Assembly: GCA_030681475.1 (NCBI GenBank) | Contig: JAUXWT010000029.1 | Span: forward strand, 1-56,452 | Direction: 5' to 3' | Source: Bacteroidales bacterium | GTDB taxonomy: Bacteria > Bacteroidota > Bacteroidia > Bacteroidales > FEN-979 | Length of the DNA: 56,452 bases | Shown here: positions 1 through 56,452 of the stretch, one piece after another | How positions within the stretch are numbered: the first letter of the stretch is position 1 | Layout: each line of letters begins with the position of its first letter | The notes under the pieces: generated by a model | Databases searched by the model: none | The model's input: the letters and a program-made list of their open reading frames with translations, nothing else | What the model was told of the DNA's origin: nothing | Program-made: the position numbers and the translations under genes

Positions 1-108
1 GTCGGGGTGAGCATTACGGTATCTCTTGGAAATAATGGTAGCAATAGTTGTCCCATACTGCAAATTAACGGATTTTCTTTTTACGTTAATCAATCGCTTA
101 CTCCCTGA
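1..108 (+). CDS. 3' end of a secreted-protein gene (partial)
   Basis: Frame 1 is open from the window edge to a TGA at 106-108, giving 35 residues. The peptide reads like a beta-strand repeat of a Bacteroidota surface protein (ITVSLGNNG, then QINGFSFYVN), resembling the 'VSLGN...YGIAFTVNY' strands of cohesin-like or T9SS-associated modules. No sorting domain follows, so the gene either ends unusually or is broken here. Family assignment is inference from a very short segment. Confidence 0.35.
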   Translation, partial: VGVSITVSLGNNGSNSCPILQINGFSFYVNQSLTP

Positions 109-153
109 TTTTCAACAGTAGGTCTTGGATGTCTGATATTAAACAAAGAAGAG

Positions 154-819
154 GTGTCTCTGGTAGAAATGGAGGCATTGAACTCAAGGATCTTAAACAG
201 TCTTGATGCATGGGCACTAAAACTCGACCCTTCAAAAATTGATGCTTACGGACATTATTCAGATTATACAATGATTGGTAGTATTCTTCTTCCGGTTTTC
301 CTGTTGTTTGATAAACAGATCAGGCATGATTGGCTTGATGTGCTGCTGATGTATATGGAAGTTATGTCTATCACAACAAATATTTACGAATGGAGTTTTT
401 TGGGACCAACTTTTCAAAACAGATTGCGCCCTGTTACTTATTATGATCAACTCACATATGAAGAGAGAAAATCAGGGGATAACAGGAACTCACTCTACAG
501 CGGACATGTCGCCACTGTCGCAGCATCCAGTTTTTTTATGGTAAAAGTATTCTGCGATTACAATCCTGAATTAGGAAATAAAAAATACCTGTTATATGCC
601 GCAGCGACAATTCCTCCGCTTATTTTGGGATATTTCAGGGTGAAAGCACTCAGGCATTTTCCGTCCGATGTTATGGCTGGCACAGCAATAGGGGCACTAT
701 GTGGTATCTTAATCCCCGAAATTCATCGCATCAGAAGTAAGAAATTTTCATTGGGGTTTTATTCTTCATATGAAGTTACTGGTATAAGTCTGAAATGGGA
801 ACCGGATTTTAAAAAATAA
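154..819 (+). CDS. PAP2-family membrane phosphatase
   Basis: A 221-residue protein of the PAP2 / type 2 phosphatidic acid phosphatase superfamily, which dephosphorylates lipid phosphates such as undecaprenyl pyrophosphate or phosphatidate at the membrane. The three superfamily signatures are visible in order: a basic residue and RP (FQNRLRPVTYYD, about residue 90), the SGH block (LYSGHVATVAAS, about 117) and the R-H-D block (GYFRVKALRHFPSDVMAG, about 160-177). Hydrophobic stretches near residues 37-52, 120-133, 147-160 and 173-187 fit membrane helices. The GTG at 154 follows an AAGAGG-like ribosome site; an ATG at 169 is the alternative start. The exact substrate cannot be told. Confidence 0.8.
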   Translation: MSLVEMEALNSRILNSLDAWALKLDPSKIDAYGHYSDYTMIGSILLPVFLLFDKQIRHDWLDVLLMYMEVMSITTNIYEWSFLGPTFQNRLRPVTYYDQLTYEERKSGDNRNSLYSGHVATVAASSFFMVKVFCDYNPELGNKKYLLYAAATIPPLILGYFRVKALRHFPSDVMAGTAIGALCGILIPEIHRIRSKKFSLGFYSSYEVTGISLKWEPDFKK

Positions 820-826
820 GGCTGTT

Positions 827-961
827 AATTTGAAGGTAAAATCCAAAATAAAGAGCACTCTGTCAATCTACGAAATACTGCAGATTTTAAGCGTCTCCCG
901 GCTCGAAAATATGTCTTTTAAAGACTTATTGGCGAACAAAATCAATCAGGATTTCAAATAA
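827..961 (+). pseudogene. Remnant of an IS4-like transposase C-terminus
   Basis: Immediately after the PAP2 stop, another frame is open to a TAA at 959-961. It encodes a peptide containing STLSIYEILQILSVSRLE followed by MSFKDLLANK, which matches the pattern of the last 40 or so residues of IS4/ISL-type transposases ('..LSLYTILQILSVSLFEKTP..'). No catalytic DDE region, start codon or terminal inverted repeats are seen, so only the 3' tail survives. It marks a former insertion at the edge of the accessory zone. The assignment rests on pattern memory of the family. Confidence 0.45.
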
Positions 962-1040
962 CAAAACCATATACAGTTGAAAATCAATTTAGTTTAACAG
1001 GAAACTAGTGTCATAAAGTATAAATTTAAAATCTAAAAAA

Positions 1041-1439
1041 ATGGCAACACTTACCCAGGCTATGAAAGACATGATTGCTACACAGCAATGTTTTATTGGA
1101 ACAGCCGCTGCTGACGGGATGCCCAATATCGCACCAAAACGGTCAACACGAGTTTTATCTGATGATTCTCTTATTTTTACCGAAGGGACAGGAGGTATTA
1201 CTTATGCAAATATTAAAAGAGGTTCGAAAGTTGCCGTTGCTGTAGTAAACCGTGAAATTTTAGATGGATACAGAATTATCGGGACCCCTGAATTACAGGA
1301 AACAGGTGAGTTATATGAGATGGCTGTTTCTATGTCTGCAAAAATGGGAATGCCTAAACCAATAGCTGTTGTTGTTATTCATGTTACCGAGATTCATTCA
1401 CTTAAACCAGGCCCGATGGCCGGTAAAAAGATTGGTTAA
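1041..1439 (+). CDS. Pyridoxamine 5'-phosphate oxidase-like flavin-binding protein
   Basis: A 132-residue protein with the split-barrel fold expected of the PNPOx-like FMN-binding family. The N-terminal part reads FIGTAAADGMPNIAPKRSTR, the usual strand-turn-strand that contacts the flavin phosphate, followed by a short acidic segment (FTEGTGG) and a C-terminal strand (AVVVIHVTEIHSLKPGP). Such small proteins bind FMN or F420-like cofactors, and the reaction is usually not known. It stands alone, between a transposase remnant and a converging T9SS gene. The ATG is preceded by an A-rich leader without a strong Shine-Dalgarno sequence, as is usual in Bacteroidota. Confidence 0.8.
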   Translation: MATLTQAMKDMIATQQCFIGTAAADGMPNIAPKRSTRVLSDDSLIFTEGTGGITYANIKRGSKVAVAVVNREILDGYRIIGTPELQETGELYEMAVSMSAKMGMPKPIAVVVIHVTEIHSLKPGPMAGKKIG

Positions 1440-1614
1440 TCAACTTTTTCACTTACAATCCAATTGCTCCAGCCTTTAAGATATAACTTAAATGCCACAA
1501 ATTGAACGCTTTATATTTGCAGAAAGGAAGTTGAGTAGTTGCAACTTTGAGCGGTAAGGGGAGCCTGATAAAGAGCCACTTATGAAGCAATCAGGAAAGA
1601 AATTGTTAGCAGTC

Positions 1615-4600
1615 CTACTGCTTGATGATTTTTGCAGTTTCAGCTTTAGCTCCTGCAATCACACGGATAAAATAAATGCCGACAGGCATCCCGGTTAATA
1701 AGAACTCATGCTTGATTTCACCATTCAGGACTTTAGTTAACACTTTTTCTCCACAAATTCCATAGATATCTACGGTGACCTTATCCTCTGGTGATTCATC
1801 GGTTAACTCAAGGATGAAATTTCCAGAAGTTGGATTAGGATAGATTTTAAAGGATGAGTGTTCAATGGTCCTGGGGAATTTATCTGCCGCCAATGCAATT
1901 GCAGGTATTGAAGGAGCCTGGCACCAGGGGCCACCCGGAGCTATGTAACCCCACATATAGCCTCCGGACTGAACTGTGGTTGTTGGAAGATATTTGATAT
2001 TCTGACCTGCTATCATGGTTGCACTACCTCCGTTTTGTATAGAAAATGTGGTTCCGCCTCCGGCTACATAAATCGATTGGATGGCGTCGTGACATTCGTT
2101 TCCGGTCAAAATAATATTTTGAAGATTTACTGTCAATGGAACGGTATTCACCACCATGATGATCGTGTTTGAATTCGCCGGATTATTTGAGGTGCATGGT
2201 AATTCGGAATTCAAAATACAGGAAACCATATCACCATTCTGGGGAACATAGATGAATGAATTATCGTTTGTTCCGGCATTGGCGCCATTTACTCTCCATT
2301 GATATCCCGGTGATGCACCCCCATTGACGGGAGTAGTGGTAAAAGTGACAGGAGTACCTTCGTCAACGGGGTTAGCAGAAGCTACAATCGAAACACTGAC
2401 CGGCAAGACAGAGGTGCAAGTCCCGGTAACCTGAACATCGTCGACTGCCCAGTACCATCCCCAGGTTCCTGTATAATTCCACTTGAATTTTACCTGGGAT
2501 TGTCCGGCCACGGCACTGATTGCCTGATTGAATGCTGTGGGATTGGTCGGGGAGGTGGAAGTAAACGTGCTAAGTAGTGTCCAGGTGGCGCCATTATTTA
2601 TACTGTAAAATAATGTTCCTGATGAACCCGTGTACGACTTAAAATAATGGTTGAATTGCAAAGTAACAGTAGAATATGCCGTGAGATTTAATGAGGGAGA
2701 AATCATATCCGCATTCTGGGAATTCCCGCTCCCATAACCATCACTGTTTAAGTAAGCATAATTTCCTGTAAGCGCTGGATTCGGTGTTTGCCCTGTGAGG
2801 ATGCCAAACTGCCAGATCTGTCCGTTGCCTGAATTATCAACCTGGGACCAGCAGTTGGGCAGAACTTCGCTGTTTACAAAGATTTCATTCCAGGGCAGGG
2901 AAGATATCGTACTGCAGAGTGTTGTGGCATTTTGGATCGTCCCTGTTGAGTATGTATTTCCCGCAGCAACAGACCAGAGTTTGTAAAAATAAGTAGTGTT
3001 TGGTTGCAAGTTGATCTGGTTAAAAGAGTTAGCTGATCCCGCATAGATCACGGTTCCTCCTCCGGGAATCAAACTACTTGCTGAATATGCAACTCCATTT
3101 ACCGGACTTCCAAAAGTCGCACTGGTATTGAAAGCAAGAAGAACATTATCATTATTGACATTCTTCTGCCATTGCAGGCCGATCCCGGTCAGGCCGACCG
3201 GGGTCGCAGTAAAACCGGCAGGATTAAGAATACCCGGTTCAATAAGGTCAGTTTCCCAAACTCCCCGGCCATAGGTAGCCACTCTGAGTTTATTACCTGA
3301 ATTTTGAATTTCTACTTCGTTAACAGCAACCATTGGAAGTCCTGAAGCAAGTTCAGTCCAGGTGCTGGCATTGTCCTCCTTGTAGTAAACTCCAATGTTC
3401 ATTCCGAGGTAAATGATTGTTGCAGCATTTTCATCAACAACAACGGAACGTGCAGATATTGCTGGTAACCCGATTGAAATATTAGTAAATGTAGTACCAC
3501 CGTCAGATGATACTAATACCCGGTTTGTAGTACTATTACAACTAATCCAGATTTTTAAAGGATCGAATTTACTCACAAATATGGAAGTAATGCTTGCAGG
3601 AGCAGTTACAGAACTCCAGGATGTTCCTCCGTTTGTGGTTTTGTAAAGGGTAGTACCTTTTGAGGTGTAGATATATTTCGTGTTGGAAGGCGCAACAGCC
3701 AGCACATCAAGTGTTTGCGTAATTGTCGGCGACAGGTTTGCCCAACTGGAACCCCCATTAGCTGACCTCCAAACACCTGTCCACCCGCCATAAACGGTGT
3801 CATGACTTGTTGGATGCATCACTAATGGCGTAACCCAGTTGCCACTTGAAGGTTGCGTCAGGTTAATCCTGCTTGTCCCGGAATTGGTGGTTTTATATAT
3901 AGCCCCATTTTGGCTGGTTCCAATAGCTATAGCTGCATTTGTGGGGCTGATAACATTGTCCATTCCATCCGCACCCAGCCAATCAACCCAGCTTCCGTCA
4001 GATCTCCTGAAGGATGAACCATTGTCCTGGGCGCCTGTTGTGATGACACTGGCATTGGTTTTGGAACACGAAATTCTGTAAAACTGCCTGATGCCCAGTC
4101 CTGCCGACAGGTCGGTCCAATCATTGGCATTATTCACGCTTTTATATATACCTCCGTCACTGCCTGAATAAATCGTGCCATTTATCCATTCTAAAGCATG
4201 AACGTCGGCGTGGTTATATCCGGTTGAGTTGGGATACGACCAAACTGTACTCGCTACAAACGATGTCCCGCCATTAACAGATTTCCAGCAAATAATACCG
4301 GCAATATGCACCTCGTTGACATCAAGTGGATTTACACAGATAGCCATATCGTATGTAGCCTGGCCTGTTGTGCCGGTTCCCGTGGACTCGTATCCAAAAT
4401 AGTTGGTTCCCGAAGTAGGATTACCGATTACAGTGGTTATATAAGTAAGACCTGCGTCTATGGATTTATACATTCTGCCGAAAAGACTTCCATTAGCCTG
4501 AACGGCATAGACAACATTAGGGTTGTTGGGCGAACAAGCTAACAAAGTACGTCCGGTATTCGTAATACCATTTGCACTGCTGATGGCTGTCCATGTCATT

Positions 4601-5454
4601 CCATTATCTGCTGAACGCCAGACACAACTGGTACCACTCGATCCTGAAGCGTACATAATCACAGGGTTTGACGGATTGAATTCAATATCCTCTTTGGTGG
4701 AGGTTTCAACCTGTGTCCAGGTCGCTCCTCCATTAGTTGACCGCCAGATACCGTTACTGGCTGCACAGAAAACGATATTGGAATTTGAAGGATGTACTTT
4801 TACCTGTTTTGCTCCACTCGGACCACTGCCTGTCGTACTCCAGTTCAAGCCGGCATTGGTTGATTTCAAGACGCCACCGGAGCTAAGCGAGGCGTAAAGA
4901 GTGCTTGTATTGCCAGGGTCAATACATAAGTGAAAAACATTCATCCACGAGGAATTGTCAAAATCTATCAGTGGAGTCCATGAACTGCCGCTTGTCGTAC
5001 TTTTCCAGATTCCGCCGCCAGGAGAACTTACATATATGATGGTTTGATCAGATGGATGAACTGCAACAGAGGTAATCCTTCCGACACCAGGGTTCCACCC
5101 GCTCGTGTAAGTCCAGTTCTGAGGACCAAGCTCCATCCAGCCGGAGGAACTACTGCTTTTGTTGCCCATTTTCCTGGTGGCCTCATAATAGGCTTTATCT
5201 TCTGCATCAGGTGTGATGTAAAAGCCATTATCATCAATATGAAATCTTCTCTCATACAACCAGCGTTGGTATTGTTTAAATCCACTTCCCTGCCCCGTGC
5301 CAACTTTCTCAAAATAACCATCTGCCCAATGTTCTGTTTGTTGCAGGGTTAAACCGGTACGTTCCATCAACTCAAAAATGTCCGTTTGTGAGAATCCATT
5401 GTATGAATTCATTGCAAGGCTTAGTATGAATGTGACCCTGATTACTATCTTCAT
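1615..5454 (-). CDS. T9SS-exported sortilin/BNR-type beta-propeller protein
   Basis: A 1279-residue secreted protein. The signal peptide ends NGFS|Q (Q-rule). From about residue 110 to 730 there are many BNR/sortilin-like repeats with 'S.D.G.TW' turns (STTSGSSWTPL, STNGGATWTQV, SADNGMTWTA), indicating one or two beta-propellers as in VPS10/WD40-like exo-glycosidase folds. A fibronectin-like segment follows, then a choice-of-anchor J-type module ending in YWAVDDVQVTG, then an Ig-like stretch and a 'GGYMWGYI' module. The C-terminus is a type A sorting domain (FKIYPNPTSGNFILEL ... GIYFIRV ... KIIKQ), which directs T9SS export and cell-surface attachment. Ligand or substrate unknown. The last ~200 residues resemble the broken gene at 22362-24703. 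Confidence 0.9.
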   Translation of the reverse strand: MKIVIRVTFILSLAMNSYNGFSQTDIFELMERTGLTLQQTEHWADGYFEKVGTGQGSGFKQYQRWLYERRFHIDDNGFYITPDAEDKAYYEATRKMGNKSSSSSGWMELGPQNWTYTSGWNPGVGRITSVAVHPSDQTIIYVSSPGGGIWKSTTSGSSWTPLIDFDNSSWMNVFHLCIDPGNTSTLYASLSSGGVLKSTNAGLNWSTTGSGPSGAKQVKVHPSNSNIVFCAASNGIWRSTNGGATWTQVETSTKEDIEFNPSNPVIMYASGSSGTSCVWRSADNGMTWTAISSANGITNTGRTLLACSPNNPNVVYAVQANGSLFGRMYKSIDAGLTYITTVIGNPTSGTNYFGYESTGTGTTGQATYDMAICVNPLDVNEVHIAGIICWKSVNGGTSFVASTVWSYPNSTGYNHADVHALEWINGTIYSGSDGGIYKSVNNANDWTDLSAGLGIRQFYRISCSKTNASVITTGAQDNGSSFRRSDGSWVDWLGADGMDNVISPTNAAIAIGTSQNGAIYKTTNSGTSRINLTQPSSGNWVTPLVMHPTSHDTVYGGWTGVWRSANGGSSWANLSPTITQTLDVLAVAPSNTKYIYTSKGTTLYKTTNGGTSWSSVTAPASITSIFVSKFDPLKIWISCNSTTNRVLVSSDGGTTFTNISIGLPAISARSVVVDENAATIIYLGMNIGVYYKEDNASTWTELASGLPMVAVNEVEIQNSGNKLRVATYGRGVWETDLIEPGILNPAGFTATPVGLTGIGLQWQKNVNNDNVLLAFNTSATFGSPVNGVAYSASSLIPGGGTVIYAGSANSFNQINLQPNTTYFYKLWSVAAGNTYSTGTIQNATTLCSTISSLPWNEIFVNSEVLPNCWSQVDNSGNGQIWQFGILTGQTPNPALTGNYAYLNSDGYGSGNSQNADMISPSLNLTAYSTVTLQFNHYFKSYTGSSGTLFYSINNGATWTLLSTFTSTSPTNPTAFNQAISAVAGQSQVKFKWNYTGTWGWYWAVDDVQVTGTCTSVLPVSVSIVASANPVDEGTPVTFTTTPVNGGASPGYQWRVNGANAGTNDNSFIYVPQNGDMVSCILNSELPCTSNNPANSNTIIMVVNTVPLTVNLQNIILTGNECHDAIQSIYVAGGGTTFSIQNGGSATMIAGQNIKYLPTTTVQSGGYMWGYIAPGGPWCQAPSIPAIALAADKFPRTIEHSSFKIYPNPTSGNFILELTDESPEDKVTVDIYGICGEKVLTKVLNGEIKHEFLLTGMPVGIYFIRVIAGAKAETAKIIKQ

Positions 5455-5525
5455 CTTAAGAGTAATTAATTCTTCATTTTTTAAGAAACTGTTTTAACAT
5501 TTATCATACCTGAGAATGCCATATG

Positions 5526-5533
5526 CAAAGTTA
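5526..5533 (-). promoter_or_regulatory. Bacteroidota -7 promoter element upstream of the propeller gene
   Basis: On the minus strand the site reads TAACTTTG, a perfect match to TAnnTTTG, 72 bases upstream of the start at 5454. No clear -33 TTG is seen at the usual spacing. Confidence 0.45.
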
Positions 5534-5728
5534 TACTTTATTGCATTGTTATTATATTCCTTTCCTTTTTCAATCCGAATTGATCAATGAATAACGATCT
5601 TCAATCTGATTTCAATGACAGTTGTTCGAAAATCCGTTGGTTCAATCTGACGAATGGTCCCAAGATTCCCTTGACATTCTGATCGACGGGGACAAACTGT
5701 TTTTCATCTACGGGATGCTCAACGCATC

Positions 5729-6760
5729 TCATATTTTCCGGGAAAATGAATTATTCAGCATTTGCAAACGGTCGGTATAATGATGCAGATATACTTCTTT
5801 AATCGGTTCTGTTAAAAAAGAAGATCGGGTCAATGTCATGACCTTTTGATTTTTGATTCGGTATTTATCCAATATGGTTCTTAAACGGCTCTCCAGCATT
5901 CCAATTCGCAAACCAAACTCAAAAAAATCATCGTAAGCATAAAAGCCCAACGCTTTAAAACTCTCCGTTTCATAGTCGTTGGAAAATAATCCATCGCTGA
6001 GTGCGAAAAACGAATCGGTCGGAATATGTATGGAGGTGTCCATCAAATCATACGCCGGACTCAGCAAGTAATCACCACTTTTGGTCTGTTGCAGCGCGAA
6101 ATTTTTAAGATTCGCATCTCCATTACTAAACAAATAATTGAATACAATTCGTTCAAAATATTTTTCTACCTCCACCGCGTAAGCCATAACATACTTTTTC
6201 ATACTGGTGGCAATATCTTCATAGCTGCCGTAGTTTCTGTAACTTTCACCGTCTTTTTCTTTTGATTTGCCGTAAATTGAGGCAAAATCTTCCTGTGTTA
6301 TTTTTCTTCCGTCTGATGCATAGTCAAATCGCTTAGTAATGTATGCGGGCTCACCGTTTTTAAAGAACACCAATGCACAATCTGCAATAACGATTCCGTA
6401 TGCCTGTTTGGCAATTTGCATTGTCAGGTGCTCGTTTGCCGGTAATTCTTCTGCTTTTCCGAAAGGTGGTCTGACGGGTCTTGGCTTCAGAATATATCTC
6501 CCCTTTTCGCCCTGTTCGGTCAGCCGGAGTTTATTTCTTTCAAGCGCCAACGATTGTTTAAACTGAGCTCCGCTGATAGAAATTGTCGTGCTATTCTGCC
6601 TTAGCTTTTCAGCCGCTTCTTCATCTACTGTTGGTGCATTGAAATCTAATATATGATTTGCTTTTTTTCGATCAAACAAAAGTCTTAATGCAGCAGGACT
6701 ATATTTGTCAAAGCCTTTCGCTAATGTACACGGGCAATATTTTATTTCGTCCAGGTTCAT
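5729..6760 (-). CDS. hipT: HipT-like serine/threonine kinase toxin (HipA C-terminal domain)
   Basis: A 343-residue HipA-family kinase lacking the N-terminal subdomain of HipA, which is encoded by the gene just upstream. Visible kinase parts: a Gly-rich loop with an S-I-S motif at residues 61-63 (TTISISGAQFKQ), which is the SxS arrangement described for E. coli HipT autophosphorylation; ATP-lysine region YILKP; catalytic segment SNGDANLKNFAL (Asp and Asn of the HipA NxDxHxKNF motif, His replaced by Asn); and metal-binding segment LLSPAYDLMD. HipA/HipT enzymes phosphorylate aminoacyl-tRNA synthetases (GltX or TrpS) and cause growth arrest; the target here is unknown. It overlaps the upstream gene by 4 bases (ATGA), indicating translational coupling. 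Confidence 0.85.
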   Translation of the reverse strand: MNLDEIKYCPCTLAKGFDKYSPAALRLLFDRKKANHILDFNAPTVDEEAAEKLRQNSTTISISGAQFKQSLALERNKLRLTEQGEKGRYILKPRPVRPPFGKAEELPANEHLTMQIAKQAYGIVIADCALVFFKNGEPAYITKRFDYASDGRKITQEDFASIYGKSKEKDGESYRNYGSYEDIATSMKKYVMAYAVEVEKYFERIVFNYLFSNGDANLKNFALQQTKSGDYLLSPAYDLMDTSIHIPTDSFFALSDGLFSNDYETESFKALGFYAYDDFFEFGLRIGMLESRLRTILDKYRIKNQKVMTLTRSSFLTEPIKEVYLHHYTDRLQMLNNSFSRKI

Positions 6761-7086
6761 TTCTTTTCGATCAGTTTTATTGTCACGGCTCCTATGGTAT
6801 CGTTTCCTGCTGTCGCTCCCAGCAAGCTCAAGATATCCCGCTCATCTATCTTTAAGTATCTGCACTGTATTGCTAAATTGGTTCCTTCTGCCACCATATT
6901 GCTGAACAATGGAAACAAGAACTCGCTGTGGTATTCCTGCTGAGATTTTAGAAGGGTTAAGCTTATGGCCTGTTTATCCGGGTCGGCAAAGTATGCATCA
7001 TCATACCGGAACACATAATGATTCGAATCTTCTTCAATAAGAAAACCTGCAAGTATGCCATTGTTAAATACTTCCGCTCTCCTCAT
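6757..7086 (-). CDS. hipS: HipS-like protein (HipA N-terminal subdomain)
   Basis: A 109-residue stand-alone homologue of HipA N-subdomain 1. Visible family features are the start RRAEVFNNGILAG, the central FPLFSNMVAEGTN (compare HipA 'LPPFFANLLPEG') and the end DILSLLGATAGNDTIGAV, the usual 'LLG..GxDxxGAv' ending. In E. coli HipBST the equivalent HipS acts as the antitoxin against the HipT kinase, so this protein may neutralise the kinase encoded next. It starts directly after the hipB stop (TAA then ATG, no gap) and overlaps hipT by 4 bases, so the three genes form one transcript. The function is taken from HipBST, not shown here. Confidence 0.8.
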   Translation of the reverse strand: MRRAEVFNNGILAGFLIEEDSNHYVFRYDDAYFADPDKQAISLTLLKSQQEYHSEFLFPLFSNMVAEGTNLAIQCRYLKIDERDILSLLGATAGNDTIGAVTIKLIEKK

Positions 7087-7299
7087 TTATTCTGTACTTC
7101 GTTTTACGCGCAGGGTCAGTGCCATGCCCAACACTTCTGTTAATTTGTTCAGTACCTCCAATGACGGATTGCCTTGACCTCGTTCAAGTTTATACAAAGT
7201 ATTTATACTCACATTTGCCAATTCAGCCAGGTGCGGCTGAGTTATGGACAACTCTTTTCTTCTTTCTTTTATAGTTTCCCCAAGATGTACAGCTAACAT
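7087..7299 (-). CDS. hipB: HipB-like Xre-family repressor
   Basis: A 70-residue helix-turn-helix protein of the Xre/Cro family (LAELANVSINTLYKLERGQG is the recognition region, followed by PSLEVLNKLTEVLGM). It is the first gene of the HipBST-like operon. HipB proteins bind operator palindromes in their own promoter and help to sequester the kinase. A set of TGTGATTTT half-sites lies immediately upstream (7305-7375), as expected for autoregulation. The short length fits a bare DNA-binding domain without extra segments. Confidence 0.85.
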   Translation of the reverse strand: MLAVHLGETIKERRKELSITQPHLAELANVSINTLYKLERGQGNPSLEVLNKLTEVLGMALTLRVKRSTE

Positions 7300-7304
7300 T
7301 TTAA

Positions 7305-7375
7305 TGTGATTTTATTAGCAAAAGTAGTTAATATATTCAAGATGTCAAATAAAATCACAATATATTGTGATTTTT
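7305..7375 (-). promoter_or_regulatory. hipBST promoter/operator with three half-sites
   Basis: Between hipB (start 7299) and the Hsp20 remnant lies a perfect 24-base palindrome at 7352-7375, centred on ATATAT, with half-site AAAATCACA. A third half-site at 7305-7316 (TGTGATTTTATT) is the exact reverse complement of 7349-7360 over 12 bases. On the minus strand a TTTG sits 19 bases before TACTTTTTG, a one-base-longer version of the Bacteroidota -7 element, so half-sites flank and overlap the probable promoter. This geometry suits autorepression by the HipB homologue. Binding is inference. Confidence 0.7.
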
Positions 7376-7394
7376 CCATTTTCGATCCGATGTT

Positions 7395-7778
7395 TTACTG
7401 TAAAACCTGGAAAAACCGGAGCATCTGACCACCCTTCGCCGGTTTGGGTTTCGCTTCTTCCTTTTTCGGAATGGAAACTTTCAGGATGCCGTTCTCATAT
7501 TTAGCCCCGATTTTATAACTGTTTACGGTATTTGGCAAAGTAAATGAGCGGCTGAATGATTGAAACCTGAATTCCTTTCTTGTGAAATTTTCGCCTTCAT
7601 CGGTTTCGTTTTCCAACTTCTTTTCCGACGAAATCGTCAACAGGTCATTGTTCAGTTCAATCCTGAACTCATCTTTTGAAAATCCCGGGGCGGCCACTTC
7701 AAAATCAAATGCATCAGCATTTTCTTTGATGTTCACGGAAGGCAATGTGGTATTGGTGTCTGAAAAATTACGGATTGA
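7395..7778 (-). pseudogene. Hsp20/alpha-crystallin fragment, both ends lost
   Basis: The reading frame contains a recognisable alpha-crystallin domain: NFSDTNTTLPSVNIKEN, FEVAAPGFSKDEF, LLTISSEK, FSRSFTLPNTV and KYENGILKVSIPKKEE. Intact Bacteroidota Hsp20 proteins have about 30 further residues before NFSDTN and end soon after KPKPAK with an I-x-I tail. Here the frame hits a TGA at 7779-7781 just upstream of the conserved start, and after KPKPAK it continues into an unrelated GGQMLRFFQVLQ. The chaperone therefore has no normal start codon and lacks the I-x-I motif needed for oligomer assembly. It abuts, head to head, another 5'-truncated gene. A TTG at 7745 could allow translation of the core domain. 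Confidence 0.65.
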
Positions 7779-8005
7779 TCAAAAACACGAATGCATGGGA
7801 TGAAGCGCAGGTCGTCTCTACAGTGAAGAACATCATGAACCATTATATGGGCGTTCCTCCCGAATCCTTTCCATGGAAGGGGACGCGGTACACCCAGAAA
7901 GAATTTCTCTTCTCATACCTGAAACTGCAGATGATGGATTTCCTGGTTCATAAAGATGCCATCAGGGATATGCTTGAAAAATTCCCCAAAGAAGGAAATG
8001 ATTGA
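7778..8005 (+). pseudogene. 3' fragment of an unrecognised gene
   Basis: From about 7778 a protein-like frame runs to a TGA at 8003-8005: IKNTNAWDEAQVVSTVKNI, then MGVPPESFPWKGTRYTQKEF, LLVH-type helices and MLEKFPKEGND at the end. An ATG at 7745 is in frame, but the first ten codons are antisense to the Hsp20 remnant, so the true N-terminus is missing. The 'GVPPESFPWKGTRYTQKEF' region faintly recalls a segment of C1-like aminopeptidase C, but this is weak and I do not assign a family. Together with the Hsp20 remnant it marks a recombination junction at about 7775. Confidence 0.45.
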
Positions 8006-8070
8006 AAAAGCAGGGAGGTCTGTCCGCCGGTTTTTCCACCTTTTGAAACCAGCCTGATACCATACCTTTG

Positions 8071-8862
8071 CTACAATGTATTATATTCGAGTTCAGAAAC
8101 CGTTCCCATGATGATCAAAGGCTTTTTATTGGGCCGGAGCCATTGAATAATGTTTTCAAGGTTGATTTCCGGCATGGCTACACAGCCGGCTGTCGGAGAT
8201 CCCGGCCCGCCTTGAATATGGACGAATATGGCACTCCCATTGCCTTTTACCACCTGTTTGGTATTATATTGCACCACAATGCCAAGTTTGTAAAGATCAT
8301 TGTTCAGTTTCATCCTTTCATGACTTACGGCTGGCGGAGTGTCCATGGTAACCCATGTATTGTAATCGTCTGATTCGGGGTCATCAATCCAGAAGTCCTT
8401 GTCAGTAGCCTGGCGGTAGTCCATTTTGGTTGCAATCTTTTCCACGTACCCGAAAACTGGTCCCAGGTTAAAAATTCCGGTAGGTGAGGCATTATCTCCT
8501 TCTCGCTTTTGATTAAAGGGTGAAAAACCATTCCTGCCAATGGTACCCGGGATGTCGGCAAACATTTTTGTCCAATGACCGCCGATGCCTTTTTCAAAGG
8601 TTTGTATCGTAACGTTTTTCGAATGGATGTCGTCGTTCGTGACAAGTATGATCTGTTCCGAATTTCCGATCCCTGATTCGTTGAGTTTAAGAATACGGGC
8701 TAGAAGTTTGGATGTTTCTGTCGTATGTCTGTCCATATCAGCTGCGCTCTTGGTTGGTTTGCAGGACGAAACCCACAGAATGAGCCCACCCAGGAAAATA
8801 AGAATTAAAATGTTGTTAATCCGGGTTAATTTACCGCTGGTGTATATTGTTCTTTTTTCCAT
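8071..8862 (-). CDS. L,D-transpeptidase lipoprotein (YkuD-type), second copy
   Basis: A 263-residue protein with a lipoprotein signal (helix NILILIFLGG ending LWVSSC, Cys about residue 34). The catalytic part is of the YkuD/ErfK type (COG3786-like): ATPTGIFNLGP-like motif ASPTGIFNLGPVFGY and the active-site block IFVHIQGG ... PTAGCVAMP with the nucleophile Cys. Such enzymes crosslink meso-DAP residues of peptidoglycan or attach proteins to it. It is a paralogue of the gene immediately upstream and overlaps its 3' end by 37 bases, suggesting an old tandem duplication with coupled translation. Anchoring by the lipid would place it on the periplasmic side of a membrane. Confidence 0.8.
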   Translation of the reverse strand: MEKRTIYTSGKLTRINNILILIFLGGLILWVSSCKPTKSAADMDRHTTETSKLLARILKLNESGIGNSEQIILVTNDDIHSKNVTIQTFEKGIGGHWTKMFADIPGTIGRNGFSPFNQKREGDNASPTGIFNLGPVFGYVEKIATKMDYRQATDKDFWIDDPESDDYNTWVTMDTPPAVSHERMKLNNDLYKLGIVVQYNTKQVVKGNGSAIFVHIQGGPGSPTAGCVAMPEINLENIIQWLRPNKKPLIIMGTVSELEYNTL

Positions 8863-9686
8863 ATGTATTTATCATTTTTGTCTAATGCGGGTCCTGAAAC
8901 CGGACTTGTATCCAATTCATCCACGGTGCCCATAATGATCAGGGGTTTTTTTACAGGATCAAGCCATCCGATGATCTCAATCAATTTCATTACAGGAACA
9001 GCAATGCAGCCTGAAGTATTTTTATTGCCGACTAACACATGAACAGTAATCACGCTGCCTTTGCCTTTGACCTGATCCATATTATATTGCACGGCAATAC
9101 CGTATTTATATTTATCATCCGCCCTTTTCATCTCCTCATGTGAAACACTGGGGGCGATGTTGCTCGTTACCCATCGGTTATATTGTTTAGATGTTACCGC
9201 ATCAATCCAGTAGTCATTTGCAGAGGCTACCCAATATTCCATTTTTGTCGAAACCTTTACTCCCGGATAACCATATACAGGACCCAGGTAAAAAACACCG
9301 GTGGGTGTTTTTCCATCCCCCTCTCTTTTCTTTGTGTACGGGGCAAATCCAGCCCAGCCAATAGTGCCTGCGGTTGTAGTAAACTTTTCAACCCATTGGC
9401 CATTCTTTTTTTCGAACGTCCTGATAAGTGCCTGGTCCGATTCTATGGCTTTATTAGTAACCAACACAATCTGCCCGGAATTGCCAATCCTTGCCTGGTT
9501 CAGTGAAAGGATTTTTTCAAACCATGGGTCAACTGCTGCTGCCGGCATTCTTGCATTTGCTAAGGTATTTTTGCCTTCTAAATTAATTTCATGTTCATTA
9601 TTGGTTTTGTTTTCCGCTTTTTGTGCCGCGAAGGCAAATAAGCTGCAAAAAATGAAAACCATCGATAAATATTTTGTCCGTGCCAT
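8826..9686 (-). CDS. L,D-transpeptidase (YkuD-type), first copy
   Basis: A 286-residue periplasmic enzyme with a signal peptide ending FAFAA|Q (Q-rule) rather than a lipobox. The family features KTPTGVFYLGPVYGYPG and the catalytic ITVHVLVGNKNTSGCIAVP are present, with His and Cys in the expected order. Expected role: 3-3 crosslinking or remodelling of peptidoglycan. It shares the core with the lipoprotein copy downstream, but the two differ in membrane attachment. It lies 19 bases after the membrane/TPR gene at 9706-11025, so all three are probably one operon. Confidence 0.8.
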   Translation of the reverse strand: MARTKYLSMVFIFCSLFAFAAQKAENKTNNEHEINLEGKNTLANARMPAAAVDPWFEKILSLNQARIGNSGQIVLVTNKAIESDQALIRTFEKKNGQWVEKFTTTAGTIGWAGFAPYTKKREGDGKTPTGVFYLGPVYGYPGVKVSTKMEYWVASANDYWIDAVTSKQYNRWVTSNIAPSVSHEEMKRADDKYKYGIAVQYNMDQVKGKGSVITVHVLVGNKNTSGCIAVPVMKLIEIIGWLDPVKKPLIIMGTVDELDTSPVSGPALDKNDKYIWKKEQYTPAVN

Positions 9687-9705
9687 GATGGAAATTGTTA
9701 ACAGG

Positions 9706-11025
9706 TTAATACAGTGGTTTATTTTTTTCGTTGTATTTCTTTACCAGCGCTTTAAATTGAGCCTGGTTCTTGAATGTCGTGTATATGCTCCACTCCATAC
9801 TTGCTTCAGTTATATACAAACCATTCTGAAATGCAGCCTCCAGTTCCTTAAAATAGGCATCCATATTATTCTGGTCTGAATAAATTGTTAATAATAGAAA
9901 ATGAATCTGGATATTACCCGGAGCCGATTTGATCATTTTTTTATACGTCTTTATAACATTATTTTTATTGTTGTCATCCTCTGTCTTTGAATACATATTT
10001 GCTAAATCAAAGCCCACAATATCAATAAAAGAAGCATCCATTTCAACCGCCTTTTCGAAATGATGTATTGCTAATGAAATAATTTCCGGGTTCTCTTTAT
10101 GGCGGGTATGTTTTTCAGAATAAAATGCGCCGGATATTGCATGTGCCCATATTGCCAGTTCCTTGTCTTTTTTTTCATTGAGATACATTTCTTTCAGGAC
10201 ATGAAGTCTTTCTGTTTCAGTATAGATATTCGTATGCCATTTAATGGTTTTAGCTGAGTATTCTTCCCGGGGATTATAATCAATCAGCAGGGTGACTAAC
10301 GGATCGTATTGCTTCAACACGAATTTGGCCGCATAAAATGTCATGCTGTCAATCACATCGATCATGTTGATTGTATCCCTGGGAACATACATATATTTTT
10401 TGCTTTGATAACTCTTGTTAATTCCCTTAGAATTAAAACCAATCGTCATAATGATCAGGCTGTCTTCTACGGTTATGTCTCCATCGAGGGTTTTGTCTTC
10501 CACCCCAAGTAACCCCCGCGCTGTTTTGGTCAGGTCATGAAGGGGAAGATTTATCCCTCCCACATCTACATCAAAATCAATTTTGATCTCCTTTTTCAGG
10601 TATTTTCCCATGATCCTGGTGTACAATATTTCATTTTTCGCAGTTCCTTCTGTAGACGAGAACATCGCAACGAGTTTGTCGGGGACTTCATTTACCAAAG
10701 AAGCAATATTATAAGAGATTTTTTTAGCAATAAACCCGCTGTTATATCCTTTAGCCTCCAGGGATGGATGTACATTCAATTGCCTTATGGAAAATGTCTC
10801 TTCCTGAGTGACCGACGCAAATAACAGGTACACAAAAAATACAAGCATAAAAAAAACCAGTATCTTGGAGTTGAATACAACAAGCTGGGCTACATGATCA
10901 TTAAACCGATGCAAGGCCGCAAACCAGCCCTTGTCCTTGATGTTTACCTCCTTTGCCGGTGCACTGTCCGAAGAGTCCTTTCCTTTAATCCAGCTACCTG
11001 GTAATAAATTGTTTAGAATACTCAT
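9706..11025 (-). CDS. Single-pass membrane protein with TPR-like C-terminus, unknown function
   Basis: A 439-residue protein I do not recognise. It has a cytoplasmic N-terminus of about 50 residues, one membrane helix (ILVFFMLVFFVYLLFAS, about 55-71), a mixed alpha/beta periplasmic domain (about 75-270) and a helical C-terminus (about 290-430) with TPR-like helix pairs (IISLAIHHFEKAVEMDASF, and GNIQIHFLLLTIYSDQ). It is the first gene of an apparent operon with two L,D-transpeptidases, so a role in envelope or peptidoglycan maintenance is a reasonable inference. The ATG is supported by a -7 promoter element 76 bases upstream. Confidence 0.7.
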   Translation of the reverse strand: MSILNNLLPGSWIKGKDSSDSAPAKEVNIKDKGWFAALHRFNDHVAQLVVFNSKILVFFMLVFFVYLLFASVTQEETFSIRQLNVHPSLEAKGYNSGFIAKKISYNIASLVNEVPDKLVAMFSSTEGTAKNEILYTRIMGKYLKKEIKIDFDVDVGGINLPLHDLTKTARGLLGVEDKTLDGDITVEDSLIIMTIGFNSKGINKSYQSKKYMYVPRDTINMIDVIDSMTFYAAKFVLKQYDPLVTLLIDYNPREEYSAKTIKWHTNIYTETERLHVLKEMYLNEKKDKELAIWAHAISGAFYSEKHTRHKENPEIISLAIHHFEKAVEMDASFIDIVGFDLANMYSKTEDDNNKNNVIKTYKKMIKSAPGNIQIHFLLLTIYSDQNNMDAYFKELEAAFQNGLYITEASMEWSIYTTFKNQAQFKALVKKYNEKNKPLY

Positions 11026-11100
11026 TTGGCTTTTGTACTATATTTATAGTTTCCGGCAATGTCAGAGGAATGTTTTATCCTTTTTCTCATAAACCTGAAA

Positions 11101-11108
11101 CAAAGGTA
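11101..11108 (-). promoter_or_regulatory. -7 promoter element for the membrane/TPR-transpeptidase operon
   Basis: The minus strand reads TACCTTTG, a perfect TAnnTTTG match, about 76 bases before the start at 11025. The upstream side is A/T-rich and no clear -33 TTG is visible. Confidence 0.45.
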
Positions 11109-11273
11109 CAAAAAAAAACCTTATTTATAATAAAACTAAATAATAATTAGGTCGTTGCTGCGACTTTTTTTTACGTGCTTTTAGTGAACACATCTATGGA
11201 TTTAACCATCCCACGCCGATCCAATGCGACCACCCCTTTTTTTACATGTTGCAGAGGTCTGTCAAGACTCATC

Positions 11274-11432
11274 TTATTCCAGTAGTTTGAGATAATTTGA
11301 GGCCGTTTCACGGTGAGCAATCCCCTTACTGACCAGCAATTCAATTTTCAGATAAGGTAATTCAAACATCAGCTCCAACAATTCATTTCGCTTACCGAGT
11401 TTTTTAAGCGAGGCAAAGACCAGCGATATTTC
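11274..11432 (-). pseudogene. Fic-family C-terminal fragment
   Basis: About 53 codons end at a TAA (11274-11276) and encode a Fic-protein C-terminal winged-helix segment: SLKKLGKRNELLELMFELP, then YLKIELLVSKGI, then ETASNYLKLLE. This follows the pattern 'LLELLFxxPYTxIxFLxxxLGVSRxTASxYLKxLE' of Fic/DOC-family proteins. The catalytic HxFxxGNG domain is absent, and the fragment stops at the point where the opposite-strand PQQ-like gene begins. Only the tail of a Fic AMP-transferase gene remains. Confidence 0.6.
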
Positions 11433-11520
11433 TGCTACCCCAAGCGTTGATGATAATGCTATCTATTTCCCGGACTGGGGAGGCAACCTGAACAAAGTTA
11501 ACAGAAACACCGGAGCCACT

Positions 11521-13035
11521 ATGTGGTCAACCGTAGTAGAGGAACATTTTGCAGCTATTATCACAAGTTCACCAATGATTCATGGAAATTCAATTTATGT
11601 TGGCGTCTCTTCTCTGGAAGAAGCACTTGCCGCATTTATTCCGGGTTATGTATGTTGCTCTTTTCGTGGAAGTTTAGTGAAATTGAATGTTAATACAGGA
11701 GCCGTTTTATGGAAAACCTATACCAGCCCTGATCCAGCCACAACAGGTTTTTCAGGAAATGCCGTTTGGGGAAGCACACCGGTAGTCGACCCAAGCCGAA
11801 ATTCTGTATATATTTCTACCGGAAACAATTATAGTGTTCCAGCAGCAGTAGAGGCTTGTTTAGCAAAGGATATAAATGGCAATCTCCCTCCGGTTGAAGA
11901 TATACTTGCCTGTATTGCAGCTGTTCCAGGCAGCGCTGATAATTGGTTTGACGCGGTACTTTCTTTGGATATGACTACCGGCAGAATCAAATGGGGTACT
12001 AAAGTATTGCCCGTGGATGCATGGACAGTTTCATGTTTGCTTCCTTTTCCACCGTTTAATCCTGAAAATTGCCCGGAAACTGATAGTCCGGATTACGATT
12101 TTGGCCAGGGCCCGGCCTTGTTTAAAACTCCTAATAATGTTGATTTACTTGGAATTGGACAAAAAAGTGGAATCTATTGGGCATTAAATCCTGATAATGG
12201 TAATATCGTGTGGGCTACGCAAGTAGGACCTGGTGGAACAACCGGTGGATTACAATGGGGCTCCGCTACTGATGGGAATAGAATATATACTGCTATTTCA
12301 AACAATGGATATAAAGAAGATCATTTATTGAATGGAACGGTGATTCACGGAGGAAAGTGGGCGGCATTGAATGCTGAAACCGGCGCATTGGTCTGGGATG
12401 CCATCGGAACTCAGCCACCTCCTTTTAGTCCTTACCCAACTGGCGCTTTGGCTTCAAATCAAGGCCCTGTATCATTGGCAAATGGAGTGGTCTTCGGTGG
12501 AGCTACAAACGCTACCGGCAGCATGTACGCATTCGATGCTTCAAATGGAAATATTTTATGGTCATTTGAAAGTGGTGCATCTGTAAATTCAGGTGCTGCA
12601 ATAGTTGATGGCAATGTATATTGGGGAACCGGATATGCTAATTTTGGTGTGGGAACAGGAAGCGGTGGAGTTGGAGTACCCGGAACAGGTAATGTATCTA
12701 AAATGTATGCTTTTAAAATTGGATCTGGCGGCAGTAAAAAGGAAAAAGCAAACGTATCAACCAAGGTTGCCGAAGATGCCGTTATTTTTGTCAACGCTCC
12801 AAATCCTTTTGCCGGGAGTACTCAGATTAGCTATAACTTATCCTCTGACACGGAGGTAGAAATTTCCATTTATAACATCCATGGAGATAAAGTAGCAGGA
12901 TTGGTAAAGGGTCAGGTAAAAGCTGGAAACCATCAAATCACATGGGATGCTTCCGGTATGCCTGCCGGTACTTATATTGCAAGAATGGTTGTCGGAGAAA
13001 AATCATTTGGAAGAAGATTAACAGTGACCAAATAA
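11521..13035 (+). CDS. PQQ-like beta-propeller T9SS protein, 5' end missing
   Basis: From ATG 11521 it encodes 504 residues, but homology clearly begins earlier: in frame from 11425 the sequence reads DISATPSVDDNAIYFPDW, the first blade of a polyvinyl-alcohol-dehydrogenase/BamB-like propeller. The frame is closed by a TAA at 11353, and no signal peptide is encoded, so the N-terminus is lost. The propeller shows repeated 'DxxTGxxxW' blades (LNVNTGAVLWKT, LDMTTGRIKWGT, LNAETGALVWDA) and the PVADH-type SPDYDFGQGPALF. It ends in a type A sorting domain (APNPFAGSTQISYNL ... GTYIARMVVGEKSFGRRLTV). Without a signal peptide it could not be exported, so it is probably non-functional in this form. Confidence 0.8.
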   Translation: MWSTVVEEHFAAIITSSPMIHGNSIYVGVSSLEEALAAFIPGYVCCSFRGSLVKLNVNTGAVLWKTYTSPDPATTGFSGNAVWGSTPVVDPSRNSVYISTGNNYSVPAAVEACLAKDINGNLPPVEDILACIAAVPGSADNWFDAVLSLDMTTGRIKWGTKVLPVDAWTVSCLLPFPPFNPENCPETDSPDYDFGQGPALFKTPNNVDLLGIGQKSGIYWALNPDNGNIVWATQVGPGGTTGGLQWGSATDGNRIYTAISNNGYKEDHLLNGTVIHGGKWAALNAETGALVWDAIGTQPPPFSPYPTGALASNQGPVSLANGVVFGGATNATGSMYAFDASNGNILWSFESGASVNSGAAIVDGNVYWGTGYANFGVGTGSGGVGVPGTGNVSKMYAFKIGSGGSKKEKANVSTKVAEDAVIFVNAPNPFAGSTQISYNLSSDTEVEISIYNIHGDKVAGLVKGQVKAGNHQITWDASGMPAGTYIARMVVGEKSFGRRLTVTK

Positions 13036-13060
13036 TTAAATAGAAAATTATAAATATAGG

Positions 13061-13090
13061 GGCTGCCAATTTATGGTGGCCTTTTTTTTT
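13061..13090 (+). terminator. Rho-independent terminator after the PQQ-like gene
   Basis: Stem GGCTGCCA / TGGTGGCC (two G-U pairs) with a 5-base loop at 13061-13081, followed directly by nine T residues. It lies 26 bases after the stop codon. Confidence 0.75.
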
Positions 13091-13359
13091 AAATTCAAGA
13101 ACATTGCCTGTAAGTAATGTTGGCGAATTCCTTTTCTTTTGCTCTTGGGGAGAGTTTACCATTGTTTTTTGGTGTCTTCTTCCATTGAATAAAATCAAGA
13201 AGGGGATGTGAATATGTTTCCAATTCTTATATTTGTATGCCGGGAGAATGAATCCAGGCAGGATATAAGGTGGGGAAAACGCCTGCCTTGACCAGCCTTC
13301 ACAGATTTTTCAAATGAACTCATTACCTCACCAATACATAACCAATAAATACCGATAAA
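13091..13359. other. Intergenic stretch with one promoter-like site
   Basis: No gene-like frame was seen. At 13228-13235 the plus strand reads TATATTTG, a TAnnTTTG match about 125 bases before the next gene. The rest holds no repeat or hairpin that I can recognise. Confidence 0.4.
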
Positions 13360-13881
13360 ATGAAAACAGAATTCAGGTCATTAATTCTATTTGCAGCCAT
13401 TTCGGCCCTTGTAATTGCAGGATGCCAAAAGGAAGGGCCTCAGGGACCCCAGGGACCCGCCGGACAAAATGCCGCGGTCTATTATTCTGAATGGTTCTCG
13501 CCCACAGCCTGGTCGGGCGGTTCGGGTGACTGGTATTTCGCCGCCACTGCCCCCGATCTGACCCAGGGGATAGTTGAGGACGGCGTCGTGCTCGCCTATG
13601 CCTGGCTGGCCGGTGATGTTTACGATGGAACTTCGGTACGTCCCTTGCCTGCCTTTGCTGTCGGAGCGAACTGGAGCTTCCTGATCCACCAGTACGGAAG
13701 CATTGAATTCACCTCCGATATGTTTGCGCCGCCGCTCACCACCGGCAACAAGTTCCGGTTTGTCGCCATACCCGGAACCATCACTGCATTAAAATCAGGG
13801 ACACCCGGATACAGGAGCGAACAGGAGCTGAAAAACATGTCGTACAAAGAGATTTGCAGGCTGTACAACATTCCTGAATAA
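13360..13881 (+). CDS. Lipoprotein with a short collagen-like stretch, unknown function
   Basis: A 173-residue predicted lipoprotein: signal peptide ending LVIAGC (Cys about residue 22), then QKEGPQGPQGPAGQNA, a short Gly-x-Pro/Gln collagen-like segment typical of Bacteroidota surface lipoproteins. The remaining 130 residues are rich in Trp and Tyr with beta-strand character (YYSEWFSPTAWSG, SIEFTSDMFAPPL) and end in KNMSYKEICRLYNIPE. I recognise no family beyond 'collagen-like lipoprotein'. It has markedly higher GC than the genes to its left, so it may mark the end of the AT-rich accessory zone. Confidence 0.75.
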   Translation: MKTEFRSLILFAAISALVIAGCQKEGPQGPQGPAGQNAAVYYSEWFSPTAWSGGSGDWYFAATAPDLTQGIVEDGVVLAYAWLAGDVYDGTSVRPLPAFAVGANWSFLIHQYGSIEFTSDMFAPPLTTGNKFRFVAIPGTITALKSGTPGYRSEQELKNMSYKEICRLYNIPE

Positions 13882-13978
13882 TGAATCTACTCGCCGCAAG
13901 CGACCGGGGATTAACCCAAAGTATCTCTCCCCTCTGCAGGGGGTGAGGTAATTAAAGGCACGATCCGGCCTGCCCGGC

Positions 13979-14857
13979 TCAGTTGAAAATGGAGACGAAA
14001 CCCAGCTCTTTCGGCGCGATCGACATGACCGGAATAGGCGAAAGACGCACGAATTCCTGGGCGCGGGATCCCACGAAGAACTCTATCATGCCCGCTTCCT
14101 GCTGGGTCATGATCATGATAAGGTCGATATCACCCTGTTTTTCCGCATAGTTCAGCACGGTGGGGATGAGCGCTTTCTCATTTTCAACATCCTCAACAAT
14201 TTCGGCCATGCACCTGATGCCTTCCTGCTCGATAAATTGTTTGACCTGTCCGGCCAGGAATTTGAGCCTGCTGTGAACGGCAGGGTCATTTTTACTCCAG
14301 AACCCTGAAACTACTTTTATCCCGGCGCCGTATATTTTGGCAATTTTGATTCCCCAGTTCACCTTTTGCCTGCTTTCGGTTGTAAGGTCCAGGGGAAGCA
14401 GTATGTTCCTGCAACCTTCGTAATGATGCCTGGCATTGATCGTGATCACCGGGCATTTGGTCGAGCGCAACACCCTTGAACTGTTAGCTCCCAGCACTCC
14501 GGCAGAATTTCCGGGAAGTTCGGGTTGACTGTGCGTACCCATGATGATGAACTGGGCATGGATCTTATCGGCAGTTTCCATGATTTTTGAATAAACCTGT
14601 CCAGTTTCCAGCATGGTTGATACCCGCAACCCGGTTTCGACCTTCACTTTAACAGCGAGTTCGTTAAGTCTCTCCTCTAGTTTTTCCAGGATCTCTTCAT
14701 CATGCGACGCACCGAACAGGGATCTTATGCCGGCAGGCGGATCATAGACATAGAGCAGCACGATTTCAGCCGGGAGCAGGCGCGCCAGGTTGTAGGACTG
14801 TTCCAGGGCGATGAGCGACTGGGGCTCAAAATCAACTGGTACAAGAATCTGCATCAT
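13979..14857 (-). CDS. Tandem-domain universal stress protein (UspA family)
   Basis: About 292 residues from the Met-Met start at 14857 (MMQILVPVDFEPQS). Two Usp domains are present. The first ends with the nucleotide-binding signature IMGTHSQPELPGNSAG followed by SSRVLRSTKCPVITINA. The second starts NILLPLDLT and ends IMTQQEAGMIEFFVGSRAQE and LSPIPVMSI. The G-2x-G-9x-G(S/T) pattern is present in domain 1 and degenerate in domain 2, so only the first may bind ATP. Cytoplasmic; induced by starvation or redox stress in other bacteria. A longer frame begins upstream at 14908, but its first residues are not conserved-looking. Stand-alone gene. Confidence 0.85.
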   Translation of the reverse strand: MMQILVPVDFEPQSLIALEQSYNLARLLPAEIVLLYVYDPPAGIRSLFGASHDEEILEKLEERLNELAVKVKVETGLRVSTMLETGQVYSKIMETADKIHAQFIIMGTHSQPELPGNSAGVLGANSSRVLRSTKCPVITINARHHYEGCRNILLPLDLTTESRQKVNWGIKIAKIYGAGIKVVSGFWSKNDPAVHSRLKFLAGQVKQFIEQEGIRCMAEIVEDVENEKALIPTVLNYAEKQGDIDLIMIMTQQEAGMIEFFVGSRAQEFVRLSPIPVMSIAPKELGFVSIFN

Positions 14858-15014
14858 AATAAATAGAATTATCGTATGGTTATTGCACAAAGTTAATCTA
14901 TTCGGCAATCAAATTTGCGCTTTTCACAAACTGAGCTCCCTGTTCAAAGCAAGCTTTTTTTCCACCTTTCCCCTCCAAAGGGTAAAAAACCGGTAAATGC
15001 CGGTTATGTTTTCA

Positions 15015-15203
15015 TCATTTATTCTTGTGATGCCCTTTACCAGGGTTTGTTGATTTTGGATGATGGGGATTTTTTGAATTCTTATTCCATCCTTTTGGGG
15101 TGCCCTTACCGGAAAATCCCCGGGGAGGGGCTATACAAGATGACAAACCCAGCAAATAAAACAGGATCAATGCAATCGAGATGAACAGTTTAACTTTTTT
15201 CAT
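15015..15203 (-). CDS. Small basic lipoprotein
   Basis: A 62-residue protein with a lipoprotein signal (LFISIALILFYLLGLSSC, Cys about 23) and a mature part of about 40 residues rich in Gly, Pro, His, Lys and Asn (SGKGTPKGWNKN, HHPKSTNPGKGHHKNK). Comparable small 'PKGWxKNxxNPHHP' lipoproteins occur in Bacteroidota; function unknown. It stands alone between the Usp gene and the TPR membrane gene. Confidence 0.65.
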   Translation of the reverse strand: MKKVKLFISIALILFYLLGLSSCIAPPRGFSGKGTPKGWNKNSKNPHHPKSTNPGKGHHKNK

Positions 15204-15300
15204 AGCGTGTTATTTATAACACAAAGGTCGGGTTGTTTAACTCCCAAAGCGTTGCAAAATTTTCAGAAATTCTTACATATTTCACACATTGCGAAATTGA

Positions 15301-17202
15301 TTAATTCGGTTTCCTTCCGCTGCCGGGATTTTTATTTTCCAGGTTCCTGTATGCAATCTCGCGGTTGATCATGGCCTGGGTGAATTCAGGGTCGATCTCC
15401 AGCGCCCGGTCGTAATCGGCTACCGCCTTTTCATACTCTCCGAGATTGAAGAAGGTTGCGCCACGATTAGAAAAAGCATCGGTATATTCCGGACGGATCT
15501 CAATAGCCCTGGAAAAATCGGCAATGGCCTTGTCATATTCCCTGAGATTAACGTAAACAACGCCGCGGTTGTTCCATGCATCGGCATACTCCGGGTTGAT
15601 CCCAATGGCCCGGGAATAGTCATCGATCGCCTTGGTGAACCCGCCGAGACGATAGTATGCGACACCGCGGTTGTAATATGCTTTGATATGATTATTGTCA
15701 AGCGCAATCACCCGGGAGTAATCGTCCACCGCCCTGTCATACGCCCCCACCTCTTCAAATACCACGCCCCGGTTGTAGAATGCATCCTGGTATTCCGGGT
15801 TGAGTTCTATCGCCCGGGAGAAATCGGCAATGGCCTTGTCATACTCCTTCTGTTTCCAGTAAGCAACACCCCGGTTGCTGTAAGGCCGTGCAAAGGCCGG
15901 GGCCTTTTCTATGTTATCGCTCATCAGGGTAATCTCATCCGTCCAAACGGGGTTCCTTTTATAGGTCAGGAATGACCATGAAACGATCAGCAGCGACCAC
16001 ACCACGATCGCCATGAACCTGCGCCGGTTCCACAACAGGCTGTAGATACCTGTGCTGAGGATCAGGAAAAAGCCAACGGAGGGCAGGTAGGTCCGGTGTT
16101 CAACGATCACATCATGGATTGGGATAATGCCCGATTCGATCGATAATGTCAAAAAGAACCATAATATCCCGAAGGAGATGATCCGCTCTTTCTTAAACAA
16201 ATAGACAGCCAGGAACACCAGGGATGACAGGAACAGGAAGCTGAAGAGGGTGGCGGGCTGGAGAAAACTGTCCGAGATCGGAAAATCATACTCCAGGTGC
16301 AGGTTGGCCGGCAGAATTAACAGTTGAATGTACTTGACAATGACGCTGAATTGGGTGAACAGGTATTTCAATGGGGTGATTGTAACAACGTGCCCCGACA
16401 TTGACTGAATCGGATTGAAGATACTTAACGGAAATTTCACCAGGACAACCCCCGTCACCGCAAGGCACGCAGCAAGGAGTGCGATCACACGGTAGTTCCT
16501 TAAATTAACGGAGAATTTCTGATCCTGGAAAAAGAACAATTCCATGAGGATAACTGCCAGGGGAAGCGTATAGGCATTTTCTTTGCTCAGCATGGCCAGG
16601 ATGGCAGAAACCACTGACCCTGAAAATAAAAGATAGCTTATGCGGCTTCCCTTTCCTGCCAGCCTGCCCTTCATATAAAGGGCCAGTGAAAGGAGATAGA
16701 ACAAGGCAGCCAGAGAGGTCATGCGCTGTATGACATAGGTCACCGACTGTGTAGCCAGGGGATGGGACACAAACAGCAATGCCGTAACCAGGGCGATCGC
16801 CTCTTTATGTTTTACGATCGGCCTGTCGCGCAACGCAGGGGAAGAGAGGATCAGCAGGGTGAACCACCGCACCAGCAAGGCATTGATGAGATGAATGAAG
16901 AGGTTGACAAGATGCCAGTATCTGACGTCGAGGTTGAAGAAATGATAATTGAGAACGATGGAAAAAATGCTTACCGGACGGTTGGGATTATAGTTCCACC
17001 AGGTTGTGACGTCCGAGAGGCCCCTGATCGCGCTGTTATGCACGATATGCCGTAGGCCATCAAAATGGAAGGAACAGTCGAATGAATTGGAATATATTAC
17101 AGCGCCAAGCAGGACAATAATGGCCAGGCTGATCTTTGGCAGTGGATTGTTCTTTTGCCTGTACGTTGTATCAGTACCATTTTTCAACCTCTTTTTTGTC
17201 AC
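15301..17202 (-). CDS. TMTC-like membrane protein with C-terminal TPR repeats
   Basis: A 633-residue protein. The N-terminal ~420 residues form about 10-11 membrane helices of the GT-C / protein O-mannosyltransferase (TMTC-like) type. The first periplasmic loop reads CSFHFDGLRHIVHNSAI, where the usual acidic pair is Asp-Gly here, and later PVSIFSIVLNYHFF and VEHRTYLPSVGF match the family pattern. The C-terminal ~200 residues carry at least five near-identical 34-residue TPRs (AIADFSRAIELNPEYQDAF, AIDDYSRAIGINPEYADAW). Such proteins are often annotated as tetratricopeptide proteins, and glycosyl transfer is only presumed. The loss of the second acidic residue in the first loop leaves catalysis doubtful. 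Confidence 0.8.
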   Translation of the reverse strand: MTKKRLKNGTDTTYRQKNNPLPKISLAIIVLLGAVIYSNSFDCSFHFDGLRHIVHNSAIRGLSDVTTWWNYNPNRPVSIFSIVLNYHFFNLDVRYWHLVNLFIHLINALLVRWFTLLILSSPALRDRPIVKHKEAIALVTALLFVSHPLATQSVTYVIQRMTSLAALFYLLSLALYMKGRLAGKGSRISYLLFSGSVVSAILAMLSKENAYTLPLAVILMELFFFQDQKFSVNLRNYRVIALLAACLAVTGVVLVKFPLSIFNPIQSMSGHVVTITPLKYLFTQFSVIVKYIQLLILPANLHLEYDFPISDSFLQPATLFSFLFLSSLVFLAVYLFKKERIISFGILWFFLTLSIESGIIPIHDVIVEHRTYLPSVGFFLILSTGIYSLLWNRRRFMAIVVWSLLIVSWSFLTYKRNPVWTDEITLMSDNIEKAPAFARPYSNRGVAYWKQKEYDKAIADFSRAIELNPEYQDAFYNRGVVFEEVGAYDRAVDDYSRVIALDNNHIKAYYNRGVAYYRLGGFTKAIDDYSRAIGINPEYADAWNNRGVVYVNLREYDKAIADFSRAIEIRPEYTDAFSNRGATFFNLGEYEKAVADYDRALEIDPEFTQAMINREIAYRNLENKNPGSGRKPN

Positions 17203-17488
17203 ACGGCAAAGTTAAAAAACTTGCCGTGTTACGGGGATTTTAAAATCCAGTGATTAAGGTGATCAGTTTATTCAGTGTCGATTCCCAACCCGGAACAGCC
17301 TTGAAAAATGCCTCCTTCTCACTTCAAACATCTTAAGCAAAAAAAGCACAATCTTTTAGGCAATGTGTGAATGATGTAACTTGTTTCCAAAGTTGTGTAA
17401 CACACTCCTAAATTAATGGCCTCAGTTTTGTATTGTGAAATCTCATTCACAACTGTTCCGCCAGAAGCGTAATTTAATCTCTGATAAA

Positions 17489-18289
17489 ATGTTTAAAACA
17501 AGAAAATTAATTTCGGCACTTACAATGCTCACAGCATTGGTATTCCTTATTTCCGGCGGCGGATGTAATAAGGATAATTCCACACCGCCTCCCGCCGGAA
17601 ACCCGGTCCTTTCCGTAAAAATGGTTGATGCTCCGTCAGGATACGATGCGGTAAATGTTGAAGTCATTGGACTGGAGGCAAACCTGGGTAATGGCTGGAC
17701 TCCTTTAGCGCTTGACAATACAGGCGTTTACAATCTATTGAGTTTTACCAATGGTAATTCACTCGCCCTGATCAATGGTATAGTTCTGACTCCCTGCACT
17801 ATTAGCGAATTGCGTTTGATCCTTGGGACAAATAACACCGTAGTGGTTGACGGGAATACTTATGAGCTCCAGACACCTTCGGGACAGACCTCCGGATATA
17901 AAGTAAAAATGGATTCCCAGCCAATGATTGCCGGCGGTGTTTACCACCTGGTACTCGATTTTAATACTGAAAAGTCAGTTCATGAAACCGGGAACGGAAA
18001 ATATATGCTCAAACCGGTGGTGACCGGATACCTGCAAACTTCCGTCGGAAGCATCACGGGAACCATTTATCCTGTTGCCGGCGCATATTATGTGGAGGCA
18101 ACCAATGCGACAGATACTTCAGGAACTTACATAAACCAGATCAACGGGCAGTTCCTTATAGCAGCAGTTTTGCCGGGAATTTATAATGTGAAATTCTTCC
18201 CGAATGCCGGGCATATAGAAAAAATAATTCCCGGTGCAGGAGTTGTTGCAGGGCAGACAACCCAGATAGGGACGATTATAATCGAATAA
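17489..18289 (+). CDS. DUF4382 lipoprotein
   Basis: From ATG 17489, 266 residues: a lipoprotein signal (MFKTRKLISALTMLTALVFL then SGGGCNKDN) followed by a DUF4382 domain (LSVKMVDAPSGYDAVNVEV at the start, TELRLILG-like ISELRLILGTNN in the middle, DFNTEKSVHETGNGKYMLKP towards the end) and a short carboxypeptidase-regulatory-like beta domain (GSITGTIYPVAGAYYVEATN). A longer frame from 17435 adds residues that would bury the signal peptide, so the later start is preferred. Function of DUF4382 is unknown; cell-envelope location is expected. Confidence 0.85.
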   Translation: MFKTRKLISALTMLTALVFLISGGGCNKDNSTPPPAGNPVLSVKMVDAPSGYDAVNVEVIGLEANLGNGWTPLALDNTGVYNLLSFTNGNSLALINGIVLTPCTISELRLILGTNNTVVVDGNTYELQTPSGQTSGYKVKMDSQPMIAGGVYHLVLDFNTEKSVHETGNGKYMLKPVVTGYLQTSVGSITGTIYPVAGAYYVEATNATDTSGTYINQINGQFLIAAVLPGIYNVKFFPNAGHIEKIIPGAGVVAGQTTQIGTIIIE

Positions 18290-18295
18290 AAAGGA

Positions 18296-18324
18296 AAGCG
18301 TCAGGAACGGTCAGCCTGACGCTT
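18296..18324 (+). terminator. Strong hairpin after the DUF4382 gene
   Basis: Perfect 10-base stem AAGCGTCAGG / CCTGACGCTT with a 9-base loop, seven bases after the stop. It is followed by CAAAAACTTTAA rather than a clean T run, so it may act as a terminator or as a 3'-stabilising hairpin. Confidence 0.6.
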
Positions 18325-18520
18325 CAAAAACTTTAATCGAATATTAAAAAAGCTGATCTAATGTAAAAAAGCTAATCAAAACTCAATAACTGCATAAATG
18401 ACCGTTATGCAAATATACGACAATTTTACCCGAAATCCTAGAAAAACTGTTGGGTTTCTCCGGAAACTCATTAAAAACAATAATGAAGTCACCCATCATT
18501 GCTGGAAGTAAGACCGCACC

Positions 18521-19396
18521 TCAGTTCTTCACACACCGCACGGAGAAATACATTCCTTTCGAATTGTTCACATGATAAACGCCGGAGTAATCATAATAAA
18601 ATGAAAAATCATAGGCACGGTTAACATCATATTCGGTGCATGACCAGTAATTGCCGTTGAATTGTTTTTCACCGTATACGAGTTGCCCTCCTGCAAAAAC
18701 AGCGTAACCCCCGGGTTGCAGGGTGAGCCCGCTGACATTTGAAGCGCCTGTGTTTGGTTGAGCCCAGTGAAAGTAACTAGCCTCTTTGAGGGGTCCTCCC
18801 GCAGCGCTTGTTCCACCATAATATCCAAGTAACTCAAGCCATTCGTTTTCGCTGGGCAGATGCCAACCGCCCGGACAAACGCCCTGCACCCCGCTCGGAT
18901 TCAGATTACTGCTTGCCTCCAGGTGCATGATGGCGTTCCAGTTATAAAGCAGTCCATATGCAGCGATATCCGATGTGTCTCCGCTATATACCATGGCATT
19001 GACAATGGGAGTGCCGTTGGCATAATGAATTGCCCTTAAGTTCCGGGCCATCCATTGTTTATTCCCGATCCTGACAACAGGATATGCATTCCCGTCATAA
19101 TCCGTCAGGTCGGGCGTCTCTTTACCCAGGGCATACCAATCAGTTCCGTCGAAAACATCGATCCTCCGGGTTGTGGTATTGAAAATAATCAACCCGGCTG
19201 CCGGATTCTGAATGGCATTTCTGCCAGACTGGGACATCCTCGGTGGCAGGAATCCTTTGTTGATGAATTTTACATCCAGCCCTGCCGAAGGATCAGGAGT
19301 ACTGCCATCAGTGTTTATGCCTGCCTGGGCGTAACATTGAACAAAACACAGACTCAACAATGTAGTAATGATGAGAACCCGGATCACTCTTTCCAT
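18521..19396 (-). CDS. Secreted FISUMP-domain protein
   Basis: A 291-residue exported protein with a signal peptide ending QCYA|Q (Q-rule). Residues about 30-95 contain the frequent Bacteroidota segment GLDVKFINKGFLPPRMSQ ... NPAAGLIIFNTTTRRIDVFD. The C-terminal ~190 residues are a Fibrobacter succinogenes major paralogous (FISUMP) domain: DYDGNAYPVVRIGNKQWM, AYGLLYNWNAIM, CPGGWHLPSENEWLELLGYY, YWSCTEYD and FSVRCVKN. FISUMP domains are related to C-type-lectin/formylglycine-like folds and are secreted, with unknown role. Monocistronic; a -7 element (TACCTTTG on the minus strand, 19556-19563) lies 160 bases upstream. Confidence 0.85.
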   Translation of the reverse strand: MERVIRVLIITTLLSLCFVQCYAQAGINTDGSTPDPSAGLDVKFINKGFLPPRMSQSGRNAIQNPAAGLIIFNTTTRRIDVFDGTDWYALGKETPDLTDYDGNAYPVVRIGNKQWMARNLRAIHYANGTPIVNAMVYSGDTSDIAAYGLLYNWNAIMHLEASSNLNPSGVQGVCPGGWHLPSENEWLELLGYYGGTSAAGGPLKEASYFHWAQPNTGASNVSGLTLQPGGYAVFAGGQLVYGEKQFNGNYWSCTEYDVNRAYDFSFYYDYSGVYHVNNSKGMYFSVRCVKN

Positions 19397-19555
19397 GCTT
19401 GGTAAATTTATACTTTATTATAATTCATTTTTGATTACCTTACAGTATCATTCTTGTCACCAGATATTGAACGGACAAAGAACACTGCTGATGACATTTT
19501 TAATAATGAGGATTCATGACGAAAGAACCTTGGATCCGTTCCCTAAACGACCTAA

Positions 19556-19563
19556 CAAAGGTA
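19556..19563 (-). promoter_or_regulatory. -7 promoter element for the FISUMP gene
   Basis: The minus strand reads TACCTTTG, a perfect TAnnTTTG match. It would leave an untranslated leader of roughly 150 bases. Confidence 0.35.
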
Positions 19564-19676
19564 ATGATTCTTTTCAGAAATAATATTCTGGCACGCGGAT
19601 TGTTATTGACCTTATAGTTTGGCGCCCTAAACTATTCGAAACAGCAATGATCAATAACACTTAAAATCCTACTGCC

Positions 19677-20759
19677 ATGAAAAAGATGATTTTTATTCTG
19701 GCCTTCATGATGACGACGACAATCTGTGTTAAAGGCCACGATTATGATAATATGGATGTAACCATCTCTGTAAGGACATTTTACGATGAGCTTTTACCTT
19801 ACGGTGATTGGATAAACACCCCGGACTACGGTTATATCTGGAGGCCCTACCTGAATGATCAGGAAAATTTCAGGCCATATGCCACAAGAGGAAATTGGGT
19901 TTACACCGACCTGGGATGGATGTGGGTTTCAGACTATCGCTGGGGTTGGGCTGCCTTCCATTATGGAAGATGGTTCTTTGATGATTACCTCGGCTGGATG
20001 TGGGTACCCGGAAGTGAGTGGGCGCCTGCATGGGTTACCTGGGGCACCTATAATGATCTCTGGGCCTGGGCTCCGATGGGTCCGAATATCTACGTCAATG
20101 TCCACTCGAGCTGGCGTGCCCCTCATTCCTGGTGGACCTTTGTCCCCCGTCGCCATTTTTGCACCGGAAACTGGCACACGTACATCTATAACCAGCCGGT
20201 TCAGGTCACCAATATCACCAATATCACCAACGTTTATTATGACAACAATAATCACCGCAATGGTGGCTGGTTCAATGGTCCCAGGATCAGGGATGTTGAA
20301 AGACACCTGAATAAAAGGGTGCGTAAAATGCAGTTGGTCGACTCGAACAAACCCGAAAACCGGGTAGCCCGTGATAACCGGGTAAATGTATATCGCCCCA
20401 GTGTGACCATTGACAGGGATAATGTCCGTCCTGCAAAGTATCGTACGGTTGAAAATGCCAGATCAGATTTGAAAATTCAACGGGCAACCGATCCCACCAT
20501 GAAACATACCCGCGATTCCGGCATGGAAAAACGGTCAACAGACCAAAACACCAGAGTCACCAGGCAACCCGGCAATAATCCTCAGCCGGTCAGGGAACAC
20601 GGCTCCAGTGTCAGATCTGCCGGGAGTCCGCAATCATCAGGTATTGATCGCAGCGTTGACAGAACCAACTCCGGAAAAGAGATACGCAGAAAAAAGTCAG
20701 AAGATAAAACCGCTGTGAGATCATCACCGGCTAATTCTTCATCCCCAAGAAAAAGGTAA
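19677..20759 (+). CDS. Secreted WxxxGxW-repeat protein (DUF6600-like)
   Basis: A 360-residue exported protein with a signal peptide of about 20 residues. The first half is extremely rich in Trp, Tyr and Gly with repeated short strands (LLPYGDWINTPDYGYIWRP, GNWVYTDLGWMWVSDYRWGW, GRWFFDDYLGWMWVPGSEWA), the pattern of DUF6600/'YXWXP' proteins, likely a small beta-propeller or barrel. A spacer with NITNITNVYYDNNN follows. The last 150 residues are low-complexity, Arg/Ser/Asp-rich and probably disordered (VRDN, NRVARDNRVNVYRP, KEIRRKKSEDK). Function unknown; a periplasmic or outer-membrane scaffold is plausible. Confidence 0.75.
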   Translation: MKKMIFILAFMMTTTICVKGHDYDNMDVTISVRTFYDELLPYGDWINTPDYGYIWRPYLNDQENFRPYATRGNWVYTDLGWMWVSDYRWGWAAFHYGRWFFDDYLGWMWVPGSEWAPAWVTWGTYNDLWAWAPMGPNIYVNVHSSWRAPHSWWTFVPRRHFCTGNWHTYIYNQPVQVTNITNITNVYYDNNNHRNGGWFNGPRIRDVERHLNKRVRKMQLVDSNKPENRVARDNRVNVYRPSVTIDRDNVRPAKYRTVENARSDLKIQRATDPTMKHTRDSGMEKRSTDQNTRVTRQPGNNPQPVREHGSSVRSAGSPQSSGIDRSVDRTNSGKEIRRKKSEDKTAVRSSPANSSSPRKR

Positions 20760-20790
20760 ACCCGAGTCCTGATTTACTCAAATATTACTT

Positions 20791-20862
20791 TTCACCGCTA
20801 AGACGCAAAGACACGAACAATAGCCTTATTGCTATTTAATCCTTTGCGTCCTGGCGTCTTTG
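20791..20862. repeat. REP-like palindrome with ACGCAAAG units
   Basis: Left arm TTCACCGCTAAGACGCAAAG, right arm CTTTGCGTCCTGGCGTCTT; AAGACGC (20800-20806) pairs with GCGTCTT (20854-20860), and ACGCAAAG (20803-20810) pairs with CTTTGCGT (20842-20849). It belongs to the same class as the element at 50101-50174. The right arm encodes the last residues and stop of the CHRD gene. Confidence 0.65.
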
Positions 20863-22029
20863 AATTAATATAAGTAATTGGACTATAAATGCAACGATGG
20901 CCGAACTGGTAATCACTCCGATGGTATCAGCAACGGTTACATTTCCACTGTACAAGAATGATGCGAATAACACGAGTAATGAAAGTCCTGATAAGACAGC
21001 GAATATTTTTGCGAATAATGATCTGTCAAAGATGGAAGCATTAACGCCTGAACTCATCTCGCCACCTGCGAATGCGAAAGAATGTTGTCTTCTGTAAATG
21101 AAGGTCATACCTATTGCTAAAAACAACAAGCCAAGAATGATCAATGACCATTGCGACAGTGTCGGAATATTTGCGGGACAATTACCGGTCAGCGTTCCTT
21201 CGGTTAACTGTCCCCGTATTTCTCCGCCAGGGAATATATTGCTGTGAATATTAACATATAATAATCCTGCAAGTAACTGGGTTTTTTGCGTGGGTGTCAA
21301 CATGTATGAATTGGAATACATGCCGGAGGTCACGCTCGTAGGAAATCCGGCTAAAAGAATAAGAACGCCGGCATTTACACCGGCCGGAGCAGGTCCATGG
21401 AAATGTGCTGCGGTTGAGGTCCCAGTCAAACCATTAAACAATATGGTAAAAGTAAGCATATCGGTGGCATGGTTGAAAGTTCCGATCAATGTACCTGTTC
21501 CTACTGATGGATTTGCAGGAACTGATTTTTGTCCTGTTAAAGCCACATCGAGTGTTGAAATGTTTCCTGAAGTTATTCCTTCCTTTAACTGCGACCTTAT
21601 CTCTCCACCCGGAAAAAAGGCAGTATGAATGTTAACATACCACATTCCACACAACAACTGGGATTCCTGCTCAGGCGTCAATGTAAATGTATTGGTATAA
21701 GTACCGGAGGTGACGCCCGTCGGAAATCCCACAAGTGGAATCTGGACACCAGCGTTTGATCCCGGAGCCGCGGGGCCGTGAAAATGTGCTGCTGTTACCG
21801 GTGCAGACAAACCGTTGAACATCAGCGAAAAATTCAGAACATTGGTGGCATCGTTATAAGTACCAATTAAGATTCCGGTGGCTGTCGAAGGATTTGCCGG
21901 AACTTCTTTCTGGCCTGATAAAGCCAGATCAAGAGTATAAACAGTGGCCTGTATGTTAGAGGAGATCAATAAAATGAGCGCCATTATCATAAGTAATTGC
22001 CCGAAACTGTATTTGAATAAATTTTTCAT
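20836..22029 (-). CDS. Tandem CHRD-domain protein with internal IPTL-CTERM-like segment
   Basis: A 397-residue secreted protein: signal peptide ending about residue 28, then two CHRD domains (about 30-150 and 155-280), each beginning LDxALxGQK(E/S)VPANPS and containing AAHFHGPA and NIHTAFFPGGEIR or NIHSNIFPGGEIR. CHRD domains are beta-sandwiches first seen in chordin, with unknown role in bacteria. Next comes IPTLSQWSLIILGLLFLAIG with a following YRRQ, an IPTL-CTERM-type anchor, but it is not terminal: about 85 more residues with two further membrane helices follow. The last residues (QRRQDAKD) are encoded inside a REP-like repeat arm. A -7 element (22133-22140) lies 104 bases upstream. Confidence 0.8.
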   Translation of the reverse strand: MKNLFKYSFGQLLMIMALILLISSNIQATVYTLDLALSGQKEVPANPSTATGILIGTYNDATNVLNFSLMFNGLSAPVTAAHFHGPAAPGSNAGVQIPLVGFPTGVTSGTYTNTFTLTPEQESQLLCGMWYVNIHTAFFPGGEIRSQLKEGITSGNISTLDVALTGQKSVPANPSVGTGTLIGTFNHATDMLTFTILFNGLTGTSTAAHFHGPAPAGVNAGVLILLAGFPTSVTSGMYSNSYMLTPTQKTQLLAGLLYVNIHSNIFPGGEIRGQLTEGTLTGNCPANIPTLSQWSLIILGLLFLAIGMTFIYRRQHSFAFAGGEMSSGVNASIFDRSLFAKIFAVLSGLSLLVLFASFLYSGNVTVADTIGVITSSAIVAFIVQLLILIQRRQDAKD

Positions 22030-22132
22030 GTTTTTTTAAATTAGTGAGTAATGTGCAGTAAAAGTTAAATCCTGAAAATAACCTGCCAATACTTAGGCGG
22101 TCATCAGCTCAAAAACCAAACTTTTTCATATG

Positions 22133-22140
22133 CAAAAATA
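22133..22140 (-). promoter_or_regulatory. -7 promoter element for the CHRD gene
   Basis: The minus strand reads TATTTTTG (TAnnTTTG). The rest of the 332-base space between the two divergent genes at 22030-22361 holds A/T-rich sequence and the opposing promoter at 22244-22274. Confidence 0.4.
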
Positions 22141-22243
22141 CTACAAACCAACATACCAAATACATTTCTTATTTAGAAAGATTTTAATTACCATTAATTA
22201 ACACATTGGATACGACCTGTCCGATCCCCTCATCAATCCGCAA

Positions 22244-22274
22244 TTGATTATTAGTTCTCTCACCGCTAACTTTG
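22244..22274 (+). promoter_or_regulatory. Complete Bacteroidota promoter (-33 TTG, -7 TAACTTTG)
   Basis: TTG at 22244-22246, 20 bases of spacer, then TAACTTTG at 22267-22274: both elements and spacing fit the Bacteroidota sigma-ABfr consensus. It is 88 bases before the start of the frameshifted T9SS gene. Confidence 0.6.
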
Positions 22275-22361
22275 TTCAAAATAAAGTGAAATAACTGATC
22301 TTTCATGCCTGTCAATTTCCCTTTCCGGATGAGTGCATCATATCCATGAAACTGATTAACG

Positions 22362-24703
22362 ATGAAAAAAATTATAATCCTTTTAATATACTGCCTCTTG
22401 ATCCAGGATATGGCCGCCCAGACTGTTGTCACTATCGGGACAGGCACGGATTCACAACCCTATCCATTTAATCTCTGGGGAGGATATTCCCGATCTGCCG
22501 CATTATATACTTCAGGGGAGATTGGCAATTCCGGTATTATCACCCATCTTGGATGGAACGTAGTTACAGGAGACATTGAAAACTGTCCAATGAAAATCTT
22601 TTTGAAACGCACAACGGATGCTTCATTGTATGCCACTTCCTGGAATAACATGATCAACGGTGCAACTCTGGTGTACAATGGTACAGGCAGTTTCCCATCC
22701 ACGGGATGGCATACCATTGATATCGCCGATTTTGTATATATCAGCACCGGAGGATATAATCTGTTGGTGCTGTGTGAAGCCAATTATGGAGGAAACGGGG
22801 CTCCAAGCAATCCCGTATTTGCATGGACCTATCATCCAAATAAACATGAAAGTTGGCAGCAATATGAAACACCCCCGCTCAATCCGGGTGTGCCGGATGA
22901 AAAACGGCCCAATATTCAGGTCTCCTGGATCCCTTTAACAACACCACATCCGCCTTCTGGATTTTTAGCCCAGGCTTCAGGCACTTCCCAGGTTGACCTG
23001 TCGTGGATAAAAAATGCGGCAAACAACAACGTTCTGGTGGCCTTTAACACAGTGAACATCTTCGGTACACCATCAGGAACCTACTCGGCTGGGAATGCGA
23101 TCCCAGGCGGAGGAACAGTTTTCCGACCCCAACCTATTCCGTCGGCACAAGTTCTTCAGCAACAACCTTTTGTGTGGGGCTCAACAGCTTCCCGGATATC
23201 ACAAATTTTGAATCTCCTGCATTTCCTCCGATATGCTGGTCAATCGCCCAAAAACCATGGTGCCGGAGTGGGACTGTAAGCGCATTTGGCAATGGTTCAG
23301 GATCTGCTTTTACAGATTTTTACAACGTCACTGGTGGTAATTCATTTGATCTTATCTCGCCAGTCCTGAATTTGAGTGGTCTTACAGATCCTGTTGTCAC
23401 TTTTGACCATGCCTATGCAACTTATTCCGGCCAGGTAGATTTGCTTGAACTCTGGGTCTCCAGCAACGCCGGAGTATCTTATTCGCTGCTATACACCTGG
23501 CTTGGCGGATCAACCGGCCCTTTGAATACCGGAGGCCAGGTTTATGAACCCTTTTTCCCAACCTCAGGTCAGTGGGCTTCGAAGAGCTACTCTCTGCCGG
23601 CAAACACCAATAGATTTCTTTTTCGGGGTGTGAGTGATTGGGGGAATAATTTATACCTGGATAATATTTCCGTTCATGGCACCTGTACCCCGGCAACATC
23701 CCCCACTGCGGTCATCACCCCCGGCGGCCCCACAACTTTCTGTCAGGGCGGGTCGGTAACCCTCACCGCTTCAGGCGGGACAGGTTATCTCTGGTCGAAT
23801 TCGGCAACTACTGCCGCAATCAACGTTTCAACAGGCGGGACATATACCGTCACGGTGACCAACTCCAATGGCTGCACCGATACTAAAAATATAACAACAA
23901 CCGTAAATCCCCTGTTGCCGGTTTCCGTATCTGTCACCCCTTCGGGAAATCCCGTTGCACAGGGTACAGAAGTTACATTTATTGCTTCAGGTATTAATAG
24001 CGGGACAAGCCCGTCATTTCACTGGAAAGTCAACGGAAATATAGTTAATGGGGCTTCAGACGAAATCTACGCGTTTATTCCCGAAAACAATGATGAGGTC
24101 ATCTGCGTGCTTACCTCCAATGCTATCTGCACATCCGGCAACCCGGCTTCTTCCAATACAGTTGTTATGTCGGTGATAACTGTTCCTGTCAATACTTCCA
24201 TCACAGGCATCATATCAACCGGACAAACCGAATGCTTCAATGCTGAACAAACCCTCACTGTTGCGGGTAGTCTGACAACCTTTACTGTTAACAACGGAGG
24301 CAGCGCCACCCTGATCGCCGGTTTGAATATCGTATATCTTCAGGGAACCTCTGTGCATAGCGGAGGTTATATGCATGGTTACATTACCACAAACAGCCAG
24401 TTTTGCAATCTTCCTTCTCATCCGGTCACACCCGAAATTTCATCAACGGAATATGATCGTGATGGCAAGGAAAGGCCATGGTTCCGCATCTTTCCCAATC
24501 CCACCCCAGGGATTTTTAACATCGATGCAAAAGGGGTAAAATCCATAGGAAATATCATTGTCGAAATATTCAGTATTTATGGCGGGCGCATGTACAAAAA
24601 GGAACTGAGTGGCCACCGTATTGAAGACCGGAAATGGATCAGTGAATTGATCAGGATTACCTTTAATGCCCTGCCTGAAAAAAAACAGAAAAAGAATAAG
24701 TAA
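22362..24703 (+). pseudogene. T9SS surface protein broken by a frameshift
   Basis: The N-terminal part (22362 to about 23125) has a signal peptide ending DMAA|Q (Q-rule), a beta-sandwich domain and a fibronectin-like segment up to GNAIPGGGTVF. Near 23115-23130 (TTTT and CCCC runs) the frame shifts by one missing base. The next frame continues the same protein (PTYSVGTSSSATTFCVG) through a choice-of-anchor J domain, an Ig/SprB-like repeat (TVTVTNSNGCTDTKN), the LPVSVSV module shared with the gene at 1615-5454, and FRIFPNPTPGIFNID of a sorting domain. The sorting domain then lacks its usual G-x-Y end and stops at EKKQKKNK. The single-base shift could be a sequencing error; the decayed C-terminus argues for a true pseudogene. 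Confidence 0.75.
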
Positions 24704-24736
24704 ATTTCAAAAATTGGAAGCAAGATATAACAATTA

Positions 24737-24990
24737 TGAAAAACAGAACAAGGTGTTTCCTGACTGGCAGGTTCAGGAGTGACAAAGATTTTAATGAAGG
24801 TGACTATCGTCAGAATCATCCACGGTTTCAGGGTGAAAATTTGGCCAAAAACCTTATTCTACTCGATAGGCTTGATGAACTTGCAAAGGCAAAAAGTTGT
24901 ACAGATGACTCAACTCAGTAATGCAATACCACCTGGCATTGCTTCCGGACAAAGTTACGCCCCACAAGCCATGAAAGCGGTAAACAGATA
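24737..24990 (+). pseudogene. Aldo/keto reductase C-terminal remnant
   Basis: The peptide FLTGRFRSDKDFNEGDYRQ, then HPRFQGENLAKNLILLDRL, then DELAKAKSCT closely follows the conserved C-terminal third of IolS/YakC-type aldo/keto reductases ('GFLTG.....DFR...PRFQGEN...NL.LVDRV..LA..KGCTPAQLALAW'). The frame breaks after SCT, where the 'PAQLALAW' helix should follow, and there is no N-terminal barrel. Only a fragment remains, next to another broken gene. Confidence 0.6.
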
Positions 24991-25002
24991 ACAATGCAGG
25001 TT

Positions 25003-28000
25003 TTACTTCCCGATCACAACGTTGATTGTATTCGAAACACCCTTTCCCTCAACTTTAAGGCGGTAAACGCCTTTTGATAAATTTGAAAGGTCGAGGTTCC
25101 GGTGTAGTTTACCATTGAATCTGATATCATTATCAGTATAAACAACGATTCCTAATGTGTTGTAAACAGTCAGACTGATTTTTGAAACAATAGTTGAAGT
25201 GATATCGAGACTGAATTTGCCATCATTCGGGTTGGGTGAAATGGAAATACCGATCCCGTTGTTTTCACTTAATCCGAGGGTGGAGTATAAATTCAGGGTC
25301 TTTTCTTCTGAGGCAACGCTCTCACCACAGGCATTTATAGCTTTAACCGTTACGGATGTCAGTCCGCGATAGGTATTGTTCCAAACCACCGTGCCAGTCC
25401 CCCCCGAACCGATTATGGTTCCGGCGATTTCAGGTGCGAGCATCCATGCATAGGTGAGTGCCCCGGGAACCTCTGCCACGGTGAAATTACTCTGAGCAGT
25501 TTTATTCACATCCAGACTGTCGGCGCCGGATGGTTTTTCAGGAATTGCAGGAGCCTCGATGACGGCAACAGGTAATTCTTCGGAGAAAACACCATGGCCA
25601 CATTCATTTTCACCCTGTACCCTGATCGTGAAGGCGCCAGTAAATCCTGGTGTTAGTGTCAGCGATCCGGTTGGGCCGTTTCCGGTAATGGTTCCGCATC
25701 CTTCAGGCTCAAGGAGCCAGTTATAGGTAGTTGCCCCTGTTGCGCCATCGGTGGTATATATCATTCCGGTAACATCTTTGCAAATGCTGGTTTCACCCTG
25801 CGGTATGACTGCTGCTGAAGGGGTTGAGTTGATAACAACCTCTTTCATTTTAATATCCGTGCACACTCCATTTGTTTTCACTTCCAGGGAAACGATATAG
25901 GTTCCGGGGTCGTTATATGTATGGGTCGGATTTTGATCGTATGAGGTGTTATTGCTTCCTGAATTCGGATCACCGAAGTTCCATGTCCGGTTGGTGATGG
26001 TTCCGCCGTTGGCATTGGTTTGATCGGTAAAAGCCACCGGTAATCCCGGGCATCCTGCAGCATCCTGGAAATCGGCAACAGGCATATTGGTAACCTTGAT
26101 ATAGGCTGTCTTGATCATTGTAACAGGATCGCCGGTTGCTTTGGAGACTGTTAATGTTACATCATGATTACCCGGTTGGTTATAGGTAATTCCGGTAGGA
26201 TTCTGGTCGGTGGATGTTCCCGGTGTGCCGCCCTGGAATATCCATGCCCAACTGATGGGATCGCCGGAAGACAAATCAGTAAAATCAACAGCAGTTTCAA
26301 TGCACAGGTTGGTTGCGCTTGCAGAGAAATTAGCCTGAAGTGCCATGGTGGTCACAGGAACAAAGTCTGTATAACGGTAAAAATTATGTTTGGTGACAGT
26401 AACCTTGACTTGCGAACCTACAGGAATCAGAGGTATCGTAAGGTTTACAGGTCCGCTTGCGCTGCCGTATCCTGTGGCAAGGATCTGATCATCACAAGTC
26501 AATGCGATGAAAGCGCTGTCGTTGGTTTGAATGGCAAAGGTCGTGTCGCCGTAATTGATCTCGAGATCATGTGTAACGGTAAGTGGTTGAGGAATTTCGG
26601 TGTATAATACCTGGAAAGCATCTCCAAACATATGGAATAACCGGTAGGTGACCAGCTTGTCGCCACCGTTGTATGGCCAGTTGGATTGTTTCAGAAAATA
26701 TTTCCCGGCGGCACACCCGAATGCCGGCAATACGCCACGTGAAGCAGGGTTTGTTCCTTCTGCCGGCATGAAATCGGGCCACATGTTGTCATACATTCCC
26801 CACACGAAGGTATCGTTGACAAAGGAGTAGGATACTTCGCTCGGACAAACCAGTCCAAGTGCGCCGGAGTTATGGCCGTTTTTGAAATACCGGTGAAAAT
26901 GTTCCCCGAAGCACTCGCTGGAACGCTGGTAAGCCCCGGTTTGACAGTTGATTGAGAAGACGAAAGTAAGGTCAGTGTTTGTCAATTGATTAATATTTGC
27001 GATCTTATATGAAGGCTCCCCCCAGCCGAAATATTCACCGTGATCGCGGTGCTGAAGCATGAAAGCGCCTGAGTCGATGGCCTGGTTGACATGGGTAGCG
27101 GTACCGCCATCCCATCCACCGAGGGTTGCCGGGGATGAAGGAATGTAATTCAAGCCATTCGGACCGAAATAGTTGACCATCGTATTGGTATTGGTAGCAG
27201 TTGACCAAACTGTGCCAGGGGTTCCGGAGTATATTTTATTGATCCGGCGGGGATTTTTTCCGTGGACATTTTTAAAATACCCTCCCACAACTTCCGAACA
27301 AAGCTGAAACCATCTTTCGGTCTGCCAACCCAGTGCGGTGATGGGTTTATCATAAAAACGCGGGTTGACAGGCGGGTTTCGTTCATAATTCAGAAATTTG
27401 GTCACCATGATCTCCAATTGGGTGGCATCATTGGCGGTGATCCTGGAAAAAACCACATCAGGCATCTCATCGTTATTTACATCAGCATATTTATTGTCGG
27501 ATGCAAAACTGGGGTAAGATGCCGGGTGGGTATATAAATGCGAGATGATGTTCTTGGCGCCGTCTGTGCCATAGTCACCTAAGATCAGGCACGCCACAGG
27601 TTTAATAGTCCAGGTGTTATACGCGTTGTTGATGAAAGCTTCAATGGCTGTAACGGTGTTACCGCCAACCTGGTCAACCGTGAACACCTTGGTCAGCACA
27701 CCTTGTTCGGTGCGGAATTTACGGATGGTGTCGGCCCAGGCAAGAAAATCAGGGCCGGTGGGTGTGAGGATAATATACTCACATTCATCGGTCAATGGCG
27801 CCTTTCCATAAGTCTGCAAACGTGCGTTGTAGTTTACAACAGGCAGCGAGGTGTAATTGAGCAGGTTATCCTGTAAGATCGGATCCCACCAGGCGCTGCG
27901 AAAGGCATCATTACCAAAATGGCCGTTACCGCCTTCGAAAGTGATTTTAACCTGAATATCTTTATAAACCAGCAGGTCTTTAGTCACCGGGTTGTATTGA

Positions 28001-28515
28001 AATGGTGTAATTCCCAGGATGATCGCATCAACGCCACGGATTTGCGTAACTTCAGAAATGGTTACGGGTGATGCCGGATAAAATTCGTTTTTGGAATATA
28101 CCTGCATGTTTTTGACATAATCAACCGGGCGATTGTCGTTGTCAAGCGGAATGCGGGGGGCAGGTACAATTTCCACATTGTGAATGATTTCAGTAAACGT
28201 TGTAATGACCCTCAGTTTCGGAGTGGAACCTTGTGGTATAGCGATATATTTTCCTTTTCCCGGTAAATTTGGCATGCCCTCCTCATTGAACAGAAATGTA
28301 CCCGGAAGGTTGATATATTTCATATTTATCCCTTGAACTTCCTGGTCTTCAAGAGAAAAACCAGGTACGGTAAAGTTCACCCTGACAGAAGTAAGTTTTG
28401 AATCAACCAGGTCAAAACCAGGTTTTCCCACGATATCAGGGTAAATAAACTGCTGCGCAATTGTGCTTGTTGTTGCAATCAGTAACATAACAATGAAAAA
28501 GAAGAATTTTCTCAT
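25003..28515 (-). CDS. Gingipain-like C25 cysteine peptidase with PKD domains and T9SS signal
   Basis: A 1170-residue secreted peptidase. The start MRKFFFFIVMLL at 28515 gives a signal peptide ending STIA|Q (Q-rule). A propeptide is followed by the C25 catalytic domain (about 225-590), beginning EYIILTPTG. The catalytic dyad is visible as MLQHRDHGEYFGWG (His about residue 489) and FSINCQTGAYQ (Cys about 523), about 34 apart as in gingipains. Then come two PKD domains (FSASATNLCIETAVDFTD; DFQDAAGCPGLPVAFTDQ), two Ig-like modules and a type A sorting domain (ISPNPNDGKFSLDI ... KGVYRLKVEGKG). It is not PorU, since it carries its own sorting domain. Likely a surface or secreted endopeptidase; specificity unknown. 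Confidence 0.9.
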   Translation of the reverse strand: MRKFFFFIVMLLIATTSTIAQQFIYPDIVGKPGFDLVDSKLTSVRVNFTVPGFSLEDQEVQGINMKYINLPGTFLFNEEGMPNLPGKGKYIAIPQGSTPKLRVITTFTEIIHNVEIVPAPRIPLDNDNRPVDYVKNMQVYSKNEFYPASPVTISEVTQIRGVDAIILGITPFQYNPVTKDLLVYKDIQVKITFEGGNGHFGNDAFRSAWWDPILQDNLLNYTSLPVVNYNARLQTYGKAPLTDECEYIILTPTGPDFLAWADTIRKFRTEQGVLTKVFTVDQVGGNTVTAIEAFINNAYNTWTIKPVACLILGDYGTDGAKNIISHLYTHPASYPSFASDNKYADVNNDEMPDVVFSRITANDATQLEIMVTKFLNYERNPPVNPRFYDKPITALGWQTERWFQLCSEVVGGYFKNVHGKNPRRINKIYSGTPGTVWSTATNTNTMVNYFGPNGLNYIPSSPATLGGWDGGTATHVNQAIDSGAFMLQHRDHGEYFGWGEPSYKIANINQLTNTDLTFVFSINCQTGAYQRSSECFGEHFHRYFKNGHNSGALGLVCPSEVSYSFVNDTFVWGMYDNMWPDFMPAEGTNPASRGVLPAFGCAAGKYFLKQSNWPYNGGDKLVTYRLFHMFGDAFQVLYTEIPQPLTVTHDLEINYGDTTFAIQTNDSAFIALTCDDQILATGYGSASGPVNLTIPLIPVGSQVKVTVTKHNFYRYTDFVPVTTMALQANFSASATNLCIETAVDFTDLSSGDPISWAWIFQGGTPGTSTDQNPTGITYNQPGNHDVTLTVSKATGDPVTMIKTAYIKVTNMPVADFQDAAGCPGLPVAFTDQTNANGGTITNRTWNFGDPNSGSNNTSYDQNPTHTYNDPGTYIVSLEVKTNGVCTDIKMKEVVINSTPSAAVIPQGETSICKDVTGMIYTTDGATGATTYNWLLEPEGCGTITGNGPTGSLTLTPGFTGAFTIRVQGENECGHGVFSEELPVAVIEAPAIPEKPSGADSLDVNKTAQSNFTVAEVPGALTYAWMLAPEIAGTIIGSGGTGTVVWNNTYRGLTSVTVKAINACGESVASEEKTLNLYSTLGLSENNGIGISISPNPNDGKFSLDITSTIVSKISLTVYNTLGIVVYTDNDIRFNGKLHRNLDLSNLSKGVYRLKVEGKGVSNTINVVIGK

Positions 28516-28548
28516 GAGTCTGATTTTAAAGGTTTCAATGCAGGAGGG

Positions 28549-28597
28549 CCCTGTCAAAGTCTATCACCCTGACAGGGTGTTAGGTGGGACAAAAATA
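28549..28597 (-). promoter_or_regulatory. Promoter region of the C25 gene with inverted repeats
   Basis: On the minus strand TATTTTTG at 28597-28590 matches the -7 consensus. Between it and the start lie CACCCTG-A-CAGGGTG (28565-28579) and an alternative pair CCCTGTCA (28549-28556) / TGACAGGG (28570-28577), which could form competing hairpins in the leader. Confidence 0.4.
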
Positions 28598-28645
28598 GAA
28601 AAAATGATTAAATAATAGAGAATATTGTTAAAAAAATAACAGATT

Positions 28646-30736
28646 TTATCGGATCACCATCAGCTTTTTTACAGTGGAAGCATCTTTGGTACTGAACTGA
28701 AAATAGAAAAGACCCTGCGTCAAATTCGATGCATCAAATGCAAATGAATGATTACCAGACAACAAACCGGGATAGGTGATGGTGTAAATCTGTAGCCCAA
28801 GGGAGTTCAATACCTTCACAGTTACATCGGAGGCATTTACCAGAGACACTGAGAGGGCAACACGGTCCTTGCAAGGATTCGGTGACAGGGAACATGTGAG
28901 GGCAGCGGTAATTTCAGGGGTTCCCACGATTGGATTGTCAATCCATACTTTGAGGGCAGGATCACCCAGGACATTGCAATCATAATGGCACCAGCGCTGG
29001 GCTCCGGGTTCATATTCTCCGGGGAGGCCAACCCAAGGCGCAGTTTTGATCTTTGACATGGTGTGCGCCGAGCCAAGTTCTGCACATGCCTGTTCGGGAT
29101 CCGGGTTATACAGGGCGCTTACAAATTCACGATGAAGGTGAGCCGAAGGACCTTCGGTTGTACCCTCGTTGAACCAACCATAGCGGGAGTTGAATATCCC
29201 GCCAACAAGAAAGTTATCGATAGAGGTAGATAATTCGGCAATGCAATCCGATTCATCAAAGGCGCCACAGATACATCCATGGGTGTACATTAGCTGGTAA
29301 TTGTGGCTAACCCCGTTAACCTGCGAAAAATTCTGATTTGTAATATCCCAGTTTGAAAGCCGCATCATATAGGTGGCATTGGCATGACCGCAATGATGAA
29401 TGAATGATTTTCCTGCATTGATCCCTGCAAGCAACTGTCCGACACCCCAGTTATATCCCGCAGCATCATATAATCTCGTAATGTTGTTTTGTGCCGATGG
29501 AATGCCATACGTAAAATATCCGTTGTCATTATGATCATCAACTAAAAGCTCAAGATAGTCCGAACCATAGGTTAAAGGGGGATCATAAAGGAATTCTGAA
29601 ACGAGGAAAGGTTTCGTCATCTCCTCAGCCACAGGGTTGCCCTGGTAGGAGACAGATTTGTGTACCATCTTTGCAAGTTCACCGGCATTGCTGAACGACA
29701 TCCGTCCCACGGAGAGTTCCGGCAGCAGATCGTCTTCGCCGGGTTCACCCCATTTGTTGTTGCCATTGGTATTCCAGGTACCGTCGAGCGCTGAAAAGTA
29801 AATGTCGGCGGGAATATTGTAATCCACGTAGCCTGATCCTGAGAAAACATAGCAGTAAAACCCCCTGTAAGGGACAACTTCGGCATCGCCCCCCAGGATC
29901 ACCTGTTCAATGCCGTTGTTCTGGTACTCACTGATGATATAGTTCCGCATTTTTTCGGGTAAATCCTGTCCGGTCACCGATCCGATTGATTCGATGGTGG
30001 CGATCTGCGTTATAAGGCCCTTCCCGTTGTAATAATTCACCAGATCCTGAAATCCGTTCTGAAACAGGGCCGGGGTAACAATGAGTATTTGGTAGTTTGT
30101 TTTCAGGGCAGTTTTGACCGGGTATTGATCCATCATCCCGGGGTTCTGCGCAAAGGACCGGACTCTTTTCAATGCGCTTTTCGAAGCAGTGAGGTTTTTA
30201 AGTGCGTTACTGGCGTTAATATCCTTTTCGGTCGCGATTTGTACAGTTACTTTTTGATAATATGATAAGGTCTGTTTTGCAGGGTTATAGATCACCGGTG
30301 TAAATGTTGACAGGGCAAATGCATAGCCATTCAAATAGGAATTGATCAGGTTACCTGTTGGGATGGCAGGATAATTGATATCTGAAAGATAGATCTGTTC
30401 ATTTTTAATAAATATTCCATCCGGTATTTTCGAGATGGGTTGCATCCATTGTTGAGGATACAATAAATAGGTTCCAGGGATCGGTGTGAGCGATTCGCCA
30501 ACAATTTTAATGGAGATGGCCTTTTCTCCCGGAGGCAGCATCATGGCAATTTGGTGGTAGGGTAACATGGGCTCGCCATGGAGCCCGGCAAGCATGGTAT
30601 TGTCGAGCGTAACAGACTGATATAGCCCGTGCTGCGCAATGTTAACCTGGGAAAAAGTAAACACTTTTTCAACATTACCCGCGAATAACGTGACAACCAG
30701 GAGGAAGGCAAGGAGTCCGGCAATTGTTTTTTTCAT
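28646..30736 (-). CDS. Second gingipain-like C25 peptidase, T9SS cargo
   Basis: A 696-residue peptidase from MKKTIAGLLAFLLVV at 30736; a longer frame starts at 30814 but would bury the signal peptide. The propeptide-like region (25-230) contains MLPPGEKAISIKIVG and YLYPQ-like strands. The C25 domain (235-620) begins YQILIVTPALFQ and carries the dyad FIHHCGHANATYMM (His about 449) and YTHGCICGAFDES (Cys about 488). Unlike its neighbour it lacks PKD domains and goes straight to a type A sorting domain (SLSPNPCKDRVALSVSL ... QGLFYFQFSTKD ... KLMVIR). The signal peptide ends LFA|G, not Q. It is divergent from, not a simple copy of, the adjacent C25 gene. Confidence 0.9.
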   Translation of the reverse strand: MKKTIAGLLAFLLVVTLFAGNVEKVFTFSQVNIAQHGLYQSVTLDNTMLAGLHGEPMLPYHQIAMMLPPGEKAISIKIVGESLTPIPGTYLLYPQQWMQPISKIPDGIFIKNEQIYLSDINYPAIPTGNLINSYLNGYAFALSTFTPVIYNPAKQTLSYYQKVTVQIATEKDINASNALKNLTASKSALKRVRSFAQNPGMMDQYPVKTALKTNYQILIVTPALFQNGFQDLVNYYNGKGLITQIATIESIGSVTGQDLPEKMRNYIISEYQNNGIEQVILGGDAEVVPYRGFYCYVFSGSGYVDYNIPADIYFSALDGTWNTNGNNKWGEPGEDDLLPELSVGRMSFSNAGELAKMVHKSVSYQGNPVAEEMTKPFLVSEFLYDPPLTYGSDYLELLVDDHNDNGYFTYGIPSAQNNITRLYDAAGYNWGVGQLLAGINAGKSFIHHCGHANATYMMRLSNWDITNQNFSQVNGVSHNYQLMYTHGCICGAFDESDCIAELSTSIDNFLVGGIFNSRYGWFNEGTTEGPSAHLHREFVSALYNPDPEQACAELGSAHTMSKIKTAPWVGLPGEYEPGAQRWCHYDCNVLGDPALKVWIDNPIVGTPEITAALTCSLSPNPCKDRVALSVSLVNASDVTVKVLNSLGLQIYTITYPGLLSGNHSFAFDASNLTQGLFYFQFSTKDASTVKKLMVIR

Positions 30737-30757
30737 GATGATGCATTTTTTGCTACA

Positions 30758-30765
30758 CAAAACTA
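30758..30765 (-). promoter_or_regulatory. -7 promoter element for the second C25 gene
   Basis: The minus strand reads TAGTTTTG (TAnnTTTG), 22 bases before the start, giving a leader of only about 15 bases. Confidence 0.4.
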
Positions 30766-30794
30766 CAAATAATATGATAATTAACAGTGTAAGA

Positions 30795-30829
30795 GGAAAA
30801 AAGAGAAAGGCCATCCCTTTGGACAGCCT
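30795..30829 (-). terminator. Probable terminator after the Omp28-like gene
   Basis: On the minus strand, GAGGCTGTCC-AAAGG-GATGGCC forms an imperfect stem (AGGC/GCCT and TCC/GGA with two internal mismatches), followed by TTTCTCTTTTTT. It lies about 32 bases after the stop at 30861. Confidence 0.5.
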
Positions 30830-30860
30830 CTCAGATAAAGAATCCTGATTGACAGGAGTT

Positions 30861-32384
30861 CTATTTGATCAGGATTTTCTGGCTGATTTTCATTTCTCCA
30901 TTCTGAATGTTAAGAAGATAGAGCCCGGAACCAAGTCCAGAAAGGTTCAGGTTTTTCAAGGTTTTACCGTTGATGGGCACATCTGTTTCGGTATAAACCG
31001 ATATACCCAGGTTGTTTGTGATACTCAGATCGGCAACAACGCTTTGAGATGCATTCATCTCTAAAGTAAACTCACCATGACTTGGGTTTGGGAACACGGA
31101 GATGGAAACATCCTTTGATTTTTCACCGATCCGTGTGCAGGCATCCAGGTAGGTGGAGATGGTTTTTGAATCCTGGCAGGCGCCCATGTCAACGAGGACA
31201 TTGAAGTTGTGTGCCCCGATGCCATATTGAGCATATGTAACATCAATGGTTGGCGTAGTTGCGCCACCTGGAGTCCACAAATATGAAACTGCGCCCGGCG
31301 TAGTTGCGTCTAAGGTAATGGTCTGGTACCAGCATACCATGGTATCAGGATTAGCAACTACGTTAATGACCGGAGCAACCTGAATATATGCAGTTTTGGT
31401 AATTGTATCAATCTGGCTTCCACGATCAACGATAAGCATGACGTCATAAGTGCCGCAAATATCATAAGTAACCACTGGATTCTTCTGGGTGGAGGTTGCA
31501 GGAGCGCCGCCCGGGAATGTCCATTGATAAGTTTCCGGAACACCGATGTAGCCCCCGGTCGTTTCATTGGTAAAGGTGACCAGTTCGCCGGCATTGATCG
31601 AGGTGGCAGAAGCTGAAAATTCGGGCACAAGATCAATCACGCCACGTTTCAGCCCCTGAAAGGTGGTCCATTTTTTAACTGTACCCCCTGTGATGTTTCC
31701 CTGTCCGGCATCAAGATTTTGCAACCAGGCAACGAATTCGCAATCTTCAAGAGGCCAGGCCGGCAGCATCGAAAAATTAAGAACCACTGTTTGAACCGGG
31801 CCGCTGGTAAAGTCGATCAATGTTCCGTTCTGATCAGGTACCATCAGGCGGTTAACATGCTCCAGGTGAGTCTGCCCTTGCCAATTTTGCATGATATGTG
31901 ACTGGGTAACTGCAAAATTAAGTCTCACATTGGTGGCGGTTACGGTACCGAGTTTTGTAATGGTAAAGGTAATTGTATAATCAAGCCCGGTGTGTGTTTC
32001 GGTCATATCCATTTCAACAGGCGATGCTACCGCAATGGCGGAATTGTACTTGGGAAGGTAGTTAGGGTACATCGAAACGGTATAGCTTCCGCCAACCACT
32101 GCCTGGTTCCCGTCGAAAGTTGCCGTTGGATACCCGGTGATGTTATACAGCGAATTGCGTGCATTGGAGTATGCATTGGCATAAGTATCGCCATTATGAT
32201 TTTCGACAACTGCGACTTTTTTACCATTTGCAAGGAGATCGTCAACGCCCATGGCGGCGCCGGGGCAATAGGTACACCATGTACCGGTACCTACTTCAAC
32301 CACAACCATTTCGCGGGGTGTGGTTTGGGCCATCATAAAAATTGTGGCCGAAATGAATACAAGAGAAAGTAATGCTTTTTTCAT
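30861..32384 (-). CDS. Omp28-like thioredoxin-fold T9SS protein with PKD domain
   Basis: A 507-residue exported protein from MKKALLSLVFISATIF at 32384, signal peptide ending FMMA|Q (Q-rule). An N-terminal thioredoxin-like domain of the Omp28-related family follows: VVVEVGTGTWCTYCPGAAMG holds a CTYC redox motif, and GYPTATFDG holds the cis-Pro. After about residue 250 there is a PKD domain (FSASATSINAGELVTFTN ... WTFPGGAPA), an Ig-like repeat and a type A sorting domain (VFPNPSHGEFTLEM ... GSGLYLLNIQNGE). Expected location: cell surface. The CxxC suggests thiol-disulfide activity on exported proteins. A -7 element TACATTTG lies 44 bases upstream (32428-32435). Confidence 0.85.
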   Translation of the reverse strand: MKKALLSLVFISATIFMMAQTTPREMVVVEVGTGTWCTYCPGAAMGVDDLLANGKKVAVVENHNGDTYANAYSNARNSLYNITGYPTATFDGNQAVVGGSYTVSMYPNYLPKYNSAIAVASPVEMDMTETHTGLDYTITFTITKLGTVTATNVRLNFAVTQSHIMQNWQGQTHLEHVNRLMVPDQNGTLIDFTSGPVQTVVLNFSMLPAWPLEDCEFVAWLQNLDAGQGNITGGTVKKWTTFQGLKRGVIDLVPEFSASATSINAGELVTFTNETTGGYIGVPETYQWTFPGGAPATSTQKNPVVTYDICGTYDVMLIVDRGSQIDTITKTAYIQVAPVINVVANPDTMVCWYQTITLDATTPGAVSYLWTPGGATTPTIDVTYAQYGIGAHNFNVLVDMGACQDSKTISTYLDACTRIGEKSKDVSISVFPNPSHGEFTLEMNASQSVVADLSITNNLGISVYTETDVPINGKTLKNLNLSGLGSGLYLLNIQNGEMKISQKILIK

Positions 32385-32427
32385 AAGGATGGATTTGATG
32401 AATTTTAGTGAATAGAAAAACACGACG

Positions 32428-32435
32428 CAAATGTA
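32428..32435 (-). promoter_or_regulatory. -7 promoter element for the Omp28-like gene
   Basis: The minus strand reads TACATTTG (TAnnTTTG) 44 bases upstream of the chosen start at 32384, which supports that start over the longer frame from 32423. Confidence 0.45.
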
Positions 32436-32516
32436 TGAAAAATATATTTTCAGATATACTTATATATATGTTATTTCTTAGTGTAAAAAAAACAGAATGA
32501 ACATAATGCAGCGTAA

Positions 32517-33620
32517 TTAACCATCTAACCTGGCGAGCGCAAAAGCATAAGCCCCGATAGAAACCGCTCTGGAGGTTCCAAGCCGGGATATCCCCACTCC
32601 GATTTTTTTATCTGGATCGAAAGTCAGGCTTTGGTTTGTGAACGGAACCGGGATCTCAACAGAAGATGATTTCAGGAATGATGTCAAACCAGATTCATTT
32701 TCAAGGTTATATGCAACAACTTCCATTCTGTCAAGGGAATGACCCGACATGGTATCAAATGGATAATTCATCTCGTCAACCAGCTTTTGAAGAAAAAGGG
32801 GATATGCTCCGGATAATCCCCCGCCAATGACCACAAGTCCATCCAACAGGGTGACGGCATTGGCAATGGCATCGGCGGCATCTCTTGCGAAGGCCTCAAA
32901 TGCCTGGATCGCGGCTGGCTGATCTCCCTTTACCCTGCCCATCCCGATCTCAAAAATATCTCTTGGCTCGGGGCAGGAGGCCATATTCACACCTGTGTTA
33001 TTTGCATATTCACGCTTGATCCCGCGGATACTTACACTCTCTTCTGCATCCCAGTGTTTAAAGGTGCGGTTTCGCATCCGGTTGATCTCCCCACCTGAGC
33101 TGTTATCACCAAAAAGCAAGCCGTTACGAGTAACAATTCCGCCGCCGAACCCGGTACCGAAGGTCACTCCGAAAAGGTTTCTGTATCGTTTGGGATTCCC
33201 TGCCTCTTCAAGTTTTTTGTTGATTTCAGGGAGTAGTCCTGCAATGGCTTCCCCATAGGCAAACAGGTCTCCATCGTTGTTAATGAATACCGGGATGCCA
33301 AACGTTTCCTGCAACATGGGACCAAGAGCGACTCCTCCTTTAAAAAATGGCAGGTTTTGCAGGTCGCCGATAATTCCGTTCTCATAATCGGCCGGGCCCG
33401 GAAAAGCAAAACTGATGGCCACCGGCTTATCCACCAGCTTATTTTCAACATGGCGGAAACCCTCGATGATGGTTTTCAGCAATACTTCAAGGGATTCAGC
33501 TTTTGCCGGGAGAACAAAGTGATCCAGTATCTCCTGTTCAGCCTGTACCGCGCTGAATACCATATTAGTACCCCCCGCGTCAAGCGTCATCACCGTTCGG
33601 CTGTCATTTTTATACGTCAT
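32517..33620 (-). CDS. ROK-family sugar kinase
   Basis: A 367-residue ROK-family protein, probably a glucokinase or related hexose/N-acetylhexosamine kinase. The N-terminal phosphate loop reads MTLDAGGTNMVFSAV, the substrate region VFINNDGDLFAYGEA contains the catalytic Asp, and FGVTFGTGFGGGIV is the second glycine-rich block; GLVVIGGGLSGAYPLF is the adenosine loop. The classical zinc-binding CxCGxxGCxE motif of ROK proteins is not seen; instead SGGEINRMRNRTFKHWD is present, so this is a subgroup without the zinc site. It follows polA on the same strand with a 100-base gap filled by an 8-base repeat. Confidence 0.8.
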   Translation of the reverse strand: MTYKNDSRTVMTLDAGGTNMVFSAVQAEQEILDHFVLPAKAESLEVLLKTIIEGFRHVENKLVDKPVAISFAFPGPADYENGIIGDLQNLPFFKGGVALGPMLQETFGIPVFINNDGDLFAYGEAIAGLLPEINKKLEEAGNPKRYRNLFGVTFGTGFGGGIVTRNGLLFGDNSSGGEINRMRNRTFKHWDAEESVSIRGIKREYANNTGVNMASCPEPRDIFEIGMGRVKGDQPAAIQAFEAFARDAADAIANAVTLLDGLVVIGGGLSGAYPLFLQKLVDEMNYPFDTMSGHSLDRMEVVAYNLENESGLTSFLKSSSVEIPVPFTNQSLTFDPDKKIGVGISRLGTSRAVSIGAYAFALARLDG

Positions 33621-33636
33621 ATCTCCAAATTTTCAG

Positions 33637-33724
33637 ATTTCACCATTTCACCATTTCGCTATTTCACCATTTCGCTATTTCACCATTTCGCTATTTCGCT
33701 ATTTCGCTATTTCGCTATTTCAAT
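33637..33724. repeat. Two-variant 8-bp tandem repeat between polA and the ROK gene
   Basis: Eleven units of 8 bases: variant A = ATTTCACC, variant B = ATTTCGCT, in the order A A B A B A B B B B and a last unit ATTTCAAT. The last unit contains the polA stop codon (minus strand, 33720-33722). The array occupies nearly the whole gap to the next gene on the same strand. Confidence 0.9.
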
Positions 33725-36611
33725 GCGCCTCCAGCCAGTTCCCCCCCGTATTCATATCCACCAATACCGGAACATCCAGGGGAATCGCGTTTTGCATACC
33801 CCGCATGATCACAGGTTTGAGCGTTTCAGTTTCATCTTTATGCACATCAAACACCAATTCATCGTGAACCTGGAGTATCATCCGCGATTTCAGTTGCAGC
33901 CGTTCCATTTCGTTGAAAATATCGATCATCGCGATCTTGATCATATCGGCGGCAGTTCCCTGGATGGGTGCGTTGATGGCATTACGCTCGGCAAAACTGC
34001 GGATGGTGGCATTACCAGAATTGATATCGCGCAGATAGCGGCGACGTTTCATCATGGTTTCCACATAGCCAAGCTGTCGGGCCGATTCAATGGTAGCGTC
34101 CATGTATGACTTGATACCCGGATATTTCAAAAAGTACTGATGAATAATTTCAGCAGCCTCTTTTCGCGCAATATTAAGCCGTTCGGATAACCCGAACGCC
34201 GAAATTCCATAGATAATCCCGAAGTTGACCATTTTGGCATTGCGCCGCATCTCCAGGGTCACTTCGCTCAGTGGAATTCCGTAAACTTTGGCTGCCGTGG
34301 CTGCATGGATATCAAGGCCCTGGTTGAAATCCTCGATCATCCCCGCATCCCGGCTCAGGTGGGCAATAATGCGAAGTTCGATCTGTGAATAGTCGGCAGA
34401 TAACAGCACATAGTTGTCATTACGTGGTACAAATGCCTTCCTGATCTCGCGTCCCTTTTCAGTCCTGATCGGAATATTCTGAAGGTTCGGGTTGTTTGAG
34501 CTTAAACGGCCGGTTGCGGCTACCGCCTGGTTGTAAGAGGTATGAACCCGGCCATCGCGGGGGTTGATCAGTGTGGGAAGGACATCAACATAGGTTGACT
34601 TTAGCTTGGTCAGCGACCTGTATTCCAGGATTTTGTTTACGATGGGATTTTTTTGCGCCAGTTTCGACAGTACATCTTCACTGGTGCTGTATTGCTTTGT
34701 TTTAGTTTGTTTCGGGTTTTCAACGATCCTCAATTTATCAAACAGGATTTCGCCAAGTTGTTTTGGAGATGAAACATTGAATTTGATACCGGCATCTTCG
34801 TGAATGGAGGATTCAAGGATCCTGATCTCTTTTTCGAGATCGGCAGAATAATCGTTCAGGGTCAACGGATCAATCCTTACACCCTCGGCCTCCATGGAGG
34901 CAAGTACCGGGATCAGGGGCGCCTCGATCTTGTCAAACAGTTCAAGGGTGTCGGTTTCCCGGAGCAGGGGCTCAAAAACCTGCTTTAGCCGGAAGGTCAC
35001 ATCTGCATCTTCAGCGGCATATTCCTTTATGGTTTCAATATCCACCGAACGCATGCTGAGCTGGTCCTGGCCTTTTTTCCCGATGAGTTCTTCGATAGCT
35101 ACCGGTTTGTAATTCAGGTACGTTTCAGCGAGCAGGTCCATGCCGTGCCGCATGTCGGGCTGGATGAGATAATGCGCCAGCATGGTGTCGAACAGCGGCC
35201 CTTTCACCACGACATCATACCATTTCAGGATCGAAATATCAAATTTCAGGTTCTGGCCGATCTTTCGGATCTTCTGATTTTCCAACACCGGTTTAAAGGC
35301 AGCAACGATGGCCAGCGCGTCATCGTAGATTTCCGGTAGCGGAACGTAATATGCTTTATAAGGTTGCCATGAAAAGGAAATTCCGACGAGTTCCGCGGTA
35401 TTGGGGTTGACGCCGGTTGTCTCGGTATCGAAACAAAAAGATTCTTGTTTTTCTAGGTTCGCAATAAGGCTGGCCAGTGTTTCAGGAGAATCAACGAGAT
35501 GATATTTGTGAGGCGTTGTTGCAATGGTACTTAATTCGTCACCCGTCATTTGTAACTCGTCATTCCGACTCTCCCGACCTGCACCAAAGGAATCCGGCGC
35601 TCCCGAAAACAGGTCAGTTACCCCTGCCTGACTGCCTGCTTTACTTCGACTGCCGACTGTTGACTGCTGACTGCTGACTGTAGCCTGTCGACTGCTGACT
35701 TTAGTATCTTCTTCCGGTTTCAACGATAAAAACACAGACAGTCGTTGTGCAAAAGTCCTGAACTCCAGTTCATCAAAGAGCTTTTTAAGCCGGGCTTCAT
35801 CAGGACGATCCATGATCAGTTTGGTTTCGTCGAATTCGATGGGGACATCCAGGATGATCGTGGCCAGTTTTTTCGACATCATGGCCTGATCCTTAAATTC
35901 GATAACCTTCTGCCGGAGTTTTTCATTGCTTATCTTATCTGCATTGGCGATGAGGTTCTCCACGGAATCAAATTCGGCGAGCAGTTTTTTTGCGGTCACC
36001 TCTCCAACCCCGGGGATTCCCGGAATGTTATCGGATGCATCGCCCCACAAACCAAGCATGTCAATGACCTGTTCGGGACGCCTGATGCTGAATTTTTCAC
36101 ATACCTCCTTTACGCCCATGATTTCAATATCACTTCCGAATTTTCCGGGTTTGTAAATGAAGATCCGGTCACTTACCAGTTGTCCGAAATCTTTATCCGG
36201 AGTCATCATGTAGGTCTCGAATCCATGTTTTTCGGCTTTTTTCGCCAGAGTGCCAATCACATCATCGGCCTCGTAACCAGCTACATACAAGGTTGGAATG
36301 TTAAAACCTTCAATAAGTTCGTGAATGTATGGAATGGAATTGACAATATCCTCAGGGGTCTCCTGGCGGTTGGCTTTATAAGCTTCAAAACCTGCCTCCC
36401 GAATTGTGGGGGCCATGGTATCGAATGCCACGCCAACATGAGTCGGTTTTTCCTTTTTAAGCAGATCAAGAAGCACATTGGCAAACCCGAAGATGGCGGA
36501 GGTGTTCACCCCTTTGGAACTCATCCTTGGATTTTTATTGAAGGCGAAATAGGCCCGGTAGATCAGGGCCATGGCATCGAGAAGAAATAGTTTCTTTGTT
36601 GGTTGCACCAT
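33720..36611 (-). CDS. polA: DNA polymerase I
   Basis: A 963-residue PolA. The N-terminal 5'-nuclease domain (1-300) shows FLLDAMALIYRAYFA, GYEADDVIGTLA and DASDNIPGIPGVGEVTAKKL. The 3'-5' exonuclease domain appears intact (FCFDTETTGVNP, IGQNLKFDISIL, YAAEDADVTFRL), and the polymerase domain carries motif A (LLSADYSQIELRIIAHLSRD), the O-helix (RRNAKMVNFGIIYGISAFG) and motif C (QVHDELVFDV). Between nuclease and exonuclease domains (residues about 303-358) sits a low-complexity insertion encoded by 7-bp repeats and other repeat text (VSSRQATVSSQQSTVGSRSK; RESRNDELQMTGDEL). Function: DNA repair and Okazaki fragment maturation in the cytoplasm. Confidence 0.97.
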   Translation of the reverse strand: MVQPTKKLFLLDAMALIYRAYFAFNKNPRMSSKGVNTSAIFGFANVLLDLLKKEKPTHVGVAFDTMAPTIREAGFEAYKANRQETPEDIVNSIPYIHELIEGFNIPTLYVAGYEADDVIGTLAKKAEKHGFETYMMTPDKDFGQLVSDRIFIYKPGKFGSDIEIMGVKEVCEKFSIRRPEQVIDMLGLWGDASDNIPGIPGVGEVTAKKLLAEFDSVENLIANADKISNEKLRQKVIEFKDQAMMSKKLATIILDVPIEFDETKLIMDRPDEARLKKLFDELEFRTFAQRLSVFLSLKPEEDTKVSSRQATVSSQQSTVGSRSKAGSQAGVTDLFSGAPDSFGAGRESRNDELQMTGDELSTIATTPHKYHLVDSPETLASLIANLEKQESFCFDTETTGVNPNTAELVGISFSWQPYKAYYVPLPEIYDDALAIVAAFKPVLENQKIRKIGQNLKFDISILKWYDVVVKGPLFDTMLAHYLIQPDMRHGMDLLAETYLNYKPVAIEELIGKKGQDQLSMRSVDIETIKEYAAEDADVTFRLKQVFEPLLRETDTLELFDKIEAPLIPVLASMEAEGVRIDPLTLNDYSADLEKEIRILESSIHEDAGIKFNVSSPKQLGEILFDKLRIVENPKQTKTKQYSTSEDVLSKLAQKNPIVNKILEYRSLTKLKSTYVDVLPTLINPRDGRVHTSYNQAVAATGRLSSNNPNLQNIPIRTEKGREIRKAFVPRNDNYVLLSADYSQIELRIIAHLSRDAGMIEDFNQGLDIHAATAAKVYGIPLSEVTLEMRRNAKMVNFGIIYGISAFGLSERLNIARKEAAEIIHQYFLKYPGIKSYMDATIESARQLGYVETMMKRRRYLRDINSGNATIRSFAERNAINAPIQGTAADMIKIAMIDIFNEMERLQLKSRMILQVHDELVFDVHKDETETLKPVIMRGMQNAIPLDVPVLVDMNTGGNWLEAH
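35536..35702. repeat. Repeat-derived insertion inside polA
   Basis: At 35647-35702 there are eight units of a 7-bp repeat (consensus TGACTGC; variants CGACTGC, TGACTGT, AGCCTGT). At 35536-35568 lies CGTCACCCGTCATTTGTAAC plus TCGTCATTCCGA, a copy of the 'CATTCGTCATT' text repeat also seen at 56101-56140. Both are translated in frame within the linker of PolA. Confidence 0.8.
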
Positions 36612-36708
36612 ATATTGTACTGATTTTTTGTAAATTTACGGGTGCATAAAATTAGGGTAATTTTTTTGTATATCAACGTTGAATGTATAATTGAAAAAAC
36701 TGAAAACC

Positions 36709-37224
36709 ATGAGATTCTATCGTATTAAAAAGGGAAATCACTACGCTTCCATCAGTATCTTTGAAAGGATCGGAGCTATCGGGTGGAAGATCAACACTTT
36801 GTCGCTGCGCTTCGTGTTTCGCAAGGAGTGCTGGTGGGCTCCTCCCCGCAACCAGGATGATTACGACCTCAACAAGCTGGCCGGGATTGGCTTTGGCACG
36901 AATCATCACAATAACTCGGTGCGTCTTGCATGGGTACCCGATTTTGTGAACGAGGGCATGATAAATCTTTACGGGTACACCTATGATGAAAAGAAGGAGG
37001 ATCCCAGGGCCACTTCGGTATTCATCAAATCGGTGCATGTTCAGGATACCATTACCGGCAAGATCGAATGCAAGGACAATGGTTATTTCATCACCGTGAA
37101 TGATGTAACTGTCAGAATGGACAACATCAATCGCGACCCGAACCTTTGTTTCAAACTGTTTCCCTATCTCGGGGGGAACAATACGGCGCCTCACGACATG
37201 ACGATCGAGCTCGAAATGAGTTGA
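36709..37224 (+). CDS. Conserved-looking protein of unknown function
   Basis: A 171-residue cytoplasmic protein from ATG 36709 (MRFYRIKKGNHYASISIFER); a TTG at 36691 would add six residues. It is rich in beta strands and aromatic residues (FRKECWWAPPRNQDDYDLNK, GTNHHNNSVRLAWVPDFVN, LYGYTYDEKKEDPRATSVF) and ends YLGGNNTAPHDMTIELEMS. There is no signal peptide or membrane segment. I recognise the overall look of a small beta-sandwich protein found in Bacteroidota but cannot name a family. It is divergent from polA and precedes phoH by about 100 bases. Confidence 0.65.
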   Translation: MRFYRIKKGNHYASISIFERIGAIGWKINTLSLRFVFRKECWWAPPRNQDDYDLNKLAGIGFGTNHHNNSVRLAWVPDFVNEGMINLYGYTYDEKKEDPRATSVFIKSVHVQDTITGKIECKDNGYFITVNDVTVRMDNINRDPNLCFKLFPYLGGNNTAPHDMTIELEMS

Positions 37225-37330
37225 TGAATTGACAAAGTTACTTTAACAACGCACTGTTTATATCTTTCCTGCAAGGGTTACATGATGCGGCTATTCTTCC
37301 CTTACTTTTGGGTGCACTAAATCCTCCCCA

Positions 37331-38668
37331 ATGCTGAAAAAAACGATTAAAACGAAGAAGATCTTCGTACTCGACACCTCTGTAATCCTCTACAACCACA
37401 GTGCCATCCGCAGCTTTGAAGACAACGATGTAGCCATCCCGATCACTGTACTGGAGGAGCTCGACAATTTTAAAAAAGGCAACGACACCATCAACTTCGA
37501 AGCCCGTGAATTTATCCGGATCATCGACAAGTTGTCGAATAAAGCCACCTTGACCAAATGGATCTCCCTGAAGATGCCCAAGGGAGGCAAGTTCAAGGTG
37601 GTGATGAATGAACAGAGCGAACTCGATGCCGTTAAGGTGTTTGGAGAAAACAAACCCGACCACCGCATCCTGAATGCCGCGCTGGTGATGATGGCGGAAA
37701 ACCCCGAGAAAAAGGTCATCCTTGTTTCAAAAGATGTGAACCTGCGCCTGAAGGCCAAATCGCTCAACATCTCCGCAGAGGATTTTGAAACGGGCAAGAT
37801 CAAGGATGTGGAGGGATTATACTCGGGAAAAACCATGATCGAGGGAATTGATAAAACGATCATCGACATCATTTACGAGGCAGGTTGGTGTCTGCCGGAG
37901 GATGTTGGAATAAAGAATCCAATCCCGAACAACTATTTCATTCTCAAGAACGGAAAAAGTTCTGTGCTGGCTTTTTATAACCCGCTGACAGAAAGAATTG
38001 AAAAGATCGAAAAAAGGGGATGCTACAAAATAAATCCGCGCAATGCCGAACAGGTGTTTGCCCTTCATGCGATCTTAAACCCCAATGTAAAACTGGTTAC
38101 GATGCAGGGCATTGCCGGAACCGGTAAAACACTGCTCGCGTTGGCCGGTGCGCTTGAGCAAAAGCGTAACTTCAAACAGATCTACCTGGCCAGGCCAATC
38201 GTACCACTGAGCAACAAGGACCTTGGCTTCCTTCCGGGGGATATCAAATCGAAACTTGACCCCTATATGCAGCCGCTGTGGGATAACCTGAAGTTCATCC
38301 AGAGCCAGTATAGTGAAAAGGACAAGGAGTACAAAGTTCTCTCCGACGCGGTGGAAAATGACAAACTGGTGATCACCCCATTGGCTTACATCAGGGGGCG
38401 AAGCATATCAAATGTGTGCTTCATTGTGGATGAGGCTCAGAACCTGACTCCGCACGAAATAAAGACCATCATCACCCGGGCCGGGGAAAATACAAAGATC
38501 ATTTTCACCGGGGATATATACCAAATTGACACGCCCTATCTCGATGCACAGTCCAATGGCCTCTCCACCCTGATCGACAAGGTGAAAAAACATGATATTT
38601 ATGCGCATATCCGGTTGGAAAAAGGGGAGCGGTCGGAGCTGGCTAACCTGGCGAATGAATTGCTGTAA
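37331..38668 (+). CDS. PIN-domain/PhoH-family ATPase
   Basis: A 445-residue cytoplasmic protein (PhoH2 architecture). The N-terminal PIN domain (about 8-150) has the acidic RNase residues in KIFVLDTSVILYNH, ITVLEELDNFK and VILVSKDVNLRLKAK. The PhoH ATPase domain (about 240-445) carries Walker A (MQGIAGTGKTLLALAGAL) and Walker B (CFIVDEAQNLTPHE), with IIFTGDIYQIDTPYLD as the sensor region. PIN-PhoH proteins are described as ATP-dependent RNA helicase/nucleases linked to stress. It ends 4 bases before the stop of the converging archaemetzincin gene. Confidence 0.92.
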   Translation: MLKKTIKTKKIFVLDTSVILYNHSAIRSFEDNDVAIPITVLEELDNFKKGNDTINFEAREFIRIIDKLSNKATLTKWISLKMPKGGKFKVVMNEQSELDAVKVFGENKPDHRILNAALVMMAENPEKKVILVSKDVNLRLKAKSLNISAEDFETGKIKDVEGLYSGKTMIEGIDKTIIDIIYEAGWCLPEDVGIKNPIPNNYFILKNGKSSVLAFYNPLTERIEKIEKRGCYKINPRNAEQVFALHAILNPNVKLVTMQGIAGTGKTLLALAGALEQKRNFKQIYLARPIVPLSNKDLGFLPGDIKSKLDPYMQPLWDNLKFIQSQYSEKDKEYKVLSDAVENDKLVITPLAYIRGRSISNVCFIVDEAQNLTPHEIKTIITRAGENTKIIFTGDIYQIDTPYLDAQSNGLSTLIDKVKKHDIYAHIRLEKGERSELANLANELL

Positions 38669-38672
38669 GAAG

Positions 38673-39233
38673 CTAATTTGAGGGCATGTTTGTTAATTCC
38701 GTCGAAGATCCCAGTGTTTCCCGGCATCGGAAGCAAAGATGGGCGCTTTTCTGATCAATGTCTTCGACGTAGGTGCTGGATCTCATTACACAGTCCGGAA
38801 CATGGCAATGGATCAGGCCGAAGGTGTGCCCAAGTTCGTGAATTACCTCTTTTCTGAAACGGTCCAGCAGCAGTTGTTCATCCTTCTTCATGCCGTAACG
38901 CTCATTGTTGAACCTGTAGAGGGATGCTATTCCCGTCCGTCCGTTTAAATAGGCCTGGCCAAAAATATAGGTCAGGATGGGGATCGAAATATCCACACTG
39001 AACAACCCAAGGGTTTTCAGCGAACCGGCAGAGAATTGCGAATCCACAACCTTCAGCAAAGCATTTCCATTGTACTGCCGCCTGACAGGATCATGGAATT
39101 CACTCAGATCAAGATGTCCGTCCCTGATCCTTACCGGTAAAAGATATTCACGGCCGACATCATCTGCGATCTTCTTCAGAAAATCATTTTCAAAATATCC
39201 AAAAGGTATTAATATTATGCTCGGTTGGTTCAT
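38673..39233 (-). CDS. Archaemetzincin-family zinc metalloprotease
   Basis: A 186-residue archaemetzincin. The diagnostic zinc site is HELGHTFGLIHCHVPDCVM (three His in HExxHxxGxxH, followed by the family's CX4CVM), and a further pair CFRC near the C-terminus completes the four-Cys second zinc site. There is no signal peptide, so the enzyme is cytoplasmic, which is usual for the family (aminopeptidase-like in human AMZ proteins). It lies just downstream of the sigma-54 regulator operon on the same strand (42-base gap), so co-transcription is possible. Confidence 0.88.
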   Translation of the reverse strand: MNQPSIILIPFGYFENDFLKKIADDVGREYLLPVRIRDGHLDLSEFHDPVRRQYNGNALLKVVDSQFSAGSLKTLGLFSVDISIPILTYIFGQAYLNGRTGIASLYRFNNERYGMKKDEQLLLDRFRKEVIHELGHTFGLIHCHVPDCVMRSSTYVEDIDQKSAHLCFRCRETLGSSTELTNMPSN

Positions 39234-39275
39234 TCAGGAGGACTTAATTGGATTGATGCAGATCTGATTGGATCG

Positions 39276-40616
39276 TTAACCTGAAGGTTTCAATCCGTAT
39301 TTCTTGATCTTCTTGTACAGGGTCACCCTGTCCACCTGCAGCGCTTTTGCCGACCGGGAAATGTTCCATCGGTATTTATTGAGAATCTGGTTGACATGAA
39401 TTTTTTCATGGTCATCGAGACTTTCAACAGTACTGTCGATCAGATCTTTACCAAGGGGGAGATCTTTCAGCCTGACCTCCTTCCCGTTGCCGATGACAAT
39501 TGCCCGCTCGATCATGTTCTCAAGCTCGCGGACATTTCCCGGGAAATCAAACTCCTCCAGTCTTTTCAAGGCAGCAGTATCAATCGTTATTTGAGGCCGG
39601 TTCATCGTAGTACAATACTTTTTAATGAAATAATCCACAAGAAGGGGAATATCTTCAATTCTTTCACGCAAAGGCGGAATATGAATATTCACCACGTTCA
39701 ACCGGTAATACAGATCTTCACGGAAAGTACCCTTCTCCACCATGCTTTTCAAATCCCTGTTAGTGGCGCAAATGACCCTGAAATCTGACCTGATCTCTTT
39801 ATTCCCGCCCACCCGGATGAAATTTTTGGATTCCAGTACCCGTAACAATTCTACCTGCATTTTTGAAGAAATAGTTGCAATTTCATCAAGAAAAATGGTA
39901 CCGCCGTCGGCCATTTCAAACCGCCCTTTCCGGTTATACATGGCTCCGGTAAACGCCCCTTTTTCGTGTCCGAAGAGTTCACTCTCCAGCAAGCTCTCAG
40001 TCAGGGCGCCACAATGCACGCTGACAAGGGGAAAGAACTTGCGCTGTGAATTGGAATGAATCGCTTTGGCAATGAGCTCTTTACCTGTTCCGCTCTCCCC
40101 TGTAATGATTACTGAAGAATCGGACTGTGCGACATGTTCAACCTGTTTCAGCACCTTCATCATCGGCTTGCTTTTCCCGATAAGATCTTCCACGTTTTCC
40201 AGGGCGATGACCTTGTTCCTCAATACATCATTCTCTTCGGCAAGGAAAATTTGTTTTGTGGCATTCCTTATCAGGTGTGAAAGGTCATCCGGATCAAAGG
40301 GCTTGGTAATATAGTCGAACGCTCCGTCTTTTAAAGCCTGTACCGCAGTATCCACGGTCGCGAAGGCGGTCATCATGATCACGACCGCATCTTTATTCAG
40401 GGATTTTATCCTTCGCAGCATTTCAAGTCCGTCCATCCCGGGCATTTTTATATCAGCCAGGATGATGTCAAAATCACCGGAATCAAGCATTGAAAGTGTT
40501 TTCTTTGCATTTTCGGCACACTCAACACGGTAACCATCTTCAATAAACCAGTTGGACAAGGAATCTCTTACGGATTCTTCATCATCAACGATCAATAATG
40601 AAATCTGTCTTGACAT
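39276..40616 (-). CDS. Sigma-54-dependent response regulator (NtrC/AtoC type)
   Basis: A 446-residue regulator with three domains. The receiver domain is residues 1-120, phospho-acceptor Asp55 in IILADIKMPG. The AAA+ domain is about 145-380, with Walker A VIITGESGTGKELIAKA, the sigma-54 contact loop HEKGAFTGAMYNRKGRFE and Walker B GGTIFLDEI. A Fis-type helix-turn-helix closes the protein (NISRSAKALQVDRVTLYKKI). It activates sigma-54 promoters when phosphorylated. It starts two bases after the stop of the upstream histidine kinase, so the kinases are its probable partners. It is the last gene of the seven-gene redox/sensor operon. Confidence 0.93.
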   Translation of the reverse strand: MSRQISLLIVDDEESVRDSLSNWFIEDGYRVECAENAKKTLSMLDSGDFDIILADIKMPGMDGLEMLRRIKSLNKDAVVIMMTAFATVDTAVQALKDGAFDYITKPFDPDDLSHLIRNATKQIFLAEENDVLRNKVIALENVEDLIGKSKPMMKVLKQVEHVAQSDSSVIITGESGTGKELIAKAIHSNSQRKFFPLVSVHCGALTESLLESELFGHEKGAFTGAMYNRKGRFEMADGGTIFLDEIATISSKMQVELLRVLESKNFIRVGGNKEIRSDFRVICATNRDLKSMVEKGTFREDLYYRLNVVNIHIPPLRERIEDIPLLVDYFIKKYCTTMNRPQITIDTAALKRLEEFDFPGNVRELENMIERAIVIGNGKEVRLKDLPLGKDLIDSTVESLDDHEKIHVNQILNKYRWNISRSAKALQVDRVTLYKKIKKYGLKPSG

Positions 40617-40617
40617 T

Positions 40618-42297
40618 TTATTCTCCTTTTATCCTTTTCAGGGGTAATTTGATGGAGAGGGTCGTTCCCTTTCCGGGCACTGATCTGACTTCCACGGAAC
40701 CTTTGTGGCTTTGAATAATTCCGTGAACAATTGCGAGTCCCAGGCCAATTCCGCTTACATTTTGTTTTGTTGAAAAGAATGGTTCAAAAACATGCGGCAT
40801 GTCGTTCGATGCAATTCCTGAGCCATTGTCGGTAATTTCCAGTTGAATGGTTTGATCATCCGGATTCCATGTATTCATGATGATCTCCCCGTTTTCAGAA
40901 ACAGCCTCGTATGCATTTACCAGTATGGCCACACAAGCTTGTTTAATCTGGTTCGGACAGCAATAGACCAGATCAGAACCGGCAGAAAAATTCTTCAAAA
41001 AAATAATTCCTGAGATGATGATCGAATGGGACATCAGAATATATGTTTCGTGTAAAATTTCATGCAGGTGACATTCCTCAAAGTCAGCCTGGTCCTTTCG
41101 TGAAAAATCCAGCAATCCTTTGACAATATCTCCGCACCGCTTGGTTTCGGTTTCAATGAGCTTTAAATGTTTCAGGATTGTATCCTTTTTTGCGGGATCC
41201 CACCCTTCCTGTGTCAGTTGTTTATGTACCAGTTTTGTATAGATCAAAATGCCGGACAACGGGTTGTTGATTTCGTGGGCCACGGATAATGAAAGTTTCC
41301 CAAGGGATGCTATCTTTTCAATATGGATCAGTTCGTTCTGGACTTTTCCAAGTTCTTCCGACTTTTTCTGAACCTTGAATTCCAATTGTTGTGACCAGTT
41401 GTGCAACTCTTCGTTTGCTGACTGAAGTTTATCAAGCATGTTGTTGAATGCCTGGGAGACCATCCGCAGGTCGTCAAGCTGGCCGGGGGTAATTGCCAAC
41501 CTTGTACTCGTGTCTCCGCCGGCAACGGCTTCACTCGCCTCTATGATTGCTGTCAATGGTTTCTTTACTTTTATCCTTGTAAAGAAGATTATTAATACCA
41601 GCAATAAAAGTGTCGAAAATGATGCCAGGATGTACGATTTTTCGAGACCTGCATCCAGTTGTTCCAAGGGGATTTTTATCACAAAATAGCCCAGGACATC
41701 TTCACTGGCCGGGTGTGCGTGACAGGAACTTTGATAACATGATGGTTCATTTATTATTGGAGACCTTATCAGGAGGTGCCTGCAGTTGTCGCGCTTTTTG
41801 TTCATTTTACATTCATTGTTGACATCCACGATCCTGAAGCCTTTTTCTTTCCTGGGAAACAATACGTTTAGATTTGTATGACAATCTTTACAATTGGGAT
41901 TGTTATGGCCGGCAGAATCTGCAGAAAAGGAGGTATAAACAAGATTGTCTTCACTGTCATAGATGTTTACATCCTTGATGTTGGGCATTTTATTAATGAT
42001 ATTGAGCATCTTCTGCAGAGCCATATTATCATTTTCAAGCATTGACCGGTACAATGCTCCTTCCACCAGTAAACCAACGTTGTTTCCGGTCTGCCTGATA
42101 GAACTTTTCATATATTCTTCGTTGATCGATTTAAAAATGATCCCAAACGATACAAAAAGGAAAACTGCCAGGATGGTTATGATATAGACCACCTGGCCGT
42201 AAATGGAAGACCGGAACTTATGAATCCTTGCGGTTAATGAGTTCTCCGCCAGGACTTTAGGGGATGGTTTCTTCAATAACTTTATCATGTGTTTCAT
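40618..42297 (-). CDS. Histidine kinase with periplasmic heme-c-type sensor (copy 2)
   Basis: A 559-residue membrane sensor. After a first helix (VVYIITILAVFLFVSFGIIF, about 35-55) the periplasmic domain contains HNNPNCKDCHTN (CX2CH) and PSCYQSSCHAH (CX4CH), two likely covalent heme-c sites, plus CKMNKKRDNCRH between them. The second helix is ILASFSTLLLLVLIIFFT (about 222-240). HAMP, a coiled coil, the H-box SVAHEINNPLSGILIYTKL, and ATPase boxes QACVAILVNAYEA, EITDNGSGI and GIGLGLAIVHGI follow. It is a paralogue of the gene upstream with the same architecture and overlaps its 3' end by up to 41 bases; an alternative start at 42288 would shorten this. The signal sensed may be redox state or a gas ligand (inference). 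Confidence 0.9.
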   Translation of the reverse strand: MKHMIKLLKKPSPKVLAENSLTARIHKFRSSIYGQVVYIITILAVFLFVSFGIIFKSINEEYMKSSIRQTGNNVGLLVEGALYRSMLENDNMALQKMLNIINKMPNIKDVNIYDSEDNLVYTSFSADSAGHNNPNCKDCHTNLNVLFPRKEKGFRIVDVNNECKMNKKRDNCRHLLIRSPIINEPSCYQSSCHAHPASEDVLGYFVIKIPLEQLDAGLEKSYILASFSTLLLLVLIIFFTRIKVKKPLTAIIEASEAVAGGDTSTRLAITPGQLDDLRMVSQAFNNMLDKLQSANEELHNWSQQLEFKVQKKSEELGKVQNELIHIEKIASLGKLSLSVAHEINNPLSGILIYTKLVHKQLTQEGWDPAKKDTILKHLKLIETETKRCGDIVKGLLDFSRKDQADFEECHLHEILHETYILMSHSIIISGIIFLKNFSAGSDLVYCCPNQIKQACVAILVNAYEAVSENGEIIMNTWNPDDQTIQLEITDNGSGIASNDMPHVFEPFFSTKQNVSGIGLGLAIVHGIIQSHKGSVEVRSVPGKGTTLSIKLPLKRIKGE

Positions 42298-43963
42298 TAA
42301 CAGTCATCAAAGGCAGGGTTATTGAAACGATTGTGCCTTTTCCCAGTTCAGATTTTACATCGATATTTCCTCTGTGGCTTTGCACGATTCCATGGACAAT
42401 GGCCAATCCGAGACCAATCCCGCTTATATTCCGCTTTGTTGAAAAGAAGGGTTCCAGAATATGGGAGAGGTCTTCCGGGTCAATTCCCAACCCGTTGTCA
42501 ATGATCTCAAGTTTTATAGTCATGTCGTCCGGATTGGATGTCCTCAGAATGATCTCCCCGTTTTCGAGTACCGCTTCAGAGGCATTGACAAGTATGGCCA
42601 CACATGCCTGTTTTATCTGGTTCGGGCTGCAATGGATCAAGTCAGATGAGGCGTTGAAATCTTTGATAAAATGGATGTTGGCAATCTGCATAGGGTGAGC
42701 CATCAGATCATAAGTTTCGTCAAGAATTTCATAGAGGTGCCTGGAAATAAAATGATTTTGGTCTGTCCGTGAAAAATCCAGTAATCCCTTCACAATATCC
42801 CCGCATCTTTTTGTTTCGGATTCGATCAGTTTTAAATGGCGTAAAATGGACTCCTTTTTTGATTCATCGAGATCAAGGTTGCTCAATTGTTTGTAAGCCA
42901 GCTTTGAATAGGTCAATATTCCGGACAGGGGGTTGTTGATCTCGTGGGCAACGGATAATGATAATTTTCCGAGAGAAGCGATCCGCTCAATTTGTATCAG
43001 TTCGTTTTGTACGCCCCCCAGTTCCTCGGTTTTTTGCTGGACCTTGTATTCGAGCTGTTGCGACCAGTTCTGCAACTCAACCGAGGCTGCCTCCAGGTTG
43101 TCGAGCATGTCATTTAATGCCTGGGAAACCATGCGCATATCGTCAAGTTGATTTTCCGTTATCTGCAGCCTCGTACTCTTGTCCCCTTTTGTAACAGATT
43201 CGCTGGCTTTGATTATCGCCGTCAGTGGCTTTTTAATTTGTTTCCTTGTGAACCAGATCAAAAAGGCAACAAGCAAAAAAGTCATTAATGTCGCCAACAG
43301 GAAAAAATCCCTGAGAGATTTGCTGAGCGCCGCATCAAGGTTTTCCAGCGGGATCCTGATGACAAGGTAGCCGAGCACATCATCGCTTGCCTTATGGGCA
43401 TGACATGAACTTTGATAGCATGATTTATCATTTAAGATCGGAGACCTGATCAACAGGTGCCTGTAACTGGTGTCCCTATTGCTCATCTTGCATTCGCTGT
43501 CAACATCGATGATTCGATAAGCTTTTTCTTTGCGGGGAAACATCGTTTTAATATCCTGGTGGCACATCTTGCAATTCGGATTGTTGTGTCCTTCCGATGA
43601 AGCGGAAAAGGAGGAATAGACCAGGTTGTTGTTAGCATCGTACATGTTCACGTCATCAATTCCCGCCATGGTGTTGATGATGTCGAGTGTACTTTGCAGG
43701 GCAACTTTATCGTTTGCAAGCATAGACCGGTATAACGCCCCTTCGACGAGCAGCCCGATGTTGTTCCCGTTTTGCCGGACAACATTTTTCATATAATCCT
43801 CGTTTACCGATCTGAAAATGATCCCGAACGATGCGAAAAGCAATCCTGACAATATGGTAATGACATAGATCACCTGCCCGTAGATCGAAGTCCGGAACCC
43901 GAGATACTTTTTCAGAGTCTTGGTCCTTGGCAGGAATTTTTGGATGTTGCTGAATAAGGCCAT
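42257..43963 (-). CDS. Histidine kinase with periplasmic heme-c-type sensor (copy 1)
   Basis: From the ATG at 43963, preceded by AAGAGG at good spacing, 568 residues. The architecture equals copy 2: first helix VIYVITILSGLLFASFGIIF, periplasmic sensor with HNNPNCKMCHQD (CX2CH) and KSCYQSSCHAHKA (CX4CH), second helix FFLLATLMTFLLVAFLIWFT, HAMP, coiled coil, H-box SVAHEINNPLSGILTYSKL, and ATPase boxes QACVAILVNASEA, EIIDNGLGI, GIGLGLAIVHGI. Both H-boxes and ATP sites look intact, so both copies should be active kinases and could form heterodimers. A longer frame from 44014 exists, but the ribosome site favours 43963. Confidence 0.9.
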   Translation of the reverse strand: MALFSNIQKFLPRTKTLKKYLGFRTSIYGQVIYVITILSGLLFASFGIIFRSVNEDYMKNVVRQNGNNIGLLVEGALYRSMLANDKVALQSTLDIINTMAGIDDVNMYDANNNLVYSSFSASSEGHNNPNCKMCHQDIKTMFPRKEKAYRIIDVDSECKMSNRDTSYRHLLIRSPILNDKSCYQSSCHAHKASDDVLGYLVIRIPLENLDAALSKSLRDFFLLATLMTFLLVAFLIWFTRKQIKKPLTAIIKASESVTKGDKSTRLQITENQLDDMRMVSQALNDMLDNLEAASVELQNWSQQLEYKVQQKTEELGGVQNELIQIERIASLGKLSLSVAHEINNPLSGILTYSKLAYKQLSNLDLDESKKESILRHLKLIESETKRCGDIVKGLLDFSRTDQNHFISRHLYEILDETYDLMAHPMQIANIHFIKDFNASSDLIHCSPNQIKQACVAILVNASEAVLENGEIILRTSNPDDMTIKLEIIDNGLGIDPEDLSHILEPFFSTKRNISGIGLGLAIVHGIVQSHRGNIDVKSELGKGTIVSITLPLMTVNETHDKVIEETIP

Positions 43964-44050
43964 GTCAGAAAACCTCTTGGTGAACAACTCGCCTGTCAGG
44001 CCGGAAAGATACAAAAAACCATTGATAAATCACCAATGCTTTTGTGTCTC

Positions 44051-44770
44051 TCATGAGGTGTGTTCCAGGAAATCCTGCTGGAAATCCTGCCAAACTTCCA
44101 TGGGTAACTGCGAAAGTGTGTTGTCTCGTAATTCACCACCATCCTGCAGGATGACCATGGGGGACCCGGAAGAATATTTTTTCATCGAAACGGCCAGGAA
44201 ATCCTTGAACCGCTGAAGCTCTTCCTTCGACCAGTTTGTCGCTTCTTCAGCAAGATAACATGCCCTTGTTTCGGCGATCCAGTTCGACGGCTTGATCCTG
44301 TACAGCCATCCTTTCGCGTAAGGGTCCTCATTCAAGAGCTCCGGGTTGTCTTCAAGTTCTGAATTAGTGTCCCTGATCTCGCCTGATATCGGGGAGGTTA
44401 TCCTGAGATGTTTGCCTCCCTGTGTGAGCTCGGTAAGCAGTTCACCCTTCATGATCTTTTCTCCCGGCCTCTTCAGGTTGCTGAATTGCACCTCCCCGGT
44501 AATATGCTGTAACAGATCATCCAACCCGACTTTGGCGGTACCGCTTTCTTCAAGGTGAGACCAGGTGTGATTCCTGTTATATAATATCCCCTGCGGAATT
44601 CTCAGGATATTGACCGATAAATTTTCCAGTATCCGCTTCACCTGTTTCAACGGCCTTACCTGCTTGGACGAAAATTTCCAGAAGCCTATCAGGATCAACA
44701 AATAACAAACGACAAAAATATATTCGACTCCCTTTGTGTCGAAAATATCTATCCTGCTGAAACCATCCAT
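44051..44770 (-). CDS. Membrane-anchored GcvH-like domain protein
   Basis: A 239-residue protein: one membrane helix (VEYIFVVCYLLILIGFWKF, about 15-33) followed by basic residues, placing the C-terminal part in the cytoplasm. Residues 58-165 are a GcvH-like (lipoyl-carrier) domain: GILYNRNHTWSHLEESGTAK, VGLDDLLQHITG, and ELEDNPELLNEDPYAKGWL match glycine-cleavage H protein. The lipoyl site is abnormal: the ESxKxxxDxxxPVSG hairpin is replaced by TQGGKHLRITSPISG, with Lys120 one residue nearer the Pro. A C-terminal segment (VILQDGGELRDNTLSQL ... WQDFQQDF) is shared with the PBP-GcvH protein of the same operon. It overlaps the NrfD-like gene by 22 bases. Role unknown. Confidence 0.85.
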   Translation of the reverse strand: MDGFSRIDIFDTKGVEYIFVVCYLLILIGFWKFSSKQVRPLKQVKRILENLSVNILRIPQGILYNRNHTWSHLEESGTAKVGLDDLLQHITGEVQFSNLKRPGEKIMKGELLTELTQGGKHLRITSPISGEIRDTNSELEDNPELLNEDPYAKGWLYRIKPSNWIAETRACYLAEEATNWSKEELQRFKDFLAVSMKKYSSGSPMVILQDGGELRDNTLSQLPMEVWQDFQQDFLEHTS

Positions 44771-46014
44771 TTTTTTCTCCTTTCTTCTTTTTGTTTGAAC
44801 GACTTTTTTTGTTCTTCACCGGTTACCCACGAAGGTGATTCGCGGTACACCGGCATTCTTCTGATAATCCAGCGGAAAACCAGGATCTGAACGAATATTA
44901 CTGCCACGCTTACAACAATCTCCATCCACGTGGGAAAATGAATTGAATGGGCATACCATTGGTAGGCAATAGTCGAAACATTCATCCGGTTCAATATTAT
45001 GCCTACGACAGACATTATTGCCGCAATGCGAACAGCCGTAAGTTGACGCTGCCTGTACCCGTAAAGGAACATCATGCAAGGAAGTAGTACAAAACCCAGT
45101 ATTTCCATCATATACCAGTATCCCCACGAAGTATTCAGGTAGGCGAGGTTTTTGCCGTGCAGGAAGACCAGTATTGTCATAAAGAAATAGACAAACATGC
45201 TGACGGCAGACACCCTGGCAAGTCCCAGGACAATATTCCTGTGCGAACTCTTATGCATGAACGACATATTCCGCCAGAAAACCTTCTGGTTTATCGTTTC
45301 CATGATAATTACCAGTGAAAGCCCGGCAAAAATGCTGGATATGAAAAATAGTATAGGGATGAACTCGGAATACCACAAGGGATGGATCTTTGGCTTTGCC
45401 ATAAGGAATAGTGCCCCCAGGCCGGATTGGTGCAGGGTTGAGAGGGCGATCCCAAAAATGACCGCCGCCAGGGTCATGGAAGCAAATACTTTGCGAAGTC
45501 GCTTCAGGTTTGCCCACTCCGCTATGGTCGGAAAGAATTCGGCAAATAACGAACCCATATAAAGCAGGAAGTGCCAAGCAACAAGAAATAGTACCGAACT
45601 GATCCCGAATGAGTTGCCAATGATCGGGTTGATTACTTTCCAGGGGCGTCCGAGGTCAAGCAACAGCGCCCCCGCGTAAAACATATAGGAAAGAAGCGCA
45701 TATAGTACGGTAGCCCTGACGATCGGGCGGTATTTTTCCAGTCCGAGGATGTACACCATAAAGGTTACGACAAATCCTCCCCCGGCAAATGCCACCCCGG
45801 TAATGACATTAAAATTGATCCAGAGCCCCCATGGCGCATCCTGGGAGCCATGAATGACCGAACCCAGTCCATCCTTGAAACGAAATACCAGGATCACTGC
45901 CGCGACAAGAATGGTCAGTGCGGAAATAATATTGAAGGGTGTGATGATTTTCCCCTTGGGTTTTAATTCACGCAAGATGAATTTTAAAAAACCTGTACTT
46001 TGTTCACTCTTCAT
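44749..46014 (-). CDS. NrfD/HybB-family quinone-interacting membrane subunit
   Basis: A 421-residue integral membrane protein with about ten helices, of the NrfD/PsrC/HybB family that carries electrons between menaquinone and a periplasmic ferredoxin-like subunit. Typical segments are APWGLWINFNVITGVAFAGG (early quinone-site region), LLDLGRPWKVINPI, SSVLFLVAWHFLLYMGSL, LSTLHQSGLGALFLMAKPK and MNVSTIAYQWYAHSIHFPTW. The closest type by appearance is HybB, the partner of HybA, and a HybA-like gene lies just upstream with an 11-base overlap. No hydrogenase, nitrite or polysulfide reductase catalytic subunit is encoded nearby. Confidence 0.88.
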   Translation of the reverse strand: MKSEQSTGFLKFILRELKPKGKIITPFNIISALTILVAAVILVFRFKDGLGSVIHGSQDAPWGLWINFNVITGVAFAGGGFVVTFMVYILGLEKYRPIVRATVLYALLSYMFYAGALLLDLGRPWKVINPIIGNSFGISSVLFLVAWHFLLYMGSLFAEFFPTIAEWANLKRLRKVFASMTLAAVIFGIALSTLHQSGLGALFLMAKPKIHPLWYSEFIPILFFISSIFAGLSLVIIMETINQKVFWRNMSFMHKSSHRNIVLGLARVSAVSMFVYFFMTILVFLHGKNLAYLNTSWGYWYMMEILGFVLLPCMMFLYGYRQRQLTAVRIAAIMSVVGIILNRMNVSTIAYQWYAHSIHFPTWMEIVVSVAVIFVQILVFRWIIRRMPVYRESPSWVTGEEQKKSFKQKEERRKKWMVSAG

Positions 46015-46885
46015 GACCGTCCTCCTTTCCCTTAAGAATGTTGCTCCTTCGTTCTTTGAAAGAATTGTGAAGGCCCAGCAGAAAAGCAGGCCAAAGGATC
46101 AGCACGGCAGGCACTGAGTAGAGAAAAGTCTTGTTGTATTCAGGATACGAAGTCGTTCCGAGATCCTTTCTTAAACCCAGTTCTTCAAACGGCACCGAAG
46201 CAAGATACAACAGGCCCGTTCCCCCGACTTCATGTTCCCCGTAAATGTTGTGGTTGTATTTTTCCGGTTCAGCGTAGATCCGGGTCCTGGCAAGTTCAAT
46301 TAGATCTTTCCTTTTCCCGAACGTGAGCGCTTCCTGCGGACAGACCTCAACGCAAGCCGGTACGTCCCCCTTCATCAGTTCCTCATAACACATCCTGCAT
46401 TTCTGAATTTTTGGATTCGGGCTGTCGAATTCAAATTTCGGGATGTCGAACGGACAGGATATCATGCAGGACCTGCAACCCATGCATTTCTCCTCCCGCC
46501 AGATCACCGGACCTTCATCGGTTTTCAACATGGCCTTTGTGAGGCATGCCGATGCACAGGCAGGTTCATTACAGTGGTTGCATGCCTTCCTGATATGCTG
46601 CGGTCCTTTTGACGTGTTGTAAGCATTCACGGCAACACGTTGCTTATCAGATGTTGTTCTCACAACTCCCGGTACCGGTGCGTCAGTCGGGTACGGTAAT
46701 TCGTATTTGTCAGAACAGGCATATTCACAGCTCTGGCAGCCAGAGCAGAGTGTTGAATCATAGAGAATACCGTTGAATTCCACTGCGTTCTTTTCTTCCC
46801 GTGCCGCACCAAAACTTTTACCCACAGTCAGTGATATTCCGGCAACTCCCAGCGTTTTTAGAAAGCCTCGTCGGTTGATAGCCAT
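46004..46885 (-). CDS. Tat-exported HybA-like ferredoxin with four [4Fe-4S] sites
   Basis: From ATG 46885, 293 residues. The start MAINRRGFLKTLGVAGISL is a twin-arginine signal; the longer frame to 47047 would bury it. Four cysteine groups for [4Fe-4S] clusters are visible: CSGCQSCEYAC, CNHCNEPACASAC, CMGCRSCMISC and CRMCYEELMKGDVPACVEVC. A C-terminal membrane anchor follows (TFLYSVPAVLILWPAFLLGL, about 255-275), as in HybA. The protein should face the periplasm and exchange electrons with the NrfD-like subunit encoded next. The physiological donor or acceptor is not encoded in the window. Confidence 0.9.
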   Translation of the reverse strand: MAINRRGFLKTLGVAGISLTVGKSFGAAREEKNAVEFNGILYDSTLCSGCQSCEYACSDKYELPYPTDAPVPGVVRTTSDKQRVAVNAYNTSKGPQHIRKACNHCNEPACASACLTKAMLKTDEGPVIWREEKCMGCRSCMISCPFDIPKFEFDSPNPKIQKCRMCYEELMKGDVPACVEVCPQEALTFGKRKDLIELARTRIYAEPEKYNHNIYGEHEVGGTGLLYLASVPFEELGLRKDLGTTSYPEYNKTFLYSVPAVLILWPAFLLGLHNSFKERRSNILKGKEDGHEE

Positions 46886-46934
46886 AAAGTATGATTTTAG
46901 GTTAGTGATTATTATGAATTTAACTAATCGGGAT

Positions 46935-48668
46935 CTATCTGGACCTGTCAATAAAATTGACCTGGAAATCTTCCCACTCCTTGGGACCGAGTTCTGAAAG
47001 TACGCCATCCCTGAGTTCGCCGCCGTCCTGAAGGATAACATGGGCAAATTCAGGGTTGTTGGATTTTAATGTTTCTGCAATGAAATCCTTTAACCGGACA
47101 AACTCCTTTTTTAACCACTCCCTGTATTGGCCTGCCATGGTCAAAAACCGGGTCTCACGCAACCAGTTTGCAGGTTCAATGATATAAATCCAGCCATCGG
47201 AATAAGGAGATGAATTTAATGCGGAGGAATTTGTTAACAGGTCTGTGTTCTGAGCCATGATCATTCCCGAAACCGGGGCGTTGATCCTTAATTGCTTGCC
47301 GCATTGGATGATGGAAAGGACCTGGTCGCCCATTTTTACCCTCTCCCCGGGATTTTTCATTTTTATGCCGGTCAGTGGACCTGTGGTATGTTGAAGGAAA
47401 TCATCTATCCCGACCCTGACAAGGCCGTTTTTTTCCATGAAGGCCCACATGTGTGTCTTATTAAAATAGAGACCTTGCGGTACCTTGACAGAACTTACAT
47501 CAAACACTGCCGGCGGTACAGCGTTAAGGTTCAACATTTCAGCCTGTTTTTGCCGTTTATCCCTTTTCAAAGCGTCGGCGATCATGAATACGATGACAAA
47601 TGGTATCAAAGCAAGTAATACCAAGGCAAACAGGGAAACTGAATTTAGTTTGCCGGTAAATATTCCTGAAGTTGATGATTTTGCCAACAATGGCTGACTG
47701 CCGGTTAACAGGGCTGCTTTTTCCGCTTGCCTTGCGCTGTAAGCAAAATTTTTATAACCCACGGGATAGAGGAATCGCTGGCCGTCGGTTATAACCCAGG
47801 TAAGAAATGCAAGTTCACTTTTATTTGATGGTTTCACCGAAGAGACGGAATAAATGGCCCTGCATAAATCCTTGGGGTACTTTCCGATCCAGACACCACG
47901 TGTGAACGCATTCAGGTCGCCATAGATCTTCTCGAAATAATCCATCTGTCCGTTACTGTTTTTATCAATGGGAAGCAATTTGATGTTCTCAACGATTTTT
48001 TGATTGGCAGGACCCAGCAAGTCGTTCAAATAGCAAAAACCAATGCCAAAAGGATCTTTTTGTACAGATGAAATAATTTCATCCCTGGTTCCCCTCCCGG
48101 CACCGTCCAACACAGCTTCACTTGTTTTCAGGTACCGGGCTACATTTGAAAAGATTGACCGGTCATTGACCAGATAGAAACGTACAGGGTCCGTCTGCTT
48201 GTTTCCCAGGAGCATACCCCAGGTTTGTTCTACCGGATGGCTGATGGTTTTAGAAAATTCGCCTGATGAAACCCCGTTCGAATAAAGCCTGTCCATGAAG
48301 GGATTTTTAGAACTGACAAATGGAACTACAGCTTCATGGCCAATTACCATTTTCCAGATGGCTTTATCATCAAGGCCTGCAAAATACTTATCTGAAATAA
48401 ATGACAGGTCAGTGCCGCTTGTTAATACTGTTGATTGACTGAAGTCATCCACGCGGACAACCTCAATGTTCATCTCCGGGTGAAGCTTACAATACTCGCC
48501 TGCCCACGTGGCTGTATATTGGTACAAATCCGGAGTGCTGAAAACACGGAAGGAATGTTCAGCAACGTCCTTAGTTCCTTTTATTGTTCTTTCACTGCTT
48601 CTGCAAAAACTTGTTTCGCTGTAAAAGAACAAGAATAACCCGATGAATAAGAATACCTTGTTTTTCAT
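46935..48668 (-). CDS. PstS-like periplasmic binding protein fused to a GcvH-like domain
   Basis: A 577-residue fusion, first gene of the operon. A signal peptide (1-22) is followed by a PstS/PBP-like substrate-binding domain (about 35-320; LDGAGRGTRDEIISSVQKDP and FGIGFCYLNDL resemble the PstS 'SGT' and 'IGY' blocks). Residues 235-246 (DKNSNGQMDYFE) form a textbook EF-hand calcium loop. One membrane helix (344-365) is followed by a cytoplasmic GcvH-like domain (398-500; GLYFNKTHMWAFMEKNG, SPYSDGWIYIIEPANW) in which the lipoyl hairpin reads IIQCGKQLRINAPVSG, Lys458. The C-terminus (VILQDGGELRDGVLSEL ... WEDFQ) is shared with the protein at 44051-44770. Possibly a sensor or tether that links a periplasmic ligand to the redox module. 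Confidence 0.85.
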   Translation of the reverse strand: MKNKVFLFIGLFLFFYSETSFCRSSERTIKGTKDVAEHSFRVFSTPDLYQYTATWAGEYCKLHPEMNIEVVRVDDFSQSTVLTSGTDLSFISDKYFAGLDDKAIWKMVIGHEAVVPFVSSKNPFMDRLYSNGVSSGEFSKTISHPVEQTWGMLLGNKQTDPVRFYLVNDRSIFSNVARYLKTSEAVLDGAGRGTRDEIISSVQKDPFGIGFCYLNDLLGPANQKIVENIKLLPIDKNSNGQMDYFEKIYGDLNAFTRGVWIGKYPKDLCRAIYSVSSVKPSNKSELAFLTWVITDGQRFLYPVGYKNFAYSARQAEKAALLTGSQPLLAKSSTSGIFTGKLNSVSLFALVLLALIPFVIVFMIADALKRDKRQKQAEMLNLNAVPPAVFDVSSVKVPQGLYFNKTHMWAFMEKNGLVRVGIDDFLQHTTGPLTGIKMKNPGERVKMGDQVLSIIQCGKQLRINAPVSGMIMAQNTDLLTNSSALNSSPYSDGWIYIIEPANWLRETRFLTMAGQYREWLKKEFVRLKDFIAETLKSNNPEFAHVILQDGGELRDGVLSELGPKEWEDFQVNFIDRSR

Positions 48669-49047
48669 TGCTGTAAGATTTAACTTGATTAATTATTATT
48701 GATCTGCCCATACCTGATCTGAATTGGATGAGATCACGGCTGTTTATTATTCAAAACCTGTACCAAACAAAAAAACACGACGTATCGTGTTGTATTTTAA
48801 TAAATTAGAAAATAAAACGATGAAAAAACTTACAGTGTCAAGTGTTTAATTATTCAACAGTATTTCATTGAACCAGGGTTAAAGATCACATGATCAGGTG
48901 GTTTGGTGGCGCTGTATATTTTCACAACACCTGTTGAGTAATTCAACACTCAATAAAATCTGTTATTTAATTGTATGATTTTGAGAACCTCCAGGATTAA
49001 TGACCCATGGATATGTTGGCGCGGGGGACAGGTCCGAAGCAGTTATG
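48669..49047. promoter_or_regulatory. Upstream region of the redox/sensor operon with inverted repeats
   Basis: This 379-base AT-rich gap has no credible gene. At 48774-48791 lies AACACGA-CGTA-TCGTGTT, a 7-base inverted repeat about 106 bases before the operon start, a candidate operator. A second, weaker inverted repeat, GTTGA-N5-TCAAC, lies near 48930-48950. I found neither a TAnnTTTG element nor a GG-N10-GC sigma-54 core on the minus strand. Confidence 0.35.
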
Positions 49048-50055
49048 TTAATTTATACCCGGCTCTTCGAATATTACGGTCAGCAGGGTCTGTCCAACTA
49101 CTTTGAGGGTGTTTTTATCAATTTTATCGAACGTATCTCCAACGGTATGCCAATAGGGGAAAAATCCGGTTTCACTATTGTTGTCGAGGTGGATCAGATC
49201 GATGGTCGGAATATTCCTGATCTTGTTGATGGGCACATGATCATCTGTGATGAACCCCCCGTTTTCATAGAGGAAATAGGATGAATAGCCGATCCGGTTT
49301 CCGGCAGACCAAACCAATTTCACGATATCTGCGGCATATTGCATGGAAACTCCCTCCATCAGGAATGTTGCATTTTTTGCTCCGACCATGTCGAGCAGGA
49401 TGCCATATTTGGCGAAATAATCGGTTTTATGGGGATTATTGGCCCAATAGGCAGATCCCTGCCCCCAAAAATGTTCCGAATTACCTTTTGTTTCATCCTG
49501 AGGCGGTCCATAATCCTCCACGTCGAAGAAAATAATGTCGATGCCGATCCCGGGTATATTCAATTTCAACTGGCGGGCCACTTCCATAAGCACACCAACA
49601 CCACTGGCGCCGTCATTTGCGCCATCAACAGGCTTGCGCCAGTTTTTCGGGTCGGGATCGTGATCGGCATATGGACGGGAGTCCCAATGCGCACACAGCA
49701 GGATCCGGTTGTTGGTCTCAGGCTTCCAGCTTGCAATGATATTCTGGAATTTCAAAGTCGTTTTATTATAGGCATACACCTCTCCTTTCTGAACGGTCAC
49801 ATGTTCCGTATAAGTCTTCAACGTGCTGATCAGGTAAGCTGCACATTTGTCGTGCGCCGGTGTGTTGGGTACCCGCGGACCGAAATCCACTTGTGTTTTA
49901 ACTGATAAATAGGCAGAGTCGGCATTAAAATCCGGGATGGCCACCCTTGGTCTGGTTACAAGAGAATCCTGTTTTGAGGTTTCATGTTTGACAGGTTGGT
50001 TGCAGCTTCCTGTAAGAAGGGCCAGTGCGACGATAAACAGGGATGTATATTTCAT
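49048..50055 (-). CDS. Glutaminyl-peptide cyclotransferase (M28-type), lipoprotein
   Basis: A 335-residue lipoprotein (signal ALALLTGSC, Cys about 18) of the M28 zinc-enzyme family, very similar in layout to Porphyromonas glutaminyl cyclase: VDFGPRVPNTPAHDKCAAYL, AHWDSRPYADHDPDPKNW, GANDGASGVGVLMEVARQL (zinc Asp), DIIFFDVEDYGPPQ (zinc Glu) and FPYWHTVGDTFDKIDKNTL (zinc His). Such enzymes turn the N-terminal Gln of exported proteins into pyroglutamate. At least seven exported proteins in this window have Gln at the expected mature N-terminus, so substrates are at hand. Expected location: periplasmic leaflet. An aminopeptidase role cannot be excluded. Confidence 0.85.
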   Translation of the reverse strand: MKYTSLFIVALALLTGSCNQPVKHETSKQDSLVTRPRVAIPDFNADSAYLSVKTQVDFGPRVPNTPAHDKCAAYLISTLKTYTEHVTVQKGEVYAYNKTTLKFQNIIASWKPETNNRILLCAHWDSRPYADHDPDPKNWRKPVDGANDGASGVGVLMEVARQLKLNIPGIGIDIIFFDVEDYGPPQDETKGNSEHFWGQGSAYWANNPHKTDYFAKYGILLDMVGAKNATFLMEGVSMQYAADIVKLVWSAGNRIGYSSYFLYENGGFITDDHVPINKIRNIPTIDLIHLDNNSETGFFPYWHTVGDTFDKIDKNTLKVVGQTLLTVIFEEPGIN

Positions 50056-50100
50056 TGAGTCTTTCTGTGTAATCCTGCGGGTGTTTAAAAGCTTCTAATT

Positions 50101-50174
50101 TACCGCAGAGGCGCGAAGACGCAGAGAAAATAGAATTGATAATGAGCACTTTGCGTCTCTGCGACTCTGCGGTT
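50101..50174. repeat. REP-like palindrome between the cyclase and nitroreductase genes
   Basis: Left arm ACCGCAGAG (50102-50110) pairs with CTCTGCGGT (50165-50173); inner AGACGCA pairs with TGCGTCT (50150-50156). Same ACGCA(A/G)AG unit type as the element at 20791-20862. It could fold into a long hairpin in either transcript. Confidence 0.65.
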
Positions 50175-50217
50175 ATTCTTAAGATATAGCCTTTTGAGAC
50201 ACCATTACGAGTTGAAT

Positions 50218-50823
50218 CTATTTACTGTTTATTAAAGGTGATGGTTCTCCGAATCGGCTGCTGAAGACGATCTCGCTGAGGTTTTTTCTTGTACGTTCCT
50301 GGAGTTCACGTTGTCTGAGTTTTTCTGACAGCGTTTCCGGATCGCCGATGTAACCGACGGCGATCGCTGTAAGTGGTTGAAAATCGTCGGGGATCTCAAA
50401 GATCTCACTGGCTTTTTCTTTTGAAAATCCACCCATCTGGTGCACATGCAATCCCTGGTTCATCGCCTCGATAGTGAGGTGTGCAACCGCCTGGCCTGTA
50501 TCGTACTGGAAATAACCGCTTTCTTTGCCATCCCAGGAGGATATCCTGTTGCCGACCGCAATGATCAGAACAGGAACGTGTTGGTTCCATTCCTGGTTTC
50601 CCGGATCAAGCGTCGAGAATATTTTCTGCCATGTTTCATCATGATCAATGCCCGCGATGAACCGCCAGGGCTGCTCGTTGCCGCCGGAAGCCGACCAGCG
50701 GGCAGCTTCAAACAGGCTGATCAGTTTTTCCGGTTCCACCGGTTTGTCAAGAAATGCCCTGGGGCTCCATCGGTTTATAGCCAGGTGGTTGATTGGGTAT
50801 TTGGTGTTTGCTGTTTTATTCAT
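50218..50823 (-). CDS. Nitroreductase-family flavoprotein
   Basis: A 201-residue FMN-dependent nitroreductase. Family features are INRWSPRAFLDKPVEPEKL (N-terminal Arg for FMN phosphate), EAARWSASGGNEQPWRFI (FMN-binding SxxNxQPWR motif), the helix QYDTGQAVAHLTIEAMNQGL, and HQMGGFSKEKASEIFEIPD with AIAVGYIGDPE near the end. It reduces nitro compounds or quinones with NAD(P)H; the natural substrate is unknown. Its start overlaps the stop codon of lnt by one base (TGATG), so the two genes are translationally coupled. Confidence 0.88.
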   Translation of the reverse strand: MNKTANTKYPINHLAINRWSPRAFLDKPVEPEKLISLFEAARWSASGGNEQPWRFIAGIDHDETWQKIFSTLDPGNQEWNQHVPVLIIAVGNRISSWDGKESGYFQYDTGQAVAHLTIEAMNQGLHVHQMGGFSKEKASEIFEIPDDFQPLTAIAVGYIGDPETLSEKLRQRELQERTRKNLSEIVFSSRFGEPSPLINSK

Positions 50824-52469
50824 CAGAAGTACTTTTTCTTTACAGCCATCACAATGGCGGCGCTAATCATCAGCGCTGCAAGATACGATAAATATCTGGC
50901 AATGAAGTCACCATGCATAACATAGAAAGTCAGTTTATCGTTTGCATTCAAAGTTCCCTTGATTACAGCGGGAACCCAGTAATTCGTTGCCTGCCGGGCA
51001 TCGCCCCGCTGGTCAATGAAGGCTGAAATACCGGTGTTTGCCGAACGCGCAATGCTGCGGCGGGTCTCGATGGCGCGCAGATGGGCAAATGCATAATGCT
51101 GCCGGTAACCACCGGTGTTGCCCCACCAACCGTCGTTGGTGATGATGATCATGATCTGCGCCCCATTCCTGACAAACGCTGAGAAAAAGTCACCGAAAAT
51201 GGATTCATAACAGATGGCAGGCCCCACTTTTACCGTGTTTACGGTCGTATAAACCTTCCGGACTGAATCCATGCCCAGGCTCCCCACCGTTCCACCAAGG
51301 TCGATGGCATAATTTTCAAGCCATTTGAAACCTTTGAACGATGGAAGAATTTCCACCCCGGGGGTCAGTTTTGATTTGTGGTACAATTGCAATGAATCCC
51401 TGCTGTTTATGAGAATGGCTGTATTGTAAGCATAATAGTGGCCGTCGGTATCGGTGAATTTCCTGCTCCAGCGTTGGAGTGGTTCATCAGGGGCTAACTG
51501 GTAATACGTTGATCCCCCGATCAGCATATTCAGTCCCGGATAGGGGGGAATAGCCTCCTTCAGCAACTGGATGCTGGAAAATGAGGAGAGTTCGTTTTCC
51601 CACATGTTTTCCTGGATGGCCGATTCGGGAGCCACCAGGAAGTTAGTGTTGCTGTCGAGCGCTGGCGAGGCCAGCTCCATGATCCTTCCGATCACCACCG
51701 GCGGAGGCAGGCTGTACTGCTCGGAATAAGGGTCGATGTTTGGTTGCACGACGACGATATTCACCGGATTGGATGGTTCTTTGTAGCTTGAGTAGATAAT
51801 CATTGATAGGATGATCGGGATGGCGAGCCATAAGAAAATGAATATCGAATATTGAACAACGAATTTTGAAGTTTGAAGTATGCCGGCTACGCCGGTTTTT
51901 GATTTTTGATTTTTGATTTTGATTTTGATTATCAGAAGAAAGACCATAAGATTCCCAACCAGTATCCACAACGTTCCACCCATCGCCCCGGTGAATTCGT
52001 ACCACTGCACCCATTTGTAGTACGATGCAAATCCGTTTCCAAGGTTGAGCCATGGCCAGTTGAGGTCCCAGTTCAGGTGGAGGTATTCAAAGGCGATCCA
52101 ATAGGAGACGAGGGCTGTGTAGCCAGCCAGTTGGTTGTTGAGTTTCTTTCGGGTAAAGTGAAAAGCCTGAAAAACGATGGCCATGAAGAGCGAATTCAGA
52201 ACGATGGCCAGCAGCGCCCCGACCAGCGTGGAATTCACGATCCACCAGGTGGTGAGCAGGTTCCATACCAGAAATCCCGGGTAAGAATAGAAAAGCGGGC
52301 TGAATTTGATGAAATCCCCGGGATGCCTGCTTATCCGTTCCTCTATTATCAGCAACGGGACAAATCCGATGAACAGCAACCCCGGGAATCCTCGTTCCGG
52401 CCATCCAAGCGCCAGCAATGCGCCGCTGAACAGGCTAAGAAGGATCAGATGAGATTTACGGAATTTCAA
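50823..52469 (-). CDS. lnt: Apolipoprotein N-acyltransferase
   Basis: About 548 residues from a TTG at 52469 (LKFRKSHLILLSLFSG); the longer frame upstream includes repetitive non-conserved sequence. Several N-terminal membrane helices (ALLALGWPERGFPGLLFIGF) are followed by a nitrilase-type periplasmic domain with the catalytic Glu in NFLVAPESAIQEN, the Lys in LQLYHKSKLTPGVE and the Cys in VGPAICYESIFGDFF. It acylates the N-terminal Cys of lipoproteins, the final maturation step in the inner membrane. Between two N-terminal helices a stretch encoded by repeats has been inserted (IKIKIKNQKSKTGVAGI, then LQTSKFVVQYSIF). Many lipoproteins in the window are potential substrates. Confidence 0.92.
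   Translation of the reverse strand: MKFRKSHLILLSLFSGALLALGWPERGFPGLLFIGFVPLLIIEERISRHPGDFIKFSPLFYSYPGFLVWNLLTTWWIVNSTLVGALLAIVLNSLFMAIVFQAFHFTRKKLNNQLAGYTALVSYWIAFEYLHLNWDLNWPWLNLGNGFASYYKWVQWYEFTGAMGGTLWILVGNLMVFLLIIKIKIKNQKSKTGVAGILQTSKFVVQYSIFIFLWLAIPIILSMIIYSSYKEPSNPVNIVVVQPNIDPYSEQYSLPPPVVIGRIMELASPALDSNTNFLVAPESAIQENMWENELSSFSSIQLLKEAIPPYPGLNMLIGGSTYYQLAPDEPLQRWSRKFTDTDGHYYAYNTAILINSRDSLQLYHKSKLTPGVEILPSFKGFKWLENYAIDLGGTVGSLGMDSVRKVYTTVNTVKVGPAICYESIFGDFFSAFVRNGAQIMIIITNDGWWGNTGGYRQHYAFAHLRAIETRRSIARSANTGISAFIDQRGDARQATNYWVPAVIKGTLNANDKLTFYVMHGDFIARYLSYLAALMISAAIVMAVKKKYF
51841..51931. repeat. Repeat-derived insertion inside lnt
   Basis: Three joined elements: AATATCGAATATTGAACAAC plus GAATTTTGAAG; a GCCGGC-TAC-GCCGG hairpin; and a run of GATTTTT/GATTTT units (three of 7, two of 6 bases). 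All are translated within Lnt. Confidence 0.75.
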
Positions 52470-52521
52470 GTCGGGTTGATTGGTACGGTGGGTGCAAAGG
52501 TAGAAATTTTGGTGATGTGGG

Positions 52522-52553
52522 GGACAGGCGGACAGGCGGACAATTGGACAGGC
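52522..52553. repeat. Short GGACAGGC tandem repeat
   Basis: GGACAGGC occurs twice in tandem, then GGACAATT, then GGACAGGC, in the divergent promoter region between lnt and the TPR gene. Confidence 0.6.
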
Positions 52554-52609
52554 GATCGTTGTTTTTTTGTATTTTGCAGCAGAATTGCCATACATTGATT
52601 AATTCAAAC

Positions 52610-53314
52610 ATGAAACCGATTTTTCTTTTCGTCTTCGTATTCCTTTTTGGAACCTACGGTTCGGCGCAGTTTTATGTATATTTTCCTGTGGATACGGCAA
52701 GGCAAATAGTTGCCAAAGCCAAAACACCGGAAAAAAAGTTTTATGGGTATTACAGTCTCGACAGGTATTTTATTTCCAATGGGCTGTTTGACAGTTGCGA
52801 ATGGGCACAAAAAGAGATGTATGCCATTGCCAAAAGACTTAACAGGGACTCCTTGTTAAGTGATGTGAATGTAGCCATCAGCAACAAACATCTTTTCAGG
52901 GGCGATCATAATTTTGCGCTGGTTTATGCCTTAAAAGGGCTGGACTGGGCTAAGGATGATTTTCGAAAAGCAAGGATAAATCTCAATATTGCCGGTATAT
53001 ATGCCTGGAATGAAAATTATTACCGGGCGGTTGAGTATCTGCGAAAACATGATGCCACCATCGGAGATCGCAAGCATTATATTTTATTCCGCAGCATGTT
53101 TTACGGAACAGCTTATAACGGAATGCGAAAGCCGGATTCAGCGCTGTTTTACCTGCAAAAAGCCGATGAGGGAAATTCATACCGGCCTGATTTAATCGGT
53201 TATGCACAGGCGTTGTCTCAGTTTGCACGTGCCTATGAACTCAAGGGCGATTTTGATCTGGCGGATGCTTATTACAAAAAGGCATTGAAGCTTTGCGAAG
53301 CAAAAAACATGTAG
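52610..53314 (+). CDS. TPR protein, N-terminal part before an in-frame TAG
   Basis: From ATG 52610, 234 residues: signal peptide ending YGSA|Q (Q-rule), then TPR-like helix pairs (VYALKGLDWAKDDFRKA, ALFYLQKADEGNSY, GDFDLADAYYKKALKLCEAK). The frame ends with a TAG at 53312-53314 (codon 235). The very same frame continues without another stop to 54019 and encodes the rest of a typical Bacteroidota 'TPR plus membrane helices' protein, so the TAG interrupts one 469-codon gene. Upstream and downstream parts have matching codon use. It is divergent from lnt. Function unknown; related proteins with kinase domains are sensors, but no kinase is present here. Confidence 0.8.
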   Translation: MKPIFLFVFVFLFGTYGSAQFYVYFPVDTARQIVAKAKTPEKKFYGYYSLDRYFISNGLFDSCEWAQKEMYAIAKRLNRDSLLSDVNVAISNKHLFRGDHNFALVYALKGLDWAKDDFRKARINLNIAGIYAWNENYYRAVEYLRKHDATIGDRKHYILFRSMFYGTAYNGMRKPDSALFYLQKADEGNSYRPDLIGYAQALSQFARAYELKGDFDLADAYYKKALKLCEAKNM

Positions 53315-54019
53315 CCCCTGTACCTGCTTATTGGCAACAAATATTGCAACTACCTGTTAAACAGGGCAAATTTCGCAGATCCCAAGAAGATAGCCCTCGA
53401 AAATATTGTTATTGCCAAAGAGAGCGCCAACCTGATTGGAATTGCGTCTTCAGCCGAGTTGTTGCAGAAGATCTATGGTCATGAGGGAAACAAAGACAGT
53501 TCCTATCACTATGCCCTGATCCAGATCGCCTATAAAGATTCTGTCATCAATCAAAAAAGGATCACGGAGTTCCAGAATCTCAGCTTCTCGCAAAGGTTGA
53601 AGGATATTGATGAGCAGGCAAAGATATCGGAAGAGGAAACGCAACGGAAACAGAATATCCAATTCGCATTGATCGCATTTGGCATTCTGAGTTTTAGCCT
53701 ACTTTACCTAATACTCAGCCGAAGTTTTATCACCAACGCAAAGCTGATCAGGTTTTTTGGTGTCGTTGCCCTGCTGATCGTATTTGAATTCTTCAACCTG
53801 CTATTGCATCCCTTTTTAGAGCGGATAACCCACCACACCCCTTTCCTGATGTTGCTGGCGCTTGTTTTCATCGCATCCTTGCTGGTACCGCTGCATCACA
53901 GGATAGAAAAATGGGCCACCACCAGGCTTGTGGAGAAGAACATACAGATACGTCTTGCTGCTGCGAGAAAGACGGTTGAGGAGTTGGAGGAAAAGCCGGA
54001 GATGCACAGTTTACCTTAA
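53315..54019 (+). CDS. Membrane C-terminal part of the TAG-interrupted TPR protein
   Basis: In frame with the preceding part, starting PLYLLIGNKYCNYLLNRANF and continuing TPR-like (ALENIVIAKESANLIGIAS), then a coiled coil (SFSQRLKDIDEQAKISEEE) and four membrane helices (FALIAFGILSFSLLYLIL, FFGVVALLIVFEFFNLLL, TPFLMLLALVFIASLLVPL among them). It ends with a short charged helix (AAARKTVEELEEKPE). An internal TTG at 53459 is the first possible start but would omit the TPR part. If TAG is a true stop, this half is not made, unless by readthrough or reinitiation. Confidence 0.65.
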   Translation, partial: PLYLLIGNKYCNYLLNRANFADPKKIALENIVIAKESANLIGIASSAELLQKIYGHEGNKDSSYHYALIQIAYKDSVINQKRITEFQNLSFSQRLKDIDEQAKISEEETQRKQNIQFALIAFGILSFSLLYLILSRSFITNAKLIRFFGVVALLIVFEFFNLLLHPFLERITHHTPFLMLLALVFIASLLVPLHHRIEKWATTRLVEKNIQIRLAAARKTVEELEEKPEMHSLP

Positions 54020-54026
54020 CTCTTAT

Positions 54027-54340
54027 TCATTCGTAAATCGTTTACCCCGCAGAATAATTTTAATAGTCTCATAGTTCATCCATCTCACCGGATTTTTTTT
54101 GAGGATCAGTAACATCTTGCAATACAGTGCCTCGAAACGGAAAATTTAAGTCTTGACCAGTTGGTTTTTTCCCAAACGCAAAAGCCTTGAATAAAGACGA
54201 ATCAAGGACATAAGTACGGGTTTAATAGGGAAGACGGGTATCTGCGCAGACAAAAAGCAAATAAATTTTATAAAGCTGATAATCAATTAAATAAATAGTG
54301 GGGTAAAATTAGGTTTTTATCCATTATTACTATATATTTG
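54027..54340 (+). repeat. Conserved promoter-leader block, copy 1
   Basis: From TCATTCGTAAATCGTTT to the -7 element, this block is repeated with divergence at 56131-56452. Best-kept parts are TTCATCCATCTCACCGGATT, the following TTTTTTT-G(G)AGGATCAGT, AACGCAAA, GATAATCA, a G tract (4 G at 54300-54303), GTAAAATT(A/G)GG and TATTACTATATATTT. It stands upstream of the T9SS gene at 54545. Confidence 0.8.
54333..54340 (+). promoter_or_regulatory. -7 promoter element in leader copy 1
   Basis: TATATTTG matches TAnnTTTG, giving a leader of about 200 bases before the start at 54545. The same element (cut by the window edge) ends copy 2. Confidence 0.5.
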
Positions 54341-54432
54341 TATTGAAAGCGACATATATAAAAATTGTTTCAGAGATGCCATAAGAAGATTCCTAAGGGC
54401 CATAACTTTCAGGGTCCAATGAGGTGGTGTTA

Positions 54433-54472
54433 CCGGGAACCAATCTTACCGTACCTCTCCCGGCTGGTTTTT
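54433..54472 (+). promoter_or_regulatory. Hairpin with T run in the leader of the T9SS gene
   Basis: CCGGGA (54433-54438) pairs with TCCCGG (54458-54463), followed shortly by TTTTT (54468-54472). It lies about 75 bases before the start codon and could act as an attenuator or upstream terminator. The stem is short. Confidence 0.3.
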
Positions 54473-54544
54473 ATTCTTACTTGTTTACGAACCGGTTATT
54501 CACTCAAACAGGCAAACTAATCATCATCAAATAACTACCTGAAA

Positions 54545-55951
54545 ATGAAAAGATTCACTCTTATGTTATTTGTTACACTTATTGGGTTTCATTTGCCGGC
54601 CACCAACACCTTTGAAAAGAGTTATGGCGGAAGCTGGGTAGATGAAGGTTTTGCCGTCAGGCAAACCACAGATGAAGGATATATCATTGTCGGATACACT
54701 TATAGTTTTGGACCCGGTCCTGCGATTTATCTCATCCGGACGGATCCGGCAGGTGATACACTCTGGACGAAGCAATACTTTAATCTGGGATCTGGATATG
54801 GAATGGGACGTGATGTAATTGAGGATGATGATGGAGGGTTTGTGATTTGTGGTGTACTGTCAGGTGACCTTTTGCTGTTGAAGGTTGACCAGCAAGGAGT
54901 GTTCTCATGGCAAAAAACATTTGGAGGCATTGATGAAGAGGAGGGTTATTCACTTCAAAAAACTACAGATCATGGGTTCATCCTATGCGGATACACGAGA
55001 AGCCTTGGCACCCAGTTCGAAAGTGTCTATTGGATCAAAACCGATTCACTCGGCAACCTGCAATGGCAGAATACCTACTCCGGGTTAACGGTAAGCCGGG
55101 GGTTATGCGTCCGGCAGACCTTTGATGGGAATTACATCATCTGTGGTTATACCGGGGTCATTACCGACAATGTTGTAACCGACCCAGGAAGCCTAATTGT
55201 AAAAATCAATCAAAACGGTGATACCCTTTGGGCAAAATCGTATCCCGGCATGACGGCCCAGACACTGGTTGAGACAAATGATCACGGGTATCTTGTTTGC
55301 TTCAATAACCAAGGTCCCTATTCAAATGTCGGGCTGTTGCGAACAGATCAGAACGGTTCATCAATCTGGATGAAAGAAATAACAGTGGCAAACACTTGGA
55401 ATGAAGGGCGATGGATTGAGAAAACCTACGATGGAAATTTCATCATTGGCGGTGTTTGCGACAGCGGTTACCCCTTAATCTGGAATTTACTGTTGTTGAA
55501 AATCAATGATTCCGGTGATACATTATGGACACGCCGTTATCCGGGAGTTTTATCTGCCGTGGGTAACTGCGTGCAACCCACAGGCGACCAGGGATATGTC
55601 ATCTGTGGATATACATCCGCCGGGCCAGGACAACAAGATGTATACCTTGTAAAAACAGATGAAAACGGGATCATCACGGGGATGGACGATCCGGTGGAAA
55701 CCAGAGAATTCTGTTTCTATCCCAACCCAGCCGCAAACCGTCTTACCTTCCGGTTCGCAGGCGCTTTGCCCGAAAGAGATACAAAGATCACCCTTTATGA
55801 TCTCTTTGGTAAACCGGTGGCAGAAGAAGTCCTGTTACCCGGGCACACGGAAATTACGATGGATACCAGAAATCTGTCGCCGGGAATATATTTTTATAGG
55901 GTTGTAGAAAACAATCGCCGGCAAAACGGGAAGATCTTAATAATAAAATGA
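54545..55951 (+). CDS. T9SS surface protein with beta-propeller-like repeats
   Basis: A 468-residue exported protein (signal peptide MKRFTLMLFVTLIGFHLPA, no Q at the cleavage site). Residues 25-375 consist of six or seven repeats of about 50 residues: F-x-K-S/T-Y/F-GG-x2-x-D/EEG, then Q-T-x-D-x-G-Y/F-I-I/L-x-G-Y-T, then LIKTDxxGDTLW (DEGFAVRQTTDEGYIIVGYT, DHGFILCGYTRSLG, QPTGDQGYVICGYTSAG). This is the common Bacteroidota 'delta-60/propeller' type. A type A sorting domain ends it (FCFYPNPAANRLTFRF ... SPGIYFYRVVENN). It sits between two copies of a leader block, suggesting that a paralogous gene follows beyond the window. Confidence 0.88.
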   Translation: MKRFTLMLFVTLIGFHLPATNTFEKSYGGSWVDEGFAVRQTTDEGYIIVGYTYSFGPGPAIYLIRTDPAGDTLWTKQYFNLGSGYGMGRDVIEDDDGGFVICGVLSGDLLLLKVDQQGVFSWQKTFGGIDEEEGYSLQKTTDHGFILCGYTRSLGTQFESVYWIKTDSLGNLQWQNTYSGLTVSRGLCVRQTFDGNYIICGYTGVITDNVVTDPGSLIVKINQNGDTLWAKSYPGMTAQTLVETNDHGYLVCFNNQGPYSNVGLLRTDQNGSSIWMKEITVANTWNEGRWIEKTYDGNFIIGGVCDSGYPLIWNLLLLKINDSGDTLWTRRYPGVLSAVGNCVQPTGDQGYVICGYTSAGPGQQDVYLVKTDENGIITGMDDPVETREFCFYPNPAANRLTFRFAGALPERDTKITLYDLFGKPVAEEVLLPGHTEITMDTRNLSPGIYFYRVVENNRRQNGKILIIK

Positions 55952-56130
55952 GGCGCTGATTGGTGGGAATGATGAATGAACAAGATTTACGAATGACGAA
56001 TGAATTTTCGAATTCAGATTGACGAATTTGGAATTAAGGGATAGCTTGGATTATTGGGTCAGGCCGGCGCACTTTATTCGTAAATCAACATTCCAAAATC
56101 GTCATTTCATTCGTCATTCGTAAATCTTGG
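55952..56130. repeat. Text-like ACGAATGA repeat region
   Basis: Contains GATTTACGAATGACGAATGA, TTCGAATTCAGATTGACGAA and, towards the end, CATTCGTCATTCGTAAATC. These are inverted copies of one ACGAATGAC unit. No gene. Confidence 0.6.
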
Positions 56131-56452
56131 TCATTCGTAAATCGTTTCCCTCACAGAATAATATAAACAGTCTCTTAGTTCATCCATCTCACCGGATTTT
56201 TTTTGGAGGATCAGTGACCTCTCGCAATACTTTGCTTCAAAACTGAAAAATTCCGGCTTCCCCAGCAGGCCATTACCGGAAACGCAAAGCGCTGAAATTA
56301 AGAACAATCGAGTATATGTAAGGGATAGGTACAGTAATAAGGTGTTTGCACACAGATAAGCCCCCAAATTTTAAAATACTGATAATCATATATATAAATA
56401 AATGGGGGGGGGGGGGTAAAATTGGGTTTTTATAAAATATTACTATATATTT
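56131..56452 (+). repeat. Conserved promoter-leader block, copy 2, with 13-G tract
   Basis: Aligns along its whole length with 54027-54340 and ends at the window edge within the -7 element. The G tract is 13 bases long here (56404-56416) against 4 in copy 1, followed in both by GTAAAATT(A/G)GGTTTTTAT. A downstream gene is expected but lies outside the window. Confidence 0.8.

Follow-up and report, generated by a model that had tools for sequence, protein, structure and literature searches.

The window analysed here is a 56,452-nucleotide stretch of DNA, contig JAUXWT010000029.1 from a Bacteroidales bacterium. Its minus strand carries a block of seven genes at 39276-48668, running from a gene for a PBP-GcvH protein to a gene for a sigma-54 regulator, together with an eighth gene and a candidate promoter region. 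The genes and features are as follows.

46935..48668, minus strand: gene 1, PBP-GcvH, 577 aa (Pfam/NCBIfam and family profile)
46004..46885, minus strand: gene 2, ferredoxin, 293 aa, 16 Cys, Tat signal, HmcB/HybA-like (NCBIfam, Tat motif, Cys count)
44749..46014, minus strand: gene 3, NrfD-type membrane protein, 421 aa, HmcC/HybB-like (NCBIfam, Pfam)
44051..44770, minus strand: gene 4, TM-anchored GcvH-like protein, 239 aa, C-terminal QDGG tail (Pfam GCV_H, TM score 1.95)
42257..43963, minus strand: gene 5, histidine kinase HK1, 568 aa, CKMCH and CYQSSCH in the predicted periplasmic part
40618..42297, minus strand: gene 6, histidine kinase HK2, 559 aa, CKDCH and CYQSSCH
39276..40616, minus strand: gene 7, NtrC/AtoC-type sigma-54 response regulator, 446 aa, GAFTGA motif (Pfam, NCBIfam)
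38673..39233, minus strand: gene 8, archaemetzincin (M54 metallopeptidase), 186 aa (NCBIfam archmetzin, 149.1 bits, cut-off 145)
48752..48765, minus strand: sigma-54-type promoter core TGGTAC-N5-TTG, upstream of gene 1
48842..48860, minus strand: upstream dyad 1, CTGTTGAATAATTAAACAC, 76 nt from the sigma-54 core, candidate regulator site
48931..48949, minus strand: upstream dyad 2, GTGTTGAATTACTCAACAG, 165 nt from the sigma-54 core, candidate regulator site

The initial annotation had read genes 1 to 7 as one operon, and the layout agrees with this: all seven are present on the minus strand with overlaps or gaps of at most 87 nt. A gap of 49 nt separates the PBP-GcvH and ferredoxin genes, the ferredoxin gene overlaps the NrfD gene by 11 nt, and the NrfD gene overlaps the second GcvH-like gene by 22 nt. 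After a gap of 87 nt, counted from the HK1 start that we chose (the ATG at 43963, in place of the TTG at 44014 given in the ORF list), the two kinase genes follow with an overlap of 41 nt, and the regulator gene lies 1 nt further on. However, the seven-gene set missed the archaemetzincin. Because this gene lies on the same strand, starts 42 nt past the regulator and is conserved at that place, the end of the operon moves to 38673. The full operon therefore has eight genes, in the order PBP-GcvH, Tat ferredoxin, NrfD, TM-GcvH, two heme-c kinases, sigma-54 regulator and archaemetzincin. The other domains recognised by Pfam and NCBIfam were 4Fe-4S, NrfD, HisKA/HATPase (twice) and Response_reg with Sigma54_activat and HTH_8.

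The co-occurrence of the families across genomes, which had been put forward as a check on the seven-gene set, is evident in the window's order, where all seven families scored are present in 22 of 38 loci, and all but the PBP in a further 6; outside the order, 23 of 39 loci hold the six non-PBP families (the GcvH column of these counts is loose, as REC queries also match the regulator). The same gene order turns up in dozens of loci, so the gene set is not due to chance. Of 295 genomes in the order, 29 have a near full-length PBP-GcvH, a count that leaves out the partial gene-1 matches in G411 and G523, and a scan of the genome contigs with gene 1 gave one locus. GcvH-like forms without the PBP occur in other classes.

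Genes 2 and 3 had been described as a quinone-type ferredoxin/NrfD pair of HybA/HybB type that lacks a catalytic subunit. The pair and the missing subunit stand, but HmcB/HmcC are closer than HybA/HybB. In NCBIfam, the best family for gene 2 was HmcB (307.6 bits, cut-off 420) and that for gene 3 was HmcC (372.3 bits, cut-off 550); HybA (203.3 bits) and HybB (209.8 bits) were also under their cut-offs, and the Qrc models gave 61.7 bits for QrcD and 46.9 bits for QrcC. Gene 3 matched Pfam NrfD at E 2.3e-12, and phmmer found no solved relative at E 0.01. A search for a multiheme gene near the operon found no frame with at least two CxxCH motifs beyond window position 30000. The NrfD/PsrC-type quinone module is described in PMC6303296 as an NrfD membrane protein beside a ferredoxin of up to four clusters, and the window pair shows this arrangement. 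We infer quinone chemistry for the pair.

Two paralogous arrangements of these families were also found. The HmcABC-like arrangement holds the same families plus an HmcA-like cytochrome (61.6 bits), and in it REC-GcvH and TM-REC-GcvH fusions adjoin the heme kinase. The QrcABCD-like arrangement, in which QrcA (232 bits) and QrcD (589.5 bits) score over the cut-off and QrcB and QrcC below, shares the GcvH-like, kinase, regulator and archaemetzincin families. In addition, c554-like cytochromes are present in some loci. These arrangements and cytochromes, and the choice of HmcB/HmcC as best families, would suit an operon that is a respiratory enzyme first, namely a menaquinone reductase or menaquinol oxidase of HmcBC type that is supplied by soluble multiheme cytochromes. 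The kinases and regulator would then be local regulation of the usual sort, and the GcvH-like parts would serve in assembly. However, we consider this unlikely, given that five genomes retain (PBP-)GcvH, kinase, regulator and archaemetzincin with no NrfD match found, and that seven kinase-regulator-archaemetzincin loci stand apart from redox genes.

The presence of larger paralogous sets in the phylum also raises the possibility that the operon is what remained when a larger Hmc or Qrc operon lost its catalytic or cytochrome subunit. The initial annotation had named such a broken remnant, or a known partner in relatives, as grounds for giving up its reading. The paralogous arrangements do carry an HmcA-like cytochrome or QrcA/QrcB, but most of the related loci fetched keep the set without a catalytic subunit. 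This is the common form among the sampled loci, with a recurring promoter, and loci L060 and L064 carry the non-Tat and HmcABC-like forms side by side. The remnant explanation is thus very improbable, and we rejected it on synteny.

Genes 1 and 4 both carry a GCV_H domain (Pfam, E 1.1e-21 and 7.4e-25, respectively). The gene 1 product starts with a signal peptide and a PstS-like periplasmic-binding domain with an EF-hand-like loop, continues with one TM helix at about residues 345-365 (by eye), and ends in a cytoplasmic GcvH-like domain (residues 400-521) with a conserved C-terminal QDGG tail. Its N-terminal half alone had no Pfam match, and a family profile search identified the N-terminal family as PstS-like. 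The cytoplasmic position proposed for the GcvH domains is predicted, by eye, from the TM helix and charges. The predicted structure of PBP-GcvH (2 rows, from the window and L004) had a pLDDT of 34.2, too low for use.

Both proteins score under the TIGR00527 (GcvH) cut-off of 115.85 bits (75.2 and 61.8 bits), and the alignments place Gly at the lipoyl-lysine column in both; the ungapped alignment of gene 4 with a solved GcvH also has Gly at the lipoyl site. We considered the K of QCGKQLRINAP and QGGKHLRITSP as the lipoyl lysine and rejected it, as the alignments place this K one residue off. The lipoyl column is K in just 1 of 69 rows within the window's order and 3 of 72 outside; a lysine one residue past it is present in 63 of the 69 rows. 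For lipoyl domains, a one-residue shift of the lysine is reported to block lipoylation. Modification of genes 1 and 4 by an unusual ligase at the adjacent lysine is conceivable. The genome itself has a separate, true GcvH in which the lipoyl lysine is present. A GCV_H domain alone is insufficient ground to name such proteins glycine cleavage proteins.

The initial annotation had further proposed that reducing power is shuttled between menaquinone and a carrier-like cytoplasmic domain. In such a lipoyl-like carrier, the GcvH dithiol/disulfide would exchange electrons with ferredoxin/NrfD and so with menaquinone. The GCV_H domains are indeed well preserved and predicted cytoplasmic, which is where lipoylation occurs, and the adjacent lysine is in keeping with the idea. 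Outside the window's order, where the ferredoxin has no Tat signal and is predicted cytoplasmic in most relatives, and where a four-Cys motif stands at the N-terminus of the second GcvH in 18 of 65 NrfD rows, cytoplasmic electron transfer would also be suited. However, because the GcvH-like domains have no lipoyl lysine, the term carrier is unsupported. Because of its Tat signal, moreover, the window ferredoxin is predicted on the opposite membrane face from the GcvH domains, and the five genomes with gene 1 but no NrfD found also oppose a shuttle, which we regard as rather improbable. We also looked for an inverted NrfD outside the window's order, and the loop charges showed no sign of it, by a crude measure that gave 14 hydropathy peaks against 10 helices expected. 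Without NrfD inversion, a single mechanism does not yet explain both the Tat and the non-Tat ferredoxin.

As for the kinases, the claim that the sensors carry heme-c motifs holds across the family. Among kinase rows of >200 bits and >440 aa, CxxCH is found in the N-terminal sensor part in 62 of 62, and CxxCH together with CxxxxCH in 60 of 62. HK1 and HK2 are a local tandem duplication (tree, pairing support 98/92), and most relatives carry one kinase. The family profile matches the c-heme sensor 3b42 (E 3.3e-5; best single stretch, E 0.015), and the window's own kinase sensor alone matches CusS only (E 0.088). The predicted structure of the kinase sensor (3 rows, likewise from the window and L004) had a pLDDT of 43.6, again too low for use. 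A signalling-type c-heme Cache protein has NO-sensor properties, according to PMC12889525. The kinase sensor family resembles that group, so that the kinases might be c-heme NO sensors of a nitrosative-stress switch, with the operon protecting or rerouting quinone electrons under NO. This resemblance is weak, however (with E values up to 0.1 allowed, Mcp40H-20 matched in 15 of 30 and Tll0287-like in 4 of 30, and neither in window HK1). Each sensor has two heme motifs, one of them CxxxxCH, and no NO-detoxifying gene was recognised within the operon. We therefore think such a switch improbable.

GAFTGA is found in 53 of 58 regulator family members of 431-469 aa, and gene 7 has the features of a sigma-54 AAA+ protein. 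A sigma-54 core precedes gene 1 in 44 of 65 loci, compared with 1 of 429 control upstream regions; the pattern searched (TGGYAY-N5-TTG) is a looser one, set after inspecting sites from scoring with the sigma-54 consensus. A score of at least 13 with that consensus was reached by 17 of 65 targets, compared with 12 of 425 controls. The dyad, with up to 4 mismatches, was found in 31 of 38 loci of the window's order and 10 of 27 outside, compared with 11 of 420 controls; as its consensus was derived from the order's own loci, 10 of 27 is the sole independent count. Its spacing from the core is often 74-77 and 162-165 nt. The combined pattern of core and dyads gave 20 matches in 37 genomes, 18 of them at the operon promoter and two elsewhere, and the reversed-pattern control gave 0. 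In the window's own genome, the one match is at the operon promoter. Thus, the operon appears to activate its own expression, and the regulator would do so by binding the candidate dyads. Since the strict core is absent from 21 of 65 loci, and the combined pattern is wholly absent, own operon included, from 19 of the 37 genomes with the system, the scan may have overlooked other targets. The dyad alone, with up to 3 mismatches, occurs at four places in the own genome, two at the operon promoter and the others on C102 and C8; seven other genomes scanned also have dyad sites elsewhere. The match on C102 (L157) sits within an ORF with a secretion tail.

Gene 8, which encodes a rare kind of protease, has an HELGHTFGLIH zinc site and a Cys cluster, shows no signal peptide by eye, and is the sole M54 match in its genome. 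HExxHxxGxxH with following Cys is found in 48 of 51 archaemetzincin family members of >150 aa. In 395 Bacteroidota genomes, all 42 strong archaemetzincin matches lie within 6 kb of such a kinase and regulator, a count that leaves out about 32 weaker rows (E > 1e-19), mostly from the window's class. The operon thereby gives archaemetzincin a constant genomic partner in these bacteria. Five of the seven genomes in which the kinase-regulator-archaemetzincin set stands apart carry a GcvH/ferredoxin/NrfD set elsewhere; the searches of G184 and G373, which both have such a separate set, gave no strong GcvH-like match.

Based on these results, we lean towards the operon being a self-inducing, c-heme-sensing envelope redox module, in which non-lipoylated GcvH-like adaptors lie between the sensor and the quinone complex. 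The periplasmic domains of the kinases, with their two c-type heme motifs, would detect either a redox condition or a ligand of heme, for which nitric oxide is a candidate. One or both kinases would phosphorylate the NtrC-type regulator, which would bind the two upstream dyads and drive the operon's own sigma-54 promoter. Induction would raise the HmcB/HmcC-like ferredoxin-NrfD unit, which may exchange electrons with menaquinone, as well as the two membrane-anchored GcvH-like proteins and the cytosolic archaemetzincin. Gene linkage and fusions suggest that the GcvH-like domains act as protein-protein adaptors on the cytoplasmic face, linking the quinone complex to the sensor system; in the window's order, the adaptor may also couple the periplasmic PstS-like ligand-binding domain to it. 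At the level of sequence, the gene set and promoter are well supported, and the synteny, heme motifs, loss of the lipoyl lysine and promoter architecture can be read from the DNA itself. We infer the identity of the signal, the task of the module and the role of the protease.

A wider reading, which we offer tentatively and hold as doubtful, is that the non-lipoylated GcvH-like domains are a new class of adaptor in cytoplasmic signalling, or of output under receiver control, that serves membrane complexes linked to quinone. Heme-c kinases would then set the activity of NrfD-type complexes (HmcBC, HmcABC and Qrc) via REC-GcvH fusions or the sigma-54 regulator, with archaemetzincin as a dedicated proteolytic partner. 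Among the openly licensed papers listed by targeted searches, none describes the gene set. The operon joins NrfD/HmcBC units without an enzyme, lysine-less GcvH-like proteins and bacterial archaemetzincins, for which we know of no established function, and its signal and output can be tested directly, thanks to a compact promoter and regulator.

Among known systems, the Hmc complex of sulfate reducers (HmcABCDEF) has the components closest to the window ferredoxin/NrfD among NCBIfam models. However, the window pair is below the NCBI cut-offs and has no multiheme gene nearby, and the operon adds GcvH-like proteins, heme kinases and archaemetzincin. The likeness to the Qrc menaquinone reductase (QrcABCD) lies in the accessory families that the Qrc-like set of related genomes shares with the window, whereas the window pair itself scores far lower and is accompanied by neither QrcA nor QrcB. 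Hydrogenase-2 HybA/HybB resembles the window in its type of ferredoxin/NrfD, but the window pair is below cut-off and has no hydrogenase genes beside it. The glycine cleavage H protein shares the GCV_H domain across most of the length of the window domain; the window forms differ in the missing lipoyl lysine, the TM anchor and the C-terminal QDGG tail. Finally, the c-heme Cache sensors (GSU0935/GSU0582, sCache_heme) share with the window kinases a sensor with a c-heme motif and the family profile match to 3b42, from which the window kinases differ by a second, upstream CxxCH and by CxxxxCH at the usual place.

The operon lies on the minus strand, running from 48668 to 38673, and comprises eight genes that overlap slightly or stand no more than 87 nt apart:

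Gene 1, minus strand, 577 aa: PBP-GcvH
Gene 2, minus strand, 293 aa: Tat ferredoxin
Gene 3, minus strand, 421 aa: NrfD
Gene 4, minus strand, 239 aa: TM-GcvH
Genes 5 and 6, minus strand, 568 and 559 aa: two heme-c histidine kinases (HK1 and HK2)
Gene 7, minus strand, 446 aa: sigma-54 response regulator
Gene 8, minus strand, 186 aa: archaemetzincin (M54)

All seven genes that the initial annotation placed in this operon were present, but it had omitted the eighth, the archaemetzincin. The assignments are backed by Pfam and NCBIfam. The archaemetzincin scored above its model cut-off (149.1 versus 145), while the top NCBIfam matches of the ferredoxin (HmcB, 307.6 bits) and NrfD (HmcC, 372.3 bits) fell below the NCBI cut-offs. 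Three GCV_H matches occur in the genome, namely the two in the operon and a true GcvH on a different contig. Elsewhere the window encodes two C25-type peptidases side by side, each bearing a type IX secretion tail (25003-28557 and 28646-30814), a tandem pair of overlapping YkuD-type L,D-transpeptidase-like genes (8071-9686) and a protein with a HipA C-terminal domain (5729-6760).

We searched 395 Bacteroidota genomes and 295 Bacteroidales genomes, both samples of larger groups, with gene 1, and fetched the neighbourhoods of the matches after both surveys. A near full-length PBP-GcvH was found in 29 of the 295 Bacteroidales genomes, from 18 families (own genome counted, partial matches in G411 and G523 left out), and gene 1 without the PBP part in a further eight. 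Gene content was then scored by tblastn, in which the GcvH calls are loose because the receiver-GcvH (REC-GcvH) queries also match the regulator. All seven families scored, archaemetzincin included, occurred together in 22 of 38 fetched Bacteroidales loci (window excluded); the co-occurrence check proposed in the initial annotation was borne out in this gene-1 neighbourhood survey. Six loci held everything except PBP, four PBP, GcvH, kinase, regulator and archaemetzincin, two the same without PBP, two PBP, GcvH, ferredoxin and NrfD, one all except NrfD and one PBP alone; contig ends truncate L097 and L129, and L130 contains a fragment. Among 39 stretches from outside the order, some of which share one genome or are canonical-GcvH fetches or extra flanks, 23 contained GcvH, ferredoxin, NrfD, kinase, regulator and archaemetzincin, 10 GcvH, ferredoxin and NrfD, two these three plus kinase, two GcvH alone, one GcvH and ferredoxin, and one none.

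The archaemetzincin was linked to the two-component genes. M54 matches were present in 57 of the 395 Bacteroidota genomes, and those with E ≤1e-19 amounted to 42 places in 34 genomes, 26 of them within 13 kb of a GcvH-like match; for the remaining 16 we retrieved the surrounding sequence. A kinase and a regulator of these families lay within 6 kb of all 42 places (tblastn, at least 150 and 250 bits, respectively), a count that covers the E ≤1e-19 matches. Weaker matches come mostly from the window's class, where many of them (G025, G316, G170 and others) lie in longer frames of about 290-335 aa. Seven fetched loci had kinase, regulator and archaemetzincin without GcvH, ferredoxin or NrfD, and in five of these genomes the other part was found elsewhere (L043, L049, L050, L055 and L059); in the remaining two, G184 and G373, the gene-1 search of the 395 genomes gave no strong GcvH-like match. 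Of 51 family members longer than 150 aa, 48 retain the zinc site and the following Cys; the family motif is set out in PMC4681839.

The quinone-linked part of the set varied. The usual form outside the order consists of TM-GcvH, non-Tat ferredoxin, NrfD, a soluble GcvH bearing a four-Cys motif at its N-terminus, kinase, regulator and archaemetzincin; the window's form, whose ferredoxin has a Tat signal and whose second GcvH is TM-anchored, also occurs at L057 and L072, outside the class. Counting every NrfD gene (65 rows), we found Tat ferredoxin with TM-GcvH lacking the Cys motif in 26 and non-Tat ferredoxin with soluble Cys-motif GcvH in 18, these 44 rows being related and hence not 44 independent events, and neither opposite pairing was seen. 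Seven rows belonged to an HmcA-like set, and the remaining 14 had no called ferredoxin, following GcvH or motif, including L052, where no GcvH follows NrfD and the TM is the kinase's. The GcvH type and the predicted membrane side of the ferredoxin thus change together. The HmcABC-like set comprises Tat ferredoxin, NrfD, a multiheme cytochrome (best family HmcA, 61.6 bits), kinase, REC-GcvH and TM-REC-GcvH; such receiver-GcvH fusions stand beside a heme-c kinase at L060 (15037-17047), L064, L065 and L066, and the L060 kinase has a weak, below-cut-off zinc-ribbon-like match. A QrcABCD-like set in a Bacteroidota genome (L193, 11918-18385) is flanked by two GcvH-like proteins and accompanied by a divergent kinase, archaemetzincin and regulator; QrcA (232 bits) and QrcD (589.5) exceeded their cut-offs, whereas QrcB (325.8) and QrcC (368.5) did not. 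Finally, whole-genome searches with the window's NrfD came up empty in all five genomes examined (95-97% complete) that keep gene 1, kinase, regulator and archaemetzincin at a locus without ferredoxin and NrfD. The pair is also absent from locus L102 (G603), and NrfD from L120 (G517).

When the GcvH-like rows were aligned with MAFFT, K stood in the lipoyl-lysine column for 1 of 69 rows from the order, 3 of 72 outside and 4 of 5 canonical-like rows, with a few rows mislabelled (one L105 row aligned only by its receiver part) and L129 gapped there. The next residue was K in 63 of the 69 rows, and in ungapped phmmer alignments to solved GcvH the lipoyl site of each window protein is occupied by Gly. 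Judged from these residues, the GcvH-like domains are not standard carriers, and the electron-carrier role suggested in the initial annotation is disfavoured. A C-terminal DGG tail occurred in PBP-GcvH (24/30 rows), GcvH1 (19/20), GcvH2 (32/45), GcvHb (18/19), GcvHa (10/10) and TM-REC-GcvH (4/14), and in neither REC-GcvH (0/7) nor the canonical GcvH row. The four-Cys motif at the N-terminus of soluble GcvHb proteins, such as that of L051 (12092-12835), is a candidate binding site for a metal or cluster; the L051 and L060 soluble copies had no Pfam match at all.

On the sensory side, Pfam PBP_like_2 matched the PBP half in 21 of 28 family members, though not the window's own, and a profile search against solved PstS-type proteins reached E 2.7e-11. 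An EF-hand-like loop lies within this PstS-like domain (47649-48668 in the window) in 26 of the 28. All 62 kinase rows (kinases below 441 aa or 200 bits excluded) carried CxxCH, and 60 also CxxxxCH. A profile of 30 kinase sensors matched 3b42, which we take to be GSU0935, with E 3.3e-5 (best single stretch, 0.015). Pfam Mcp40H-20 matched 15 of these 30 sensors, with E up to 0.1, and did not match HK1. PMC12889525 defines c-heme Cache domains, Geobacter GSU0582 and GSU0935 among them, and describes one signalling-type member with NO-sensor properties. The window's two kinases pair together in the tree (support 98/92) and therefore reflect a local duplication.

A sigma-54 core (TGGYAY-N5-TTG) was found within 150 nt of gene 1 at 44 of 65 loci (34/38 in the order, window counted, and 10/27 outside); among upstream regions taken as controls, 1 of 429 had it. 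Allowing up to four mismatches, we found a dyad close to GTGTTGAATAATTCAACAC at 31/38 loci in the order, at 10/27 outside and in 11/420 controls. Its distance from the core is often 74-77 and 162-165 nt, and the window carries a dyad at each of these spacings. In 37 system-bearing genomes, core plus upstream dyad matched 20 times; these matches fall in 18 genomes, with 18 at this promoter and two elsewhere, and the other 19 genomes had none; the backwards pattern matched in none of the 37. The window's genome had a single match, at the operon promoter. The dyad alone, with up to three mismatches, gave there the two operon sites and two more, one inside an ORF, and the backwards dyad likewise gave two. 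The operon is thus the only clear predicted target in this genome, although promoters with other spacing or weaker sites would escape.

What persists is a core of kinase, regulator and archaemetzincin, in most cases joined by a GcvH-like protein, and the accompanying quinone complex is of three kinds or absent. Because this complex is variable or absent, REC-GcvH fusions occur and the lipoyl lysine is missing, we favour the GcvH-like domains as putative signalling adaptors or outputs rather than electron carriers. By analogy, menaquinone chemistry is likely here, since PMC6303296 describes HmcC/HybB/QrcD-type NrfD units as quinone-interacting and likely electrogenic. The parts each come from known families; targeted searches of the openly licensed literature yielded no description of the gene combination, the GcvH-like adaptor role or the archaemetzincin linkage.
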